Positions 1 through 43,007 of a stretch of 43,007 bases of DNA are shown here, one piece after another; the first letter of the stretch is position 1, and each line of letters starts with the position of its first letter. The stretch lies in assembly GCA_949398305.1 (NCBI GenBank), contig CASLVD010000009.1, forward strand, positions 1-43,007, in the 5' to 3' direction. Made by a program: the position numbers and the translations under genes. The notes beneath the pieces are model-generated. The model was not told the DNA's origin. It was given only the letters and a program-made list of their open reading frames with translations, and did not search any database. Source of the DNA: an uncultured Candidatus Melainabacteria bacterium. Lineage in GTDB: Bacteria > Cyanobacteriota > Vampirovibrionia > Gastranaerophilales > Gastranaerophilaceae.

Positions 1-169
1 GAGCAATTTCTCCGGTAAGCAGAAGCTTCCCTTACCAGACTTTCGGGGAAAAATACATTAAAAATGTATACCAACAGTTAAGTATCTCGGAGGTAGTCCG
101 CCACTCCATAGATTGTTTTCCAAAGATGGCAGCTATTTTGCGCCTTACAATTCGGAACTTTCTGTCAGC
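1..169 (-). ncRNA. Probable structured RNA or long 5' leader, leftward, runs off the window
   Basis: No open reading frame of useful length fits either strand here. An extended -10 box on the minus strand (176-184) would start a transcript near 169 that runs left past base 1. The sequence has short self-complementary stretches: GGTAAG/CTTACC around 14-37, and an imperfect dyad at 90-108 with GGAGG and CTCC ends. It is richer in G+C than the flanking intergenic DNA. It could be a stand-alone RNA such as a divergent 6S RNA, or the leader of a gene beyond the left edge. I could not match it to tmRNA, RNase P, SRP RNA or a common riboswitch. Confidence 0.35.
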
Positions 170-175
170 AAATCT

Positions 176-184
176 ATTATAACA
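176..184 (-). promoter_or_regulatory. Extended -10 promoter for the leftward RNA
   Basis: Read on the minus strand this is TGTTATAAT, a TGn extended -10 joined to a perfect TATAAT. No good -35 lies 16-18 nt upstream, which is common for extended -10 promoters. The predicted start is near base 169. Confidence 0.45.
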
Positions 185-325
185 AAAATTATCTCACTTT
201 GGCTACAAAGTTTATTCATATATTCGTATTAGAAAAATTTTGTGAAACTCTTTAAAAGGTTGATTTAATTTTTATTAATATTTGAAATAATAAAATAGTT
301 ATCACCGTTATAGGAATTATCTGAG

Positions 326-502
326 ATGAATTTACACGAGCAATGTTTACTGCGCTATTTAACTTATCCTGATGAGCTTTCGTATGCTGTTGAAATCCTG
401 AAGTTAAACAACAAGATTCTTGAGCATAAATTTGTTGTGAAAAATATTCTTGCCAACGGTTCTTTGTTAAATTATAATGAAGAAGTTACCAATTGTCTGT
501 AA
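326..502 (+). CDS. Small hypothetical protein (58 aa)
   Basis: An ATG-started ORF of 58 codons ending in TAA. It begins MNLHEQCLLRYLTYPDELSY and contains no membrane segment. The leucine-rich start followed by a Y-P-D-E turn loosely recalls the small helical domains at the ends of DnaB/DnaG-type proteins, but I do not claim homology. It lies 51 bases before the cyclase gene on the same strand, so it may be the first gene of that transcript. There is only a weak Shine-Dalgarno (GGAATTATCTGAG). The codon choice looks like that of its neighbours. Confidence 0.45.
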   Translation: MNLHEQCLLRYLTYPDELSYAVEILKLNNKILEHKFVVKNILANGSLLNYNEEVTNCL

Positions 503-553
503 GCCGGTAAAGCATATCTGCCGTTATTTCAGAGAATAAAAAAGGTTGGATTT

Positions 554-2278
554 ATGTTGAAAAAGTTTTTTTATATTTTGTGGGTTTCCGTACTTTCGAT
601 TTTGTTAGGTTTCAGCCTGCAAAACGGGAGTTTTGTGTCGTTTATAAATTCTATGGAAAACCATACTTTTGATATCCGGCAGAATATTCTTGCAAATTCT
701 CAAAAACGTCAGCATAACAGAGACATCGTAATTGTTGCTATTGATGATGCAAGTTATGAATATATTTTGGGAAAATACGGTGAATGGCCTTTGCGCCGTG
801 ATATTTATGCAAAAGCTGTTGAATATATTCAGGCGCAGAAGCCTAAAAGTATTGCGTTTGACATGATGTTTGTGAAATCTATGAAAAGTAGTGCAGATGC
901 AGATTCAAAGCTTGTTGATGTGTTTAAAAAATATGATAATGTTTATGCGGCAATGAATCTTGATAACCAGCCTGAAGATTTAAGAATCCCGCCTGTGCTG
1001 CCTGAAAAGCTTGCTATGTTACCGTTTGATGTAGATTCACATCCTATGGAATATTCAAATTGCAGGGTTATATTAGACGGAATATTAAATGCTACAAAAA
1101 ATATCGGAATGATTAATGTTGCACGTTCTGATGATGGTGTTTTGAGAAGTATGCCATTGTATTTAAAATATCAGGATAAAATTTATCCGCAATTAGGGTT
1201 TCTTGTCGGAAAAGATTATTTGCAAAAATATACCGATAAAAAGTTAGCGGATAATGTTCACCCGGATGATAATGCAAGTGTAATTCTTAACTGGTACGGA
1301 CCTGCCGGAACTTTTGATAATATACCGATGTATAAGTTATTAAAAGCGATAGAAGGACAAGATGAATTAAATTACGATTTTAACGGTAAAGTTGTATATT
1401 TCGGTGCAACTGCGGCAAGTTTGTTCGACATAAAAACTGTTCCGGTTGATAAGGTTTATCCCGGTGTTGAGGTTCAGGCAACTTATGTAAATAATATTAT
1501 TGACGGAAGTTTTATCAGAAAATGTCCGGCTATTGCTAATATTTTAATTACTTTGATTCTTGCGATTTTAACAGTTCTTGCTGTGCGTGGAATTTCGTCT
1601 ATGCCTGTGGCTTTCGGGGTTTCTGTTACTATTTATGCCGTGTATATTATGATAGCGTATGAGATGATGAATCTTTATAATCGATGGGTTGAAATAGTTT
1701 CTCCGCTTGCGTTTGCTTTACTTGCATTTATTATTGCGGTTATTGTAAAATATCTTATTAAATCCCGGGATTTTGATGCGCAGTATAAACTTGCTACAAC
1801 TGACGGCTTGACCGAACTTTATAATCACAGATATTTTCAGGAACAAATGCAAAATCAGGTTTCGCACGCTAAGCGTTATGAGGTTCCGTTATCTCTTATA
1901 ATTGTTGATATTGATTTTTTCAAAAAGTTTAATGACACATACGGTCACCAGTCAGGAGACGCTGTGTTAAGACAGGTCGCTTTTATATTAAAGAAAAATG
2001 TTCGTTCAACCGATATAGTATGTAGATACGGCGGTGAGGAAATGAGTATTATCCTGCCGAATACAAAATATGAGGAAGCCGTTACGATTGCAAATAAACT
2101 CTGTTCGCTTGTATCTGAAAAAAAATGTAAATTAAGCAATGGCAGAGAAAGCAATGTTACAATAAGTCTTGGAGTTTCGACTTTCGGCGCAGATGGCGAA
2201 ACTCCTGCAACAATTATTGAATCCGCAGATAAAAGATTATATAACGCAAAAGAAAACGGAAGAAACCGGGTTAATTAA
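554..2278 (+). CDS. CHASE2-domain diguanylate cyclase (GGDEF)
   Basis: A membrane-bound enzyme expected to make cyclic di-GMP from two GTP in response to an extracytoplasmic signal. Residues 5-24 form a first membrane helix. Residues about 40-320 match CHASE2, including the D-D-A-S and G-x-W-P-x-R-R stretches, and would lie outside the membrane. Three hydrophobic helices follow between about 328 and 403. The C-terminal GGDEF domain starts near 413. Its active-site signature is RYGGEEM, with GGEE at 493-496, and a product-inhibition I-site R-S-T-D lies at 484-487, exactly five residues before it. Methionine replaces the usual final phenylalanine of GGEEF, but the catalytic residues are kept, so activity is likely. 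The next gene starts 8 bases after the stop, so the two are probably co-transcribed. An HD-GYP gene that could break down the product lies about 6 kb downstream. Confidence 0.92.
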   Translation: MLKKFFYILWVSVLSILLGFSLQNGSFVSFINSMENHTFDIRQNILANSQKRQHNRDIVIVAIDDASYEYILGKYGEWPLRRDIYAKAVEYIQAQKPKSIAFDMMFVKSMKSSADADSKLVDVFKKYDNVYAAMNLDNQPEDLRIPPVLPEKLAMLPFDVDSHPMEYSNCRVILDGILNATKNIGMINVARSDDGVLRSMPLYLKYQDKIYPQLGFLVGKDYLQKYTDKKLADNVHPDDNASVILNWYGPAGTFDNIPMYKLLKAIEGQDELNYDFNGKVVYFGATAASLFDIKTVPVDKVYPGVEVQATYVNNIIDGSFIRKCPAIANILITLILAILTVLAVRGISSMPVAFGVSVTIYAVYIMIAYEMMNLYNRWVEIVSPLAFALLAFIIAVIVKYLIKSRDFDAQYKLATTDGLTELYNHRYFQEQMQNQVSHAKRYEVPLSLIIVDIDFFKKFNDTYGHQSGDAVLRQVAFILKKNVRSTDIVCRYGGEEMSIILPNTKYEEAVTIANKLCSLVSEKKCKLSNGRESNVTISLGVSTFGADGETPATIIESADKRLYNAKENGRNRVN

Positions 2279-2286
2279 ATAAAAGT

Positions 2287-4683
2287 ATGAAAAATTTTAT
2301 CGATAAACCTATAAATATAAAAGATTTGCCAAAAGATATTCCTGCAAATATGTGTTTGATTGAAAATAACGAAAAGCAGATCGGGCACATTTGTGATTTT
2401 TTAGCAGGCGATAAAAGTTTACTGCAGGTTTGCGGGTTTAAAGGCAGCGGAAAATCCCAGATTGTTAATTTTACAACAGGGTTTTTGAACCCTGATTCAA
2501 TTTTGGTTCATTATACCTGTTTGGAAACTACAATTCTTGATGATATGCTGTTGAGTTTTTTTGAAACTTTTAGAAATTACACTCTGCTTGGAAAAATTAC
2601 TCCGCCAAAAATTAAGGTGGAAAATTTTACACAGAAAATCAATTCTTATTTTAATACAATCAGCCAGCCAGTTTTGATTATTTTGGATTCATTTGACGCG
2701 ATTGTAAAAGAAAATAAAACAGAAGTTTTGAATTTCGTAAAACATCTTGTAAAATTCCCGAATGTCAAAGTTGTTTTGATTTCGAAAACTTTTTCCGCGG
2801 ATGATTTTTCTGATGTTGATTATGATAGGGTAACGCTTTTAGCTTTTTCGCAAAAGATTTTTGAAAAGTTTTTGAAAGATAACGGAATAAAGCAAATAGG
2901 AGTTTTGTCAAATGAATTGTATAAGCTTTCAAAAGGATATTACAATTATTTGCAGATTGCCGTTAACATCATCAATTTAAGGCAGTATTCTTTAGTAAAT
3001 TTTTTGGAACTTTATTCAAAAAGTTATATGGCATTTCCGGAATTTATTATAAGAGAAGCACTGTCGCTTGTTGATCCTGTAAGTGCGCATTTATTTAGAC
3101 TGCTTACGGTTATGAGGATTCCGATTCATGTGAATTTGTTAAAATCTCTGCATTTATATGATGAAAGCAGAGTGATGTTTTTTGTTCAGAATTCTGTTTT
3201 GTCAGTTGATGGAGAGTGTTTGTATTTGAAAGATACATTTCGGGAAGTTCTGGAAAATCAGATTCCTGAAAACGTTATGATAAAGCTTCATAGTGCTTGT
3301 ATTGATTTGTATAATACGCAGCTTCCGCTAAAGCCGCTTGAAAGAGATTTGATGCTTTCACGTCAAACTATGCGCAATGAAATTGAATACCACAGTATGT
3401 TTATTCCGAAAAAGCCTGTTCTAAATTCAAAAGTTGTTCAGCCAATGCTTGTTGAACAGTCTGTTCTTTCAGAACCGATAAAAACAGAAGAAAAACCGGC
3501 AGAAGTTGAAATTTCAAAAGAAGAAAAAATTGATAAAATTAGCTTTATTATTGAAGATGAAGCAATATTAGATAATATTGCGGATTCAATAAAAGGTTTT
3601 ATAATCACAACTGCGCAGGATTCCAAACTGGAAAAAGACAGTTTAGGGATGAATCTGGCTCAGATTATAAATGCTGCGAAAAAAGAAGAACAGAATTATA
3701 ATTACAAACGGGTTATAATGCTTTATCAAAGCGCGTTAGGAAAAACTGACGATGATGATTTTTATACATTCTTGCCGTTAATTTATACAAAACTTGCAAA
3801 GGCTTATCAAAATCTTTCTGACTGGTATGAGGCATTGGAATATTATACTCAGGCACAGGATTTTTATTTTAACACTTCAAATAAAGATAAGTTCTATGAA
3901 ATAAAACTTGAAATTGCAAATGTTTACTATGCAATGTATAAGCACGAAAACGCGAAATACATATTATCCGAACTTGAAAAAGCTCAGGATATGTCAAAAG
4001 AGTTGATGATAAAAGTTAATCTTGCAAGTGCAAAAATTTGTGATGATGTAAAACTTGAGTACGGATACTACAAAAAATCTTTGCCGCTTGTAGAATTAAC
4101 AACAGATAAAGCTGTAGTGTCAGAACTTTACTATAAGTATGCAGCAGCAAGTGATGAAAAAGATGATCCGCGCACAGCCGCAGAATTCTATAAAAAATGT
4201 ATAGATATTGATTCAAATCCTAAACATAACACATATTTATCAATGGCATTATCTAATCTTGCCGAGCTATATGATGAAGCAGGTTCGACTAAACTTGCGG
4301 TAAAATATTATAACGAAAGTATTAAAGTCGATACTATTATGAAAAATTATAACGGCTTGTATTACTCAGCCATTCATCTTGCTGAAATTTACGCATCAGG
4401 TAATGATGAGAAGTCCTTAGAATATATGAATAAAGCATTAGAGTATGCGAAGTTACTTAAAGAACCGTTTTATATCGCGGGAGCTTCATTAGAAATCGGT
4501 GATTTTTATTATCTGCGCAGAAATTTTGAACAAGCTTACAGGTATTTTGCCGGAGCATATACGGTTGCAAAAAATTCATTTACAAGCGATAATTTGATTA
4601 AAATAACTTCCCGTATAGAAGATGTTAAAAAACGGGTTAAAGAAGAAGATTTTGTGAAATTTCAGGAAAAATATGGAAAATAA
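2287..4683 (+). CDS. P-loop ATPase with C-terminal TPR repeats
   Basis: A cytoplasmic protein of 798 aa with no signal peptide. A Walker A motif GFKGSGKS is at 50-57 and a Walker B-like VLIILD at about 129-134. This gives an AAA/STAND-like ATPase over the first 330 or so residues. A lysine- and glutamate-rich linker follows at about 380-450. From about 460 to the end there are repeated 34-40 residue helical hairpins with A-Y-Y/F patterns typical of tetratricopeptide repeats. The layout (NTPase, then TPR superhelix) is that of signalling STAND proteins, but no known effector domain is visible and I do not assign a pathway. The start codon has no clear Shine-Dalgarno and lies just after the cyclase gene. 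The end overlaps rsmG by 11 bases, so all three genes are probably one operon. Confidence 0.75.
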   Translation: MKNFIDKPINIKDLPKDIPANMCLIENNEKQIGHICDFLAGDKSLLQVCGFKGSGKSQIVNFTTGFLNPDSILVHYTCLETTILDDMLLSFFETFRNYTLLGKITPPKIKVENFTQKINSYFNTISQPVLIILDSFDAIVKENKTEVLNFVKHLVKFPNVKVVLISKTFSADDFSDVDYDRVTLLAFSQKIFEKFLKDNGIKQIGVLSNELYKLSKGYYNYLQIAVNIINLRQYSLVNFLELYSKSYMAFPEFIIREALSLVDPVSAHLFRLLTVMRIPIHVNLLKSLHLYDESRVMFFVQNSVLSVDGECLYLKDTFREVLENQIPENVMIKLHSACIDLYNTQLPLKPLERDLMLSRQTMRNEIEYHSMFIPKKPVLNSKVVQPMLVEQSVLSEPIKTEEKPAEVEISKEEKIDKISFIIEDEAILDNIADSIKGFIITTAQDSKLEKDSLGMNLAQIINAAKKEEQNYNYKRVIMLYQSALGKTDDDDFYTFLPLIYTKLAKAYQNLSDWYEALEYYTQAQDFYFNTSNKDKFYEIKLEIANVYYAMYKHENAKYILSELEKAQDMSKELMIKVNLASAKICDDVKLEYGYYKKSLPLVELTTDKAVVSELYYKYAAASDEKDDPRTAAEFYKKCIDIDSNPKHNTYLSMALSNLAELYDEAGSTKLAVKYYNESIKVDTIMKNYNGLYYSAIHLAEIYASGNDEKSLEYMNKALEYAKLLKEPFYIAGASLEIGDFYYLRRNFEQAYRYFAGAYTVAKNSFTSDNLIKITSRIEDVKKRVKEEDFVKFQEKYGK

Positions 4684-5260
4684 AGATTTTTATAAACACT
4701 ATATGGAACTGTTTTTAGAAGAAAATTCCAAGGTGAATTTGATTTCAAAAAACGATGAGAAATTTTTGTGGGAAAAACACGTTTTCGATTCAATTTCAAT
4801 AAGTGCATTTTTTGAAAAATACGGAAAAGGTAAAACCCTTCTTGATATCGGAACAGGCGGAGGGTTTCCGGCATTGCCTGTAGCGCTTACATATCCTGAA
4901 ATTCAAGTGACAGCAGTTGATAGTATTGCTAAAAAGATTAGAGCTGTTCAGGCAATCAGTGACAAACTTGGGCTGAAAAATCTTAATGCAGTTTGTACAA
5001 GGGTTGAAAATCTTAACGGGAAATTTGATATAGTAACATCCCGCGCGGTTTCTTCTTTAAAAAATATATGTGAATACGCTTTGCCAAAACTTAAAAAAGG
5101 CGGTTATTTTGTTGCATATAAATCACGTAAAACTTCTGAAGAAATCGAAGAAGCAAAAAATATTTTGAAAAAATTTAAAGCAGAAATTGTTGAAATTATA
5201 GAGTATGACTTGCCGCTTGATGAAAAATTAACACGAAACTTAATAATTATAAAGTTATAA
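4673..5260 (+). CDS. rsmG: 16S rRNA (guanine527-N7)-methyltransferase RsmG
   Basis: Uses S-adenosylmethionine to methylate G527 of 16S rRNA, a position tied to streptomycin response. The 195 aa length is close to the usual 200-240. The SAM-binding motif LLDIGTGGGFPALP lies near residues 56-69. The later motif with T-S-R-A-V-S-S-L (about 122-129) and a C-terminal K-x-G-G-Y region are typical of GidB/RsmG. The start overlaps the end of the TPR gene by 11 bases, which suggests translational coupling. Confidence 0.93.
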   Translation: MENKDFYKHYMELFLEENSKVNLISKNDEKFLWEKHVFDSISISAFFEKYGKGKTLLDIGTGGGFPALPVALTYPEIQVTAVDSIAKKIRAVQAISDKLGLKNLNAVCTRVENLNGKFDIVTSRAVSSLKNICEYALPKLKKGGYFVAYKSRKTSEEIEEAKNILKKFKAEIVEIIEYDLPLDEKLTRNLIIIKL

Positions 5261-5311
5261 CCTTGCAATCAGGTGTTGTTCTTTATAAAATAAACTAAAG
5301 GGGTAAGTGTT

Positions 5312-5728
5312 TTGACAATAATTAATGATGTTTTTACGGTTCATACCAAGGGTAATACTGATATAATAGATATTACGCCGCAGATTAGAAATGTGGTTTA
5401 TAACCATCAACTGCAAAATGCTGTTGTGTTTGTTTATGCTCAAGGCAGTACGGTTTCTATTACAAATATTGAGTTTGAACCCGGTCTGCTGGTGGATTTG
5501 CCGGAAGCTTTAGAAAGAATTGCACCGGTGAACTCAAATTATCACCATGATGAAATGTGGCATGACGGAAACGGTTACGCACATGTTAGAGCATCAATTG
5601 TCGGGAATTCTACTCATGTGCCATTAATTGACGGCGTGTTACAGCTTGGACAGTGGCAGCAGGTAGTATTGGTGGATTTTGATAATAAAGCTCGTGCAAG
5701 ACAGGTCAATGTCCAAATAATTTATTAA
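5312..5728 (+). CDS. YjbQ/UPF0047 family protein (secondary thiamine-phosphate synthase-like)
   Basis: A full-length 138 aa member of the YjbQ (UPF0047) family, whose fold is a compact beta barrel. Visible signatures are the V-F-V-Y-A-Q-G-S-T stretch near 46, the E-P-G-L-L-D-L region, the H-H-D-E-M-W-H-D-G-N-G-Y-A-H block at about 77-92 and the L-G-Q-W-Q-Q motif near 112. The histidines of the central block are the likely metal or substrate site. Some members weakly complement thiamine-phosphate synthase mutants, but the main role is unsettled. Translation begins at TTG (5312-5314), supported by AAGGGG eight bases upstream. It ends just before the strong promoter of the prepilin gene. Confidence 0.9.
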   Translation: MTIINDVFTVHTKGNTDIIDITPQIRNVVYNHQLQNAVVFVYAQGSTVSITNIEFEPGLLVDLPEALERIAPVNSNYHHDEMWHDGNGYAHVRASIVGNSTHVPLIDGVLQLGQWQQVVLVDFDNKARARQVNVQIIY

Positions 5729-5730
5729 TA

Positions 5731-5759
5731 TTGTCAAAAATAAAAAATTTATATATAAT
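5731..5759 (+). promoter_or_regulatory. Strong sigma-70-type promoter for the prepilin gene
   Basis: TTGTCA (5731-5736), a 17-base A/T-rich spacer and a perfect TATAAT (5754-5759). Transcription would start near 5766, giving a 27-base leader with AGGAGAG (5781-5787) before the ATG at 5793. Confidence 0.7.
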
Positions 5760-5792
5760 AAAAGCTAAAATTTAAAATATAGGAGAGAACTT

Positions 5793-6562
5793 ATGAAATT
5801 TAACAACAAATCAGAAAATCGGGGGGGGGTAACCTATTTCAGCTTAGTTTAGGGGCTTTTGACCTATCTCCTTCAAAAATTTTTAATGTCATTCAGGATT
5901 CAAGCCGGAATCTTAAAGATGGTTTTACGTTGGCAGAAACATTAATCACCCTTGGCATCATTGGTATTGTTGCCGCAATTACTATTCCAGCTTTAATTCA
6001 AAACAATTACGAAAAACAAACAGTAGCAAAACTTATACAGTTTCAGTCAATAATGTCACAGGCTATGAAAATGGCTCAGGAAGAATACGGTGATGTTGAA
6101 GGCTGGGGAATAGATGCATACACAGGTGCATCTGCAACAAAAGCGGCAAATAATTTAAAACCTTATCTAAAGCTTGCAATAGATTGTGGTGTTGATGATT
6201 CTGCCGGAAAATGTATGTATCCTTATATGTACAAACTAAAAAACGGAAAGAATTATCTAAATCCTGCAACAAATGCTCATAGTTATAAATTAAGTTTACT
6301 TAGCGGGGTAGGTTTTAGTATATCTACTTATCCTGACGGGAAAACTCCTATAGTTTTAGGGGTTGATGTAAATGGAAAAAGATTACCTAATATGTCCGGA
6401 GTCGATCATTTTCTTTTTCGGTATGAAAATGGTTCATTTAGACCAAGCGGAGCGCCGGATTCTACTTATCCTTATGAAACTAATTGCAAATCAAAAGATT
6501 CAACAGGATGGGGCTGTGCATATTGGGTTGTTATGAATAAAAATATGAATTATTTGCATTAA
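5793..6562 (+). CDS. Type IV prepilin-like protein, out of frame across a poly-G tract
   Basis: The good start is ATG 5793 with AGGAGAG 5-11 bases upstream. As sequenced it reads MKFNNKSENRGG, then hits a stop 19 codons in. The main body is in another frame, open from 5804 to 6562. It contains the prepilin signature D-G|F-T-L-A-E-T-L-I-T-L-G-I-I-G with cleavage after G, followed by a long hydrophobic helix and a roughly 190 aa pilin-like head with several cysteines. That frame has no ATG, GTG or TTG upstream of the signature; its only candidate is a TTG at 5930, inside the signature, which would remove the cleavage site. Adding one G (10 in all) or removing two joins the frames and gives a protein with an unusually long leader of about 44 residues. 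The protein is a pseudopilin-like surface or secretion component. It is either switched off here by phase variation or affected by a homopolymer sequencing error. Confidence 0.75.
5821..5829 (+). repeat. Nine-G mononucleotide tract inside the prepilin leader
   Basis: Nine consecutive G in a very A/T-rich genome, ten codons after the start. With 9 G translation stops after 19 codons. With 8 G it stops at a TAA directly after the tract. With 10 or 7 G the full prepilin is read. This matches the layout of known contingency loci. Confidence 0.7.
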
Positions 6563-6583
6563 GTTTTTGATTATATTTATAAT
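6554..6583 (+). promoter_or_regulatory. Promoter placing the start of transcription at the ATG of the next gene
   Basis: TTGCAT (6554-6559), an 18-base spacer and TATAAT (6578-6583). The usual start lies seven bases after the -10, at 6590, which is the A of the ATG. A leaderless message is likely. Confidence 0.4.
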
Positions 6584-6589
6584 ATTTTT

Positions 6590-7387
6590 ATGGAGGCAAA
6601 AGATTTAATAAAATATTTTAAAAGTATCGGGCTTGAAGTTCATACAACAACAAAAGCCCGCGGGCATCAGGGTTTTTACATGAAACGCAGGATTGATATT
6701 TCTAAAAATATTTCCGAAAGCAGAGTAATCCCAACACTTTTGCATGAATTTGCACATTATGTACATTCCCGCATTGAACCCTTTATGGAACGAAATGGCG
6801 GTACGTTAGAAGTGCTTTTTAATACAGATAATATTGAAACTATTGAATCTGAACTTTTGACTGTAACAAGTTTTGTCGATAATCAATCACGATGCGAAAA
6901 GCTGAAACATTACAAAAAACTTATTAAAGAAAAGATTATTGATTATGAGAAAATTATCAAAAATCGTTATCCAAAATTTATGCGTTCTAAAAAATTTAAG
7001 GAATTTGATAAGTATATTAAAAAATCTAAGGCGAAGTATCTTTTGAAATATGACAGAATAAAGCTTGTATCCGGTCTGTTATTTAAAAAGGTCGAAGTTT
7101 TTACGATTGATAATATTGAAAAAGATTTTACGGATATGCCTGTTGAGTTTGCTGCGTATATTCGTTTGAAATCATGCCAAAAAAGACAAAGCAGAATAAG
7201 TTCAAAAATTAATCGATTACAGAAATATTATTCAAAGCCGACTGAATTATTTGCAAGATTTATAGAAGGGCTGTATTTAAACCCTTGTCAGGTAAAAACT
7301 ACAGCCCCTCAAACTTATGAAAGATTTATAAAACTTCTGGATTCCGGTTATTACCCCGGTTTGCAGGAAGTTATTGATATGTATTAA
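6590..7387 (+). CDS. Putative zinc metalloprotease with HExxH motif
   Basis: A 265 aa cytoplasmic protein with the sequence L-L-H-E-F-A-H-Y-V-H near residues 51-60. HExxH is the zinc-binding and catalytic motif of gluzincin/ImmA-type peptidases. No signal peptide or membrane helix is present. The remainder is lysine-rich and helical, with a second conserved-looking block near the C terminus (P-T-E-L-F-A-R-F-I-E-G-L-Y). The E in that block could be a third zinc ligand, but this is a guess. It resembles ImmA/IrrE only in the motif, so the substrate is unknown. There is no Shine-Dalgarno before the ATG, and the promoter position suggests leaderless translation. Its end overlaps the convergent zinc-ribbon gene by 4 bases. 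Confidence 0.6.
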   Translation: MEAKDLIKYFKSIGLEVHTTTKARGHQGFYMKRRIDISKNISESRVIPTLLHEFAHYVHSRIEPFMERNGGTLEVLFNTDNIETIESELLTVTSFVDNQSRCEKLKHYKKLIKEKIIDYEKIIKNRYPKFMRSKKFKEFDKYIKKSKAKYLLKYDRIKLVSGLLFKKVEVFTIDNIEKDFTDMPVEFAAYIRLKSCQKRQSRISSKINRLQKYYSKPTELFARFIEGLYLNPCQVKTTAPQTYERFIKLLDSGYYPGLQEVIDMY

Positions 7388-7899
7388 AGTCCGGTTAATT
7401 TGTTAAATAGTTTACGGATATATGTTTTTTCTTGCGGACGTTCTGCATAAGCTCTTTCCTGTTCTGCTAATTCTTGTCCTACCTGTTGGTATAAATAGCG
7501 CAGAATATCTTCATCGCGTTGTTCGTTATTATCGTATTCTTCTCTGATTTTTACAAGTTCAGAGTTATCAAGGAATTTTCCGCCGCAGTTGTAACAATCA
7601 TCAACTTGAACTTCTTTAAGGATACTTGAATGATTTTTAACCATTTTTGAACCGCAATTCGGACATATTCTTGTTAAGTTTTCGCTTGGCTTTGTGAAAT
7701 TTTTACCATCTAATTTTTCAAGAATGACTGAGATATCTTCATTTTTTTCGTCAAATTTGTCAAATTCACGGTTATCAAAATATATTCCGCCACAGCCTTG
7801 TGTGCAGATATCAAGATTTATTCCTTCTGACGGGATAAATACTTTTTCCATTTCTTTGCCGCAAGCAGGGCAGGTTATTTGTTTTAATGTATCAGCCAT
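7384..7899 (-). CDS. Protein with two TFIIB-type zinc ribbons
   Basis: A 171 aa protein with two copies of a zinc-ribbon (zf-TFIIB type). Copy 1 has C-P-A-C-G-K-E-M near residue 9 and C-x-x-x-C-G-G-I-Y-F-D-N about 23 residues later. Copy 2 has C-P-N-C-G-S-K-M near 78 and C-Y-N-C-G-G-K-F-L-D-N near 101. The C-terminal part is charged and helical. Proteins of this kind are common in bacteria and bind zinc, but their role is not known. GAGG six bases upstream supports the start. It is transcribed alone, convergent with the metalloprotease gene. Confidence 0.8.
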   Translation of the reverse strand: MADTLKQITCPACGKEMEKVFIPSEGINLDICTQGCGGIYFDNREFDKFDEKNEDISVILEKLDGKNFTKPSENLTRICPNCGSKMVKNHSSILKEVQVDDCYNCGGKFLDNSELVKIREEYDNNEQRDEDILRYLYQQVGQELAEQERAYAERPQEKTYIRKLFNKLTGL

Positions 7900-7998
7900 A
7901 ATTTCCTCGCTATCATTTTAATACCATATTAAGAATACTATAATTATATTCACCCCTCATCATACAGGTAAATTATTTTAGCTGAATTTATTAATATT

Positions 7999-8027
7999 TT
8001 GTATTATCGGGAAAATTATTGTACAAT
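7999..8027 (+). promoter_or_regulatory. Promoter of the HD-GYP operon
   Basis: TTGTAT (7999-8004), a 17-base spacer and TACAAT (8022-8027). Transcription should begin near 8034, which excludes the upstream TTG at 8019 and supports ATG 8046 as the start. Confidence 0.6.
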
Positions 8028-8045
8028 ATATATAAAGGTAGGAAA

Positions 8046-9782
8046 ATGGCAGAGTATATCGTTAAAACAGAAGAGGCAGAAAAGAAAATTCATCAGGTGC
8101 TTGGGGCAATTGATGAAAAAAACTATAAAACAGCTCAGGAATATTTAAAACAAGCTTATGAAATTTTTAAGGAAGAAAATTCGCACGAAGGAATCTCAAT
8201 TTGTCTTAGTTTGATGGCGCTTTTAGATTATTCTGAGGATAATTCAAAGTATGAACAAGCTGTTTCTTTAATGCAGGATGGTATGTTTATGGCACAGCGC
8301 GCCGGAAGTGATACTGCTGTTTTAATTAATGAACTTTCCTGGGGAAATATTAATTTTTCAGAATCAAACAGAGATGTTGCCTTAATTCATTATAACAATG
8401 CTTTAAAACTGGCATCAGAGTATGATAAATATTCGCTTTCTGATAATATTAATACCCGCATCAGGCAGCTTCAAAATAATATTGATTATTCGCTTCCGAC
8501 CAAAAGTGACCCTCTTGTTTCACTTGTAAAAATCAGCCGTTCTATTACAGCTTTAACTGATATTGATGAACTTTTAAAGGTTATAGCAGAAGAAACAAAA
8601 AACGCGATTCAGGCAGACAGATGTACGGTTTTCCTATGGGATAAAGATACAGATGAATTGTGGTCAAAAGTTGCGTTAGGACTGGATTCAAGTAAAGAAA
8701 TCAGATTCCCTGCTGATAAGGGGCTTGCCGGTTATGTTGTAAAAACCGGAGAATATTTAAACATTGTCGATGCTTATAAGGATTCAAGATTTAACCCTGA
8801 AGTTGATCATAAAACAGGTTACAAAACAAAGACAATTCTATGTATGCCGATTATGAACAATAATCGTGAAATTATCGGAGCTTTTCAGGTTTTAAACAAA
8901 ATTGACGGTGTATTTACTAAAAATGATGAAGACTTGCTTATAGCAATCGGCGGTAGTGCAAGTATTGCTCTTGAAAATGCACAGTTATTTGATAAACAGC
9001 TTCAAATGTATCATGAACAAAAACTTTTATTTGACAGCTTTATTGATACTTTAGCGATGTCTATTGATGCCAGAGATAAGATTACAGCCGGTCATTCTAC
9101 ACGTGTCAGAATGTATTCAACTTTGCTTGCTAAAGAAATCGGGATGGATTCTAAAGATGTTGCGCTTTTGGAAAAAGCCGCTATCCTTCATGATATCGGG
9201 AAAATCGGTATCAGAGATTCTGTTTTGCAAAAGGACGGTAAATTGACTGATGAAGAATATAAGCATATTCAGGAACACGTAAGAATTACACATAATATTC
9301 TTAACCGTATTTATATGTCGCAGGATTTTAGAATCATTACCGAAATGGCTTGTTCGCATCACGAAAAATGGGATGGTTCAGGTTACTACAGACACTTGAA
9401 AGGAGAAGAAATTACTCTTGGCGGAAGAATTCTTGCTGTAGCTGATGTTTTTGATGCGATAACATCAAAACGTCACTATCGTGATAAAATGCCGATAGTA
9501 AATGTTATCGATATTCTTTTAAAAGGTGCAGGTTCACACTTTGAAAAAACTCTTGTAGATACGTTTTTATCAATACCTGTAACTAAAATTATAAGAGTAT
9601 TTTTATCAGAATCTAACGGAAAAATTGCTCCTCAAGATGAAAAACTTCTTGAAAAATATGATTTATTAGCAATTCACAGGTTTGGCACAGCAGAATCCGT
9701 ATCAGAAGATGAAATGAAAATTTTAGAATTGTTCAATGCATATTACACAGGTTCAATATTTGAAAAAGGAGAGGATAAATAA
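8046..9782 (+). CDS. GAF-HD-GYP cyclic di-GMP phosphodiesterase
   Basis: A cytoplasmic 578 aa protein. An N-terminal helical, TPR-like region (1-150) is followed by a GAF sensor domain (about 165-320) and an HD-GYP domain (about 340-510). The metal pair H382-D383 sits in L-H-D-I-G-K-I-G. The second signature H-H-E-K-W-D-G-S-G-Y-Y lies at 438-448, with tyrosine in place of the proline of the classic GYP. It is expected to hydrolyse c-di-GMP. ATG 8046 is chosen over an in-frame TTG at 8019, because the TTG overlaps the -10 box. It leads an operon of signalling genes: the secreted TPR gene starts 2 bases after its stop. It may oppose the CHASE2-GGDEF cyclase at 554. Confidence 0.92.
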   Translation: MAEYIVKTEEAEKKIHQVLGAIDEKNYKTAQEYLKQAYEIFKEENSHEGISICLSLMALLDYSEDNSKYEQAVSLMQDGMFMAQRAGSDTAVLINELSWGNINFSESNRDVALIHYNNALKLASEYDKYSLSDNINTRIRQLQNNIDYSLPTKSDPLVSLVKISRSITALTDIDELLKVIAEETKNAIQADRCTVFLWDKDTDELWSKVALGLDSSKEIRFPADKGLAGYVVKTGEYLNIVDAYKDSRFNPEVDHKTGYKTKTILCMPIMNNNREIIGAFQVLNKIDGVFTKNDEDLLIAIGGSASIALENAQLFDKQLQMYHEQKLLFDSFIDTLAMSIDARDKITAGHSTRVRMYSTLLAKEIGMDSKDVALLEKAAILHDIGKIGIRDSVLQKDGKLTDEEYKHIQEHVRITHNILNRIYMSQDFRIITEMACSHHEKWDGSGYYRHLKGEEITLGGRILAVADVFDAITSKRHYRDKMPIVNVIDILLKGAGSHFEKTLVDTFLSIPVTKIIRVFLSESNGKIAPQDEKLLEKYDLLAIHRFGTAESVSEDEMKILELFNAYYTGSIFEKGEDK

Positions 9783-9784
9783 TT

Positions 9785-11329
9785 ATGAAAAAAATTATAG
9801 CAGTTTCAATTTTAATATCTTCTTTTTCGCTGAATTCGGCTTTGGCGTTTGATATGGGAATCTTAAAACCGGTAAATCCGTTAGATAACAATCCTGCAAC
9901 TTATCAAGAAGTTGTAAATCAGCCGTCATATGAACTTAAACGCGGAACATTAACACGAAATGCAATTAAAAATCAGTATACAATTGCGATGGATAAATTT
10001 ATGCAAAGTAATGTCCGTTCATCTTATCAGGATTTTAAGGTTTTGATTGATAATGTTGTTCCTAATGATTATATTTATATGCGTTTGACAAAAGAAATGG
10101 CGGCAATCGGATTCTTTTCACTGGCGGAACTTTCTATGTCAAAAATTCAGGATAATAAGATATCAGCTCTTTTAGAAGAAGATGTAAAAAATTATTATTT
10201 CCCGAATTACCACCATACACATAAAGATCAAATGTATCTGGCTGAAATCTTTTCAAATATTATGTATAACAACCAAAGCCGTGAAGCCACAGGAGAATTG
10301 CTAAAACAAAATTCTCTGCTTTCTGATTCTGATTATGCAAATTATCTTGCTGCTTTTGGCAGTATGAAAAACGGCGACATTAAACAGGCAGAAAAATCTA
10401 TTGAAAATGCAATTTCTAAAAACCCTAAAAATTTGAATTATAAAAGATTAAAAGCAGAAATTTATTCATTATCTTCAAAACCGCAGGATGGGGTTAAATA
10501 TCTAAATGCTTTAAATAACAGTGATATTAATACCATAATTTTTGATAAAGAATTACATTCATCAGGTCAGTATATTCTTTATAAAGCGGCAAAAAACGAT
10601 TATTGGAAAAAATATCATCTTGCATATTATTACTATGATGAAAATGAGTTAAATAAAGCTTTGCGCGTTCTTCAAACTTCAATTTCCGGCAAGAAAAATA
10701 TAAATAAAGAAGTTTTTGCGCTAACTGCAAAAGTTTATTTTGATATGAAAGAATTTGAAAAAGCTCAGGATTATGCTCTAAAAGCGTTAGATATCGATCA
10801 AAGTCATCCGGAAGCATTGATTGTGATGGGAAATATTGCGCTTAGAAATGAAGATTATAAAGCCGCAGAATCATATTTCAAAAAAGCTGTATCAGGAGAT
10901 TCATCTCATATTGCAGAAATTAAGCTTGCAGAAGTTTATTTGAAATCTAATAATATTAAAAAGGCTAAAGATATTTATTCAAAAGTCTTGCGCGTAAGTT
11001 CAAAAGCCTATGAAGCATATTATCAGATGGCGCTTTTAGAAAAAGACCGCGAAGAAGCTTATTTGAAAAAAACGATTGCAATTAATCCGAATTTTAAAGA
11101 CGGATGGATTGATTTAGCACGTTTAGAGATTAATAAAGAGTCTTACGAACAGGCGTTGTCTTATCTTGGTGTTGCTAAGTATATTGACGAAAATGATTAT
11201 AGATACTATTATTATCTTGGACTTGTTTTGAAAAACAAAGGGCTTGTTGCAGAAGCTGACAAAAATTTTGAAAAAAGTTTGAATCTGAATCCTAATTACA
11301 GTTTGGCAAAAGAGGAATTAAAAATATGA
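9785..11329 (+). CDS. Secreted or periplasmic TPR-repeat protein
   Basis: A 514 aa protein with a clear signal peptide (K-K at 2-3, hydrophobic core, A-L-A|F cleavage near residue 22). Tetratricopeptide repeats run from about residue 180 to the end, with classic A-x-x-Y-x-x-A-L patterns and P-x-x-x-x-A turns. The region between 30 and 170 is less regular. The protein should act as an extracytoplasmic scaffold, possibly for an envelope or pilus assembly. Its stop overlaps the start of the next response regulator (ATGA-type overlap), which argues for coupled expression with the two regulators. Confidence 0.8.
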   Translation: MKKIIAVSILISSFSLNSALAFDMGILKPVNPLDNNPATYQEVVNQPSYELKRGTLTRNAIKNQYTIAMDKFMQSNVRSSYQDFKVLIDNVVPNDYIYMRLTKEMAAIGFFSLAELSMSKIQDNKISALLEEDVKNYYFPNYHHTHKDQMYLAEIFSNIMYNNQSREATGELLKQNSLLSDSDYANYLAAFGSMKNGDIKQAEKSIENAISKNPKNLNYKRLKAEIYSLSSKPQDGVKYLNALNNSDINTIIFDKELHSSGQYILYKAAKNDYWKKYHLAYYYYDENELNKALRVLQTSISGKKNINKEVFALTAKVYFDMKEFEKAQDYALKALDIDQSHPEALIVMGNIALRNEDYKAAESYFKKAVSGDSSHIAEIKLAEVYLKSNNIKKAKDIYSKVLRVSSKAYEAYYQMALLEKDREEAYLKKTIAINPNFKDGWIDLARLEINKESYEQALSYLGVAKYIDENDYRYYYYLGLVLKNKGLVAEADKNFEKSLNLNPNYSLAKEELKI

Positions 11330-11976
11330 AGAAAAATATTTTAATTGTAGAAGATCACGAGCTTACCCGATTCGGGTTAAAGACTACTTTTGAAGACATT
11401 GATTTTGTTGATGTTATTTATGAAGCATCATCAGCAGAAGATGCATTGGAAATCTTTAAAAATAACTCTATTGATATCGTGATTATGGATTTAGGTTTGC
11501 CTAATATGAACGGAATTGATGCAACACAGGCAATTCATGAATTAAATAAAGATACAAAAATCATTATTTTGACTTCCCATAATGATGAAAAAGAAGTTTT
11601 AAACAGTTTAAAAGCCGGAGCTAATGCTTACTGCTCCAAAGAAATTAATTTACAAAGACTTGTTCAGGTTGTTCAGTCTGTTGCAGATGGGGCGGCATGG
11701 TTTGACCCCAGTATTGCACATATTGTACTTCAAGCTACAGCAAACTCTGAAATTGGTAAAGAACCTAATCTTAACTATAAGGATTATGATTTAACTGCTC
11801 GTGAAGCTCAGATATTAAAGCTTATGACAGAAGGACACAGCAATATGGAAATCGCGCAAAATCTTGTTATAAGTGTCAATACCACAAAAGCACACGTTGC
11901 AAGTATTTTGCAAAAACTTGAAGTGGATGACAGATTGCAAGCGGCACTAAAAGCTTTGAAATATAAAATTGTATAA
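11326..11976 (+). CDS. NarL/FixJ-type response regulator (REC + LuxR HTH)
   Basis: A 216 aa regulator. The receiver domain has the acidic pair E9-D10, phosphorylation site D55 in V-I-M-D-L-G-L-P, T/S near 83 and a lysine in C-S-K-E. The C-terminal GerE/LuxR helix-turn-helix starts around 150 (L-T-A-R-E-A-Q-I-L-K-L-M-T-E-G). It should be a DNA-binding transcription factor controlled by a histidine kinase that is not encoded next to it. It overlaps the TPR gene by 4 bases and is followed by a second regulator of similar design. Confidence 0.92.
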   Translation: MKKNILIVEDHELTRFGLKTTFEDIDFVDVIYEASSAEDALEIFKNNSIDIVIMDLGLPNMNGIDATQAIHELNKDTKIIILTSHNDEKEVLNSLKAGANAYCSKEINLQRLVQVVQSVADGAAWFDPSIAHIVLQATANSEIGKEPNLNYKDYDLTAREAQILKLMTEGHSNMEIAQNLVISVNTTKAHVASILQKLEVDDRLQAALKALKYKIV

Positions 11977-11986
11977 GGAATTCGAT

Positions 11987-12619
11987 ATGTCTGATTTAAC
12001 TAAGATATTATTAGTTGATGATAATCCAAAGTATATCGAAGATGTTCTACCCTATTACGGGTATGAAGTAGTTTGTGCCTATAACGGAAAGCAGGCATTA
12101 GAAAAACTTGATTCCGGAGAATTGTTTGATCTTGTATTACTTGATGTTATGATGCCTGAGATGAACGGCTGGGAGACCCTAAAAGCAATAAGAAAATCCC
12201 CTTCTTATAAAGATATCCCGGTGATTATGGTGACAGCTGTATCAGAAGATCAAAAAATGATTTCAGGGCTTAAAATCGGTGCTGATGATTATATTGTCAA
12301 ACCATTTATCCTGCCAAACCTTTTAGCACGAATTGAAGCTGTTTTAAGACGGGCTAAACGTTCTGACAACAATACTTTACCCCATAATGTAACAAATAGT
12401 CAAAATAATAAAGAAATTTTCTTGACTAGCAGGGAAAAAGATGTTTTATTATTAGTTACAAAGGGCTTTAATAATCAGGAAATTGCTGATAAAATGTCTG
12501 TAACACCGCATACTGTAAAATCCCACTTGAGCGGTATTTTTAAAAAACTGAATGTTAAAACCCGAACACAAGCTGTGCTTGTAGCTTTACAAATGAATTT
12601 AAATAATGAAAATATTTAA
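11987..12619 (+). CDS. Response regulator with OmpR-like receiver and LuxR HTH
   Basis: A 210 aa regulator. The receiver domain has D11-D12, phosphorylation site D53 (L-L-D-V-M-M-P-E) and the conserved lysine in Y-I-V-K-P-F. A LuxR-type helix-turn-helix follows (L-T-S-R-E-K-D-V-L-L-L-V-T-K-G). The receiver resembles PhoB/OmpR receivers more than NarL ones, so this is a mixed architecture, as seen in some cyanobacterial regulators. ATG 11987 with AAGGAA seven bases before it is preferred over an in-frame TTG at 11969 that would overlap the preceding gene. It may form a pair with the regulator just upstream. Confidence 0.9.
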   Translation: MSDLTKILLVDDNPKYIEDVLPYYGYEVVCAYNGKQALEKLDSGELFDLVLLDVMMPEMNGWETLKAIRKSPSYKDIPVIMVTAVSEDQKMISGLKIGADDYIVKPFILPNLLARIEAVLRRAKRSDNNTLPHNVTNSQNNKEIFLTSREKDVLLLVTKGFNNQEIADKMSVTPHTVKSHLSGIFKKLNVKTRTQAVLVALQMNLNNENI

Positions 12620-12629
12620 GGAGATATGA

Positions 12630-13160
12630 ATGCTAGATTATACTAAAGAAGAATTATTGTCTTTAATTCAAAGTACCCCGGAAAAGTTTAATGAATGGAA
12701 AAAAGATAGAGATGATGTAGACTTAAGTGAAGTTGATTTTTCTAATATGATTATAAAAGAAGTCGATTTCTCAGATGTAGATTTGAACTCAAGTTCTTTT
12801 TCTGACTGTAATCTTTCATTAGTAAGCTTCTACGGCGCTGATTTAACTGCTGTTGATTTTACAAGAGCAGTTGTTACCGAATGTGATTTTTCTGAAAGTA
12901 TATTAACAGGTGCTGATTGCAGTTATGCAGAAATGACATATTGTAATTTTACAGACTGTGATATGGCAGGAACAGTGCTTTCAGAAGCTAATTTGACAAG
13001 TTCAGATTTATCTGCTGCGGAAAATTTAAGTTCTGCAAGATATGACAATGATACAGTTTGGCCGGATGATGATATGCTTCCTGAAGGTTTTGATATGGCT
13101 TGTCGTGACGATTTATCTTCATTAAAAGATGATGAAGATGTTTCAATGGAGGAATACTAA
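12630..13160 (+). CDS. Acidic pentapeptide-repeat protein
   Basis: A 176 aa protein. Residues about 28-135 show the A(D/N)LxX five-residue periodicity, with F or L at the central position (for example V-D-F-S-N, A-D-L-T-A, S-D-L-S-A). This predicts a right-handed quadrilateral beta helix. The C-terminal 40 residues are very acidic. Such proteins include DNA-mimicking gyrase-protection factors, and the acidity is compatible with that, but the family is functionally mixed. AAGGAG six bases upstream supports the start. The stop codon shares its last base with the ATG of dapB (TAATG). Confidence 0.82.
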   Translation: MLDYTKEELLSLIQSTPEKFNEWKKDRDDVDLSEVDFSNMIIKEVDFSDVDLNSSSFSDCNLSLVSFYGADLTAVDFTRAVVTECDFSESILTGADCSYAEMTYCNFTDCDMAGTVLSEANLTSSDLSAAENLSSARYDNDTVWPDDDMLPEGFDMACRDDLSSLKDDEDVSMEEY

Positions 13161-13906
13161 TGATTAAAGTTGCAGTATGCGGTGCTTATGGAAAAATGGG
13201 CAAAGAAGTTTGTGAAGCTGTTGAAAATGATGCTTCAATGATTTTAGCTGCCAAAATAGATATTCAAGGAGATGCGTATAGAACAATTGAAGAAGCTAAA
13301 AAAGCTTGTGATATAGATGTTCTTGTTGATTTTACACAACCTAAATCAATTTACGAGAATGCAAAATTCTGCTTGAATAACGGTATAAATATCGTTATCG
13401 GAACAACCGGACTTAAAGATGAAGAAATCGAAATTTTGAAAAAACTTTCTACAGATAATAAAACAGGATGTTTGATTGCTCCGAATTTTTCTACAGGTGC
13501 TGTTTTAATGATGATGTTTTCTCAAATGGCGGCAAAATATTTTGATAATGCTGAAATAATTGAACTTCATCATAATCAGAAAAAAGATGCTCCATCAGGT
13601 ACTGCAATTAAAACAGCTTTGATGATGTCTCAAGCAAAAGAAACATTTAAAAAAGATAACTGCCCTGAAACTGAAACCATTGAAGGTTCTCGCGGCGGCA
13701 CATCATATTCTGATATCCAGATACATTCTGTAAGAATGCCCGGTTATATTGCTTCTCAAGAAGTAATTTTCGGATCTTCAGGTCAAATTTTTAAAATCCG
13801 TCACGATTCTATGGATAGAAAATGTTATATGGGCGGAGTTTTGCTTGCTGTAAAACACGTTTTTGATAAAAAAGATTTTGTCTATGGACTTGAAAATATT
13901 TTATAA
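13160..13906 (+). CDS. dapB: 4-hydroxy-tetrahydrodipicolinate reductase DapB
   Basis: Reduces hydroxy-tetrahydrodipicolinate with NAD(P)H in the diaminopimelate/lysine pathway. The 248 aa length is normal. The dinucleotide-binding loop C-G-A-Y-G-K-M-G is at 7-14. The catalytic signature H137-H138-N-Q-K-K-D-A-P-S-G-T-A contains the proton donor and the substrate-binding lysine. It is the last gene of the operon that begins with the HD-GYP gene, starting on the stop codon of the pentapeptide gene. Another gene of the pathway, asd, lies about 4 kb away on the other strand. Confidence 0.96.
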   Translation: MIKVAVCGAYGKMGKEVCEAVENDASMILAAKIDIQGDAYRTIEEAKKACDIDVLVDFTQPKSIYENAKFCLNNGINIVIGTTGLKDEEIEILKKLSTDNKTGCLIAPNFSTGAVLMMMFSQMAAKYFDNAEIIELHHNQKKDAPSGTAIKTALMMSQAKETFKKDNCPETETIEGSRGGTSYSDIQIHSVRMPGYIASQEVIFGSSGQIFKIRHDSMDRKCYMGGVLLAVKHVFDKKDFVYGLENIL

Positions 13907-13931
13907 TTTAGTAGCGCGCTATAGTTGTAAT

Positions 13932-13990
13932 CCTTACAGAGCTGGATTATTGTTATGACTTGGAAATAATTGGTAGCGTACATTTACCCC
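13932..13990 (-). repeat. 59-nt interspersed intergenic element, copy A
   Basis: Read on the minus strand it begins GGGGTAAATGTACGCTACCA and ends AGCTCTGTAAGG. It matches copies at 18907-18965, 36657-36714 and 41116-41174 in length and in both end modules. Its upstream flank carries TCCGGCCGAGGAC (13998-14010), whose exact reverse complement also occurs at 41199-41211. The whole gap between dapB and fabZ (13907-14275) holds this element and two hairpins; no gene is seen. Confidence 0.55.
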
Positions 13991-14017
13991 TGTCCCGTCC
14001 GGCCGAGGACAACAAAA

Positions 14018-14040
14018 ACCCCGCTGGTGCGGGGTAAAAA
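14018..14040. terminator. Hairpin terminator after dapB (better U-tract leftward)
   Basis: ACCCCGC (14018-14024), a TGGT loop and GCGGGGT (14029-14035) form a perfect 7-bp stem. On the minus strand it is followed by TTTTTG, on the plus strand by AAAAACTTTT. It could serve both directions in this convergent gap. Confidence 0.6.
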
Positions 14041-14218
14041 CTTTTCTAGGAATTAGGAATAGGAATAAATCTCTCTTTTGCTTCTATTTAAACGGAATTT
14101 GAAATCTCTCTCTTTAGTTTCTCTTAATATCTCTCGTGTTTATTTAATGCTTACATATATATAAAGTATATACTTTTTATCTAATTTCAAAGCCGGTTAT
14201 TTTTGTTACAAAAATTAA

Positions 14219-14260
14219 TAAACCCCTTTCGCAATGAAAGAGGTTTATTTTAATTTGTTT
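14219..14260. terminator. Terminator of the fabZ operon, probably bidirectional
   Basis: TAAACCCCTTTC (14219-14230) pairs with GAAAGAGGTTTA (14236-14247) with one mismatch across a 5-base loop. T-rich stretches follow on both strands. It lies just after the fabZ stop codon read leftward. Confidence 0.65.
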
Positions 14261-14275
14261 AGTTTGTTTTTATTT

Positions 14276-14728
14276 TTATGTTAAAGCAAATGTCATATCA
14301 GCTTCAACACAAACTTTTCCGTCTACTCTGCCGATACCGTGAGCTTTGCAGATAGGTCCTTTAATTTTTGTTAATTCGATTTCCATATCGAATCTGTCGC
14401 CAGGTCTTACGATATTTTTGAATCTTACACCGTCTACGCCTGCGTAAAGTGCTAGTTTACCTTTGTTTTGAGGTAATGAAAGAAGTACAGGTGCTGAACA
14501 TTGTGCTAATGCTTCAAGCTGTAATACGCCAGGCATAATTGGGTTACCCGGGAAGTGACCTTGGAAAAATCCTTCATTCATGGTCATATTTTTATAACCT
14601 TTTGAGTATTTTCCGGGAACACATTCTGTGATTCTGTCTACCAATAAGAACGGATATCTGTGAGGAAGCATTTCCATAATTTGCTGAATATCCATAGAGA
14701 TAACTTCTTCTTTAATTTCTTCTGTCAT
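14276..14728 (-). CDS. fabZ: 3-hydroxyacyl-ACP dehydratase FabZ
   Basis: Dehydrates beta-hydroxyacyl-ACP in fatty acid elongation. The 150 aa length is usual. The hotdog-fold signatures are present: P-H-R-Y-P-F-L-L-V-D-R at 22-32, catalytic H58 in F-F-Q-G-H-F-P-G and E72 in P-G-V-L-Q-L-E-A-L-A-Q. AAGGAG eight bases upstream supports the first ATG, although an inner ATG at residue 12 exists. It is the last gene of rfaE2-lpxD-lpxC-fabZ. In many bacteria lpxA follows, but here a terminator comes next. Confidence 0.96.
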   Translation of the reverse strand: MTEEIKEEVISMDIQQIMEMLPHRYPFLLVDRITECVPGKYSKGYKNMTMNEGFFQGHFPGNPIMPGVLQLEALAQCSAPVLLSLPQNKGKLALYAGVDGVRFKNIVRPGDRFDMEIELTKIKGPICKAHGIGRVDGKVCVEADMTFALT

Positions 14729-14740
14729 TTAATTTTCTCC

Positions 14741-15559
14741 TTATATTTCTATCAATTTCTCTTTTAACATTTTTGCAGTTTTAACATGAACCGCATGCCC
14801 TGCTTCTTTGGCAAGTATCTGGCATCTTAAGTTAAGCGGGTTTACACCTGTTAAGTAAAGATCTCCGATTAAATCAAGCATTTTATGTTTAATTTGTTCA
14901 TTTTCTGAACGAAGTTCTGTTGTATATCCGCCTTCATCTGTTAAACCAACTGTGTTTTCCTGAGTTACACCTTGAGCAAAACCAAGCATCTGATATTTTT
15001 TCAAATCACGGTAAAATCCGAAGGTTCGTGCTTCAATTACTTCATATTTATTTTTAGGATTGAAGTTTACGAACTTTCTTGTTAAATCCGGATGGTCATA
15101 ATTTACGGCATAAGACATAAATAAATTGTCACTTGGCAGAATTACAAGGCTTGTTTTGCCATTAATATAATAAACCGGTTCACTTACTGTGTAGAATTTT
15201 TCTCTTGCAAGAAGCGGTTTATCAATGCCTGCTTGTTTAAAAGCTTCAACCCATTGAAGCGAACTTCCGTCAAGAATTGGAACTTCTTCTTCTGTCATGC
15301 AGATATCAACTGAATCAATATGACAAAAAGCTAAAGCAGCAGATAAGTGTTCCGTAAGCATTGCGCGGGCTTTTTTTGTTCCCATTACAACACAATGATC
15401 TGTTGCCAGAACATTATCAACATCGGCAGTAAAAGAATCTTTGTCTTTCACAAAATATCTTATCTGGCCGGAAGTTGAAGGAAATAATGTAACTTCGCAA
15501 GGTTTGTTTTTCATCAGACCGTTGCCGGATATTTTAACTTCTTTTTTTAAAGTTACCAT
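14741..15559 (-). CDS. lpxC: UDP-3-O-acyl-N-acetylglucosamine deacetylase LpxC
   Basis: The committed, zinc-dependent deacetylation step of lipid A synthesis. The 272 aa length is a little shorter than the E. coli enzyme (305). The zinc ligands are recognisable as H71 (T-E-H-L-S-A-A-L), H225 and D229 (H-K-M-L-D-L-I-G-D), with E70 as the general base and H255 in G-H-A-V-H as the second catalytic residue. V-P-I-L-D-G-S-S is intact at 93-100. The N-terminal G-x-G-L-H signature is changed to G-N-G-L-M. The start ATG shares a base with the lpxD stop. Confidence 0.94.
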   Translation of the reverse strand: MVTLKKEVKISGNGLMKNKPCEVTLFPSTSGQIRYFVKDKDSFTADVDNVLATDHCVVMGTKKARAMLTEHLSAALAFCHIDSVDICMTEEEVPILDGSSLQWVEAFKQAGIDKPLLAREKFYTVSEPVYYINGKTSLVILPSDNLFMSYAVNYDHPDLTRKFVNFNPKNKYEVIEARTFGFYRDLKKYQMLGFAQGVTQENTVGLTDEGGYTTELRSENEQIKHKMLDLIGDLYLTGVNPLNLRCQILAKEAGHAVHVKTAKMLKEKLIEI

Positions 15560-16656
15560 TATACTTCCTCTTGGTGTGCTTCTTCAAATGCTTTTAGCAT
15601 TGGTTCAAATTTTCTGAATTTTGCAAAGATTTCTTGAGCATCTTTCATAGTTTTCAATTGTTTGATGAAATCTTTTCTAGGAACTGCCGGAATACCTACA
15701 ATAATAGATTTTGCCGGGAATGATTTAGTAACACCTGCTTTTGCTGTTATAATTGTATCTGAACCGATTTCGATGTGGTCAGCAAGACCTGCTTGACCTG
15801 CGATTACTACTCTGTCGCCGATTACGCAGCTTCCTGCAATACCTACTTGAGAAACAATTAAACATCCTTTTCCGATGCGGCAGTTGTGACCAATCATAAC
15901 AAGGTCATCAATTTTTGTATTATCGCCTATTATTGTATTTTCAATTGTTCCGCGGTCAATTGCAGTGTTTGCACCGATTTCAACGTTATTTCCGATAACA
16001 ACTGAACCGATTGAAGGAATTTTGAAGATAACTTGTTCAACATCACCTTCTTTAATTTCGCCATCTTGTCTTGCGTTTTCAATGTTGTTAGGGTTTTCTG
16101 TTACAAAACTGAAACCGTCAGCGCCAAGTGAAACTCCGTGATGAAGAATTACATCGTTTCCGACTTGAACTCTGTCGCCAATATTTACACCTGCGTGGAA
16201 GAAACAGTTGTTACCGATTTTTGCGCTGCTTCCGATGTATGCATTTGCTAAAATCTTTGTATTATCGCCGATTACAGCATTTGGAGAAACAACAACATTT
16301 GGTCCGATACAAACATTTTGACCAAGTTTTGCTGATGGGTCAACAGTTGCTGTCGGGTGGATGTCTTTATTTACAACCGGCGGAACGTAGAAAAGGTTCA
16401 ATAATTTCATCATTGCAAGTCTTGGTCTTTCAACCTCGATAGTAGTGAAACCGTTAATTTGAACGCCCAATGGTACGAGTGCAGCTTTGGCTTTGGATTT
16501 TGCAAGGTTTGCAATTTCTTCTTCACCTAAAGCAAGTGCCAGAGTGTTTTCATCACTTAATAAAGGCGGAGCAATATGTGTAATCTCAGGTGTTTCAACC
16601 TTGGTTAACATACCGCCTACAATTTGTGTAATTTCATCTACTGTAAATGATTTCAT
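15559..16656 (-). CDS. lpxD: UDP-3-O-acylglucosamine N-acyltransferase LpxD
   Basis: Adds the N-linked hydroxyacyl chain in lipid A synthesis. The 365 aa protein has an N-terminal uridine-binding domain (about 1-100) followed by many [LIV]-G-x-N/D-x-x hexapeptide repeats from about 110 to 320, forming a left-handed beta helix. The signature [13 protein letters not shown] contains the catalytic histidine. The C-terminal helical part ends at a lysine- and glutamate-rich tail. It is placed between rfaE2 and lpxC in one leftward operon, with AAGGAG before the ATG. Confidence 0.95.
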
Positions 16657-16670
16657 TATTTTTCTCCTTA

Positions 16671-17141
16671 TCAGTTATTCTTCATTTTATTTATTGTATT
16701 TGTTGTGGATTTTCCTTCTACAAAAGTTATGAATTCAACTTTTGTATTGTTTTTACGCATAATATCTGCTTCCGGTAGGGTTTCCATAGTATAATCAGCA
16801 CCTTTAGTATAAACATCAGGTTTTATTTCATCCAAAAGCGATGCCGGAGAGTCCTCATCAAACATTACAACATAATCCACGCAAGATAATGCACATAAAA
16901 TTTCTGCTCTATCTTGTTCATTGTTTATAGGGCGTTCAGGACCCTTGATTGAACGTACAGATTTGTCTGAATTTAAAAGCACGATACTGTAATCAGCAAA
17001 AGACTTTGTTTTTTGCAGATAACGGACATGACCGACATGCAAAATGTCAAAACATCCGTTTGTTGTTACTACTGTTTTGCCGCTCTGATGCAGTTTGTTG
17101 ACAAAGTCTGCTACGTTTTCTCTTCTAAGAACCTGTCCCAT
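16671..17141 (-). CDS. rfaE2: D-glycero-beta-D-manno-heptose 1-phosphate adenylyltransferase (RfaE2/HldE C-domain)
   Basis: A 156 aa nucleotidyltransferase that would attach AMP to heptose-1-phosphate to make ADP-heptose for the LPS core. The HxGH motif is in [14 protein letters not shown] (about 32-45), with a second conserved block T-K-G-A-D-Y near 114 and G-K-S-T-T-N near the end, all typical of RfaE domain II. It stands alone without the kinase domain I found in E. coli HldE. It is the first gene of the lipid A block; ADP-heptose is also a known innate-immune signal in gut bacteria. Confidence 0.9.
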
Positions 17142-17213
17142 TAATATACCCTCTAATTCTTTAATTATATAATAAACACAAGTATAAAGACCTGTTTTTT
17201 AACAAAAAGTAAT

Positions 17214-17240
17214 AAAAAATGAGCCAAATGGCTCATTTTT
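17214..17240. terminator. Terminator between the small-protein genes and rfaE2
   Basis: ATGAGCCA and TGGCTCAT pair perfectly over a two-base loop, with A runs before and T runs after, so it works on both strands. It directly follows the stop codon of the 74 aa leftward gene. Confidence 0.75.
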
Positions 17241-17464
17241 TAAGTACTTCCTTTATAAGCTTTAGGATTTACCATTTCTTTTATATATGCCGGTAATTTT
17301 CTGAATTGGAGTTTTAGTATTGTTTCATTTATTTTGTTATTATTACGGCTTGAGCTAAATCGTTCTAAAATTAATCTTTTTGCTCTTTCCGGTTCGGGGT
17401 TTCTAATTACAATATTTGGTGCCGATTTATATATTGGTGTAAGTGTAAGTTTTGTTATATTCAT
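17240..17464 (-). CDS. Small hypothetical protein (74 aa)
   Basis: A basic 74 aa protein starting MNITKLTLTPIYKS, with an R/K-rich middle. There is no signal peptide, membrane helix or recognised domain. The ATG follows the previous stop directly (TAAATG) and has AAGGA upstream, so the two small genes are translationally linked. It ends at a strong hairpin terminator. I cannot assign a function. Confidence 0.65.
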   Translation of the reverse strand: MNITKLTLTPIYKSAPNIVIRNPEPERAKRLILERFSSSRNNNKINETILKLQFRKLPAYIKEMVNPKAYKGST

Positions 17465-17767
17465 TTATTTTTTCCTTTTGGGGTTAGACATTTTGCTCCA
17501 GGATGCCCATACCGAATCTGTAAATAATTTGTCGTATATTCTATTGTGTAAGTTTGAATAATCTATTACATTCAGCTCGATTCGCGGGTTTTGGAAATCT
17601 TTCAGCATATCTTTTGCTGTTTGTTTTACAAATGAGTCAAATTCAGCTTCTTTTTGGGCAATATTAGCTTGAACACGGGCTTGTTCAGTTTTTAATTTTT
17701 CAAGTTTCTTTTGTTTAAGTATTTGTCCAAATGTTTTTTTAGCGGTTATCCTGTTTATTTTTGGCAT
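17465..17767 (-). CDS. Small coiled-coil hypothetical protein (100 aa)
   Basis: A 100 aa, lysine-rich protein. Residues about 12-60 are predicted helical and coiled-coil-like, with regularly spaced leucine, isoleucine and alanine and many K/E/Q. The C-terminal part has a short aromatic stretch (V-W-A-S-W). No family is recognised. It lies 12 bases after asd in a leftward run (asd, this gene, the 74 aa gene), with AAAAGGAAA before its ATG. Confidence 0.65.
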   Translation of the reverse strand: MPKINRITAKKTFGQILKQKKLEKLKTEQARVQANIAQKEAEFDSFVKQTAKDMLKDFQNPRIELNVIDYSNLHNRIYDKLFTDSVWASWSKMSNPKRKK

Positions 17768-17779
17768 ATATTTTCCTTT

Positions 17780-18802
17780 TTAGTATAGTCCCATTTCTAT
17801 AACTTTTTGGCAGATTCTGACAGTGTTTAGAGCCGCGCCGATTCTGATATTGTCTGCAACACACCATAGTGAAATTCCGTTATTAAAAGCTAGATTTTTT
17901 CTGATTCTGCCGACAAATACAGGGTCAACACCTGAGGCATCATATGTTGTCGGGTATTCAAAATTGTCCGGGTTGTCAATAACTTTTACGCCGAATGAAT
18001 TTTGCATAATTTCACGAACTTCTTCCGGTGTAACAGGTTTTTCAAATTCGATATCAACAGCTTCTGAGTGTCCGTTATAAACAGGAACTCTTGCAGCTGT
18101 ACAAGAAATCGGCAAGTCTGCCGGAAGATGAAGAATTTTTTTAGTTTCATTGGCAACTTTCATTTCTTCTTTTGTGTAACCGTTTTCGCAGAATACATCG
18201 ATTTGCGGTAAAACGTTAAAAGCAATCGGTTTTTTAAATGCATCAGGGGTAAATCCCTCGTGATTTAATGCTGCCTTTGTGTTATCTGTAAGTTCATTAA
18301 TTGCTTTTAACCCTGCGCCTGAAACTGCTTGATATGTTGAAACAATAAGTCTTTTTATTGTGAATTTTTCGTGAAGCGGTTTTAAAACAAGCATCAATTG
18401 TGATGTTGAACAATTCGGGTTTGCGATAATGCCTTTGTGTTTTCTTAAATCTTCGTCATTAACATATGCTATAACAAGCGGAACATCTTCTTCCATTCTG
18501 AATGCTGAAGAATTATCAATTAGGACTCCTCCACGTTTTACGATTTCAGGAGCAAATTTTTGAGAAGTTGAGCCGCCCGCTGAAGCTAAAACAATATTTA
18601 TACCATCAAAGCTTTCCGGTGTTGCTTCTTCAACTGTATATTCCTTACCTTGAAATTCAATTTTTGATCCGGCACTTCTTGCGCTTGATAAAAATTTTAT
18701 TGAATTAAAATCAATTTTTAATTCATTAACAATCTTTGTAATCTCTCTTCCTACAACGCCTGTAGCGCCTAAAATTGCAATATTTGCTTTTTGTTTTGAC
18801 AT
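17780..18802 (-). CDS. asd: Aspartate-semialdehyde dehydrogenase
   Basis: Makes aspartate semialdehyde from aspartyl phosphate for lysine, threonine and methionine synthesis. The 340 aa length is normal. The NADP-binding loop G-A-T-G-V-V-G is at 12-18. The active cysteine C131 lies in A-N-P-N-C-S-T-S-Q. A conserved histidine is in V-P-V-Y-N-G-H-S-E. It works in the same branch as dapB at 13160. It heads a short leftward operon with two small unknown genes. Confidence 0.96.
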   Translation of the reverse strand: MSKQKANIAILGATGVVGREITKIVNELKIDFNSIKFLSSARSAGSKIEFQGKEYTVEEATPESFDGINIVLASAGGSTSQKFAPEIVKRGGVLIDNSSAFRMEEDVPLVIAYVNDEDLRKHKGIIANPNCSTSQLMLVLKPLHEKFTIKRLIVSTYQAVSGAGLKAINELTDNTKAALNHEGFTPDAFKKPIAFNVLPQIDVFCENGYTKEEMKVANETKKILHLPADLPISCTAARVPVYNGHSEAVDIEFEKPVTPEEVREIMQNSFGVKVIDNPDNFEYPTTYDASGVDPVFVGRIRKNLAFNNGISLWCVADNIRIGAALNTVRICQKVIEMGLY

Positions 18803-18822
18803 ATTTAATTCCTTCTACCAGT

Positions 18823-18840
18823 GTATGAATATTATCATAC
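18823..18840. promoter_or_regulatory. Inverted repeat upstream of asd
   Basis: GTATGA, a 6-base ATATTA spacer and TCATAC form a perfect dyad about 20 bases before the asd start. It overlaps AT-rich sequence that could hold the -10 box. It could be an operator; the binding protein is unknown. Confidence 0.3.
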
Positions 18841-18906
18841 TACAAGAATAATATCGGAGAAAGATTTAAGAATAATTGTTAATAAAAGTTTACTCCCTCA
18901 TTTTAT

Positions 18907-18965
18907 CTCTGCGGAGCTGAATTGTTGTAATAATCCGGAAAATAGTTGGTAATAACATTTACCCC
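18907..18965 (-). repeat. 59-nt interspersed intergenic element, copy B
   Basis: Read leftward it begins GGGGTAAATGTTATTACCAA and ends CAGCTCCGCAGAG. It has the same length and module order as copies A, C and D. A second GGGGTAAATGT start (18968-18978) sits directly beside it and touches the stop codon of the neighbouring ATPase-like gene. Confidence 0.55.
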
Positions 18966-18978
18966 CAACATTTACCCC

Positions 18979-20361
18979 CTAGCCGAGGTATTTTTGAAGG
19001 GTTTCACGGTTGAAAACTTCTACACTGTTTTGAGAGTGGATAAATACCATTCCTGAAATTATTGATTTTAATGTGTCAAAGTCAGAAAATGCCATTTTGT
19101 TACGAAGGTCTTCCATGTTGTTTGCAAGAAATTCCATGATAATAGTTTTATCGTTGTAAACAAGGCTTGAAAAATAATCAAATGATTCTTTTGATTTTAT
19201 ACCTTCAAGATAGATTATATCAGGGTTTTGGAACTCGATAAAACGTGCTGCTTTATCCATATTAAAGCCCACATTTTCGTTAAATTCGCATTGATTAACC
19301 CCTTTGAGTTCGTATTTTGAAATACTTTCAAGAGTCATTATGTTTTTACATTTTGATTTAGCGCCTTCTAAAAGAAGTGAATAAATAACGTGAGTTTTAC
19401 CGCTTAAAGAAGAACCGCAAACAAGAATTATTCCGGGTTTATCAAGTGCTTGTTTTATTTCGGCAAGTCCGGTTTTTGATGTGATAATTTTATCAAGTGC
19501 TATTGGCGGTTTGTAAATTTTTAGGAAAATTCTTTCACCCATAATTGTAGGGAAGGTGGAAACGCTTGCAAGTACAATAATATTGTCCACCTTGAAGCAT
19601 AGTTTTCCAAGCTGTGGAACTTCTGATACAGATGGATCAAGTTCTGACAGGGTTTTTAATTTCGCTGCAAATGAGGTTACAAGAGCTGTCGGAATTACAC
19701 CTTTATTTGAAAGTTCGCCGTGTTTTTTGAAGTTTACGCCAAGTCCTTCTTCTTCGCCCTGGAAAGTTACTTCATGAATGCCTTCAAGAATTGCTTGTTT
19801 CAAGATTGCACGGATAATTTTTTGGATATGGTTATCGCTCAAGTCTTCTTTATGAAGCTCGTCTTGCCAGTCGTATGTTGAATCCTGCTCTGTTGAAATA
19901 TTTCCGACAGTTACATCAATTTTGTATGACTCATCAATCTTTTTTAGAATACTTTCTTCTGAAGATAAAACGGGGTCGATTTCGCATTCTGCGCTTTCCA
20001 TAATTTTATCAATTGCAAATAAATCTCTCGGGTCTGCCATTGCAACTGTTAGTGTGTTTTCAATTTTAAACAGCGGAATAATTTTATATCTTCTTGCATC
20101 TGAATAATTTATGTATTTCAGGCATTTGGGATCAAGATGGTAATTATTTAAGTCTACAAACGGGGTGTGAAGTTTGGATTCCAAAAATTTAATCAATTGT
20201 TCTTCTGTTAAGAAGCCCGAATTGATAAGTGCCTGTCCAATGTTGATATTCTGGGCATTGGCAATTTCTTCTGCCTGTTCAACTACTTCGTATTGAACAA
20301 GTCCTTCTCTTACTAAGTCATATTTTAATGTTTCTAGTGTTTTGTTTGTAATTATATTCAT
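18979..20361 (-). CDS. Degenerate PilB/GspE-like ATPase
   Basis: 460 aa, shorter than typical PilB (about 560). Residues 1-145 are an MshEN/GspE N-terminal domain, which in relatives binds c-di-GMP. The C-terminal half matches the type II/IV secretion ATPase fold. Walker A G-S-S-L-S-G-K-T is kept at 316-323 and M-G-E-R-I at 274-278. The Asp box is lost (T-L-E-S-I in place of T-x-E-D-P). The Walker B region reads N-P-D-I-I-Y-L-E-G-I-K-S instead of D-P-D-I-I-x-x-G-E-I-R-D. The His box S-T-L-H-T-N is replaced. It may bind ATP but is unlikely to be a normal pilus motor; it could be a regulatory or adaptor version. A CheY-like gene lies five bases upstream in the same operon. Confidence 0.75.
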   Translation of the reverse strand: MNIITNKTLETLKYDLVREGLVQYEVVEQAEEIANAQNINIGQALINSGFLTEEQLIKFLESKLHTPFVDLNNYHLDPKCLKYINYSDARRYKIIPLFKIENTLTVAMADPRDLFAIDKIMESAECEIDPVLSSEESILKKIDESYKIDVTVGNISTEQDSTYDWQDELHKEDLSDNHIQKIIRAILKQAILEGIHEVTFQGEEEGLGVNFKKHGELSNKGVIPTALVTSFAAKLKTLSELDPSVSEVPQLGKLCFKVDNIIVLASVSTFPTIMGERIFLKIYKPPIALDKIITSKTGLAEIKQALDKPGIILVCGSSLSGKTHVIYSLLLEGAKSKCKNIMTLESISKYELKGVNQCEFNENVGFNMDKAARFIEFQNPDIIYLEGIKSKESFDYFSSLVYNDKTIIMEFLANNMEDLRNKMAFSDFDTLKSIISGMVFIHSQNSVEVFNRETLQKYLG

Positions 20362-20366
20362 CTTGC

Positions 20367-20729
20367 TTATCCCAAGTATTTTTGAACGGTTTTGACAACA
20401 TCATCAAGGTCAAATGGTTTTGTGATATATTCATCAGCACCGGTTTCTTCACCGATTAGCTTGTCTTCTTCCTGTGAACGCGCTGTCACCATTAAAATCG
20501 GAATGTTTTTGTATTTCTCATCGAATTTTAACAGTCTGCTGATTTTGAACCCGTTAATTCGCGGCATCATAACATCCAAAATTATTAAGTCAGGAATAAT
20601 TTCGCGTGCAAGTTTTAACCCGTCTTCGCCGTTATAAGCACAGTAACAGGTATAATCGCAGTTTTCCAATACAAATTTAAGGCTTTCTACAATATCCTGC
20701 TCATCATCTACAATAAGAATTTTCTTCAT
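20367..20729 (-). CDS. CheY-like single-domain response regulator
   Basis: A 120 aa receiver domain with no output domain. It has D8-D9, phosphorylation site D52 in I-I-L-D-V-M-M-P, a T in M-V-T-A-R and the lysine in Y-I-T-K-P-F. It probably signals by protein contact, and the adjacent PilB-like protein is the obvious candidate partner since the genes are five bases apart. The C-terminal Q-K-Y-L-G ends just before that gene. Confidence 0.92.
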   Translation of the reverse strand: MKKILIVDDEQDIVESLKFVLENCDYTCYCAYNGEDGLKLAREIIPDLIILDVMMPRINGFKISRLLKFDEKYKNIPILMVTARSQEEDKLIGEETGADEYITKPFDLDDVVKTVQKYLG

Positions 20730-20807
20730 ACTATCCCCTAATCAGTAAAAATATTTGTATTTACAGTATATCATACATTTTGGGGTTGGGCAATATTTTA
20801 TTATAAG

Positions 20808-21542
20808 TTATTTTGCAGTGTGAAGTATGTATCTTCCTGCTGCAGTTGCGGGTTCTACAACTCCATCGTGGATTCTTATCGGGAATAAATCTGTCATATG
20901 TTTTGAATCATTATTTACAACGCAATTGTTTTGGGCAAGAGAATTTGAACCGGATGAACAGCTTACTTCTTTGTTAGGCAGAGAAGTTCCGTTTACATCA
21001 ATATATCCGTAACAAAAACGCATTTTACCATCCATATTTATGATGTCTTTAAGCTGAGTGCCTATTGCCAGGTTACATTCATTTGTACCAAGGCTTTTTG
21101 ATAGCATAATTATTGTTCCGTCAGATAAAATATAAGCGTTTGTTGTATTAGTATTTAAACCGTGCACTTTACTAAATTCTGAATCTATTGTATAAGTAGT
21201 TGTTTTACCTTTTTTATTCATCTTAATATCTGTTGAATTTGGATAAAATGTAGCTCCTGTTAATGCTCCGTTAAGAACTGCGCAAATAGAATATGTTGTT
21301 TCAGGATGTTCTGAACCGCCGTTAACTCCGCATTGTTTGTTTATGCCTGAAAAATCGTATCCATACTGAGCTTGGTTTAATCTTGCGGCTTGTGAAAGTG
21401 TTGATATTGTTTTTTTGAATTTTGAACGGAATTGCTGTGCGCGTGTATTTGCAATTAGTGTTGGAATAGTCATTGCTGCTACCACTCCGATTATTCCTAG
21501 TGTGATTAAAACCTCCGCTAAAGTAAATGCTTTTTTATCCAT
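20808..21542 (-). CDS. Type IV prepilin-like protein
   Basis: A 244 aa protein with a short leader M-D-K-K-A and the N-terminal methylation signature F-T-L-A-E-V-L-I-T-L-G-I-I-G-V-V. Here the residue before F is alanine, not the usual glycine, a tolerated but less efficient cleavage position. A hydrophobic helix of about 20 residues is followed by a globular head with several cysteines (C-G-V near 67, C-N-L, C-S-S). It belongs to the same family as the poly-G prepilin at 5793, as the first 40 residues are very similar, but it has the normal short leader. A good leftward promoter lies at 21571-21599. Confidence 0.88.
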   Translation of the reverse strand: MDKKAFTLAEVLITLGIIGVVAAMTIPTLIANTRAQQFRSKFKKTISTLSQAARLNQAQYGYDFSGINKQCGVNGGSEHPETTYSICAVLNGALTGATFYPNSTDIKMNKKGKTTTYTIDSEFSKVHGLNTNTTNAYILSDGTIIMLSKSLGTNECNLAIGTQLKDIINMDGKMRFCYGYIDVNGTSLPNKEVSCSSGSNSLAQNNCVVNNDSKHMTDLFPIRIHDGVVEPATAAGRYILHTAK

Positions 21543-21570
21543 AGTAACCTCTTTTTAAATTATTAATTTA

Positions 21571-21599
21571 AATTTAAACTATTAATTTAATTTTGTCAA
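21571..21599 (-). promoter_or_regulatory. Leftward promoter of the prepilin gene, with direct repeats
   Basis: Read leftward: TTGACA (21599-21594), a 17-base spacer and TAAATT (21576-21571). Two copies of TATTAATTTAA (21561-21571 and 21580-21590) lie 19 bases apart over the spacer and -10, and could be regulator sites. Confidence 0.6.
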
Positions 21600-21629
21600 T
21601 ATAAGTTTAATGTAAGGTATTCTTATTTT

Positions 21630-21842
21630 ATGAATTTATCTAATGAAATAAGAAAACTTATGATTGACTGTGATGTTACGATAACGCAACTTGCACAGGA
21701 AATTTCTAAATCCAAAAATAAGCATTATACGGTGCAGAATTTATCCCAAAAATTAAAAAATAATACTCTTAATGCTAATGAAATAGGGATTATTTTGGAT
21801 GCACTTGATTATAAGGTCCTTTTTTATCCTAAAAAGGGGTAA
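21630..21842 (+). CDS. Small helix-turn-helix protein
   Basis: A 70 aa protein made mostly of short helices. The stretch D-V-T-I-T-Q-L-A-Q-E-I-S and Y-T-V-Q-N-L-S-Q-K-L fits the two helices of an XRE-like helix-turn-helix. It is divergent from the prepilin gene, so it may regulate it through the direct repeats in the shared upstream region. No dimerisation or sensor domain is present. The stop codon is inside a GGGGTAAA motif. Confidence 0.65.
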   Translation: MNLSNEIRKLMIDCDVTITQLAQEISKSKNKHYTVQNLSQKLKNNTLNANEIGIILDALDYKVLFYPKKG

Positions 21843-21868
21843 ATTTTCGGGGTGAAATTAGGGGTAAA

Positions 21869-22996
21869 TTATTTAATTAGTTCTTTTGTTTTTATTCTGA
21901 TTTCTTCATCTATTGCGAAAATTTCATCAATTGAAGGAGTTTTGATTACTTTGTGGCTGTTCATCATTTTTTCTGTAATTGAGTAAATGTCGTAAAGCTT
22001 GATTTTTCCGTCAAGAAATGCAAAAACAGCTTCTTCATTTGCCGCATTAAGACATACAGTTGCGCTTCCGCCTTCTTTACCTGCTGAATATGCCATGTTT
22101 AAGGAAGGGAATTTTTCAAAATCAGGTTTTTCAAAATCAAGACGGGCGATTTCTGAAAAACTAAAACTTTTTGATTTTATTCCTTCAAATTTTTCAGGAT
22201 ATGTTATTGCATACTGAATAGGAATATGCATGCTCGGAAGTCCTAATTGCGCGATTACGCTTCCGTCTTTGTATTCGATTGCAGAATGCACAATACTTTG
22301 CGGATGAACTACTACATCAATTTTTTCATATGGCATGTTAAATAAGTGATGCGCTTCGATAATTTCTAAGCCTTTGTTCATCAGTGTCGCAGAATCAACT
22401 GTAATTTTGCGGCCCATATTCCAACGCGGGTGGGCTAAAGCTTCATCAACTGTGGCATTTTTCATATCTTCAATTGTTTTATGTAAAAATGGTCCGCCGC
22501 TTGCTGTGATTATAAGTTTTTCAACTTGAGACAGTTTTTTTATGCATTGATGGATTGCGCAGTGTTCGCTGTCTACAGGAATTATTTTTACTCCTGATTC
22601 TTTTGCTTTTTGCATTACAATATCGCCTGCCATAACAAGGGTTTCTTTATTGGCAAGAGCAATATTTATACCGTTTTCTATGGCTTTTAGAGTCGGTTTA
22701 AGTCCGATTTTTCCGGATACTGCAACGAGAATGATGTCATTTTCTTTATTTGAACAAATCTCTTCTAAGCCTTCTGTGCCAAAAAGTGTTTGTATACCTT
22801 CAATTTTTATTTCTTTATTTGAGCATACATATTTTGGTCGAAATTTAAGCGCTTGCTGTTTTAGTAAGTCAATGTTAGAGCCGCCGGTTAATGCAATTAT
22901 TTCAAATTTATCCTGAAGTTTTTCTATTACTTCAAGAGCCTGTGTGCCTATTGAACCGGTTGAACCCACTATGCTTATCTTAATTTTTTTATCCAT
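21869..22996 (-). CDS. dxr: 1-deoxy-D-xylulose 5-phosphate reductoisomerase
   Basis: Second step of the MEP isoprenoid pathway: converts DXP to MEP with NADPH. The 375 aa length is normal. The NADPH loop G-S-T-G-S-I-G is at 11-17. The metal-binding D142 and E144 lie in V-D-S-E-H-C-A-I-H-Q, and S-G-G-P-F and the later N-x-x-N-E-E region are present. It starts 12 bases after the histidine kinase gene ends, in the same direction. Confidence 0.96.
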   Translation of the reverse strand: MDKKIKISIVGSTGSIGTQALEVIEKLQDKFEIIALTGGSNIDLLKQQALKFRPKYVCSNKEIKIEGIQTLFGTEGLEEICSNKENDIILVAVSGKIGLKPTLKAIENGINIALANKETLVMAGDIVMQKAKESGVKIIPVDSEHCAIHQCIKKLSQVEKLIITASGGPFLHKTIEDMKNATVDEALAHPRWNMGRKITVDSATLMNKGLEIIEAHHLFNMPYEKIDVVVHPQSIVHSAIEYKDGSVIAQLGLPSMHIPIQYAITYPEKFEGIKSKSFSFSEIARLDFEKPDFEKFPSLNMAYSAGKEGGSATVCLNAANEEAVFAFLDGKIKLYDIYSITEKMMNSHKVIKTPSIDEIFAIDEEIRIKTKELIK

Positions 22997-23008
22997 AATT
23001 TTATTATA

Positions 23009-24727
23009 TTACAAAAGTTCTTTTTCAATTGTTTTGTTATCTGCGGGTTCTGTTGTTACCGGAAGCGCAAAACGGAAGCTTGATCCTTTGTTTTCTTCAC
23101 TATCACACCAGATTGTACCTTTGTGAGCTTTAATAAGCTGCTTTGCAATCGGAAGTCCTAAACCTGTTCCGCCGACTTTTCTGGATAATGAATTTTCGAT
23201 TTGTGTAAATTTATCAAATGCTTTTAGAAGGTTTTCTTCTTTGATTCCGATTCCTTCATCTACTACACTTACTACAATATAATTCCCGTTTAGTGTTTTT
23301 AGTTCGTTTTCAAAGCAGTTATCGGTATTTATATCTTGGGCATTTTTGAGTTCAGAATGTATTGTAATAGATTTTCCGCGCGGAGTAAATTTTATAGCGT
23401 TTGATACAAGGTTCGTTAAAACCTGTCCGAGGCGCTGCGAATCTGCGTAAATATCCGGAAGATTTTCCTGTTCATTTGTACTGAATGTAATTTCGTGTTC
23501 TTTTGCAACGCAGTCAAAGTTTGTTTTTACATTTTCAATAACAGAATGGATATTCATTAACTTGTAATTGAAATCCATTTTGCCTGCTTCAATTTTGTTG
23601 ATATCAAGAATATCGTTGATAATACTTGTAAGGTTTTCGACATTTCGTTTTGCCATGTCAATAAATTTGTTTGCGTTTTCGCCTAATGTTCCGCATCTGC
23701 CGCTAGAAAGAATGCTTAATGCATTTTTTATAGGTGTAAGGGGAGTTCTTAATTCGTGTGAAACTATTGAAATAAATTCGGATTTTATTCGTTCAAGTTT
23801 TTCAAGTTCTTCGTTTTTTTCAATGATTTCTTTATATAAGCCTGCACTTTTTAATGGCAGTGAGACTTGCTGTACAATTGTTTGAAAGTATGTTGCATCA
23901 TCTGTAGAAAAAGGATTTTCCTTAAAGATTTCAATACATCCGAAAAAGTTATCGCCTAAATCGATTGGCGCAAACATATTGTCGTATTGGAAAATATTAA
24001 ATGTTAATTTGCCTGTCGGATTTTTAATATATTTAACTATTTTCAAGTTCTTGTCATCAATTTCAAAAGGAATTTCGCGGTTTTTGAACAGTGATTTATA
24101 ATTAAGGATGGCACGAAGTTTTAATGCGCTCATCAATTCTTCTGAAATATCATAAAGCGAATTGATAATTAAAACAGGTTCTTGTTCAAATCCGAATGAA
24201 ATTGTACAGGTTAAATCAAAGCTTAAAGATTTATCTAAACCTTCAATCATGTACATTAAAAGTTTTTTTGTATCAAGTGTTCCCGCAAATTGAGAGCTTG
24301 TGTTGTAAAGTACATTTAATCTGTATAAACTGTCTGCAAGATCTTTGTTTTTCCCGGAAAGATTATCGAGTTTTTCTTTATTTCTAATGTGTGCGTTAAC
24401 GGTTGTTTGTATAAGTTCATTTGAATAATTTTTCAAAATAATTCCACTGATTAGTTTTGAAATGTCTTCACTGATAACGGTTTCATCTGTTAAAAGCAAA
24501 ATTTGAACATTTTCAATTTTTGATTTTATTTTTTTTATAATAAGATTCAGGTTTATATTTTCAAGTTTGTCATCAATTAAAACAACATCAATCGGAGAAA
24601 TCTCAATTAAATCCAATATAGATGTATTATTACAACAAGAATTAAAATTATTAAATTCTTTGTTTAATAAACTTTTAAACTTGTTATAAATCTCATCGTT
24701 TTCGGTAACTAATAAAATATTCCCCAT
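23009..24727 (-). CDS. Sensor histidine kinase with N-terminal receiver-like and GAF-like domains
   Basis: A cytoplasmic 572 aa kinase with no membrane helix. Residues 1-115 resemble a receiver fold (M-G-N-I-L-L-V-T-E-N-D, with V-V-L-I-D-D near 48-53), but the T-x-K loop is poorly kept. A GAF-like sensor region covers about 135-290, followed by a short coiled linker. The H-box S-I-V-S-H-E-L-R-T-P-L has the phospho-acceptor H324. The ATPase domain shows the N box (L-V-S-N-A-I-K-F-T), D-E-G-I-G-I and G-T-G-L-G-L-P. Its partner could be one of the three response regulators in the window. It ends just before dxr, an unusual pairing. Confidence 0.93.
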   Translation of the reverse strand: MGNILLVTENDEIYNKFKSLLNKEFNNFNSCCNNTSILDLIEISPIDVVLIDDKLENINLNLIIKKIKSKIENVQILLLTDETVISEDISKLISGIILKNYSNELIQTTVNAHIRNKEKLDNLSGKNKDLADSLYRLNVLYNTSSQFAGTLDTKKLLMYMIEGLDKSLSFDLTCTISFGFEQEPVLIINSLYDISEELMSALKLRAILNYKSLFKNREIPFEIDDKNLKIVKYIKNPTGKLTFNIFQYDNMFAPIDLGDNFFGCIEIFKENPFSTDDATYFQTIVQQVSLPLKSAGLYKEIIEKNEELEKLERIKSEFISIVSHELRTPLTPIKNALSILSSGRCGTLGENANKFIDMAKRNVENLTSIINDILDINKIEAGKMDFNYKLMNIHSVIENVKTNFDCVAKEHEITFSTNEQENLPDIYADSQRLGQVLTNLVSNAIKFTPRGKSITIHSELKNAQDINTDNCFENELKTLNGNYIVVSVVDEGIGIKEENLLKAFDKFTQIENSLSRKVGGTGLGLPIAKQLIKAHKGTIWCDSEENKGSSFRFALPVTTEPADNKTIEKELL

Positions 24728-24754
24728 AATTTTATTTTATGATGAGTAAAAATT

Positions 24755-24783
24755 TTGGCAAGTTATTAAAAATTTTTTATAAA
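24755..24783 (+). promoter_or_regulatory. Promoter of a candidate small RNA
   Basis: TTGGCA (24755-24760), a 17-base spacer and TATAAA (24778-24783). The expected start is near 24790, about 85 bases before a strong terminator, with no ORF between. Confidence 0.5.
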
Positions 24784-24789
24784 ATTGAC

Positions 24790-24917
24790 CAAAAATTTAT
24801 TGTAAATTTTTGTAAATGAGCTCAGGTTTAAAATTCTGAAAACTAAAGTGGCAGAACTGCTTCCCGAGTTGTCAAGTCCGTATTTTTACTTAAGTAAAAA
24901 TACGGACTGTTTTTTTG
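24790..24917 (+). ncRNA. Candidate small RNA (about 125 nt)
   Basis: The stretch runs from a sigma-70-like promoter to a perfect intrinsic terminator and contains no reading frame of note. A short hairpin GCAG/CTGC lies in the middle. It is divergent from the histidine kinase and upstream of the phage-like cluster. The 24728-25241 gap holds this RNA, a seven-codon ORF and a G6/C6 hairpin. Confidence 0.45.
24875..24917 (+). terminator. Strong intrinsic terminator
   Basis: A perfect 34-base palindrome (24875-24908), with arms starting AGTCCGTATTTTTAC, is followed by a run of seven T. There is no matching T run on the other strand, so it acts rightward. Confidence 0.85.
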
Positions 24918-25008
24918 AAAAAAATACGCTTATACTAAGTATGTAATCGGTTAGAAACTTTAAAGAATAAAGTTCACCGGTTATGACAATTATAGAGGAA
25001 GTGTATTA

Positions 25009-25032
25009 ATGGGATACAATTACAGGTCATAA
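25009..25032 (+). other. Seven-codon ORF with ribosome binding site
   Basis: GAGGAAG (24995-25001) is followed seven bases later by ATG and six more codons (M-G-Y-N-Y-R-S), then TAA. It could be a leader peptide or the stump of a disrupted gene at the left edge of the phage-like cluster. Confidence 0.3.
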
Positions 25033-25112
25033 TAATTTTTCATATGCTTTTGGGAGCAAAATTTAATTCCTAATCTTATAAACATATAACTCTCAATCTT
25101 ATCTATCTAAAT

Positions 25113-25158
25113 GGGGGGATGGCTTATTTAGACTGCCTTTCAGGCTTTTTTGCCCCCC
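25113..25158 (+). terminator. Nested hairpin before the phage-like cluster
   Basis: GGGGGG (25113-25118) and CCCCCC (25153-25158) can pair around an inner GCCT-TTC-AGGC hairpin (25135-25145) that is followed by six T. It is probably an intrinsic terminator separating the upstream leader from the HTH gene. Confidence 0.5.
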
Positions 25159-25241
25159 TTTATTTTGGAGTTATTATTAAAATCTAAGACAAAAGCTTAA
25201 GATATTATTAAGATACTAAACTATCTGACAGAGGTGTTTCA

Positions 25242-25445
25242 ATGAGACTATCCCCGAAAAAAATTAAAATCTTAACTTTATTAGCTCAAGGTTTTACAGA
25301 TAAAGAGATTTCCCAGAAGTTACAGATGTCAACAAGAACGATACAAACACACATTTCCTCAATTGTTTTATCACTGAACGCACGAAATAGGGTTAATGCA
25401 GTAGCATTATATATGCATCAGAACCCGAAATGTAAAATATTATGA
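25242..25445 (+). CDS. Stand-alone LuxR/GerE helix-turn-helix protein
   Basis: A 67 aa protein consisting only of a LuxR-type DNA-binding domain. L-S-P-K-K-I-K-I-L-T-L-L-A-Q-G is followed by D-K-E-I-S-Q-K-L and the recognition helix T-R-T-I-Q-T-H-I. It lacks a receiver or ligand domain, so activity may depend on its level. AGAGGTG six bases upstream supports the start. As first gene of the phage-like cluster, 7 bases before the amidase gene, it is the only candidate transcription regulator there, and it is of a host-like type, not a CI/Cro repressor. Confidence 0.8.
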   Translation: MRLSPKKIKILTLLAQGFTDKEISQKLQMSTRTIQTHISSIVLSLNARNRVNAVALYMHQNPKCKIL

Positions 25446-25452
25446 GGTATTT

Positions 25453-25953
25453 ATGGTTAAACGAATTGTTTTACACTGGAGCGCCGGAAGGTATTATCCT
25501 ACAGAGTTTGAAAAAAATCATTATCATTATTTAATCGATGCTGACGGAAATGTTTATGAAGGTTTTTATAAGCCTGAAGATAATGATAATTGTAATGACG
25601 GAAAGTATGCAGCACATACCGGAGGGGGTAATACAGGCTCTATTGGAGTTTGTATGTGCGGAATGTACGGATATAAATCAAAAACATTCTGCGGCGATTT
25701 TCCGTTAAAAGCTAATCAGTTTGAAGCGTGTATGAAATTTGTGGCTGAGCTTTGCGAAAAGTACGGTCTTGCAATAAATAAAAATACCGTTTTAACGCAT
25801 TATGAATTCGGTCAGGCTAATCCGAAAACAACAAGTTTCGGGAAAATCGATATTACTTATATCCCTTCATATCCCTGGGTAACTAAACAAGATGCTGGAA
25901 ATTTTATTCGTTCTAAAGTTCGCTGGTACAAAGAGAAATATATAAGAGGTTAA
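25453..25953 (+). CDS. N-acetylmuramoyl-L-alanine amidase (Amidase_2, T7 lysozyme type)
   Basis: A 166 aa endolysin that would cut the amide bond between N-acetylmuramic acid and the stem peptide. Zinc ligands are likely H8 (V-L-H-W-S-A-G) and H116 (L-T-H-Y-E), with a third near D133. Another conserved histidine, H55, is in A-A-H-T-G-G-G-N. No signal peptide is present, so it needs a holin to reach the wall. GAGGT before the ATG supports the start. It is one of two different peptidoglycan hydrolases in the cluster; the other is a GH108 lysozyme at the far end. Confidence 0.9.
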   Translation: MVKRIVLHWSAGRYYPTEFEKNHYHYLIDADGNVYEGFYKPEDNDNCNDGKYAAHTGGGNTGSIGVCMCGMYGYKSKTFCGDFPLKANQFEACMKFVAELCEKYGLAINKNTVLTHYEFGQANPKTTSFGKIDITYIPSYPWVTKQDAGNFIRSKVRWYKEKYIRG

Positions 25954-25957
25954 TTTT

Positions 25958-27478
25958 ATGGATGTTAATTATTTTGATTTATCCGGTGGAATCAATCAGG
26001 CTTCCACCAAAACTGAGCTGGGGTTAAATCCTAAAAAGATTTACTGGACAGATTCTGAAAATATTGAAATTTACAACAATAAAGGTATTAAAAAACAAAA
26101 AGGTAATACGTTATTTTTAGAACTGCCCGAAGCTGAAAAGATTACAGGACTTTGCGAAATGGAGTCTGACGGGAATTATAAACTCATTATTACCACAGTT
26201 TCAGGTAAAATTTATGTTTATAATGAAGTAAATGCTTCGGTAACTAAACTTGAAAAAACACTGACCGGTGAAAAAGTACTTTTTGCAAAATTTTTACGCG
26301 GAGTTGTTGTCGCAACAGAATCTGATGCAATGTTTTATATTAAAGATAACAGTAATTTTGATGTTGTTGATTGTAAATTTAAAGACAAAGCAGGTAATAT
26401 TTGTTATCCGGATTGTATTACGGTCTACAAAGGAAGAGTATGGTGCTGCAAGGATTCTACAATATATTATTCCGCACTTGGTACGTATGATGATTTTACA
26501 ACCGAAGAAGATGCCGGATATATTAGTGATTTCCATACGGATACAGATGATATTATCACTATAAATACTTATAAAGATTATCTTGCGATTTATAAGCGCG
26601 AAAAAGTATTTTTATTATCCGGTTCAAATCCTAATAATTTTGTGATAACTCCTTTTGCAGATAAAGGTGCTTATGCAAAAGATACTATTGTAAATGTTGA
26701 TAATAAACAATTTTTCTTAAGTAACGGGATTTATGCATTAGAACAAGTTGGGGAATTGAATCAAATTCGTCTCGGTTCTGAAATTTCACAAAATATTCGC
26801 GAGGAATTTAATAAGTTTGATACCTCAAGAACCGGTGATACTTTTGTTGTTCATTATAAAACCCAACATCAAGTCTGGTATTTCTTCCCGTATCTGAATG
26901 ATAATTTTTATCATACAGTTTGGATAAACGATTATGTGAATTATGCCTGGTATAAACGTATAATTCCGCAAAATATTACAACTGCCTGCATTTATAAATT
27001 GAATGTATTAACTGCAGATGATTCAGGCAAAATTTATATTGAAGATTACGGAACAAGCTTTGACGGTAAAGCAATAAAATTTATGTGGAAGTCGCCGTTT
27101 TTATCACTTGGCAACGTTTTGCACAGAAAATTGATTGATGAATTTTATTTTGTACTGGATGACATACACGACAATAAATTTAAATTTTCTTTATACAAGG
27201 ATTATGACAGTGAATACAAAGATGATGTAGAGCTTATTTACTGCAAACACTTTAATCACTTTATGTGGGCCGGAGATGATACTCCTGATGAAAAAGAATA
27301 TTACTGGAATGACGGTGAATCAGAAGTTCCGGTTTGGCCGGTTACGACCAATGCTATGGAAAAAGCCGAAATCTGCGGCAGTAATTATTCTATTCAGCTT
27401 TGCATTGAAGGCGATGATATTACTGATAACTGTGCAATTATCGGGCTTCAGTTCAGAGAAATTTATAACGATGACTAA
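25958..27478 (+). CDS. Podovirus nozzle / tail-tube B-like structural protein
   Basis: A 506 aa protein rich in beta strands. Its start (F-D-L-S-G-G-I-N-Q near 6-14, then D-S-E-N-I-E-I-Y-N-N and I-K-K-Q-K-G-N-T) has the pattern of podoviral nozzle proteins such as T7 gp12 and relatives, where a G-G-[IV] start is followed by a N-[IV]-x-x-x-x-G-x-[IL]-x-x-R/K-x-G block. The middle has repeated Y-K-[GD] beta segments compatible with a propeller. It would form the distal tube of a short tail. It is assigned by pattern only; a different tail role is possible. It begins 4 bases after the amidase gene. Confidence 0.6.
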   Translation: MDVNYFDLSGGINQASTKTELGLNPKKIYWTDSENIEIYNNKGIKKQKGNTLFLELPEAEKITGLCEMESDGNYKLIITTVSGKIYVYNEVNASVTKLEKTLTGEKVLFAKFLRGVVVATESDAMFYIKDNSNFDVVDCKFKDKAGNICYPDCITVYKGRVWCCKDSTIYYSALGTYDDFTTEEDAGYISDFHTDTDDIITINTYKDYLAIYKREKVFLLSGSNPNNFVITPFADKGAYAKDTIVNVDNKQFFLSNGIYALEQVGELNQIRLGSEISQNIREEFNKFDTSRTGDTFVVHYKTQHQVWYFFPYLNDNFYHTVWINDYVNYAWYKRIIPQNITTACIYKLNVLTADDSGKIYIEDYGTSFDGKAIKFMWKSPFLSLGNVLHRKLIDEFYFVLDDIHDNKFKFSLYKDYDSEYKDDVELIYCKHFNHFMWAGDDTPDEKEYYWNDGESEVPVWPVTTNAMEKAEICGSNYSIQLCIEGDDITDNCAIIGLQFREIYNDD

Positions 27479-27538
27479 TTTAAAAACCTACCACTCATTA
27501 TATAGTTTATAGTTTTGAAAAAATGAAAGGAAAATGAA

Positions 27539-28501
27539 ATGACAGATTCAAACAAATCAACTTATTCAGCTTTTATTCCTCAGGTATGGAGTCAAAAGTT
27601 GAACCAAATGTTAGACAAAAATTGTGTAATGCTTCAGTGTGTTAACAGAAATTGGGAAGGTGAAATTAAAAATCAGGGTGATACCGTTAAAATTATTACT
27701 CCTGCTGATGTTACAGTTTCAACTTTAACTTCTGATAATATTGAATATTCTGCATTAACACCGACTTCACAAGATTTGGTTATCGATCAAAAGAAATTCT
27801 TCGCATTTAAAATCGATGATGTAGCTCAGGTACAGGCAAATTCTGATATTATGGAAGCTCATTTGACAAATGCTAAAAAAGCAATCGAAGAAGTTCAGGA
27901 TTCATTCCTGTTATCACTTCACACAGATGTAACAGAAGCTAATACTGTAGGTTCTGAAGAATCTCCGATTACATTAAACAAAAATACAATTTATGAACAA
28001 TTTGTAAAATTATCTTTAGCGTTAAAAAATTCAGATGCAGTATACTCAGGCGTAAAACCTTGGGTTGTTATTAACCCTAATATCGAAGCTTACCTGTTAC
28101 AATCTCCTGAATTTATTTCAGCATACAAAGTTGGTGACCAAACTTTAAGAGAAGGTTCAATCGGCAGAATCGCAGGCATGGATGTGTTGGTAAGTACAAA
28201 CTTAACTGACGTTGACGATAAATACTACGTTTTAGCAGGTACAAACGATGCAATTACATTCGCATCCCAACTTGCAAAAATCGAAAGCTTAAGAGATAAA
28301 GACAGCTTCTCAGATTTAGTCAGAGGTTTATATTTATACGGTGCTAAAACAGTTCAGCCTAAAGCTTTGGCCAAAATGATTGTTGCCGCAAGTGAAACTG
28401 TAGCTCCGGCAGCACCTTCAGAAGGAGAAAAAGATCCTGTTGAAGGCGGTAATGGTGACGGAACAGAAACCGGAACTGAAACAGGTGGAGAAACTGTTTA
28501 A
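27539..28501 (+). CDS. Major capsid protein (HK97 fold, P22-coat-like)
   Basis: A 320 aa protein with a typical coat layout. An N-terminal arm (Y-S-A-F-I-P-Q-V-W-S-Q-K-L) is followed by the G-D-T-V-K-I-I-T-P strand, the helix D-I-M-E-A-H-L-T-N-A-K-K-A-I, the W-V-V-I-N-P-N motif, and I-A-G-M-D-V-L-V-S-T-N-L. Coat proteins of podoviruses and siphoviruses share this order. The C terminus (about 295-320) is a low-complexity tail of G, E, T and D that may project from the capsid. The gene is preceded by AAAGGAAA and is less A/T-biased in codon use than its neighbours, as expected of a highly expressed gene. Confidence 0.85.
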   Translation: MTDSNKSTYSAFIPQVWSQKLNQMLDKNCVMLQCVNRNWEGEIKNQGDTVKIITPADVTVSTLTSDNIEYSALTPTSQDLVIDQKKFFAFKIDDVAQVQANSDIMEAHLTNAKKAIEEVQDSFLLSLHTDVTEANTVGSEESPITLNKNTIYEQFVKLSLALKNSDAVYSGVKPWVVINPNIEAYLLQSPEFISAYKVGDQTLREGSIGRIAGMDVLVSTNLTDVDDKYYVLAGTNDAITFASQLAKIESLRDKDSFSDLVRGLYLYGAKTVQPKALAKMIVAASETVAPAAPSEGEKDPVEGGNGDGTETGTETGGETV

Positions 28502-28517
28502 TTTTCAACTGGTGTAT

Positions 28518-28539
28518 CCCCGAATTTTCGGGTTCGGGG
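28518..28539 (+). other. Hairpin after the capsid gene
   Basis: CCCCGAA (28518-28524) pairs with TTCGGGG (28533-28539). No T run follows, so it is probably an RNA stability or processing element below a highly expressed message. Confidence 0.5.
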
Positions 28540-28566
28540 AGCACTTAACCAAATAGGAGAACAGGG

Positions 28567-28815
28567 ATGTTTAAGAACTTGAAATCTAAAATAAAAGAAC
28601 TTGCAAAAAATGCGGTTTTTGTTGCAGAGTCGCAGCTTGGTTCAGGCAAAGGACAGGAAAAGAAAAAATTAGCTATTGATTATGTAGTAAAAAATCTTCC
28701 TTTTCCGTCTTTCGTGAAGAATATAATTTCGGTGCTTTTATCAAGTTTTATAGATGATGTAATAGAAATATCCGTATCATATATGAAATCATTACCAGCA
28801 AAAGAAGGAGAATAG
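28567..28815 (+). CDS. Small holin-like protein (LLH-type resemblance)
   Basis: An 82 aa protein. A-K-N-A-V-F-V-A-E-S-Q-L-G-S-G-K-G-Q-E-K-K is the kind of stretch seen in the C-terminal part of phage LLH-type holins, with a small-residue helix, S-G-K-G and a K-K-K cluster. The following I-I-S-V-L-L-S-S-F-I region is hydrophobic but short for a membrane helix. It lacks the N-terminal membrane segment of classic LLH holins, so the call is tentative. AGGAG lies before the start. Confidence 0.4.
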   Translation: MFKNLKSKIKELAKNAVFVAESQLGSGKGQEKKKLAIDYVVKNLPFPSFVKNIISVLLSSFIDDVIEISVSYMKSLPAKEGE

Positions 28816-28819
28816 TCTT

Positions 28820-29497
28820 ATGCAAAATCAAATGGGCGGAGCAATTCCGCAAAACTTACCAAATGGTATTTCATCACCTGCCGTAAGTCCGCAGGCAAAC
28901 CCTAATATGGGATATAATGATAATTTTTATCAAATGGAACAAGCAATCGGAGCAGAGGTTACTCAGGTGAAAAATCTTGTACAGCAAGGAATACTCACAC
29001 AACAACAAGGACATAATCTGTTGGCGCAGCTGGTGGGTAGGGCTCAAAATTTAAATATGTACAAGAATGCTCAGCTTATGAATGCTAATTCCGCAGGAAT
29101 GGGTTATCAACCTGTGCCTCAGGCGCCAAATCCTATGGATTTGTTTAATCAGGAACGTCCGGGATTTTTTGATGCCGATGGCAGAAGTGATGTATTAAAT
29201 TACATCAAAGGGTTTGATATGGACAAAGATGAAATACTTCGAATATCTCAGCTTGTTGAAGGTCTGGAAAACTCAGCAGTTGACAAATATTTGAAAAAAT
29301 CAGCTTACGAGAAATCATTGAATGACGAGAACGCACTGGCAAAAAGTAAATTGACGGCTTATGCTCAAAATGCTCCGGCTGACCAGAATTTTAACAGGAT
29401 TTTTACTCGTGAGGAAATCGGCAGAATGAGTGGGGATGAATTTACAAGAAATGAAAAAATGATTATGGATCAGTTGAAAAACGGATTAATTAAATAA
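28820..29497 (+). CDS. Scaffold-like virion assembly protein
   Basis: A 225 aa, Gln/Asn/Pro-rich protein. A disordered N terminus (1-35) is followed by helical segments (Q-M-E-Q-A-I-G-A-E-V near 38-47) and a middle F-D-A-D-G-R-S-D-V-L-N-Y-I-K block. It ends with a motif at 195-225 (F-T-R-E-E-I-G-R-M-S-x-x-E-F, then N-E-x-x-I-M-x-Q-L). Its location after the capsid and its composition suit a scaffold or capsid-decorating protein. A related motif occurs twice in the lysozyme encoded at 35713. Confidence 0.55.
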   Translation: MQNQMGGAIPQNLPNGISSPAVSPQANPNMGYNDNFYQMEQAIGAEVTQVKNLVQQGILTQQQGHNLLAQLVGRAQNLNMYKNAQLMNANSAGMGYQPVPQAPNPMDLFNQERPGFFDADGRSDVLNYIKGFDMDKDEILRISQLVEGLENSAVDKYLKKSAYEKSLNDENALAKSKLTAYAQNAPADQNFNRIFTREEIGRMSGDEFTRNEKMIMDQLKNGLIK

Positions 29498-29521
29498 ACT
29501 TGTAATTTGTCCAAAAAGGTT

Positions 29522-29559
29522 ATCCGGACGGGATATTCTATTATTCCGTCCGGATTTTA
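29522..29559 (+). terminator. Hairpin between the scaffold-like and adaptor genes
   Basis: ATCCGGACGG (29522-29531) pairs perfectly with CCGTCCGGAT (29546-29555), and TTTT follows. The T run is short, so termination may be partial. Confidence 0.6.
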
Positions 29560-29573
29560 AAAAAGGAGAAAGA

Positions 29574-30212
29574 ATGAAATTTTTAGAACTTATAAATAAA
29601 TGTTTACTTGAATTGAATTACAGGCAGGTAAATGCATTTTCCGAGCTTATTAAAAATGATCATAAACGAATAAAAACGATTATGAATCTTATTAACAAAG
29701 AAATTTGCGCTGTTGAAGGCTGGAATTTCCTCTTAAAAAGAGAATCTTTGACGCTGAAAGCAGGTGAAACTGAAGTTGATAACACTGTTAACGGAAGAAT
29801 TTTATATTTATTTATTGACGGAAATAAATATAATTTCGTTGATAATGTTGAATCCTTTATGGCAGGAAATGCAAAAACCGGAACGTATTCAAGTTTTTCG
29901 GATAAATTAATATTTCCGAAATTTGATAAAGACAAAAAAATAGATATTATTTACTATACAAAAAATTGTGTAATCGACAGTACGGGTAAAGAAAAAGTCG
30001 ATTTAGAAAATGAAAATGATAAATCACTTATCCCGTTACCGTTTGTAGAACAATTGTTAGTTTACGGAACATGTCTAAGGTTAAAGGCGAATCCTCAGTA
30101 TTATAAATTTTCATACTGGATGAGCATGTACAAAGAGGCTCTTGCAAACTTAAAATCCAAGACTTCTGCTTCTTATTTAAATGCTCCGGTAGTAAAGCTT
30201 TTCAGGAATTAA
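29574..30212 (+). CDS. Head-tail adaptor (T7 gp11-like tail tubular protein A)
   Basis: A 212 aa protein that begins with helical L-E-L-I-N-K-C-L-L-E-L-N-Y-R-Q-V-N-A-F, the usual pattern of podoviral adaptors that attach beneath the portal. A central beta-rich domain follows, with G-R-I-L-Y-L-F-I-D-G and D-I-I-Y-Y-T-K, and a C-terminal helical stretch Y-W-M-S-M-Y-K-E-A-L-A-N-L-K-S. The length (about 200) fits. AAGGAG six bases upstream supports the start. The assignment is by pattern and neighbourhood. Confidence 0.65.
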   Translation: MKFLELINKCLLELNYRQVNAFSELIKNDHKRIKTIMNLINKEICAVEGWNFLLKRESLTLKAGETEVDNTVNGRILYLFIDGNKYNFVDNVESFMAGNAKTGTYSSFSDKLIFPKFDKDKKIDIIYYTKNCVIDSTGKEKVDLENENDKSLIPLPFVEQLLVYGTCLRLKANPQYYKFSYWMSMYKEALANLKSKTSASYLNAPVVKLFRN

Positions 30213-30319
30213 GGGCAAAAAAAACAGGAAGTCCTTTTCATTCCCCCCTGTTAAGATTTACACTAGCCGAAATATAAATAGCATGTTCATTATACAAACT
30301 ATTAAGGAAAAATACAAAT

Positions 30320-30325
30320 TATAAT
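30320..30325 (+). promoter_or_regulatory. Possible internal promoter before the terminase genes
   Basis: TATAAT with a predicted start at 30332, nine bases before the TerS ATG. The -35 is poor. The 128-base gap (30213-30340) also holds an AACAGG/CCTGTT hairpin followed by eight T when read leftward. Confidence 0.3.
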
Positions 30326-30340
30326 AAGAAATGTAACAAG

Positions 30341-30775
30341 ATGAAACAATTAACACAACAACAAAAAAAGTTCGTAACCGAGTATATAAAGGCTCTTGAC
30401 GGTGAATTGGCGGCGAAAAAAGCCGGATACAAGTGTAAAGATTTAAAAGGTTTTTCACAAAGTCTGCTTACAAAAGATTACATAATCCGTGAGATAAAAG
30501 ACCAGTTAAAACTTCAAATTGAATCTTTGAGTGTGCAAAGAGGCTATGTTATTCAAAAACTTTTGCAAATTGCTGAATTTTCACTTGAGCAGGAGGATAT
30601 TTTGGATAAAGACGGCAATCCGACCGGAAAAAGAAAATTACGTGATTCTTCTGCAGGATTGAAGGCTTTGGAAGCTCTTTGCAAGTATTTGGGATTTAGC
30701 ACCGCGCAGAGTGATGATGAATACCGTGAGGCAAAAATTATTACGATTGCGAACCTGGATGATGAAAAAATTTAA
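30341..30775 (+). CDS. Terminase small subunit (Terminase_2-like)
   Basis: A 144 aa DNA-binding protein. The N-terminal L-T-Q-Q-Q-K-K-F-V-T-E-Y and G-E-L-A-A-K-K-A-G-Y-K helix-turn-helix are typical of TerS. It is followed by Y-I-I-R-E-I-K-D-Q-L-K and A-G-L-K-A-L-E-A-L-C-K-Y-L-G, the usual oligomerisation helices. It recognises packaging DNA and recruits the large subunit encoded at 33418. In canonical phages the two are adjacent; here four ORFs separate them. Confidence 0.8.
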   Translation: MKQLTQQQKKFVTEYIKALDGELAAKKAGYKCKDLKGFSQSLLTKDYIIREIKDQLKLQIESLSVQRGYVIQKLLQIAEFSLEQEDILDKDGNPTGKRKLRDSSAGLKALEALCKYLGFSTAQSDDEYREAKIITIANLDDEKI

Positions 30776-30793
30776 TTATGAAAGGTATATTCT

Positions 30794-31018
30794 ATGAAAG
30801 AGAATAAAGATATTGAAAAAATATTATTAAATGATTCCGCTTATGAAAAGATGGTTAAAACCAAAATTGAGCGGGAATTTAAAAAGGAACTTGAGCTGGC
30901 AAAAAAATGCGCAATAAAATTATTACAGATATTAAAAAAGTTCCGAAAGAAAAACTTTTTACAAAATCAGCAACGTATGAAGTTATCAATAAAAACAGTA
31001 AAACAAAATCTTATATAA
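30794..31018 (+). CDS. Small ORF upstream of an A7 slippery site
   Basis: A 74-codon ORF with AAAGG nine bases before its ATG. Its first 38 codons look like real protein (acidic, helical, K-E-L-E-L-A-K-K at the end). After the seven-A run at 30901-30907 the translation is only a lysine/leucine/glutamine shadow of the overlapping next ORF. The A-AAA-AAA heptamer is in the proper zero frame for -1 slippage. The true product is probably the N-terminal part alone, or fused to the next ORF by frameshifting. Confidence 0.45.
   Translation: MKENKDIEKILLNDSAYEKMVKTKIEREFKKELELAKKCAIKLLQILKKFRKKNFLQNQQRMKLSIKTVKQNLI
30901..30907 (+). other. Candidate -1 frameshift site (A AAA AAA)
   Basis: The heptamer is split as xxA AAA AAA in the upstream frame, the canonical arrangement for -1 slippage. 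The new frame stays open to 31143. An assembly indel would give the same picture. Confidence 0.45.
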
Positions 31019-31143
31019 ACGGAGTGCAGGCGGAAGGTTATCTGGGGGCAAAAAACTCAGATAGAGCAAAGCTTTTGAATGGTGAAACCGATTCTTTTGT
31101 CTGCGGGTGTAATTTTGTAAGATTTGTAAAAGTCAAAATGTAA
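30907..31143 (+). CDS. Small hypothetical protein, -1 frame relative to the preceding ORF
   Basis: A 78-codon ORF starting at ATG 30907, whose A is the last of the seven-A run. Beta-rich segments (S-A-T-Y-E-V-I-N-K-N) and C-G-C-N-F-V near the end give it a more protein-like composition than the overlapping part of the ORF at 30794. There is no good Shine-Dalgarno for its own ATG. It may be translated as the C-terminal part of a fused 116 aa product. No family is recognised. Confidence 0.5.
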   Translation: MRNKIITDIKKVPKEKLFTKSATYEVINKNSKTKSYINGVQAEGYLGAKNSDRAKLLNGETDSFVCGCNFVRFVKVKM

Positions 31144-31148
31144 GTATT

Positions 31149-31658
31149 ATGTGTAAATTTCTTAAGGTCAAAGATAGTTGTAAGCTCCTTTCACTGTTGC
31201 ACTATATCCCTTCTGTCGAAAAGTGTTATCGTAAATATTCCAAATATTTTCAGGATGATTTCTCAAAAGATACCGGTTTAAGCTTAAACGGTATTTACCC
31301 CAATTTTTGGATTATTCTGGATTATTCGGACAATTTTATGGGGTTTGTGTTTCTGGATAATTTTGTTGGGATACGCGGGAATTTATTCAGTGCAGAACTC
31401 ACAACATGTTTTGATAGAAAGGCTTGGGGTAGTTTTACCCGATATAGTGCAAAAATTTTTTTAAAGAAATGTTTTGATGAATTTGGCTTAATAAAAGCCC
31501 AGATTTATCCTGATAATTTCCGCATAAGAAATCTTTTGAAAGATTGCGGCTTTGAGTATGAGTCGACTTTGAAAAATGAAACACTAAGAAACGGAAAACC
31601 GCAGGATATTGAGGTTTATTCGTTATACAGAAACTATTATTACAAAACTGCGAGGTAA
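31149..31658 (+). CDS. GNAT-fold phage protein (T7 gp13-like position)
   Basis: A 169 aa protein with a GNAT-like pattern: W-I-I-L-D-Y-S-D-N-F-M-G-F-V-F-L-D strands, an S-A-E-L-T-T-C-F-D-R core strand, W-G-S-F-T-R helix and I-R-N-L-L-K-D-C-G-F-E-Y near the C terminus, the latter typical of N-acetyltransferases. Podoviruses of the T7 group carry GNAT-like proteins (DUF2833/gp13 type) associated with internal virion proteins. It could also be a true acetyltransferase. Translation is probably coupled, as its ATG is five bases after the previous stop and no clear Shine-Dalgarno is present. Confidence 0.55.
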   Translation: MCKFLKVKDSCKLLSLLHYIPSVEKCYRKYSKYFQDDFSKDTGLSLNGIYPNFWIILDYSDNFMGFVFLDNFVGIRGNLFSAELTTCFDRKAWGSFTRYSAKIFLKKCFDEFGLIKAQIYPDNFRIRNLLKDCGFEYESTLKNETLRNGKPQDIEVYSLYRNYYYKTAR

Positions 31659-31660
31659 AT

Positions 31661-33373
31661 ATGGAAAATAACAAAAAAGATAAAAAATCGTTAGATTATA
31701 TTGAAGAACAGTATCTTTTGGGAAATATAATCGAAAAATATGATTATTATGAAGATTCAAGAAGTGCTCAGTTAGCAGATAACAGACTTGTTCGGCATGC
31801 TATATATGATGCTTCTATCCCAAAAGTAAATGCTTGGGATTGCACGGTTCAATTACCGGATATTTATGAATTGGCTCAAACTTTAAAATCACACATTACT
31901 CAGAATTTATATTCACATCCTGACAGTATGTTTGATGTTGAAGGAACCGATTATGAAACCCAAAAATTTGCAAATACGCAAAAAGCTATGCTTGTGAATA
32001 CATTTGAAGCAATGAAGCTTGAAGATGAAATGGAAAAAATTGTGGATTCTGTTGTTGAAACAGGTGAAGTAACACTTTTTGTCGGCTGGGAAACAAAAAC
32101 CAGAAAGACAAGACGTGCAATTTCTATGCGCGAGCAGCTTGAACGTAATACTGATAAAAACTTCGTAATTGAAGATAAAGTTGTTTACGACAATGCAAAA
32201 GTTAAATTTATCAGTTATGAGGATTTTGTTTTTGACAGAACAGAAAGTGATAATTGGGATTCCTGTGCAAAAATTTACAGGACTTATCAAACTTTAGATG
32301 AAATTAAGTCTAACAAGTCAAATAATTTATTGAATGAAGAAAAACTGGAAATGCTGAAAGGAGTGGTGGCAAAAAAATCAAGAAAAAGTAATAATAAATT
32401 AACGACTTATGAAAGAAAAATTGAAGTATTGGAATACTGGGGTGATATAGAACTTCCAAATGGTGAAGTTTTGAAAAATAAATTAATTGTCATAGCCGGA
32501 AGAAGTGTTCTTATAAGGTTTGAAGATAATCCGTTTATAATAAATCCGTTTATCCATGCTAATATTATTGAAAACCCGGCAACAGGACGCGGAATTTCAC
32601 CGTTAAGAGTTGCATTAATTTTGAATAATATATCATCAACAATTTTGAATAAACAGCTTGATGCTCTTGCTTTGATGATGAATCCTCCATATCTTGCACC
32701 AAAAGGCTGTTTTAAAGGCGAACAGGATATTCATCCGGGTAAAATTATAGAATACGATGCTACTTTAATGACCTCTCCGCCGACTCCTATTGCGTTTGAT
32801 AAAGCTATGCAGGGATGGGAATTCTTGAATTACTTTAAATCTACAATTGAAAGTGCGACAGGTATTTTCAAAAATATGGCAGGAAATCTTCAAGCAGCTC
32901 AAAGAACTGCAACTGAATTAAATTATTCAGTCGGCGGTCAGGAAGCAAGATTAAATATGATTCTTGAATCTATAAACAGAAAAGTAATTGTTCCGATGGT
33001 TGAAAAAACCGCAGAAATTATTTCAAATTTCAAATTGGGTAAAGAATCCGTTCTTGCAAATGACAGGGGCAGAGTTTTTCTTGTTGAAATTGATGATAAT
33101 GTGCGCAGATCAAATTATGTATATCGTTACGGAGACAGAAAAGCAACATTTGAACGTAAAGCGCGTTTAAAAGAATTGTTTGAAGTTGTTCATTCCTTCT
33201 TGCAGGTAGATGCGATTGCACAACGTATTGATTGGTTAGAATGTTTCAAATTTGCAATGGAACAATATGGAATTGAAAATGCAAATAATTTCTTAACAGA
33301 AGAAAATGAACAAAATAAATCCCCGCAGGAGCAGGCAGCAGCTCCAAATATTGCGCAAATGAATATGCAATAA
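31661..33373 (+). CDS. Portal protein (podovirus type)
   Basis: A 570 aa protein at the size expected for podoviral portals. The wing and stem pattern is visible as helical segments (A-L-I-L-N-N-I-S-S-T-I-L-N-K-Q-L-D-A-L-A), P-P-Y-L-A-P-K-G, and the conserved tail A-T-E-L-N-Y-S-V-G-G-Q-E-A-R-L-N that precedes the long C-terminal helix. The last 20 residues are Q/A-rich and unstructured, as in many portals. It begins two bases after the GNAT gene and is followed by the large terminase. Confidence 0.8.
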   Translation: MENNKKDKKSLDYIEEQYLLGNIIEKYDYYEDSRSAQLADNRLVRHAIYDASIPKVNAWDCTVQLPDIYELAQTLKSHITQNLYSHPDSMFDVEGTDYETQKFANTQKAMLVNTFEAMKLEDEMEKIVDSVVETGEVTLFVGWETKTRKTRRAISMREQLERNTDKNFVIEDKVVYDNAKVKFISYEDFVFDRTESDNWDSCAKIYRTYQTLDEIKSNKSNNLLNEEKLEMLKGVVAKKSRKSNNKLTTYERKIEVLEYWGDIELPNGEVLKNKLIVIAGRSVLIRFEDNPFIINPFIHANIIENPATGRGISPLRVALILNNISSTILNKQLDALALMMNPPYLAPKGCFKGEQDIHPGKIIEYDATLMTSPPTPIAFDKAMQGWEFLNYFKSTIESATGIFKNMAGNLQAAQRTATELNYSVGGQEARLNMILESINRKVIVPMVEKTAEIISNFKLGKESVLANDRGRVFLVEIDDNVRRSNYVYRYGDRKATFERKARLKELFEVVHSFLQVDAIAQRIDWLECFKFAMEQYGIENANNFLTEENEQNKSPQEQAAAPNIAQMNMQ

Positions 33374-33417
33374 GCTGCTTGACTAGTGTATTTAAATAGA
33401 ATCTTTGAGGTATCAAT

Positions 33418-34707
33418 ATGAAATATAAATTATTAGATGCACAGAGAAGATTTTTAGAAATTCCGCATAATTTTTCCCTGGACGTTGCAGTATACCAGGG
33501 CGGCTATGGCTCCGGCAAAACCTTTGCCGGAGCCTTGCTGGGGATTTTGCTTGCCGTAAAATTCCCCGGAATTACAGGTCTTGTCGGTGCACAAACTTAC
33601 ACGCTTGTGCGTGATACAACTTTGAAAACTTATTTTGAACATCTTGATAATATCGGTTTTGTAGATAAAGTCGATTATAAATGGGTAAGTGCCGAGCAAA
33701 AATTGGTTTTTCATAACGGCTCTCAAATCCTTTTCAGACATTTTGATGAACCGAATAAGCTTAAATCTTTAAACCTTGGTTTTGTTGAAATCGAAGAAAT
33801 GTCAGATGTCCCTTATGACACATTTAAAATGCTATTAGCACGTATGCGGCAAAGAAAGCATCCAAAATGGCATAATTTTACTTACCGTATATTTGGACAT
33901 ACAAATCCGGAGGTTCAAAAAGGCTGGATTTATAAAACGTTTTACGATAATCCGCCGCCAAATTACAGACTTATCTGTGCTCCAACCACTCAAAACACAT
34001 ATCTTCCGGAAGGCTTTTGTGATGAACTCAAAAAACTTTATGACAAAAGTTATTATGAGATTTTTGTTATGGGGAAAGCCGGAGATTACAGCACAAACCT
34101 TGTTGTGAAAGATTTTACTGATGAAAATGTCAGGGAAATCCAATATCAAAAAGATTTAGATGTTCATATAAGCTGTGATTTTAACGTTGATCCTATGGCG
34201 TGGGTTCTTGCTCATAAAACAGAAGACAAGGTTTTTTATTTTGATGAACTTGTATTGGAAAACACTACAACTTCAAAAACCTGTGACGAGTTTTATGCAA
34301 GATATCCCGAGCATAGAGGAAAAATTATAATAAATGGTGACGCGTCAGGTGATAACAGAAGTTGTACGAGTGAATACACAAATTACGTTATTATCAAAAA
34401 GAAGCTGGAATCTTTTGGTTACGATGTGGATATAAAAATAAAAAGTTTCAACCCGCCGATAAAAAACAGGATAGCAGCCTTTAATGCAAAAGTTAAAAAT
34501 GCAGACGGCAATGTCAGTTTATATATTTCGCCGAAATGTGAAAAACTTTTGTATAACATTTATAACCTGCGTTATCAGGAAGGTTCGTCAAAAATTGATG
34601 TACCGACTTATACCCAGATTAAGCAGACAAAAGAGTTGAAATTTTTATCTCATCCCTTTGATGCGGCATCGTATCTGGTTGATTTTTACTGGCCGATTGT
34701 ACTTTAG
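33418..34707 (+). CDS. terL: Terminase large subunit
   Basis: The DNA-packaging motor, 429 aa. Walker A is Q-G-G-Y-G-S-G-K-T at 27-35. Walker B with the catalytic glutamate is L-G-F-V-E-I-E-E at 120-127. The nuclease domain keeps its acidic metal site: D254 in S-C-D-F-N-V-D-P, D308 in I-N-G-D-A-S-G-D and D415 in H-P-F-D-A-A-S. Both ATPase and nuclease therefore appear functional, which argues against simple decay of the cluster. It is preceded by the portal with a 44-base gap containing GAGGT. Confidence 0.93.
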   Translation: MKYKLLDAQRRFLEIPHNFSLDVAVYQGGYGSGKTFAGALLGILLAVKFPGITGLVGAQTYTLVRDTTLKTYFEHLDNIGFVDKVDYKWVSAEQKLVFHNGSQILFRHFDEPNKLKSLNLGFVEIEEMSDVPYDTFKMLLARMRQRKHPKWHNFTYRIFGHTNPEVQKGWIYKTFYDNPPPNYRLICAPTTQNTYLPEGFCDELKKLYDKSYYEIFVMGKAGDYSTNLVVKDFTDENVREIQYQKDLDVHISCDFNVDPMAWVLAHKTEDKVFYFDELVLENTTTSKTCDEFYARYPEHRGKIIINGDASGDNRSCTSEYTNYVIIKKKLESFGYDVDIKIKSFNPPIKNRIAAFNAKVKNADGNVSLYISPKCEKLLYNIYNLRYQEGSSKIDVPTYTQIKQTKELKFLSHPFDAASYLVDFYWPIVL

Positions 34708-34727
34708 AAAAATGAAAGGAAAAGTTT

Positions 34728-34955
34728 ATGGATAATTTAGTAACGTATGCTCCGATAATAGTTGTTGTTTTGGCGTTTTTAATTCAGGAAAGAATTTTTG
34801 TAACGCCTGAACAGCTAGAGCGTAAACACCGTGAAATTATAAAAGATGTTGAAAAGCGATTTGCAACGATAGACAGCTGCGAAGATTTAAAAGGGCAAAT
34901 AACAGAGATGAAAGACAAAATAGATAAAATCTATGATTGTCTGATATTACAATAA
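34728..34955 (+). CDS. Small membrane protein with coiled coil (holin- or spanin-like)
   Basis: A 75 aa protein with a membrane helix at about 6-21 (A-P-I-I-V-V-V-L-A-F-L-I) and a charged coiled-coil C terminus (E-Q-L-E-R-K-H-R-E-I-I). The topology suits a lysis accessory protein or a small pinholin-like protein. AAAGGAAA precedes the start. The following 150 bases hold a perfect 11-bp hairpin and a vestigial start site. Confidence 0.55.
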   Translation: MDNLVTYAPIIVVVLAFLIQERIFVTPEQLERKHREIIKDVEKRFATIDSCEDLKGQITEMKDKIDKIYDCLILQ

Positions 34956-34961
34956 CACTTT

Positions 34962-34987
34962 TGCGGAAGCGGTTTTCCGCTTCCGCA
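34962..34987 (+). other. Perfect 11-bp hairpin
   Basis: TGCGGAAGCGG and CCGCTTCCGCA pair around TTTT. There is no T run on either strand, so it is more likely an RNA stability element or protein site than a terminator. Confidence 0.55.
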
Positions 34988-35010
34988 TCCAAAACTGAAA
35001 GGAGAAACAT

Positions 35011-35025
35011 ATGAAACCGAAATAA
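35011..35025 (+). other. Vestigial start site (M-K-P-K-stop)
   Basis: AAGGAG (34999-35004) is followed six bases later by ATG AAA CCG AAA TAA. This is a good ribosome binding site with only four codons. It looks like the stump of a gene replaced by the LprI-like gene that follows. Confidence 0.35.
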
Positions 35026-35035
35026 AAATAGCTAC

Positions 35036-35082
35036 TTGACTATCTTGACGTAATAATTGTTATATTAAACAATAAAGATAGT
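35036..35082 (+). promoter_or_regulatory. Own promoter and nested dyad before the LprI-like gene
   Basis: TTGACT (35036-35041), 19 bases, then an extended -10 TGTTATATT (35058-35066). Two nested inverted repeats cover it: ACTATCTT/AAGATAGT (35039-35046 and 35075-35082) and ATTGTT/AACAAT (35056-35061 and 35068-35073). This is the layout of a separately regulated cargo gene. Confidence 0.5.
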
Positions 35083-35105
35083 TGGAATGTTAAAGGTGGA
35101 ATAAT

Positions 35106-35663
35106 ATGAAAAAAATAATAATAAATTTAATAATATTGGCTCTTTTGTTACTATCTGTGTTTGGAATCTTTTTTTCGATTCGTTATTATGAAAAAACAAA
35201 ACTCTTGAATAAAAAGGTAATTGATTTGTCTTCAAAAATAGAAGTGCAAAGATTAAATATCTTGGAGTTACAAGATGAAATTACAGAAAGTAAATCAACA
35301 CCTAATGTAAAACCTGCAAAACATCCACTTGAAGAAAAACTTCAAGTTTGTATGCAAAATGAAAATTATACAACATCTGGTATGAATGCTTGTGTATATG
35401 ATTCAATTAAGGACTGGGAAAAAGAAATTGATAAAAGTCTTATGCTTTTAAAAGGAGTAACAACTAAAGAACAATATGTTAAAATTCAAACGGCTCAAAA
35501 AGAATGGTTAATTTATAGGGAAAATCAAAGTAAAATAAATTCTGAACTGTTATTAAGTAAACAAGGAACAATTTATACAAATTATCTTGCCGGTATGGAC
35601 GTGGCTATTGTTCAAAAAAGAGCCGAAGAACTTCATAGTTTGTATTATTTTTATTCAAAATAA
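35106..35663 (+). CDS. Membrane-anchored LprI-like (DUF1311) lysozyme-inhibitor-type protein
   Basis: A 185 aa protein. An N-terminal membrane helix (about 4-24) is followed by a coiled coil (28-62) and a DUF1311/LprI-like domain. The DUF1311 marks are C82 and C96 in C-M-Q-N-E-N-Y-T-T-S-G-M-N-A-C, then W104, and A-Q-K-E-W-L-I-Y-R-E-N-Q at 130-141. LprI of Mycobacterium inhibits C-type lysozyme. The membrane-plus-coil design also recalls spanins. It has its own promoter with dyads and higher A/T content than the neighbours, so it may be a cargo gene. It sits directly before a GH108 lysozyme gene, so the target could be that enzyme, a host muramidase or gut lysozyme. The domain match is by eye. 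Confidence 0.65.
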   Translation: MKKIIINLIILALLLLSVFGIFFSIRYYEKTKLLNKKVIDLSSKIEVQRLNILELQDEITESKSTPNVKPAKHPLEEKLQVCMQNENYTTSGMNACVYDSIKDWEKEIDKSLMLLKGVTTKEQYVKIQTAQKEWLIYRENQSKINSELLLSKQGTIYTNYLAGMDVAIVQKRAEELHSLYYFYSK

Positions 35664-35712
35664 TATTCTGCCTTGTTTTGTTAATACTTAATAAAAAAAA
35701 GGAGAATAATAA

Positions 35713-36663
35713 ATGATTAATGATGAAAATTTTAAAACAGCTCTTGATTTTGTTTTTAAATCTGAAGGTGGTTTTTCAGACAGAAAAAGTGACCGTGGCG
35801 GACGGACAAATTTTGGAATTACTCAAAGTACATATAATGGTTATAGAAGAAAACGGGGGTTGCCATATAAAGATGTGAAAGGTATTACAAGAGAAGAAGC
35901 AAAAAATATTTATTATGAAGATTTTTGGAAAGCTTCAGGAGCTCATAATACTGATAATAGAGCTATGGCAATTACTTTGTTTGATACTGCTGTTTTACAT
36001 GGTGTTGAAAATGCTAAAATACTGTATAAAAAAAGTGGAAATAATGTTGATAAACTACTTGATTTAAGGTTGCAAGCATATCAAAATGATGTAAACAAAC
36101 ATCCTGACCAAGGTGAATATTTACAAGGTTGGCAAAATCGAGTAAAGAATCTAAGGAAGAATATTAACAGTATTAATATCGTTCCAAAACAACAACGAGA
36201 AATTTATAAAAATATTCTAGGAACTCCTATTCACTATGATATAAATAAAAACTTACCGAGATTTGCAACGGGCTTTGCTGTACCTATAGAACAAACGACA
36301 CCTCATCAAGTTTCATTTACTCCTGAACAAATAGGAAAAATGAGTCGTGAGGAGTTCGATAAAAATGAAAGCGCAATAATGCACCAATTGCAAACCGGTG
36401 GTCTTAATCAAGAGCCTTCAAGAGATTTTGGCGGTTATCGGAATTCACACACCGGAGATAATCGAATTTATACCGCAGAAGATATTGGTAATTTTTCAAG
36501 CTCGGAATTTAGTCACCATGAACCTGCAATCAATGCTCAGATGAACAGTATAGGAATTCCGACCAATAATGATATGCAAAATTCAGGCGGAACAGTTTAT
36601 ATAGCACCTTATACCAGAAGTGACGGAGTTGAAGTACGCGGTCATTATCGTTCAAGGGGGTAA
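35713..36663 (+). CDS. GH108-type lysozyme with C-terminal virion-motif repeats
   Basis: A 316 aa protein. Residues 1-150 form an N-acetylmuramidase (GH108 family) with E18 in S-E-G-G-F-S-D and the signature D-R-G-G-R-T-N-F-G-I-T, followed by a PG_binding_3-like region (about 115-147). The C-terminal 150 residues do not belong to the enzyme. They hold two copies of a motif, at 202-231 (F-T-P-E-Q-I-G-K-M-S-R-E-E-F) and at 253-282 (Y-T-A-E-D-I-G-N-F-S), that also ends the scaffold-like protein at 28820. This suggests a virion-associated lysozyme. AAGGAG precedes the start. Its stop codon overlaps a GGGGTAAAT repeat. Confidence 0.88.
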   Translation: MINDENFKTALDFVFKSEGGFSDRKSDRGGRTNFGITQSTYNGYRRKRGLPYKDVKGITREEAKNIYYEDFWKASGAHNTDNRAMAITLFDTAVLHGVENAKILYKKSGNNVDKLLDLRLQAYQNDVNKHPDQGEYLQGWQNRVKNLRKNINSINIVPKQQREIYKNILGTPIHYDINKNLPRFATGFAVPIEQTTPHQVSFTPEQIGKMSREEFDKNESAIMHQLQTGGLNQEPSRDFGGYRNSHTGDNRIYTAEDIGNFSSSEFSHHEPAINAQMNSIGIPTNNDMQNSGGTVYIAPYTRSDGVEVRGHYRSRG

Positions 36664-36736
36664 ATATAGTTACAAATGATTTCAATATTACCTCAGGAGT
36701 TGAGCTGCGCAAGGGGTAAATGTAGTTACAAATGAT
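36653..36736 (+). repeat. Interspersed element copy C (36657-36714) plus a partial second unit
   Basis: CAAGGGGGTAAATATAGTTA (36653) recurs as CAAGGGGTAAATGTAGTTA (36710), both continuing CAAATGAT. The 58-base unit between the first GGGG and the second AAGG (36657-36714) has the same ends as copies A, B and D. The tandem start at 36713 shows units can join end to end. The first copy covers the lysozyme stop codon. Confidence 0.6.
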
Positions 36737-36770
36737 GCTGCTATTAATTGAGTTTTTAGTGGTTTGTTTT

Positions 36771-36808
36771 AGCAGGCAGGGGAATTTACCCCTGCTTGCT
36801 TTTTTTTT
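36771..36808 (+). terminator. Strong terminator after the phage-like cluster
   Basis: AGCAGGCAGGGG (36771-36782) pairs with CCCCTGCTTGCT (36789-36800) with one mismatch, followed by eight or more T. It closes the rightward cluster. Confidence 0.9.
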
Positions 36809-36853
36809 GTCATGATATTATAATTAAGTTTGTAAAAAGAGGATAATAAAAGG

Positions 36854-38200
36854 ATGAGTGAGTCGAGTCTGGGAATAATTATTTCCAATTGGTTGATAGT
36901 TTTTGTACTGTTACTTGTTAACGGTTTTTTCGTAGCTGCAGAATTTGCTATTGTTAGAGCAAGAAGAACGAAAATCGAACAACTTACCAAAGATGGTAAT
37001 GTTGATGCGAAACTTGCACTTAAAGCTCTTGAAGATATGAATTTCTTTATTGCGGCAGTTCAGGTTGGGGTTACAATCGCAAGTATTGGTATTGGTTGGT
37101 TTGGATCACCTACTATTGAAATGATGATGAAACCATTGCTTGATGAATTCCCGTCTGCTCATGTTTACCTTGCTCCTTTAACTGCGGTTATGGCATTTTT
37201 AGTCGTAACTTTTTTACACGTTGTTATTGGGGAACAGGTTCCTAAATGTATAGCTCTGCAATATCCTGAAAAAATATCTCTATATGTTGCAAAACCTATG
37301 GATTTATTTATGACAATCTCAAAACCGTTTGTTTGGTTTTTGAATATTGCTTGTAACGGGATTTTGAAACTTTTCAGAGTTCCTGTAAGTACAGCTCGGG
37401 TTGTTCATACTATCGAAGATTTAGACTTGCTTGTTGATACAAGTTATGATGAAGGTGTTCTAAACGAAACAGAAAAAGATATGATTCATAACGTGTTTAA
37501 GTTTTCTGATTTAACTGCAAGAGAAGTTATGATTCCTCGTACAGATATGGTTTGTGTACCGTTGGATATGACGCTTGATGAACTTAATAAAGTTGCAACT
37601 GAAAATCAATATACAAGATATCCTGTTTATGATGGTGATATTGATCATATTACAGGTTTAATCCATGTTAAGGATTTGTATTCTTTAGCGTTGAAAGATG
37701 AAGTTTGTCCTATTGAGAAAGTTCAACGAACAGTAATGCTTGTTCCTGAAACTATTACAATGGACAATTTGGTTAGAGAATTCAAGAAAAATAAAAGCCA
37801 GATGGCAATTGTTGTCGATGAATTTGGTGGAACTTCAGGTATAATTACTTTGGAAGATGTTTTGGAAGAAATTTTCGGTGATGTTCAGGATGAATTTGAC
37901 GAGGAAGTTGAATTTGATATAAAAGAAATTAAGCCGAATCATTACCTTGCAAATGGTATGATGAGACTTGATGAATTAGCAAATTACTTTGATGTTCCTG
38001 ATGAAAAACTTGAAGATGAAGATGTTGATACAATTGCAGGTCTTGTTGTTAAAGAGCTTGGACGTTTAGCGCAATTAGATGATGTTGTAAAATACCACGA
38101 ATTTGTGTTCACAGTAAAAGAAATTGACGGTGCACGTATTACTAAGCTTCTTATTGTAAAAGAAGAACCTTCTGAAAGTATAAATGTAAAGGCTGAATAA
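36854..38200 (+). CDS. CNNM/CBS-domain transporter of the HlyC/CorC family
   Basis: A 448 aa membrane protein. A DUF21/CNNM domain with three to four helices covers about 8-170 (N-G-F-F-V-A-A-E-F-A-I-V-R-A-R motif at 23-37). A CBS pair follows (M-I-P-R-T-D-M-V near 222, Y-P-V-Y-D-G-D near 257, M-A-I-V-V-D-E-F-G-G near 315). A CorC/HlyC acidic domain ends it. Family members are linked to magnesium or divalent-cation export. A TATAAT at 36821-36826 is a likely -10. AAAGG just before the ATG supports the start. This is host chromosome just right of the phage-like cluster. Confidence 0.92.
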   Translation: MSESSLGIIISNWLIVFVLLLVNGFFVAAEFAIVRARRTKIEQLTKDGNVDAKLALKALEDMNFFIAAVQVGVTIASIGIGWFGSPTIEMMMKPLLDEFPSAHVYLAPLTAVMAFLVVTFLHVVIGEQVPKCIALQYPEKISLYVAKPMDLFMTISKPFVWFLNIACNGILKLFRVPVSTARVVHTIEDLDLLVDTSYDEGVLNETEKDMIHNVFKFSDLTAREVMIPRTDMVCVPLDMTLDELNKVATENQYTRYPVYDGDIDHITGLIHVKDLYSLALKDEVCPIEKVQRTVMLVPETITMDNLVREFKKNKSQMAIVVDEFGGTSGIITLEDVLEEIFGDVQDEFDEEVEFDIKEIKPNHYLANGMMRLDELANYFDVPDEKLEDEDVDTIAGLVVKELGRLAQLDDVVKYHEFVFTVKEIDGARITKLLIVKEEPSESINVKAE

Positions 38201-38255
38201 TTTTTTCATATAAATGCGGGGTTTACTTTTTATGTAAATTCATTAAGATAATAAT

Positions 38256-38837
38256 ATGAAAAAGTTTTTAATTGCGTGTTTATTTAGTATTTGTTTAATC
38301 TCTCCTGTTATGGGAGATGATGTTGATTTACCTGCAAGCGGTGATTTATGGGATAATTGGGGGGCTGAACAAAATTTTTACGGGCAAGATAAAAATGTTT
38401 CTGATGAGGATTTTGATAAAGCTATAGACAGCCTTAAAAGTAAGAAAAATAAACGTGCTGAGCGTTTGAGGAAAAAACAGATACCAAAAGGTGAAGAATT
38501 TAATCAGGCTAACGAAACAGAAATTATAAATGAACAGGCAGATAAAGATAGTTTACCTGTTGTAACAATACCTGTTGAAATTATATTAAAAGATGGTTTA
38601 CTTCCTGTTGGTCATTATCAGCTTAAGGGTGAAAAGACTGATGATAATAAAGTTGTTTTAAAATTATATCAGGCACAGTTTCTAATGGCAGAATTACCTG
38701 CAATTGAAACTGATGATGATTTTGACGAGGAAACTATTACTTTTGCGAAGTGGATTTTAGAAGGTGAGGATAAATTAAAAATCATCTATGGTTCAATTGA
38801 TTTAAATGCTTATACAATTGTAGATATAAGTAATTAA
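38256..38837 (+). CDS. Secreted hypothetical protein (193 aa)
   Basis: A signal peptide (M-K-K-F-L-I-A-C-L-F, with cleavage near V-M-G|D at residue 20) is followed by an acidic, probably flexible region (20-90) with an R-K-K-K-N-K-R-like basic patch. A beta-rich C-terminal domain follows (I-P-V-E-I-I-L-K-D-G-L-L-P-V-G-H-Y and L-K-I-I-Y-G-S-I-D-L). No family is recognised. There is no Shine-Dalgarno; a possible promoter (TTTACT, 16 bases, TAAGAT) would place the transcript start at the ATG. Confidence 0.7.
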   Translation: MKKFLIACLFSICLISPVMGDDVDLPASGDLWDNWGAEQNFYGQDKNVSDEDFDKAIDSLKSKKNKRAERLRKKQIPKGEEFNQANETEIINEQADKDSLPVVTIPVEIILKDGLLPVGHYQLKGEKTDDNKVVLKLYQAQFLMAELPAIETDDDFDEETITFAKWILEGEDKLKIIYGSIDLNAYTIVDISN

Positions 38838-38950
38838 AATATATTGTTACGAAATATTACAAAACAAGCTGTAAATCCTAAAGTTTATGCTGAAAATGCC
38901 GTAAACATGATTAAGCAACGAATGACTACATGTCGAAAGGATTACGAAAA

Positions 38951-41008
38951 ATGGGATTGGCAGCTTCACAAGCTAGATTTTTATGTATAACAGCACGAAA
39001 AGCTGATTGTGAATACAAATCAACTGAACTTGCTCAGCAAAAGCTTGATATAACAAAGCAGTTGGGTGCCATTTCTACTGAGTATTCCAATGCAATGAAC
39101 GCTACAAAATTAATGTGGTCAAATGATGCGGTTAATGGCAGCTACGGAATGACATACAGTTTACTTATGATGCCTTCTGCAGCTAATGATTTTAACCCTT
39201 ATATGGTAACAACTTCATCAGGTGCTATCGTATTAAACGGACCATATGCCGCAGCGGCTAAAGCTGCCGGGATTTCTAAATCAGGCGGTATCGGTTCTCA
39301 AGAAAGCAGAGATAAATTTATTTCTGCACTTGTTCCGTATGGTCTTGTAACAGAAGAAACAGCAAAAGCAATTACTGTTAATGATTATGCTTATAAAATT
39401 GAAAACAATAGTTTAAAACTGGATGAAAGTTCAACAACTCTGGGAACAAGAGGTATCGATTGGAATCCTTCAGCAGGTATGGGCAGAGATCCGTTAAACA
39501 AAGGTAATGTAGACGCTATGACTTTAGCTGAGTTATGTATGAGTGAGGCTATAGGTTTACAAACTATTGACTGGGCAAAAATGTTTGTTGGTTCAGATCA
39601 GCTTACAACAAAAGAATTTGCAGAAGAAAAAGCACGTCTTGGTAAAATGCTTCTTGGTGTTAATCAAGGTGTAAGCGGTGTTACTACTGATGTTATTAAT
39701 CAGTTAAAGCGTGACTTAAATAATTATAAAAACGCTTATACCGGAGATATTAATGATCAGGCATATAAAAATGAATGTGCAAGATTAGAATTACTTATTA
39801 CTCAGGCTGAACATATTTCCAATGTTGATTCAAATGGTAAATTAACAGATGGCAATGGCAATTTGATTAAAGATAAAAATGGTAATACATTTACTCAAAA
39901 TCAGGCTATTTCAAATATTCAAACTCAAATAGATTCAGACCTTACTAAACATAATAGTAAAAGTGGTTCTGCAGTAAGTATTGATGCTAAATTTAATACT
40001 AGTGCTAATTCAATATCTACAGGTAAAAATGGTGGCAAACCGTTTTCAATTGTACAAGATGGTGTTATCAACCATTATAAAGATGAAATTGAGAATATGA
40101 CAATTGGTGATATTTTATCAGGAAATGTTGTTATTATGGCTAATACAACAGATTCTAAAGCTTTTGCCGAACAAATGTTGAAATTGTTAGATTCATTTGC
40201 AGCCGTATTTGGTTATTCAAAAACACAGGATTTAACAGGTACAGGTTTAAATGTTGATGATGAGTCAGCTAAAGCTTTGAAATTTGCATACACAATGGTT
40301 AAAAATACATATTTAAGAACAACAGATATGTCAAATATCGGTTCAAGAGACAATGATCATGCAATGACTGAAAACAGTGCATATATCAATGCTGTAAGCA
40401 GTAACAGGATTGGTACATATGACAAAGGTAATTACTTTGGCGTAAGTTTAACAAATATGTTAAGTTCCTTCCTGACATATTATGATAACGCTTTAAATGG
40501 TGCTGATTCAAACTTTGTTGTAGGTAAAACTACTGATACATCAAACTATGTTACTGATTATTCAGGATATTATTATATGGCTCAAGTTGATACTAATGCG
40601 GTAAAAGAAGTACACAAAAAATCAGCAGACTTTTATGATGAATTATACAATAATATAATTGAACACGGCTGGCGCGAAGATTCTGCAATAGATGACAATG
40701 AATATCTTGAAAGTGCAATAAAAGATGGCCGTTATTCAATGAGTTCACTGAATAATGACGGATATTATTACCAGACAAGATATAATGAAACCGGTTATAT
40801 TGTTGAAGTTTCAGATACTGATGCGATAGCAAGAGCAGAAGCAGAGTTTACTTCTAAAAAAGCTGAATTAACTTATAAAGAAGATTCTATTGATATGAAG
40901 ACTAAAAAGCTTGATGCAGAAATTTCATCTCTGTCAACAGAATATGATACAGTAAAATCATTGATATCAAAAAGTATTGAAAAGACATTTGCAATGTTCT
41001 CCAACTAG
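38951..41008 (+). CDS. Large surface-type protein with helical N- and C-terminal ends
   Basis: 685 aa from ATG 38951, which begins M-G-L-A-A-S-Q-A-R, the family's usual start, with GAAAGG ten bases upstream; an in-frame ATG at 38930 is less likely. There is no signal peptide. Both ends are long amphipathic helices: A-R-K-A-D-C-E-Y-K-S-T-E-L-A-Q-Q at the N terminus and K-T-K-K-L-D-A-E-I-S-S-L-S-T-E-Y-D at the C terminus. The centre is Asn/Ser/Thr/Gly-rich, with a G-N-G-N and D-K-N-G-N stretch. Paired end helices around a variable middle are the plan of flagellin, hook-associated and some secretion-tip proteins, but there is no sequence match I can claim. Function is unknown. Confidence 0.75.
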   Translation: MGLAASQARFLCITARKADCEYKSTELAQQKLDITKQLGAISTEYSNAMNATKLMWSNDAVNGSYGMTYSLLMMPSAANDFNPYMVTTSSGAIVLNGPYAAAAKAAGISKSGGIGSQESRDKFISALVPYGLVTEETAKAITVNDYAYKIENNSLKLDESSTTLGTRGIDWNPSAGMGRDPLNKGNVDAMTLAELCMSEAIGLQTIDWAKMFVGSDQLTTKEFAEEKARLGKMLLGVNQGVSGVTTDVINQLKRDLNNYKNAYTGDINDQAYKNECARLELLITQAEHISNVDSNGKLTDGNGNLIKDKNGNTFTQNQAISNIQTQIDSDLTKHNSKSGSAVSIDAKFNTSANSISTGKNGGKPFSIVQDGVINHYKDEIENMTIGDILSGNVVIMANTTDSKAFAEQMLKLLDSFAAVFGYSKTQDLTGTGLNVDDESAKALKFAYTMVKNTYLRTTDMSNIGSRDNDHAMTENSAYINAVSSNRIGTYDKGNYFGVSLTNMLSSFLTYYDNALNGADSNFVVGKTTDTSNYVTDYSGYYYMAQVDTNAVKEVHKKSADFYDELYNNIIEHGWREDSAIDDNEYLESAIKDGRYSMSSLNNDGYYYQTRYNETGYIVEVSDTDAIARAEAEFTSKKAELTYKEDSIDMKTKKLDAEISSLSTEYDTVKSLISKSIEKTFAMFSN

Positions 41009-41247
41009 CAAGCCGAGCAGAGGCACGAGCGTAAGCGAGAGTCGAACACGCGTCAGCAAGACGTTGAGTCTTGATGCAAGTGTGAGCGTTGCCGTTTCAT
41101 GCGAGGCTGTGGCACGGGGCATAACTGCTACCAACTGTAGCCTCAAGTAAGCTACATTATTGAGCTCCGCAAGGCTATGTGCTGTTATCTGCGAGGCTGT
41201 CCTCGGCCGGAATGAATTCAAGAGATGGGGTAGCTACTAATTGCTTA
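41009..41247 (+). repeat. GC-rich repetitive intergenic region
   Basis: This 239-base gap is far richer in G+C than anything around it. It contains copy D of the 59-nt element (41116-41174), flanked by the direct repeat TGCGAGGCTGT at 41100-41110 and 41190-41200. The block GTCCTCGGCCGGA (41199-41211) is the exact reverse complement of 13998-14010. No credible gene is present; the ORF read leftward across it is an artefact of composition. Confidence 0.6.
41116..41174 (+). repeat. 59-nt interspersed intergenic element, copy D
   Basis: Starts GGGGCATAACTGCTACCAAC and ends GAGCTCCGCAAGG. It shares GCTACCAA with copy A and AGCTCCGC with copy B, at the same spacing. Confidence 0.6.
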
Positions 41248-42672
41248 CTACTTCAATACTTCAATCACATTATAGTCTGCAAGATACGGAAGATGAGCTT
41301 CTGTAATAAGTTCTCCCGGAAGTAATATTGATATTCCCGGCGGGCATTCTGCTACAACTTCACCGGATAATCTTCCTATGGCTTCTGATTTTGGAATGAT
41401 TTCTTTTTCAGAAAAATATGCTTCACGAAGACTTTTTTTGATAATTGGTGTCAGCATTGGCATATGTTTTTTGTTTTCAAGATAGTAAATATCTTTGTAG
41501 TCGTGTGTATCGACTTTTTTAAGGCATTTAACTAAATATTCAAAATCGGAACGCTTGTTGCCGATGTTACATAGTAATAAAACACCTTCATCGGATGCAC
41601 TTTCAACTTCAATTCCAAAATCTATTTCTAAAATAGATTCAAGTCTTTTGCCTGATAAACCGTCAGCTTTGATAAAAACTTTTGTAACGTCTGTTTTAAA
41701 TCCAAACCCCGGTTTTAGGTGGTGAATAGTCTGCATTTTATCAATTTCTGAACGCAGGTATTTTGCGTTTGCGATGGTTTTTGAAAGTTGTTTTTGTCCG
41801 CGCTGGCTTTGAAGGTTTGCTCTTGCTGCGTCTAAACTTCCTAAAAGCATAAGTGACGGGCTTGTTGTGTGTAAAAGCATTAATGCGCGTTCAACATCTT
41901 CTGCGTTAATTTTAGAATCTTCGCTTATGTGAAGCATTGAGGACTGACTCATTGAGCCGCCTGTTTTATGAAGTGAATGAACCACAATATCAGCGCCGAG
42001 TTTTAAAGATGTTGTCGGAAGTTTACTGTTAAAATTCCATAAACATCCGTGAGCTTCGTCTACAATTAGCGGAACGTCATATTGCTTACAGATTTTTGCA
42101 ATTGCTTCAATATCTGATACTACACCTTCGTATGTCGGGTTTGTAATCCAAACCATTGAAACATCGTTGTTTTCTTTTAATAAATCTTCAACAGATTTTG
42201 CATTAATATTTCCCCAGATTCCCCAGTCGTTAAGTTTTTCAGGAATAACCCACAATGGCTCAGCACCGGAGATTATAAGTCCTGTTAAAATTGAACGGTG
42301 ACAGTTTCTGTTAACAATAACTTTTTGACCTTTTTTAGTTAAGCCCATTGCAATAGCAAGGTTGCCTATGGTTGAACCGTTAAGTAAGAAGAATGTTTTT
42401 TTAGCTCCGAAGGCTTGAGCAGCAAGTTCTTCGGCTTCCTTAATCGGACCTGAAGCAGGGGTAAGTGTACCCAGATTATCAAATTCATCTGTGGTATCTA
42501 CCATAAGGGCTTTTTTGCCGACAAGTTTGCGAAAATCAGGCAAAGTCCCAAGCCCTTTTGTATGACCCGGAATATGAAACTGATATGTAGGATTGTTGTA
42601 AGCGGTTTTCAAGGCTTCAACAATCGGGGCTTTAATTTTAGTTTGTTGTTCTTTTTTTATTTTGTTCGGCAT
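41248..42672 (-). CDS. Orn/Lys/Arg decarboxylase (PLP fold I)
   Basis: A 474 aa decarboxylase that would make a polyamine or precursor (cadaverine, putrescine or agmatine) from a basic amino acid. The PLP lysine is K236 in V-H-S-L-H-K-T-G-G. D205 and H208 in D-E-A-H-G hold the cofactor ring. H-I-P-G-H near 33-37 and the C-terminal P-P-G-I-S-I-L-L-P-G-E (substrate pocket) are typical of the compact Firmicutes/cyanobacterial form. Lysine, arginine and ornithine cannot be distinguished by eye. It is leftward and alone, ending in the GC-rich repeat region. Confidence 0.9.
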   Translation of the reverse strand: MPNKIKKEQQTKIKAPIVEALKTAYNNPTYQFHIPGHTKGLGTLPDFRKLVGKKALMVDTTDEFDNLGTLTPASGPIKEAEELAAQAFGAKKTFFLLNGSTIGNLAIAMGLTKKGQKVIVNRNCHRSILTGLIISGAEPLWVIPEKLNDWGIWGNINAKSVEDLLKENNDVSMVWITNPTYEGVVSDIEAIAKICKQYDVPLIVDEAHGCLWNFNSKLPTTSLKLGADIVVHSLHKTGGSMSQSSMLHISEDSKINAEDVERALMLLHTTSPSLMLLGSLDAARANLQSQRGQKQLSKTIANAKYLRSEIDKMQTIHHLKPGFGFKTDVTKVFIKADGLSGKRLESILEIDFGIEVESASDEGVLLLCNIGNKRSDFEYLVKCLKKVDTHDYKDIYYLENKKHMPMLTPIIKKSLREAYFSEKEIIPKSEAIGRLSGEVVAECPPGISILLPGELITEAHLPYLADYNVIEVLK

Positions 42673-42714
42673 AATAAAAATATACTACAAAAAATCAAAA
42701 AAACTATAAGATTA

Positions 42715-42723
42715 TGTTATAAT
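42715..42723 (+). promoter_or_regulatory. Extended -10 promoter directly before the last gene
   Basis: TGTTATAAT (42715-42723), with no usable -35. The predicted start is about 42730, leaving a leader of about two bases before the ATG at 42732. Confidence 0.5.
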
Positions 42724-42731
42724 CTTAACAT

Positions 42732-43007
42732 ATGGAGAATTTTATAAAAGTTTTAATTATTTTTATAATATGTTCTGTAATTACACCGAAGGCTCAGGCT
42801 TTTGATGAAATTACAGAGGAGATGTTTGAAACTACGCATAAAGATGAAGTTTTTCTTGCTTTGACATCTGATGAAACTCCTGCTGTTGAAAATCAAGAAG
42901 AAAATATTATATCGGAAGAGACCCAAAAGAAACGTTTATTCAATTTTGATTTTGACGATGATGATGACGGGTTGATGGATAACGCGGACTTTGACTTTGA
43001 GATTTTC
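42732..43007 (+). CDS. Acidic secreted protein, truncated by the window end
   Basis: The first 92 codons of an ORF that runs off the right edge. A signal peptide is clear (hydrophobic V-L-I-I-F-I-I-C core, A-Q-A|F cleavage near residue 23). The following region is strongly acidic, with a D-F-D-D-D-D-D-G-L-M-D run near the end that could bind calcium. It resembles the 193 aa secreted gene at 38256 in having a signal peptide and D/E-rich stretch, but no domain is recognised. It is divergent from the decarboxylase gene. Confidence 0.65.
   Translation, partial: MENFIKVLIIFIICSVITPKAQAFDEITEEMFETTHKDEVFLALTSDETPAVENQEENIISEETQKKRLFNFDFDDDDDGLMDNADFDFEIF

Follow-up and report, generated by a model that had tools for sequence, protein, structure and literature searches.

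Why would a bacterium carry a gene whose start codon leads into nine consecutive Gs and then to an early stop, while the body of a type IV prepilin lies beyond in another frame? This is the question raised by a locus in the stretch of DNA analysed here (the window, 43 kb), which belongs to the genome of an uncultured gut Gastranaerophilales bacterium (G000; 1.92 Mb in 109 contigs). The original prediction was that this prepilin is phase-variable and off in the sequence given. The second part holds directly, since at n=9 the gene is out of frame, and the first is supported as the best reading of what follows: the window gene is probably one member of a phase-variable prepilin repertoire, most of which is off, with switching, expression and pilus assembly being inferred. 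The features of the locus, in window positions, are these:

5312-5728, + strand: UPF0047 protein, the upstream neighbour, which serves as synteny anchor (PF01894, E=1.4e-30)
5731-5759, + strand: sigma-70-like promoter, TTGTCA-17 nt-TATAAT, 11 of 12 matches, suggestive only
5782-5787, + strand: Shine-Dalgarno-like GGAGAG (SD-like GGAG at 5782-5785), from sequence reading
5793-5820, + strand: start codon ATG 5793 and the 28-nt 5' half of a common leader cassette (MKFNNKSEN), the 28-nt spacing being alike in 23 of 23 G000 leader sites
5821-5829, + strand: poly-G tract, n=9, one base out of frame (off), from run count and translation at varied n
5830-5923, + strand: 3' half of the leader (GNLFQLSLGAFDLSPSK...KDG), translated only at n = 7 or 10
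5850-5852, + strand: stop codon for the ATG 5793 frame at n=9, from translation and sequence reading
5924-6562, + strand: mature prepilin body FTLAETLITLGIIG..., including the stop, with a prepilin-type N-terminal domain (TIGR02532, PF07963)

Translation of the gene at varied tract lengths bore out most of what had been claimed for it from the letters alone. With nine Gs, the frame of ATG 5793 ends after 19 codons; with 8 or 11, a stop follows directly after the run; and with ten (or seven) the frame opens into the prepilin, yielding 256 residues at n=10. Upstream of the cleavage motif, back to the previous stop, the body frame has no ATG, GTG or TTG, and its first start codon is TTG 5930, within FTLAE, which agrees with the claim that no usable start lies outside the cleavage signature. 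The consensus promoter stood up less well: its 11 of 12 matches are real, but a promoter scan found three promoter-like sites in the region against 4.4 in shuffles, and because this number is not above the shuffles the call is suggestive only. Among paralogues, it is the stretch from the ribosome-binding site (RBS) to the leader that is best conserved. The tract itself is the sole run of eight or more Gs in the 43 kb, where 0.16 eight-G matches would be expected.

The sequence beyond the tract meets our test for a type IV prepilin, having both a peptidase site and a hydrophobic N-terminal helix (GFTLAETLITLGIIGIVAA). It scores 20.9 bits against TIGR02532, above the cut-off of 16.3, and 19.3 bits against PF07963, just under the cut-off of 21.2, a model against which the in-frame G000 gene L028 reaches 23.0. 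At n=10 the leader would be 44 residues long, and the original prediction was right to call this unusual: the accessible part of PMC4471445 gives bacterial prepilin leaders as 6-26 residues, a descriptive range and no strict rule, and the leaders of G000 tract genes span 20-105. Two tests for a contingency locus are likewise met at the window, as its nine Gs reach the threshold of at least nine stated in the available portion of PMC5953494, and one-base changes in the tract switch the full-length frame.

Other poly-G prepilin genes, which the original prediction had proposed to look for in the same genome, were indeed present, and together with the window gene amount to 23 with the tract in the leader. 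G000 contains 34 G-runs of at least nine (52 overlapping matches, collapsed), where a first-order Markov model of the window leads one to expect about 0.6. In twenty-three cases the run starts exactly 28 nt past the A of the ATG of a prepilin-type gene with a common leader, whose consensus is about MKNLTKLEKR-GGG-NCLKLNLSAFQLSP; four more are in contig-terminal halves of prepilin genes (contigs C6, C38, C60 and C72), and the remaining seven are located elsewhere. For the contig-terminal tracts, prepilin-type sequence lies on the 3' side where this was checked (L012, L031), and those of C60 and C72 were recognised by leader sequence. As a control, the pattern ATGAA-N18-28-C-GGGGGG, which has 22 sites in G000, was reversed and found no site in that genome; the 23rd leader site (L023) has a T before its tract and is missed by the pattern for that reason. 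Since the prepilin N-terminal motif has 92 matches in G000, the tract genes are a minority subset of its prepilins.

Many tract leaders (L011, L014, L021, L025, L035 and others) contain additional sequence that encodes NVIPDSIRNL-like peptides (GTCATTCCGGA...); going by its sequence, this insert looks like a palindromic repeat element placed within the cleaved leader. Genes of surface-glycan type also have runs of 9-11 Gs at their 3' ends (L010:2612-2621 and 5094-5102 in contig C2, and L016:3221-3231 in C11), one of them encoding a 308-aa protein that no family clearly matches, another a CMP-KDO synthetase (KdsB family) and a third an acyltransferase (PF01757); the flanks of the first of these runs are similar to the prepilin cassette. 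Two large genes contain a run as well, one an EF-hand/LysM/FHA gene that is out of frame at n=10 (L027:2964-2973, C29) and the other EF-hand-like by eye and in frame at n=9 (L011:3727-3735, C3). Several G000 contigs begin or end inside runs of 11-12 Gs (C6:1-12, C38:1-12, C60:12173-12183), as if mixed lengths had met the assembler.

Off is the usual consensus state of leader sites: across six genomes (G000, G068, G022, G026, G006 and G029) only nine of 100 uninterrupted sites are in frame. This count takes in contig-terminal leaders where the frame was readable, L036, which is absent from the RBS-filtered set, and the non-pilin gene L164 of G029; it treats the duplicate loci L042/L046 as one, and leaves out two interrupted tracts in G022 together with three chance matches of the leader filter (L029, and in G029 L165, reverse, and L166, forward). 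Because copies within a genome are not independent, we attach no probability to it. With few members in frame, and expression unmeasured, the set may resemble the vlhA repertoire of Mycoplasma in this respect.

The individual genomes differ in tract length. In G000, three of the 23 sites are on; of its 21 tract prepilins whose body could be read, 15 are one base short, three are two short (or one over), and three are in frame (L017, L022 and L028, each n=10), and the two genes cut by contig ends (L023, L037) have nine Gs and need one more base. All 18 tracts in G068 have nine Gs and are short of one base, including that of L246, which has a different leader, so that none is on. Among the 24 sites of G022, 19 have eight Gs, two have nine and are in frame, one has seven and two are interrupted by an A (two of 22 on), and in G026 four sites have eight Gs and a fifth, with nine, is in frame. 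G006 was only sampled (at least 22 leader sites, from 20 stretches): none of the 22 sites in the stretches fetched is on, lengths run from 9 to 12, and 15 need n+2 and seven n+1. Three of the ten G029 sites are on, and the other seven need n+2. The versions carried by these relatives have eight Gs in G022, nine in G068, and eleven both in G006 (Zag_111) and in G029. Five or more further genomes of the genus have the tract design, and a scan of genome contigs for the window prepilin itself gave two loci, both in Candidatus Gastranaerophilales bacterium Zag_111; no relative of it was found in viral contigs.

Leader sites also tend to point the same way over hundreds of kilobases, with 24 of 24 on + strands in G022 and, in G068, 7/7 on C1, 4/4 on C2 and 4/4 on C5 (L246 aside); orientation is mixed on C62 of G006. 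At 46 of 55 loci the strand that carries the tract has a positive GC skew in its flanks, while neighbouring long ORFs are mixed, 66 lying on that strand and 52 opposite to it. That the bias in G022 reflects corrupted reverse tracts was considered and rejected, since, of the prepilins read on the reverse strand in 20 stretches, most have a short leader without a tract, and L105, a reverse-strand prepilin with another leader type, has eight Gs and is in frame. A similar leader with poly-G, followed by TAACCYTTAAAGC and what by eye is a Sec-like signal peptide in place of a prepilin, was seen at L177 and L178 (G010) and at L164 (G029); the cassette may therefore also be used by exported proteins other than prepilins.

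If most copies are off, are their bodies still maintained? In cross- and within-genome pairs with unsaturated dS, dN/dS for the bodies of tract genes is 0.07-0.35. The lowest ratio belongs to a pair in which both are off (G000 L026, n=11, and G022 L124, n=8; 80% identity), G022 L128 and G026 L051 give 0.13, and other unsaturated pairs fall between 0.13 and 0.35; an on/off pair, G000 L028 and G006 L144, was compared at 59% identity. Single ratios are rough, as dS is 1.0 or more in every pair. Judged by these ratios, the bodies of tract genes are intact and under purifying selection, and are not dead genes.

Tract length, moreover, differs between orthologues. G068 is the closest relative of G000 among the genomes compared (98.6% for UPF0047, 97.9% for RsmG), and at five of its loci both flanks correspond to those of a G000 tract locus. 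At two of the five the lengths differ: L026 in G000 has eleven Gs and L252 in G068 nine, within 3,085 bases aligned at 90%, and L028 in G000 is on with ten where L254 in G068 is off with nine. The other three pairs have nine in both (L015/L250, L035/L251 and L020/L256, the last differing in register). A third test for a contingency locus, variation of the tract between orthologues, is therefore met, in one case as an on/off pair. For the window gene such a direct comparison is lacking, because its position in G068 holds a different body. Within G022, L057 and L066 have identical sequence around the tract, different upstream DNA, and eight and nine Gs, respectively. Of the two G022 genes with A-interrupted tracts, L131 (C3:99478), a homologue of L013 with similar upstream DNA, has a body truncated by a frameshift; it is a decayed member, and a broken body is what one expects if switching keeps these genes alive. 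The other, L130, has an intact body, with GGGAGGGG, and this counts against phase variation. Loss of mismatch repair was rejected as a cause of the long tracts: 43 of 46 genomes have a MutS_I domain, among them every one of the 34 good genomes of the genus, and MutS is present in G000, so that tract instability does not stem from loss of the MutS gene.

Two further observations sit uneasily with phase variation. The uniformity of G068 (18/18 at nine Gs, all +1) is less spread than free switching suggests, and random switching would not lead one to expect the excess of off sites (91 of 100), for which selection or a mutational bias has to be invoked. Both, like the intact body of L130, are what one would see if the genes were recoded, that is, if a fixed share of ribosomes or RNA polymerases slipped on the G-run to give constitutive, low-level prepilin. 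On that account out-of-frame is the rule and bodies stay intact, and the shift required is mostly one and the same in G000, G022 and G068 (one more base, equal to a -1 frameshift) despite leaders of 28+9 versus 29+8 nt, and also in L246 with its different leader. The required direction is reversed, however, at 15 of 22 sites in G006 and seven of ten in G029 (n+2), and both directions occur within G000 and within G006, so that our test for a programmed -1 frameshift is not met, a single-direction programmed frameshift is disfavoured, and with it constitutive recoding. Nine of 100 sites are in frame, the orthologues L026 and L252 differ by two Gs, and no consistent stimulatory RNA structure was found downstream of the tract in eight folded leaders (z from -1.9 to +2.0; pseudoknots not covered). 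We regard recoding as unlikely, though not excluded, and retain phase variation as the preferred reading.

What is repeated among the loci is a short cassette. Similarity between paralogues is high only from the RBS to ~40 nt past the tract and is at background level upstream and in the body, apart from G022 and G006, whose paralogues remain somewhat above background further downstream. Leader identity is 0.62-0.82 within a genome versus 0.32-0.49 for cross-genome pairs with homologous bodies, with one exception (G022-G026, 0.77). On the evidence of these identities, the leader cassette is seen to evolve in concert inside each genome.

The cassette also marks the joins of chimaeric loci. In G068, L257 and L258 have 178 nt around the tract in common at 99.4%, and the single G000 locus L033 consists of the upstream half of L257 and the downstream half of L258; L033 is what a crossover between direct cassettes would be expected to leave, or else L257 and L258 would represent the reverse, a duplication. 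The G068 counterpart of the window, L245, has the upstream genes of the window followed by the body and downstream flank of G000 L024; its body, another tract-bearing prepilin, differs from that of the window, and the join can be placed only within the interval from the UPF0047 stop to the body. Comparison of the locus in related genomes thus found tract prepilins at the window position in G068 and in G006 (L219, on the other strand). The original prediction would have been undermined by relatives with a short, non-repetitive leader here, and one such leader does exist: G026 L225 has MKKVG, no tract and another body. In most other relatives no match to the window body was found at that position (leaders read by eye), and its closest readable relatives have short tract-free leaders (many loci without the motif in reach were excluded). 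The cassette can therefore be present or absent on related bodies and positions, but is not thereby shown to be inert. These loci show the footprints of recombination that swaps bodies, from which the mechanism is inferred.

Such chimaeras, bounded by the cassette (L245; L257/L258 against L033), and the concerted leaders would also be expected of a silent reservoir, in which off copies donate to an expressed copy and the G-run mainly silences or promotes exchange. Against this stand the RBS and the separate upstream DNA of the leader sites, the promoter-like site of the window gene, and the spread of in-frame copies over several loci; a search for a single expression site, which was not exhaustive, found none, and we give this possibility little credence. 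Least credible of all is an artefact in which true tracts are in frame and consensus lengths off by one, since, even though lengths are uniform inside a genome and contigs end in or just after a tract (C6, C20, C38, C60, C72 and C97 in G000; C1, C2, C3, C5 and C15 in G022), the error would have to run down in G000, G022 and G068 and up in G006 and G029, single assemblies contain both on and off lengths, and the contig ends of G000 and G022 repeat 55-base stretches, suggesting k=55 short-read assembly, in which 8-9 Gs are read well; assembly error in general, named beforehand as a possible refutation, is likewise unlikely, given tract lengths that vary across genomes and the existence of in-frame copies (reads were not mapped).

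Phase variation here is best read, by analogy, as that of a mostly silent repertoire like Mycoplasma vlhA. In each member a separate upstream region would precede an RBS-leader cassette containing a G-run, and slipped-strand mispairing at that run would put the prepilin body into or out of frame. As the run presumably lies in a leader removed by prepilin peptidase (an inference from the family; known type IV pilins lose their leader as they mature, according to the accessible part of PMC4471445), in-frame changes of length would leave the mature pilin unchanged. With most members off and few on in each consensus genome, a population may display a changing small subset, the off state perhaps being favoured by selection or mutational bias, and homologous recombination between near-identical cassettes could replace bodies behind promoters and homogenise leaders within a genome. 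The anatomy, its recurrence, the constrained bodies and the length differences between orthologues, one of them an on/off pair, are observed; switching in a live population is not, in the absence of read, RNA or protein data and with one genome per species. Beyond the original prediction, we find a set of genes with most copies off and a common leader cassette, and with bodies swapped between loci. More tentatively, and with somewhat more doubt than belief, we propose pilus variation in two layers: tens of prepilins per genome would carry a portable RBS-leader-poly-G cassette, alike within a genome, mostly on the G-rich (leading) strand and nearly all off, that acts both as slip switch and as recombination substrate, leaving one or a few pilins per cell.

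In the literature searched, which did not include subscription papers or preprints, no paper turned up that describes such phase variation in Gastranaerophilales or Melainabacteria; the only joint match for the group and phase variation, PMC7018530, concerns flagellins as far as its accessible text goes. If our reading is true, at least 20 switchable prepilins in an uncultured gut Gastranaerophilales would, in our judgement, be among the larger single-family phase-variable sets, the pili of these organisms would be a candidate for phage or immune evasion, and the fragmentation of these genes by gene callers and in assemblies would have an explanation.

Host-adapted pathogens are the best-known setting for poly-G switching. 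In Campylobacter, many poly-G tracts per genome switch surface genes, as is inferred here, with gene families and organism being different, and the pilC genes of Neisseria were reportedly treated by Jonsson et al. in 1991. As in the poly-G contingency genes of Neisseria, pilC among them, at least nine Gs lie inside the frame of a pilus gene; the portion of PMC5953494 available to us gives a modal length of nine in both pathogenic species and an average of 15-19 tracts per genome. Unlike in Neisseria, where one or two pilC adhesin/assembly genes are concerned (same source, same limits), at least 23 paralogous prepilins themselves are involved here, with the tract in the class III leader, and the host is a non-photosynthetic relative of cyanobacteria. 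The vlhA genes of Mycoplasma gallisepticum, in so far as the part of PMC6258824 at hand describes them, are similar in forming a large paralogous surface family, in having a repeat with conserved flanks, in having few members on (judged here from frame), and in that repeat number agrees better among the genes of one strain than among orthologues; they differ in that GAA repeats lie in the promoter, whereas here a G-run in the coding leader changes the frame. Finally, as in Mycoplasma synoviae vlhA (PMC2825196) and Neisseria pilE/pilS (PMC5953494), surface gene bodies would here be exchanged by recombination behind a promoter, but those systems, in the sections of the two papers available, have one expression site with silent copies, whereas the chimaeras described here join at the cassette of many complete loci.

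What the first reader, a model, noticed from the sequence alone, without database searches (positions are those of the whole stretch)
25242..36663. Integrase-free podovirus-like packaging cluster, possibly a domesticated or gene-transfer-agent-like system
Seen: 11.4 kb with capsid, portal, both terminase subunits, adaptor, nozzle-like protein and two wall hydrolases, all on one strand, with intact TerL ATPase and nuclease residues. No integrase, replication gene, CI-type repressor or recognisable fibre is present, and the regulator is a host-type LuxR HTH. I found no clear attachment repeats. The gene order is rotated: nozzle, capsid and adaptor precede the terminase genes. Known: gene transfer agents keep packaging and structural genes but lose replication and integration, and come under host regulators. 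Inference: this may be a packaging system retained by the host, or a satellite that borrows missing parts.
Basis: partly seen in the sequence, partly recalled or inferred. Interest (0 to 1): 0.78.

Follow-up and report, generated by a model that had tools for sequence, protein, structure and literature searches.

The report
Domesticated phage particle with tagged toxins
A large group of gut bacteria related to cyanobacteria (Gastranaerophilales) has kept a stripped-down set of phage particle genes for a very long time and inherits it like ordinary genes; the protein tag on the end of the particle's scaffold-like protein is also found on a changing set of toxin-like proteins encoded around the genome, so the particle may be a bacterial device that carries DNA, toxins or both.

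Summary
In detail: 25242-36663 encodes a compact podovirus-type particle set (LuxR HTH, amidase, tail nozzle, capsid, holin, scaffold-like protein, adaptor, TerS, GNAT-like protein, portal, TerL, holin) without integrase, replication or fibre genes. The host is Gastranaerophilales. The GTA-like reading is strongly supported. The portal is present, nearly always in single copy, in 45 of 46 genomes of the genus. The same ~12-gene order recurs across many genera with intact ORFs, invariant TerL catalytic residues and strong purifying selection. Gene distances track host RNA-polymerase distances (r=0.92). In four genomes TerL+holin lie on a different contig from the rest (in one, beside ribosomal-protein genes), which a self-packaging prophage could not tolerate. 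A free 39.7-kb phage relative has the same module plus helicase, exonuclease and fibres.

New here: the ~32-aa C-terminus of the scaffold-like protein (28820-29497) is shared by toxin-like proteins in a variable slot of the cluster and at scattered chromosomal loci (GH108 muramidase, lipases, PBECR1 nuclease, DUF6973), often beside immunity-like genes (LprI next to GH108 at three loci). I propose a host-maintained GTA-like particle whose scaffold tag loads toxins. DNA transfer and toxin loading are inferred and untested.

The parts
25242..25445 (+). LuxR/GerE-type helix-turn-helix protein (67 aa), first gene of the cluster, conserved in other genera
   Evidence: PF00196 2e-14; present in loci of several genera
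25453..25953 (+). N-acetylmuramoyl-L-alanine amidase (lysis or virion-associated)
   Evidence: PF01510 3.8e-16, phrog_5867 7e-34
25958..27478 (+). podovirus tail nozzle (beta-propeller)
   Evidence: phrog_3287 2e-16; AF2 fold matches P22 gp10, Sf6 gp8 and T7 gp12 nozzles
27539..28501 (+). major capsid protein
   Evidence: phrog_267 3.6e-54; 44% to a Microcystis phage protein
28567..28815 (+). LLH-type holin-like protein
   Evidence: phrog_6918 2.5e-8; PF09682 just under cut-off
28820..29497 (+). scaffold-like protein u225 (all-helical), C-terminus is the shared tag
   Evidence: 54-member alignment; AF2 helical; homologue lies between portal and capsid genes in phage contig L343
29396..29491 (+). 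C-terminal tag of u225, the most conserved part of the protein
   Evidence: column conservation 0.80 versus 0.40 and 0.61 elsewhere; HMM hit 2.7e-19
29574..30212 (+). head-tail adaptor (P22 gp4-like position)
   Evidence: phrog_6013 1.2e-7; 63/63 intact in relatives
30341..30775 (+). small terminase TerS
   Evidence: PF03592 2.5e-14, phrog_51 1.4e-15
30794..31143 (+). conserved ~117-aa protein of unknown function; in the window its two halves lie in different frames
   Evidence: ORFs 30794-31018 and 30907-31143; about 117-121 aa in relatives
31149..31658 (+). GNAT-like acetyltransferase, conserved in nearly all clusters and in the phage relatives
   Evidence: PF13302 6e-5
31661..33373 (+). portal protein
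   Evidence: phrog_332 1.3e-34, PF12236 2.7e-6; 45/46 genus genomes
33418..34707 (+). large terminase TerL
   Evidence: PF04466 3.2e-20; catalytic residues invariant in 80/80
34728..34955 (+). BhlA-like holin, travels with TerL even where the cluster is split
   Evidence: PF10960 0.0056, weak
35106..35663 (+). membrane-anchored LprI-family protein, proposed immunity protein for the GH108 effector
   Evidence: PF07007 6e-10; LprI-like protein directly before GH108 effectors at two further loci, L227 and L274
35713..36663 (+). tagged effector: GH108 muramidase domain, two tag copies and a terminal VYIAPYTRSDG motif
   Evidence: PF05838 9.7e-24; tags at 36313-36402 and 36463-36558
21869..24727 (-). 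left flank: dxr and histidine kinase, stable neighbours in the unsplit loci of the genus
36854..38200 (+). right flank: CNNM/CBS gene, host; neighbour in part of the genus only

Best explanation
This is a host-maintained, podovirus-derived particle system of the gene-transfer-agent kind (a viriform) in Gastranaerophilales. Shown by sequence: a reduced packaging-plus-particle gene set, vertically inherited, under purifying selection, endogenised and in some species split over distant loci. Inferred: under host control some cells make small podovirus-like particles (capsid, portal, adaptor, nozzle), TerS/TerL fill them with host DNA because no phage genome exists, and the holins plus amidase lyse the producer. 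The scaffold-like protein u225 builds the procapsid through its C-terminal tag; toxin-like proteins (here GH108) carry the same tag, are drawn into the procapsid in the way that cargo fused to the P22 scaffold is, and are delivered to recipient cells, while kin are protected by adjacent immunity-like proteins (here LprI). Rough confidence by step: domesticated particle system 0.85; DNA packaging and transfer 0.55; u225 is a scaffold 0.6; tag loads toxins into the particle 0.5.
For: Portal in 45/46 genus genomes, one copy in all but one, and TerL at 72-100% identity without internal stops in 108 of 288 family genomes by my count of the rows. Constant 12-13-gene order in 60+ loci with ORFs intact in 752 of 758 gene instances tested. 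Four genomes with TerL+holin separated from the rest on other contigs (in G219 beside ribosomal-protein genes). Cluster tree versus rpoB+rpoC tree: 11 of 21 splits shared (shuffled labels: mean 0.24, maximum 3), patristic r 0.92 (shuffled maximum 0.36). dN/dS 0.01-0.2 for most genes, TerL 0.014-0.058 versus 0.037-0.085 for neighbouring dxr and HK. A 39.7-kb phage contig has the same structural module plus DnaB helicase, exonuclease and fibre-like genes, with the u225 homologue between portal and capsid genes. Tag on variable toxin-like proteins in the cluster slot and at dispersed loci, with Pfam toxin-type domains PBECR1, Lipase_3, DUF6973, GH108 and weak LPD3. Tagged proteins beyond u225 in 11/15 genomes with the cluster versus 3/24 without, Fisher p 3e-4. 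P22 precedent: cargo fused to scaffold residues 141-303 or 238-303 is encapsulated (PMC9962691).
Against: No particle, packaged DNA or transfer has been observed. The cluster data reject the exact host topology (AU test; delta lnL 258, against about 10,000 for shuffled trees), and G000-G208 show a mosaic of synonymous divergence, so some exchange occurs. The chromosomal site differs between most genera and many genera of the family lack the cluster. No tail fibre or ejection protein has been identified. The u225 fold has no convincing PDB match. Tag loading is inferred from shared sequence only, and the association test uses 39 related genomes that are not phylogenetically independent. The immunity assignments are by adjacency.
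Confidence: 0.65

Rival explanations
1. A PBSX-like killer particle: the domesticated phage particle is kept as an antibacterial weapon that delivers toxins (and incidentally packaged DNA), with no benefit from gene transfer.
For: Variable toxin-like proteins with adjacent immunity-like genes, in the cluster and dispersed; GH108/LprI pairing at three loci.
Against: TerS and TerL are kept under strong purifying selection with invariant TerL catalytic residues, so DNA packaging matters. Several genomes with the cluster have no tagged protein other than u225 (G156, G073, G155, G094), so toxins are not always part of it.
Confidence: 0.2
2. A very successful, degenerate or helper-dependent prophage lineage of the genus that still spreads horizontally.
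For: Different sites in different genera; mosaic synonymous divergence between G000 and G208; related true phages exist.
Against: 45/46 occupancy in the genus, nearly no broken genes, cluster-host distance correlation 0.92, no integrase, replication gene or attachment repeats, TerL separated from the structural genes in four genomes.
Confidence: 0.1
3. The particle system is GTA-like, but the tag is only a generic phage-protein tail motif and the tagged proteins are unrelated lysins or toxins left by prophages.
For: One tagged protein (GH108) has a domain typical of phage endolysins; tagged genes occur in 3 genomes without the cluster; terminal motifs such as GKWVTINGNHV resemble phage head-protein tails (from memory).
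Against: The tagged genes examined sit mostly among chromosomal housekeeping genes, not prophages; the tag is the best-conserved part of u225; tag copies are repeated on the same protein; tagged proteins co-occur with the cluster.
Confidence: 0.25

Closest known systems
Gene transfer agents as defined by Kogay et al. 2022 (RcGTA, BaGTA, VSH-1)
   Same: Caudoviricete-derived structural and packaging genes, endogenised, sometimes split over loci, vertically inherited, without replication or integration genes (criteria read).
   Different: Podovirus-type nozzle and adaptor; a bacterial group (Gastranaerophilales) for which the library searched names no GTA; a variable set of tagged toxin-like proteins; packaging and transfer not shown.
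Podovirus contig L343 (IMGVR_UViG_3300033463_000402, 39.7 kb)
   Same: TerL, portal, u225 homologue with the tag, capsid, adaptor, nozzle and GNAT-like gene.
   Different: A diverged phage (u225 match only 48% over the tag, TerL 2.6e-125) that also has DnaB helicase, exonuclease and fibre-like genes.
Integrase-bearing temperate phages with related TerL (IMG/VR contigs of 35-48 kb)
   Same: TerL 53-57% identical.
   Different: Integrase in 10/10 contigs of this kind; no match to the window's capsid, portal or nozzle.
MuF polymorphic toxins of temperate phages (Jamet et al. 2017, PMC5576092)
   Same: Variable toxin domains joined to a conserved phage-head-associated module, with small putative immunity ORFs.
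   Different: The conserved module is a C-terminal tag shared with a scaffold-like protein, not a MuF domain; genes are dispersed on the chromosome outside prophages.
Engineered P22 scaffold-fusion cargo loading
   Same: Cargo joined in front of the C-terminal part of a scaffold is drawn into the capsid (PMC9962691).
   Different: Here the arrangement would be natural; no sequence or fold link to P22 gp8 was found.
PBSX-type defective phages (from memory)
   Same: Conserved non-propagating particle that may kill competitors.
   Different: Not compared by sequence here; different tail type expected.

Membership tests
Gene transfer agent (Kogay 2022) | Caudoviricete-derived proteins form the particle | tested here: met
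   PHROGs/Pfam hits for capsid, portal, TerS, TerL, adaptor; nozzle fold matches podovirus nozzles; particle itself not seen
Gene transfer agent (Kogay 2022) | Genome fully endogenised, often across several loci | tested here: met
   45/46 genus genomes; TerL split from the rest in four genomes; tagged genes dispersed
Gene transfer agent (Kogay 2022) | Mostly vertical inheritance and co-diversification with hosts | tested here: met
   11/21 splits shared, patristic r 0.92; genera recovered; exact host topology nevertheless rejected by AU test
Gene transfer agent (Kogay 2022) | Encapsidates mostly random host DNA | not testable with these tools
   needs particle DNA
Gene transfer agent (Kogay 2022) | Own genome cannot be fully packaged | not testable with these tools
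   capsid size unknown; where TerL lies on another contig the set could hardly be packaged as one piece, but this is inference
Gene transfer agent (Kogay 2022) | Packaged DNA is delivered to other cells | not testable with these tools
   needs transfer assay
Functional prophage | Integrase, replication genes or attachment repeats | tested here: not met
   none among the ORFs or repeats of the cluster
Phage satellite (PICI-like) | Integrase and replication genes with few or no capsid genes | tested here: not met
   own capsid, portal, TerS and TerL; no integrase
Scaffolding protein (u225) | Gene between portal and capsid genes, helical protein | tested here: met
   in L343 between portal and capsid genes; AF2 all-helical; in the window it lies after the capsid gene
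Scaffolding protein (u225) | Fold similarity to a known scaffold | tested here: inconclusive
   no significant match
MuF polymorphic toxin | N-terminal MuF domain | tested here: not met
   Pfam scan of ten tagged proteins lists no MuF domain
Polymorphic toxin-immunity system | Variable toxin domains on a conserved trafficking module, adjacent immunity gene | tested here: inconclusive
   domains and adjacency as expected; toxicity and protection not tested

The most novel reading that the evidence does not exclude
Gastranaerophilales carry an anciently domesticated podovirus-derived gene transfer agent that also loads a dispersed, species-variable arsenal of toxins through a tag copied from its own scaffold protein, so that one particle delivers DNA and kin-discriminating toxins together; a natural counterpart of engineered P22 scaffold fusions.
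Probability: 0.4. Interest if true: 0.93.

Novelty: new variant of a known kind. Interest (0 to 1): 0.83.

Why it matters
It would extend gene transfer agents to a widespread group of gut bacteria outside the lineages where they are studied and to a podovirus-type particle, and would give a direct route for gene exchange in organisms that are hardly cultured. The shared tag would link domesticated phage particles with polymorphic toxins and supply a testable rule (a short C-terminal sequence) for what gets loaded into a phage-derived capsid. The claim is checkable with existing data: gut particle-DNA sequencing should show random Gastranaerophilales DNA.

Tried and rejected
Satellite or helper-dependent element: rejected, own capsid and terminases, no integrase. 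Live prophage: rejected on occupancy, split loci and missing genes. Treating every TerL hit as the same system: rejected; genomes of g24, g29, g34, g40 (TerL 55-58%, portal about 35%) have a different gene order and extra genes, and integrase-bearing phages also share TerL. u692 as a cluster gene: it follows TerL+holin in many loci, also in split ones, but has paralogues at several other loci of the own genome, so it was left out. Fold search for u225: no significant Foldseek match; middling VIA-align Z values to helical pieces are not informative. First attempts at region fetching failed on the length limit, and one alignment call failed on wrong coordinates. Literature: no paper in the library holds 'gene transfer agent' with Gastranaerophilales; three hold it with Melainabacteria, none of them about a GTA of that group by title and abstract; the 2026 gut capsid-DNA paper does not name the group. 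Subscription papers and preprints were not searched.
Full report
Identity and content. The window is contig C9 of a 1.92-Mb, 109-contig, 99% complete genome. Relatives are named Candidatus Gastranaerophilales or Melainabacteria. The cluster at 25242-36663 holds, in order, a LuxR-type HTH, an amidase, a tail nozzle, the capsid protein, a holin-like protein, a 225-aa protein (u225), an adaptor, TerS, a short conserved protein, a GNAT-like protein, portal, TerL, a second holin-like protein, an LprI-family protein and a GH108 protein. The nozzle assignment was checked by fold: the AF2 model (mean pLDDT 75, pTM 0.78) matches podovirus nozzles, among them P22 gp10 at E 8.5e-15. There is no integrase or replication gene, no tRNA in the window, and no repeat pair spanning the borders.

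Distribution. The portal is found in 45 of 46 genomes of the own genus, 33 of 34 of high quality, with one copy in all but one genome. In the family, TerL is found in 170 of 288 genomes; by my count of the listed rows, 108 of these are at 72% identity or more and none of those has an internal stop. At order level the portal is found in 224 of 383 genomes, of which about 138 (my count) are at 61% or more; the rest are diverged types. Eighty genome loci and 36 fetched regions show the same order of the core genes wherever the main type is held, from the genus of the window through g7, g9, g10, g13, g17, g22, g35 and g38, with single-gene absences such as the nozzle and GNAT hits in L097 and L100. 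Core ORFs are intact in nearly all cases: 79/79 TerL, 67/67 portal, 65/65 TerS, 63/63 adaptor, 52/52 nozzle, 57/59 capsid by a strict rule. TerL catalytic positions are invariant in 80/80.

Location. In the eight unsplit genus regions fetched, and in the window, dxr and the histidine kinase lie directly to the left; a g10 region also has dxr to the left, without the kinase. Other genera have other neighbours. In G219, G100, G250 and G074 the amidase-to-portal block is on one contig and TerL+holin on another, and neither part is degraded. In G219 TerL follows ribosomal-protein genes. A phage that must package itself could not be arranged like this.

Inheritance and selection. For 24 genomes, a tree of seven cluster proteins (2294 columns) shares 11 of 21 splits with a tree of rpoB+rpoC (2344 columns); shuffled labels share 0.24 on average and at most 3 in 2000 trials. 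Patristic distances correlate at 0.92, shuffled maximum 0.36. The data nevertheless reject the exact host tree (AU test, delta lnL 258; shuffled trees about 10,000). Two strongly supported cluster splits conflict only with weakly supported host splits; one strongly supported host split (g17 with g7) conflicts with cluster splits of 85% support or less. dN/dS by Nei-Gojobori is 0.014-0.058 for TerL, 0.018-0.097 for portal, 0.014-0.13 for capsid, 0.08-0.33 for u225, and 0.037-0.085 for the neighbouring host genes dxr and HK; many dS values are near saturation.

Phage relatives. In IMG/VR, contigs with TerL at 72% or more are short pieces of the same cluster, the largest (33.8 kb) carrying the host genes CNNM and u193 directly after it. 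Contigs of 35-48 kb with TerL at 53-57% carry an integrase in 10 of 10 cases and lack the capsid, portal and nozzle of the window. Contig L343 (39.7 kb) is the informative relative: TerL, portal, a u225 homologue ending in EFTREQIGKMSPEEFAKNEKIIKQAMLEGKVR, capsid, adaptor, nozzle and GNAT-like protein in one run, and elsewhere DnaB helicase, exonuclease and fibre-like proteins. In L343 the u225 homologue sits between portal and capsid genes, the usual place of a scaffold gene. The cluster is therefore best read as a reduced version of such a phage.

The tag and the toxin-like proteins. The last 32 residues of u225 are its most conserved part (0.80 against 0.40 and 0.61). The same motif occurs once or twice in variable proteins that lie between portal and TerL or after TerL. 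In a search of 16 genomes with the cluster it was found in all, with up to ten matches each, including dispersed loci; in the own genome these are a lipase-like, an LPD3-like and a PBECR1 protein on contigs C51, C20 and C1. Neighbouring genes of these loci are mostly ordinary chromosomal genes. Pfam gives PBECR1 1.9e-7, DUF6973 2.8e-10, Lipase_3 3.6e-7 and GH108 8.3e-24, with LPD3 only weak. Lipase-type and DUF6973-type effectors are usually flanked by a divergent membrane protein of about 120-145 aa. GH108 effectors are directly preceded by an LprI-family protein in the window, in L227 and at a separate chromosomal locus L274. LprI is described as conferring lysozyme resistance in Mycobacterium tuberculosis (abstract of PMC7933661). 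Beyond u225, tagged proteins occur in 11 of 15 genomes with the cluster and 3 of 24 without (Fisher p 3e-4); the genomes are related, so this p-value is only a guide.

Mechanism. I propose that u225 is the scaffold, that its tag is the coat-binding end, and that tagged toxins enter the procapsid by the same contact, as cargo fused to the P22 scaffold does (PMC9962691). What is shown is the shared sequence, the gene positions, the domain types and the pairings; loading, delivery, toxicity and protection are inferred. The AF2 model of u225 is helical with three short C-terminal helices but has no significant structural match.

Membership. Of the six features by which Kogay et al. 2022 define gene transfer agents, three can be tested from sequence and are met; three need experiments. 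The element is therefore a strong candidate gene transfer agent, not a proven one. It fails the tests for a functional prophage and for a satellite.

Limits. Nearly all genomes are metagenome-assembled. One genome per species is held. The diverged clusters of g24, g29, g34, g36 and g40 were only glanced at. The paper library holds open-access papers only.

Noticed in passing
window 30794-31143: The conserved ~117-aa gene between TerS and the GNAT-like gene is in two overlapping frames in the window, whereas relatives have it in one frame: a frameshift or an assembly error.
   Followed up: no
window 25453-34955 versus G208 (L200): Synonymous divergence is 0.55-1.16 from amidase to GNAT-like gene but 0.05-0.30 from portal to holin and 0.29-0.37 in the left flank, which suggests exchange of the structural half between lineages.
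   Followed up: partly
window 38930-41008: u692 (MGLAASQARFL...) or relatives follow the TerL-holin pair in many genera, also where the cluster is split, yet it has paralogues elsewhere in the genome; function unknown.
   Followed up: partly
L219 (G095, genus g36): A diverged, reordered version of the whole cluster (TerL 63%, capsid 43%, portal 40%) between host genes, with no integrase seen in the stretch.
   Followed up: partly
L221-L223 and (genera g24, g29, g34, g40): These genera have mostly one copy each of a still more distant TerL/portal set with another gene order; it could be a second domesticated type or common prophages.
   Followed up: partly
L220 (G046, genus g8): Four tagged effector genes in a row upstream of the capsid gene, next to small divergent membrane proteins.
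   Followed up: no
L271, L277, L281: Variants with the tag at the N-terminus, before a variable C-terminal domain, followed by runs of small membrane proteins.
   Followed up: no
window 36657-36736: A 24-nt direct repeat (96% identical) just after the GH108 gene.
   Followed up: no
Microcystis phage MaAM05 (MW495066), 212648-213478: The closest capsid relative among GenBank phages, 44% identical, is a hypothetical protein of a 274-kb cyanophage record.
   Followed up: no

Follow-up and report, generated by a model that had tools for sequence, protein, structure and literature searches.

The window analyzed here, meaning the whole stretch of 43,007 nucleotides from contig CASLVD010000009.1 of an uncultured Candidatus Melainabacteria bacterium (assembly GCA_949398305.1), holds a core of 13 phage-like genes, running from an HTH ORF through a holin-like gene, and a cassette of two genes that directly follows it. 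The features are listed below.

23009..24727, - strand: histidine kinase, left flank of the core, found there in relatives too
25242..25445, + strand: LuxR/GerE-type HTH-like ORF of 67 aa, named by eye from its sequence; first core gene
25453..25953, + strand: peptidoglycan amidase (Amidase_2), the hydrolase that is conserved in the cluster
25958..27478, + strand: virion structural protein (phrog_3287)
27539..28501, + strand: major head protein (phrog_267)
28567..28815, + strand: small conserved protein of 82 aa
28820..29497, + strand: scaffold-like protein of 225 aa, ending in the motif of the module described below (FTREEIGRMSGDEFTRNEKMIMDQLKNGLIK)
29574..30212, + strand: tail-like protein (phrog_6013)
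30341..30775, + strand: terminase small subunit
30907..31143, + strand: conserved ORF of 78 aa (~116 aa in relatives)
31149..31658, + strand: GNAT-like protein (sub-threshold Acetyltransf_3)
31661..33373, + strand: portal or head-tail connector (phrog_332)
33418..34707, + strand: terminase large subunit (TerL)
34728..34955, + strand: holin-like protein of 75 aa with one hydrophobic segment, last core gene before the slot
34962..34987, + strand: perfect 11-bp hairpin between core and cassette
35039..35082, no strand: inverted repeat upstream of the LprI gene
35106..35663, + strand: LprI-domain (PF07007) protein of 185 aa with an N-terminal membrane anchor; proposed periplasmic immunity protein
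35713..36192, + strand: GH108 muramidase-like catalytic domain (residues 1-160) with EGG motif
36265..36663, + strand: residues 185-316 of that protein, its C-terminal module, with two helical motifs of scaffold type plus a YTRSDGVEVRGHYRS hairpin; proposed tail for capsid loading
36657-36680 and 36713-36736, no strand: 24-bp direct repeat, just past the GH108 stop
36771..36800, + strand: strong intrinsic-terminator-like hairpin closing the cassette
36854..38200, + strand: host gene, CorC-like (named by eye from its sequence), marking the same insertion site in relatives

The holin-like protein matches Holin_BhlA at 17.1 bits, below the Pfam cut-off of 22.6, and neither integrase nor replication genes were recognized in the core or its flanks. 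Cassettes aside, gene order is nearly constant in 62 mapped loci (the window, L060, and L119-L178) wherever the stretch is complete and the cluster unsplit; the histidine kinase stands on the left in many loci of the same genus, and the same host genes on the right in part of these. The kinase (23009-24727) is a divergent hybrid one, and its presence with the LuxR-type HTH ORF (25242-25445) at the start of the cluster makes two-component control possible, a form of regulation known for gene transfer agents (GTAs). To the right, positions 38930-41008 encode a 692-aa protein, here named “MGLAASQARFL,” that matched no Pfam family above cut-off; its homologs adjoin the holin-like gene in many genera, and the family often lies directly after the cluster.

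The first cassette gene, as the sequence-only reading had claimed, encodes a protein with a DUF1311/LprI-like domain and a membrane helix. An HMM search returned PF07007 at residues 82-176 of ORF 35106-35663 (E = 6.1e-10; 39.9 bits against a Pfam cut-off of 22), the sole LprI match in its own 1.92-Mb genome, and residues 4-22 form a strongly hydrophobic segment (mean Kyte-Doolittle value 2.98). Cys82 and Cys96 are invariant in 30 of 30 aligned proteins, so that the protein has a score above cut-off, an anchor or export segment, and conserved cysteines, as befits a PF07007 family member. As to the coiled coil of the earlier reading, residues 7-66 gave only sub-threshold matches to DivIC (E = 0.065) and to Rz-like spanins (E = 0.04), and a single-protein search of IMG/VR found no relatives.

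The family name invites the statement, made in the earlier reading, that LprI blocks lysozyme. The name and the match are real; the function carries over less well. In Mycobacterium tuberculosis LprI, a separate MliC domain is sufficient for lysozyme resistance, and ScwA, which has PF07007 only, gave no protection against lysozyme (PMC7933661). A Pfam search at E <= 1 found no MliC domain in the window's protein, which to that extent differs from the M. tuberculosis LprI type. In Salmonella Dublin, a PF07007 protein serves as immunity partner to a cell-wall effector, a pairing supported by competition assays (PMC8867033), and DUF1311/LprI is listed among domains implicated in immunity to type VI secretion system (T6SS) effectors (PMC12135965). 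The PF07007 immunity partners of T6SS lysozyme-like effectors are the better precedent.

The second gene, ORF 35713-36663 (+ strand, 316 aa), begins 49 bases downstream on the same strand, which agrees with the coordinates, strands, and direct adjacency given for the LprI-type gene (35106-35663) and the lysozyme gene beside it. It matches GH108 (E = 9.7e-24; 84.2 bits against a Pfam cut-off of 21.2) and the endolysin family phrog_315 (E = 9.5e-32). Its E18-G19-G20 (EGG), the GH108 catalytic motif, is invariant in eight of eight proteins, and it has no hydrophobic export signal (best 19-residue mean, 0.93). No close relatives were found in IMG/VR, where an alignment search found only distant GH108 genes of phage contigs.

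By sequence comparison, this protein is a chimera of a catalytic half and a recurrent module. Neither the module nor the relatives with other enzymes at this site figured in the sequence-only reading, and most of the significance lies in them. The module, residues 185-316, recurs in many proteins of relatives that have quite different N-terminal halves, including lipase-like (sub-threshold Lipase_3) and transglycosylase-like (sub-threshold) ones as well as PBECR1 nuclease and DUF6973 domains, both over cut-off. Third-position GC fits a fusion, since the GH108 catalytic half (0.14) resembles the LprI gene (0.16) and the module half is higher (0.26; core genes, 0.23-0.34). Three further module proteins are encoded on other contigs of the same genome (L118:8425-9942, L117:2956-4740, and L116:6847-8001); one is a PBECR1 nuclease (E = 1.9e-7), one is related to it and resembles it at the N terminus, and one is lipase-like, and all are candidates for cargo supplied in trans.

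The cassette occupies a site with changing contents. Among 13 same-genus loci in which the holin-like gene and the CorC marker are both present, seven have the slot filled: with GH108 and LprI in the window, a lipase-like enzyme in L120, DUF6973 in L121, nuclease-like enzymes in L123, L125, and L127 (the last just before the holin-like gene), and in L119 a lysozyme-like enzyme whose module is a separate ORF. The slot holds nothing, or only a 60-aa ORF, in the other six (L124, L128, L130, L131, L132, and L161). Most of the same-slot enzymes, GH108 included, have the C-terminal module in common. A second LprI-GH108 pair lies between the portal and TerL genes of the same cluster type in G111 (L060). 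Synonymous divergence (dS) between the window and G041 falls toward the slot (virion protein, 1.15; portal, 0.30; TerL, 0.21; holin-like, 0.05) and then rises to 0.54 in the CorC-like gene, which fits recombination beside the slot. Just past the GH108 stop, the second copy of the 24-bp direct repeat looks like a remnant of the 3' end of another effector, a trace of cassette exchange; a 15-bp repeat is also present, at 36625 and 36696.

Other effectors have recurrent neighbors as well: most DUF6973 effectors adjoin an opposite-strand ORF of ~114-139 aa, and lysozyme-like effectors follow an upstream ORF of 162-227 aa, and partner genes therefore seem general. Four such partner proteins were run against Pfam, and none matched. 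Module-free lipase-like ORFs of 217-250 aa have a fixed place between TerL and the holin-like gene in L297, L299, L301-L304, L307, L325, and L344, and such ORFs occur at this junction in several genera. On an 8.7-kb contig of G031 (L150/L293), two TerL copies and a lysozyme-like fragment and DUF6973 effector lie in tandem, an arrangement that may be an assembly artifact.

The two cassette genes had been read as a meaningful unit, and their pairing is indeed not a chance one, recurring in other genomes. Searching 194 related genomes with the LprI protein gave matches in 32, its own included. In the fetched stretches, the window's among them, 12 of 37 LprI ORFs are followed directly, after 22-73 bases and on the same strand, by a GH108 ORF; among the 12 are GH108 fragments in L036 and L038 (72 and 55 aa) and short frames in L050 and L055 (132 and 150 aa). 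Another 20 of the 37 look like orphans, with no GH108 and no module ORF within 1500 bases. The LprI genes of L033 and L057 and one of two in L051 have other module effectors nearby; the first of the L049 copies is in tandem before the paired copy, and the LprI gene of L065 faces a broken GH108 gene on the opposite strand.

When counted from the GH108 side, among the top 30 matches there are 20 loci with a GH108 ORF, and half of these (10/20) have LprI directly upstream: six of the eight GH108 ORFs with an in-frame module, and four of the 12 without a module in the same ORF. Seven of these 12 (L079, L085, L088, L089, L090, L092, and L093) have no LprI. The GH108-module genes of G089 and G052 also lack LprI and have instead an opposite-strand protein with a signal-like N terminus. 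Within the family, PF07007 is widespread, occurring in 99 of 288 genomes; it was found in none of 50 GH108-bearing viral contigs (the best 50 of 80). An inhibitor-enzyme relation between the two proteins is our best guess from these genomic patterns. The system shows the features of polymorphic toxins, namely, a common module with a putative trafficking role joined to varied enzymes and an immunity-type gene that is recurrently adjacent.

The claim that the LprI gene has its own extended -10 promoter did not hold up: the string TG-N-TATATT can be read at 35058-35066, with TTGACG at 35045 only 10 bases away, and sigma-70-like sites between 34700 and 37000 number 11, against 10.6 (SD, 3.3) in shuffled sequences, which is no excess over chance. 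The nested inverted repeats described there are present, with outer arms at 35039-35046 and 35075-35082 (8/8 pairs) and a 6-base inner pair read by eye; their stability as RNA is only modest (z = -2.35; equally stable in 3 of 200 shuffles). The hairpins at 34962-34987 and 36771-36800 suggest that the cassette is transcribed apart from the core.

The module has a counterpart inside the core. In every locus that has a head protein gene (46 of 46), the extreme C terminus of the scaffold-like protein is the core motif of the module. A profile built from only the last 42 residues of these 46 scaffold-like proteins was searched against 6472 ORFs and found the GH108 protein of the window (E = 5e-21), with two copies of the motif. 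The 60 non-seed ORFs found, the GH108 protein being one, were classified by eye as effector-like proteins, module fragments, and further scaffold copies. Comparison of the scaffold with the effector module by hhalign was strong (99%; E = 3e-18), and a ~300-aa protein encoded between the portal and head protein genes of related phage contigs also aligned with the scaffold, C terminus to C terminus (87%; E = 4e-6). Plain HMMER with the scaffold motif gave no significant match to seven phage proteins at the scaffold position (E, 0.13-1.7), and it is the profile-profile comparison that points to possible homology with the scaffolds of true phages.

AlphaFold2 predicted long helices and three short C-terminal ones (197-202, 205-210, and 212-220) for the scaffold-like protein, with a mean pLDDT of 77; for the module, at a pLDDT of only 65, it predicted helices at 20-24, 28-33, and 35-43, then 71-75 and 79-95, and then a hairpin. 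Foldseek matches to the scaffold model were weak, with one unnamed match at E <= 0.001 and a “Scaffolding protein” at E = 0.019. As modeled, the 225-aa protein has the marks of a phage scaffold: it is mainly helical and ends in a helix-turn-helix, and its gene is near that of the head protein. The predicted C-terminal helices resemble the helix-loop-helix of P22 gp8, in which two C-terminal helices hold the coat protein and removal of 11 terminal residues abolishes coat binding (PMC9965877). Because the motif is the C terminus of the scaffold, where phage scaffolds bind coat protein, we infer a role for the module in loading effectors into the head; the tail of the GH108 protein probably loads the enzyme into the virus shell. 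Homogenization of modules within genomes was also considered: across effector classes, module identity had a median of 0.55 within genomes (14 pairs) and 0.44 between genomes (238 pairs), only slightly higher within. The effect is strong in G012 and G089 and absent elsewhere, and since it is weak and patchy it is not used as evidence.

TerL matches were found in 93 of 194 relatives at E <= 1e-60 and in 99 of 194 at E <= 0.001. Close matches are mostly in Candidatus Gastranaerophilales or Melainabacteria metagenome-assembled genomes (MAGs), many from guts; a few labeled Fusobacterium or Muribaculaceae look like misnamed MAGs. In ten close pairs, dN/dS was 0.03-0.07 in the two flanking genes, kinase and CorC, 0.10-0.28 in the scaffold, and 0.00-0.19 in the remaining core genes, the GNAT-like one being highest. 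Core-gene protein distances follow the distances seen in the host genes that flank the core (Mantel r, 0.33-0.87; n, 12-21; p <= 0.011), a correlation to which linkage contributes. As judged from these ratios and distances, the cluster is vertically inherited in Candidatus Gastranaerophilales under strong purifying selection. IMG/VR lists the clusters of L179-L199 as uncultivated viruses, yet they look like vertically inherited host loci.

Several same-genus genomes have TerL and the head protein gene on different contigs; in G015, for example, the TerL gene is inside a 267-kb contig and the head protein gene is on another. In L151-L159 (G039, G040, G003, G037, G016, G001, G015, G030, and G011), TerL and the holin-like gene lie apart from the remaining cluster, a split layout that would hardly be usable by a prophage. 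The cluster resembles GTAs in that no integration or replication genes were recognized in the core and flanks and in that it is inherited vertically under purifying selection. Gut Gastranaerophilales appear to have tamed a virus shell.

We lean, with somewhat better than even confidence, toward reading the pair as an effector-immunity cassette in an exchangeable slot of a domesticated, GTA-like phage cluster. A broader proposal, which we hold tentatively and with confidence a little short of even, is that the cluster serves capsid-based protein delivery: a polymorphic arsenal of GH108, lipase-like, nuclease-like, and other enzymes would be loaded into a GTA-like head via a tail copied from the scaffold, each enzyme would come with its own immunity gene, and LprI would be the GH108 antidote. 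The GH108 protein would be made in the cytosol and, its module binding coat protein as the scaffold does, would be drawn into the assembling head; it would be released with the particles and would cut the peptidoglycan of a recipient cell, and anchored LprI on the periplasmic side would neutralize it and so protect the producer and its kin. Several points weigh on the other side: a short-tailed particle would have to bring its enzyme through the envelope, many LprI genes stand alone (20 of 37), the GH108-module genes of G089 and G052 lack LprI, module-free lipase-like ORFs occupy the junction of TerL and the holin-like gene in several genera, the Foldseek matches of the scaffold model are weak, and the module model has a low pLDDT. 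Some module proteins, including ones of the same genome, lie far from the cluster, and a different trafficking route is therefore possible.

An ordinary lysis cassette, in which a GH108 endolysin frees the particles as the cycle ends, together with the holin-like protein and a membrane protein of LprI/Rz type, and in which LprI delays or tunes lysis, would account for the phrog_315 endolysin match (E = 9.5e-32), the adjacent 75-aa protein with its one hydrophobic segment, and the N-terminal transmembrane segment and weak Rz-like match (E = 0.04) of the LprI protein. We consider it rather unlikely. The conserved hydrolase of the cluster is the amidase encoded at 25453, and relatives leave the same site vacant or fill it with lipase- or nuclease-like enzymes. 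The BhlA match scores under its cut-off, none of 50 GH108 viral contigs (the best 50 of 80) gave a PF07007 match, and an endolysin has no need of a scaffold-like tail. The lysis-timing role put forward in the sequence-only reading is not supported either, given the conserved amidase gene of the cluster, the variety of slot occupants of which GH108 is only one, and the lack of PF07007 matches in those 50 viral contigs. The exclusion arrangement proposed there is retained as putative protection from incoming particles that carry GH108.

It is also improbable, in our estimate, that the module is an unrelated secretion signal or cell-wall targeting tail borrowed by the 225-aa protein, which would leave GH108 and LprI an effector and its immunity protein and remove them from the capsid. 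The three module proteins on other contigs would fit such a tail, as would the hairpin part (YTRSDGT...), which is absent from the scaffold; against it stand the motif at the scaffold C terminus in all 46 loci that encode a head protein, the alignment there of related phage proteins at the scaffold position, and the concentration of module matches in cluster-bearing genomes (89 of 93 genomes with a strong TerL match and 19 of 101 without, a contrast that is partly trivial since the profile also matches the scaffold itself). That LprI guards the bacterium from animal lysozyme in the gut, the GH108 neighborhood being incidental, is suggested by the family name and the gut hosts; repeated direct pairing with one GH108 family and the lack of lysozyme resistance with PF07007-only ScwA (PMC7933661) make it very unlikely.

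The favored reading, an effector-immunity cassette with a putative capsid-loading tail, has partial counterparts. MuF polymorphic toxins of temperate phages also join a toxin to a phage head-associated domain, with a small putative immunity neighbor and swappable toxins; they differ in using the MuF trafficking domain and a temperate phage, where here there would be a scaffold-type C-terminal tail and a domesticated cluster (PMC5576092). The capsid targeting sequence of T4 is N-terminal and cleaved. T4 internal proteins and Alt are likewise loaded into the phage head and injected, but they have no known immunity partners and their cargo serves infection; for Alt, packaging is described in PMC5512222. 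The same source treats polyvalent proteins and PBECR nucleases, for which virion packaging is predicted. A PBECR1 domain is also present in one of the module proteins encoded here; the effectors here are short, with one enzyme each and a common C-terminal tail. RcGTA-type GTAs are also small, vertically inherited phage structural clusters that lack replication and integration genes and in some cases are divided among loci. The present cluster belongs to a head-tail-connector (PF12236/phrog_332) lineage in Gastranaerophilales and has effector cassettes. Excerpts of a GTA review (PMC11841831) contain a single passage about genes borne close to a GTA and no mention of protein cargo. T6SS pairs share with the cassette a PF07007 envelope protein and a peptidoglycan hydrolase (PMC8867033, PMC12135965), whereas here the effector family is GH108 and the immunity gene is upstream. 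The Bxa toxin of Bacteroides prophages, with two immunity proteins, is also a prophage-encoded polymorphic toxin family of the gut, but its shared domain is N-terminal and its enzyme and carrier are different (PMC11699363). MuF toxins, polyvalent proteins, and T4 Alt are known or predicted packaged effectors of true phages, and the present case is new in its carrier, tail, and partner; we found no earlier report of such an effector-carrying cluster in the open-licence literature.

If this interpretation is true, protein-effector delivery would be added to the roles of domesticated phage heads, with a natural counterpart to the engineered loading of cargo by P22 scaffold fusions. PF07007, named for one function and shown to have another in T6SS pairs, would gain a clear enzyme-partner test, and the finding would concern widespread gut bacteria that have few known weapons.
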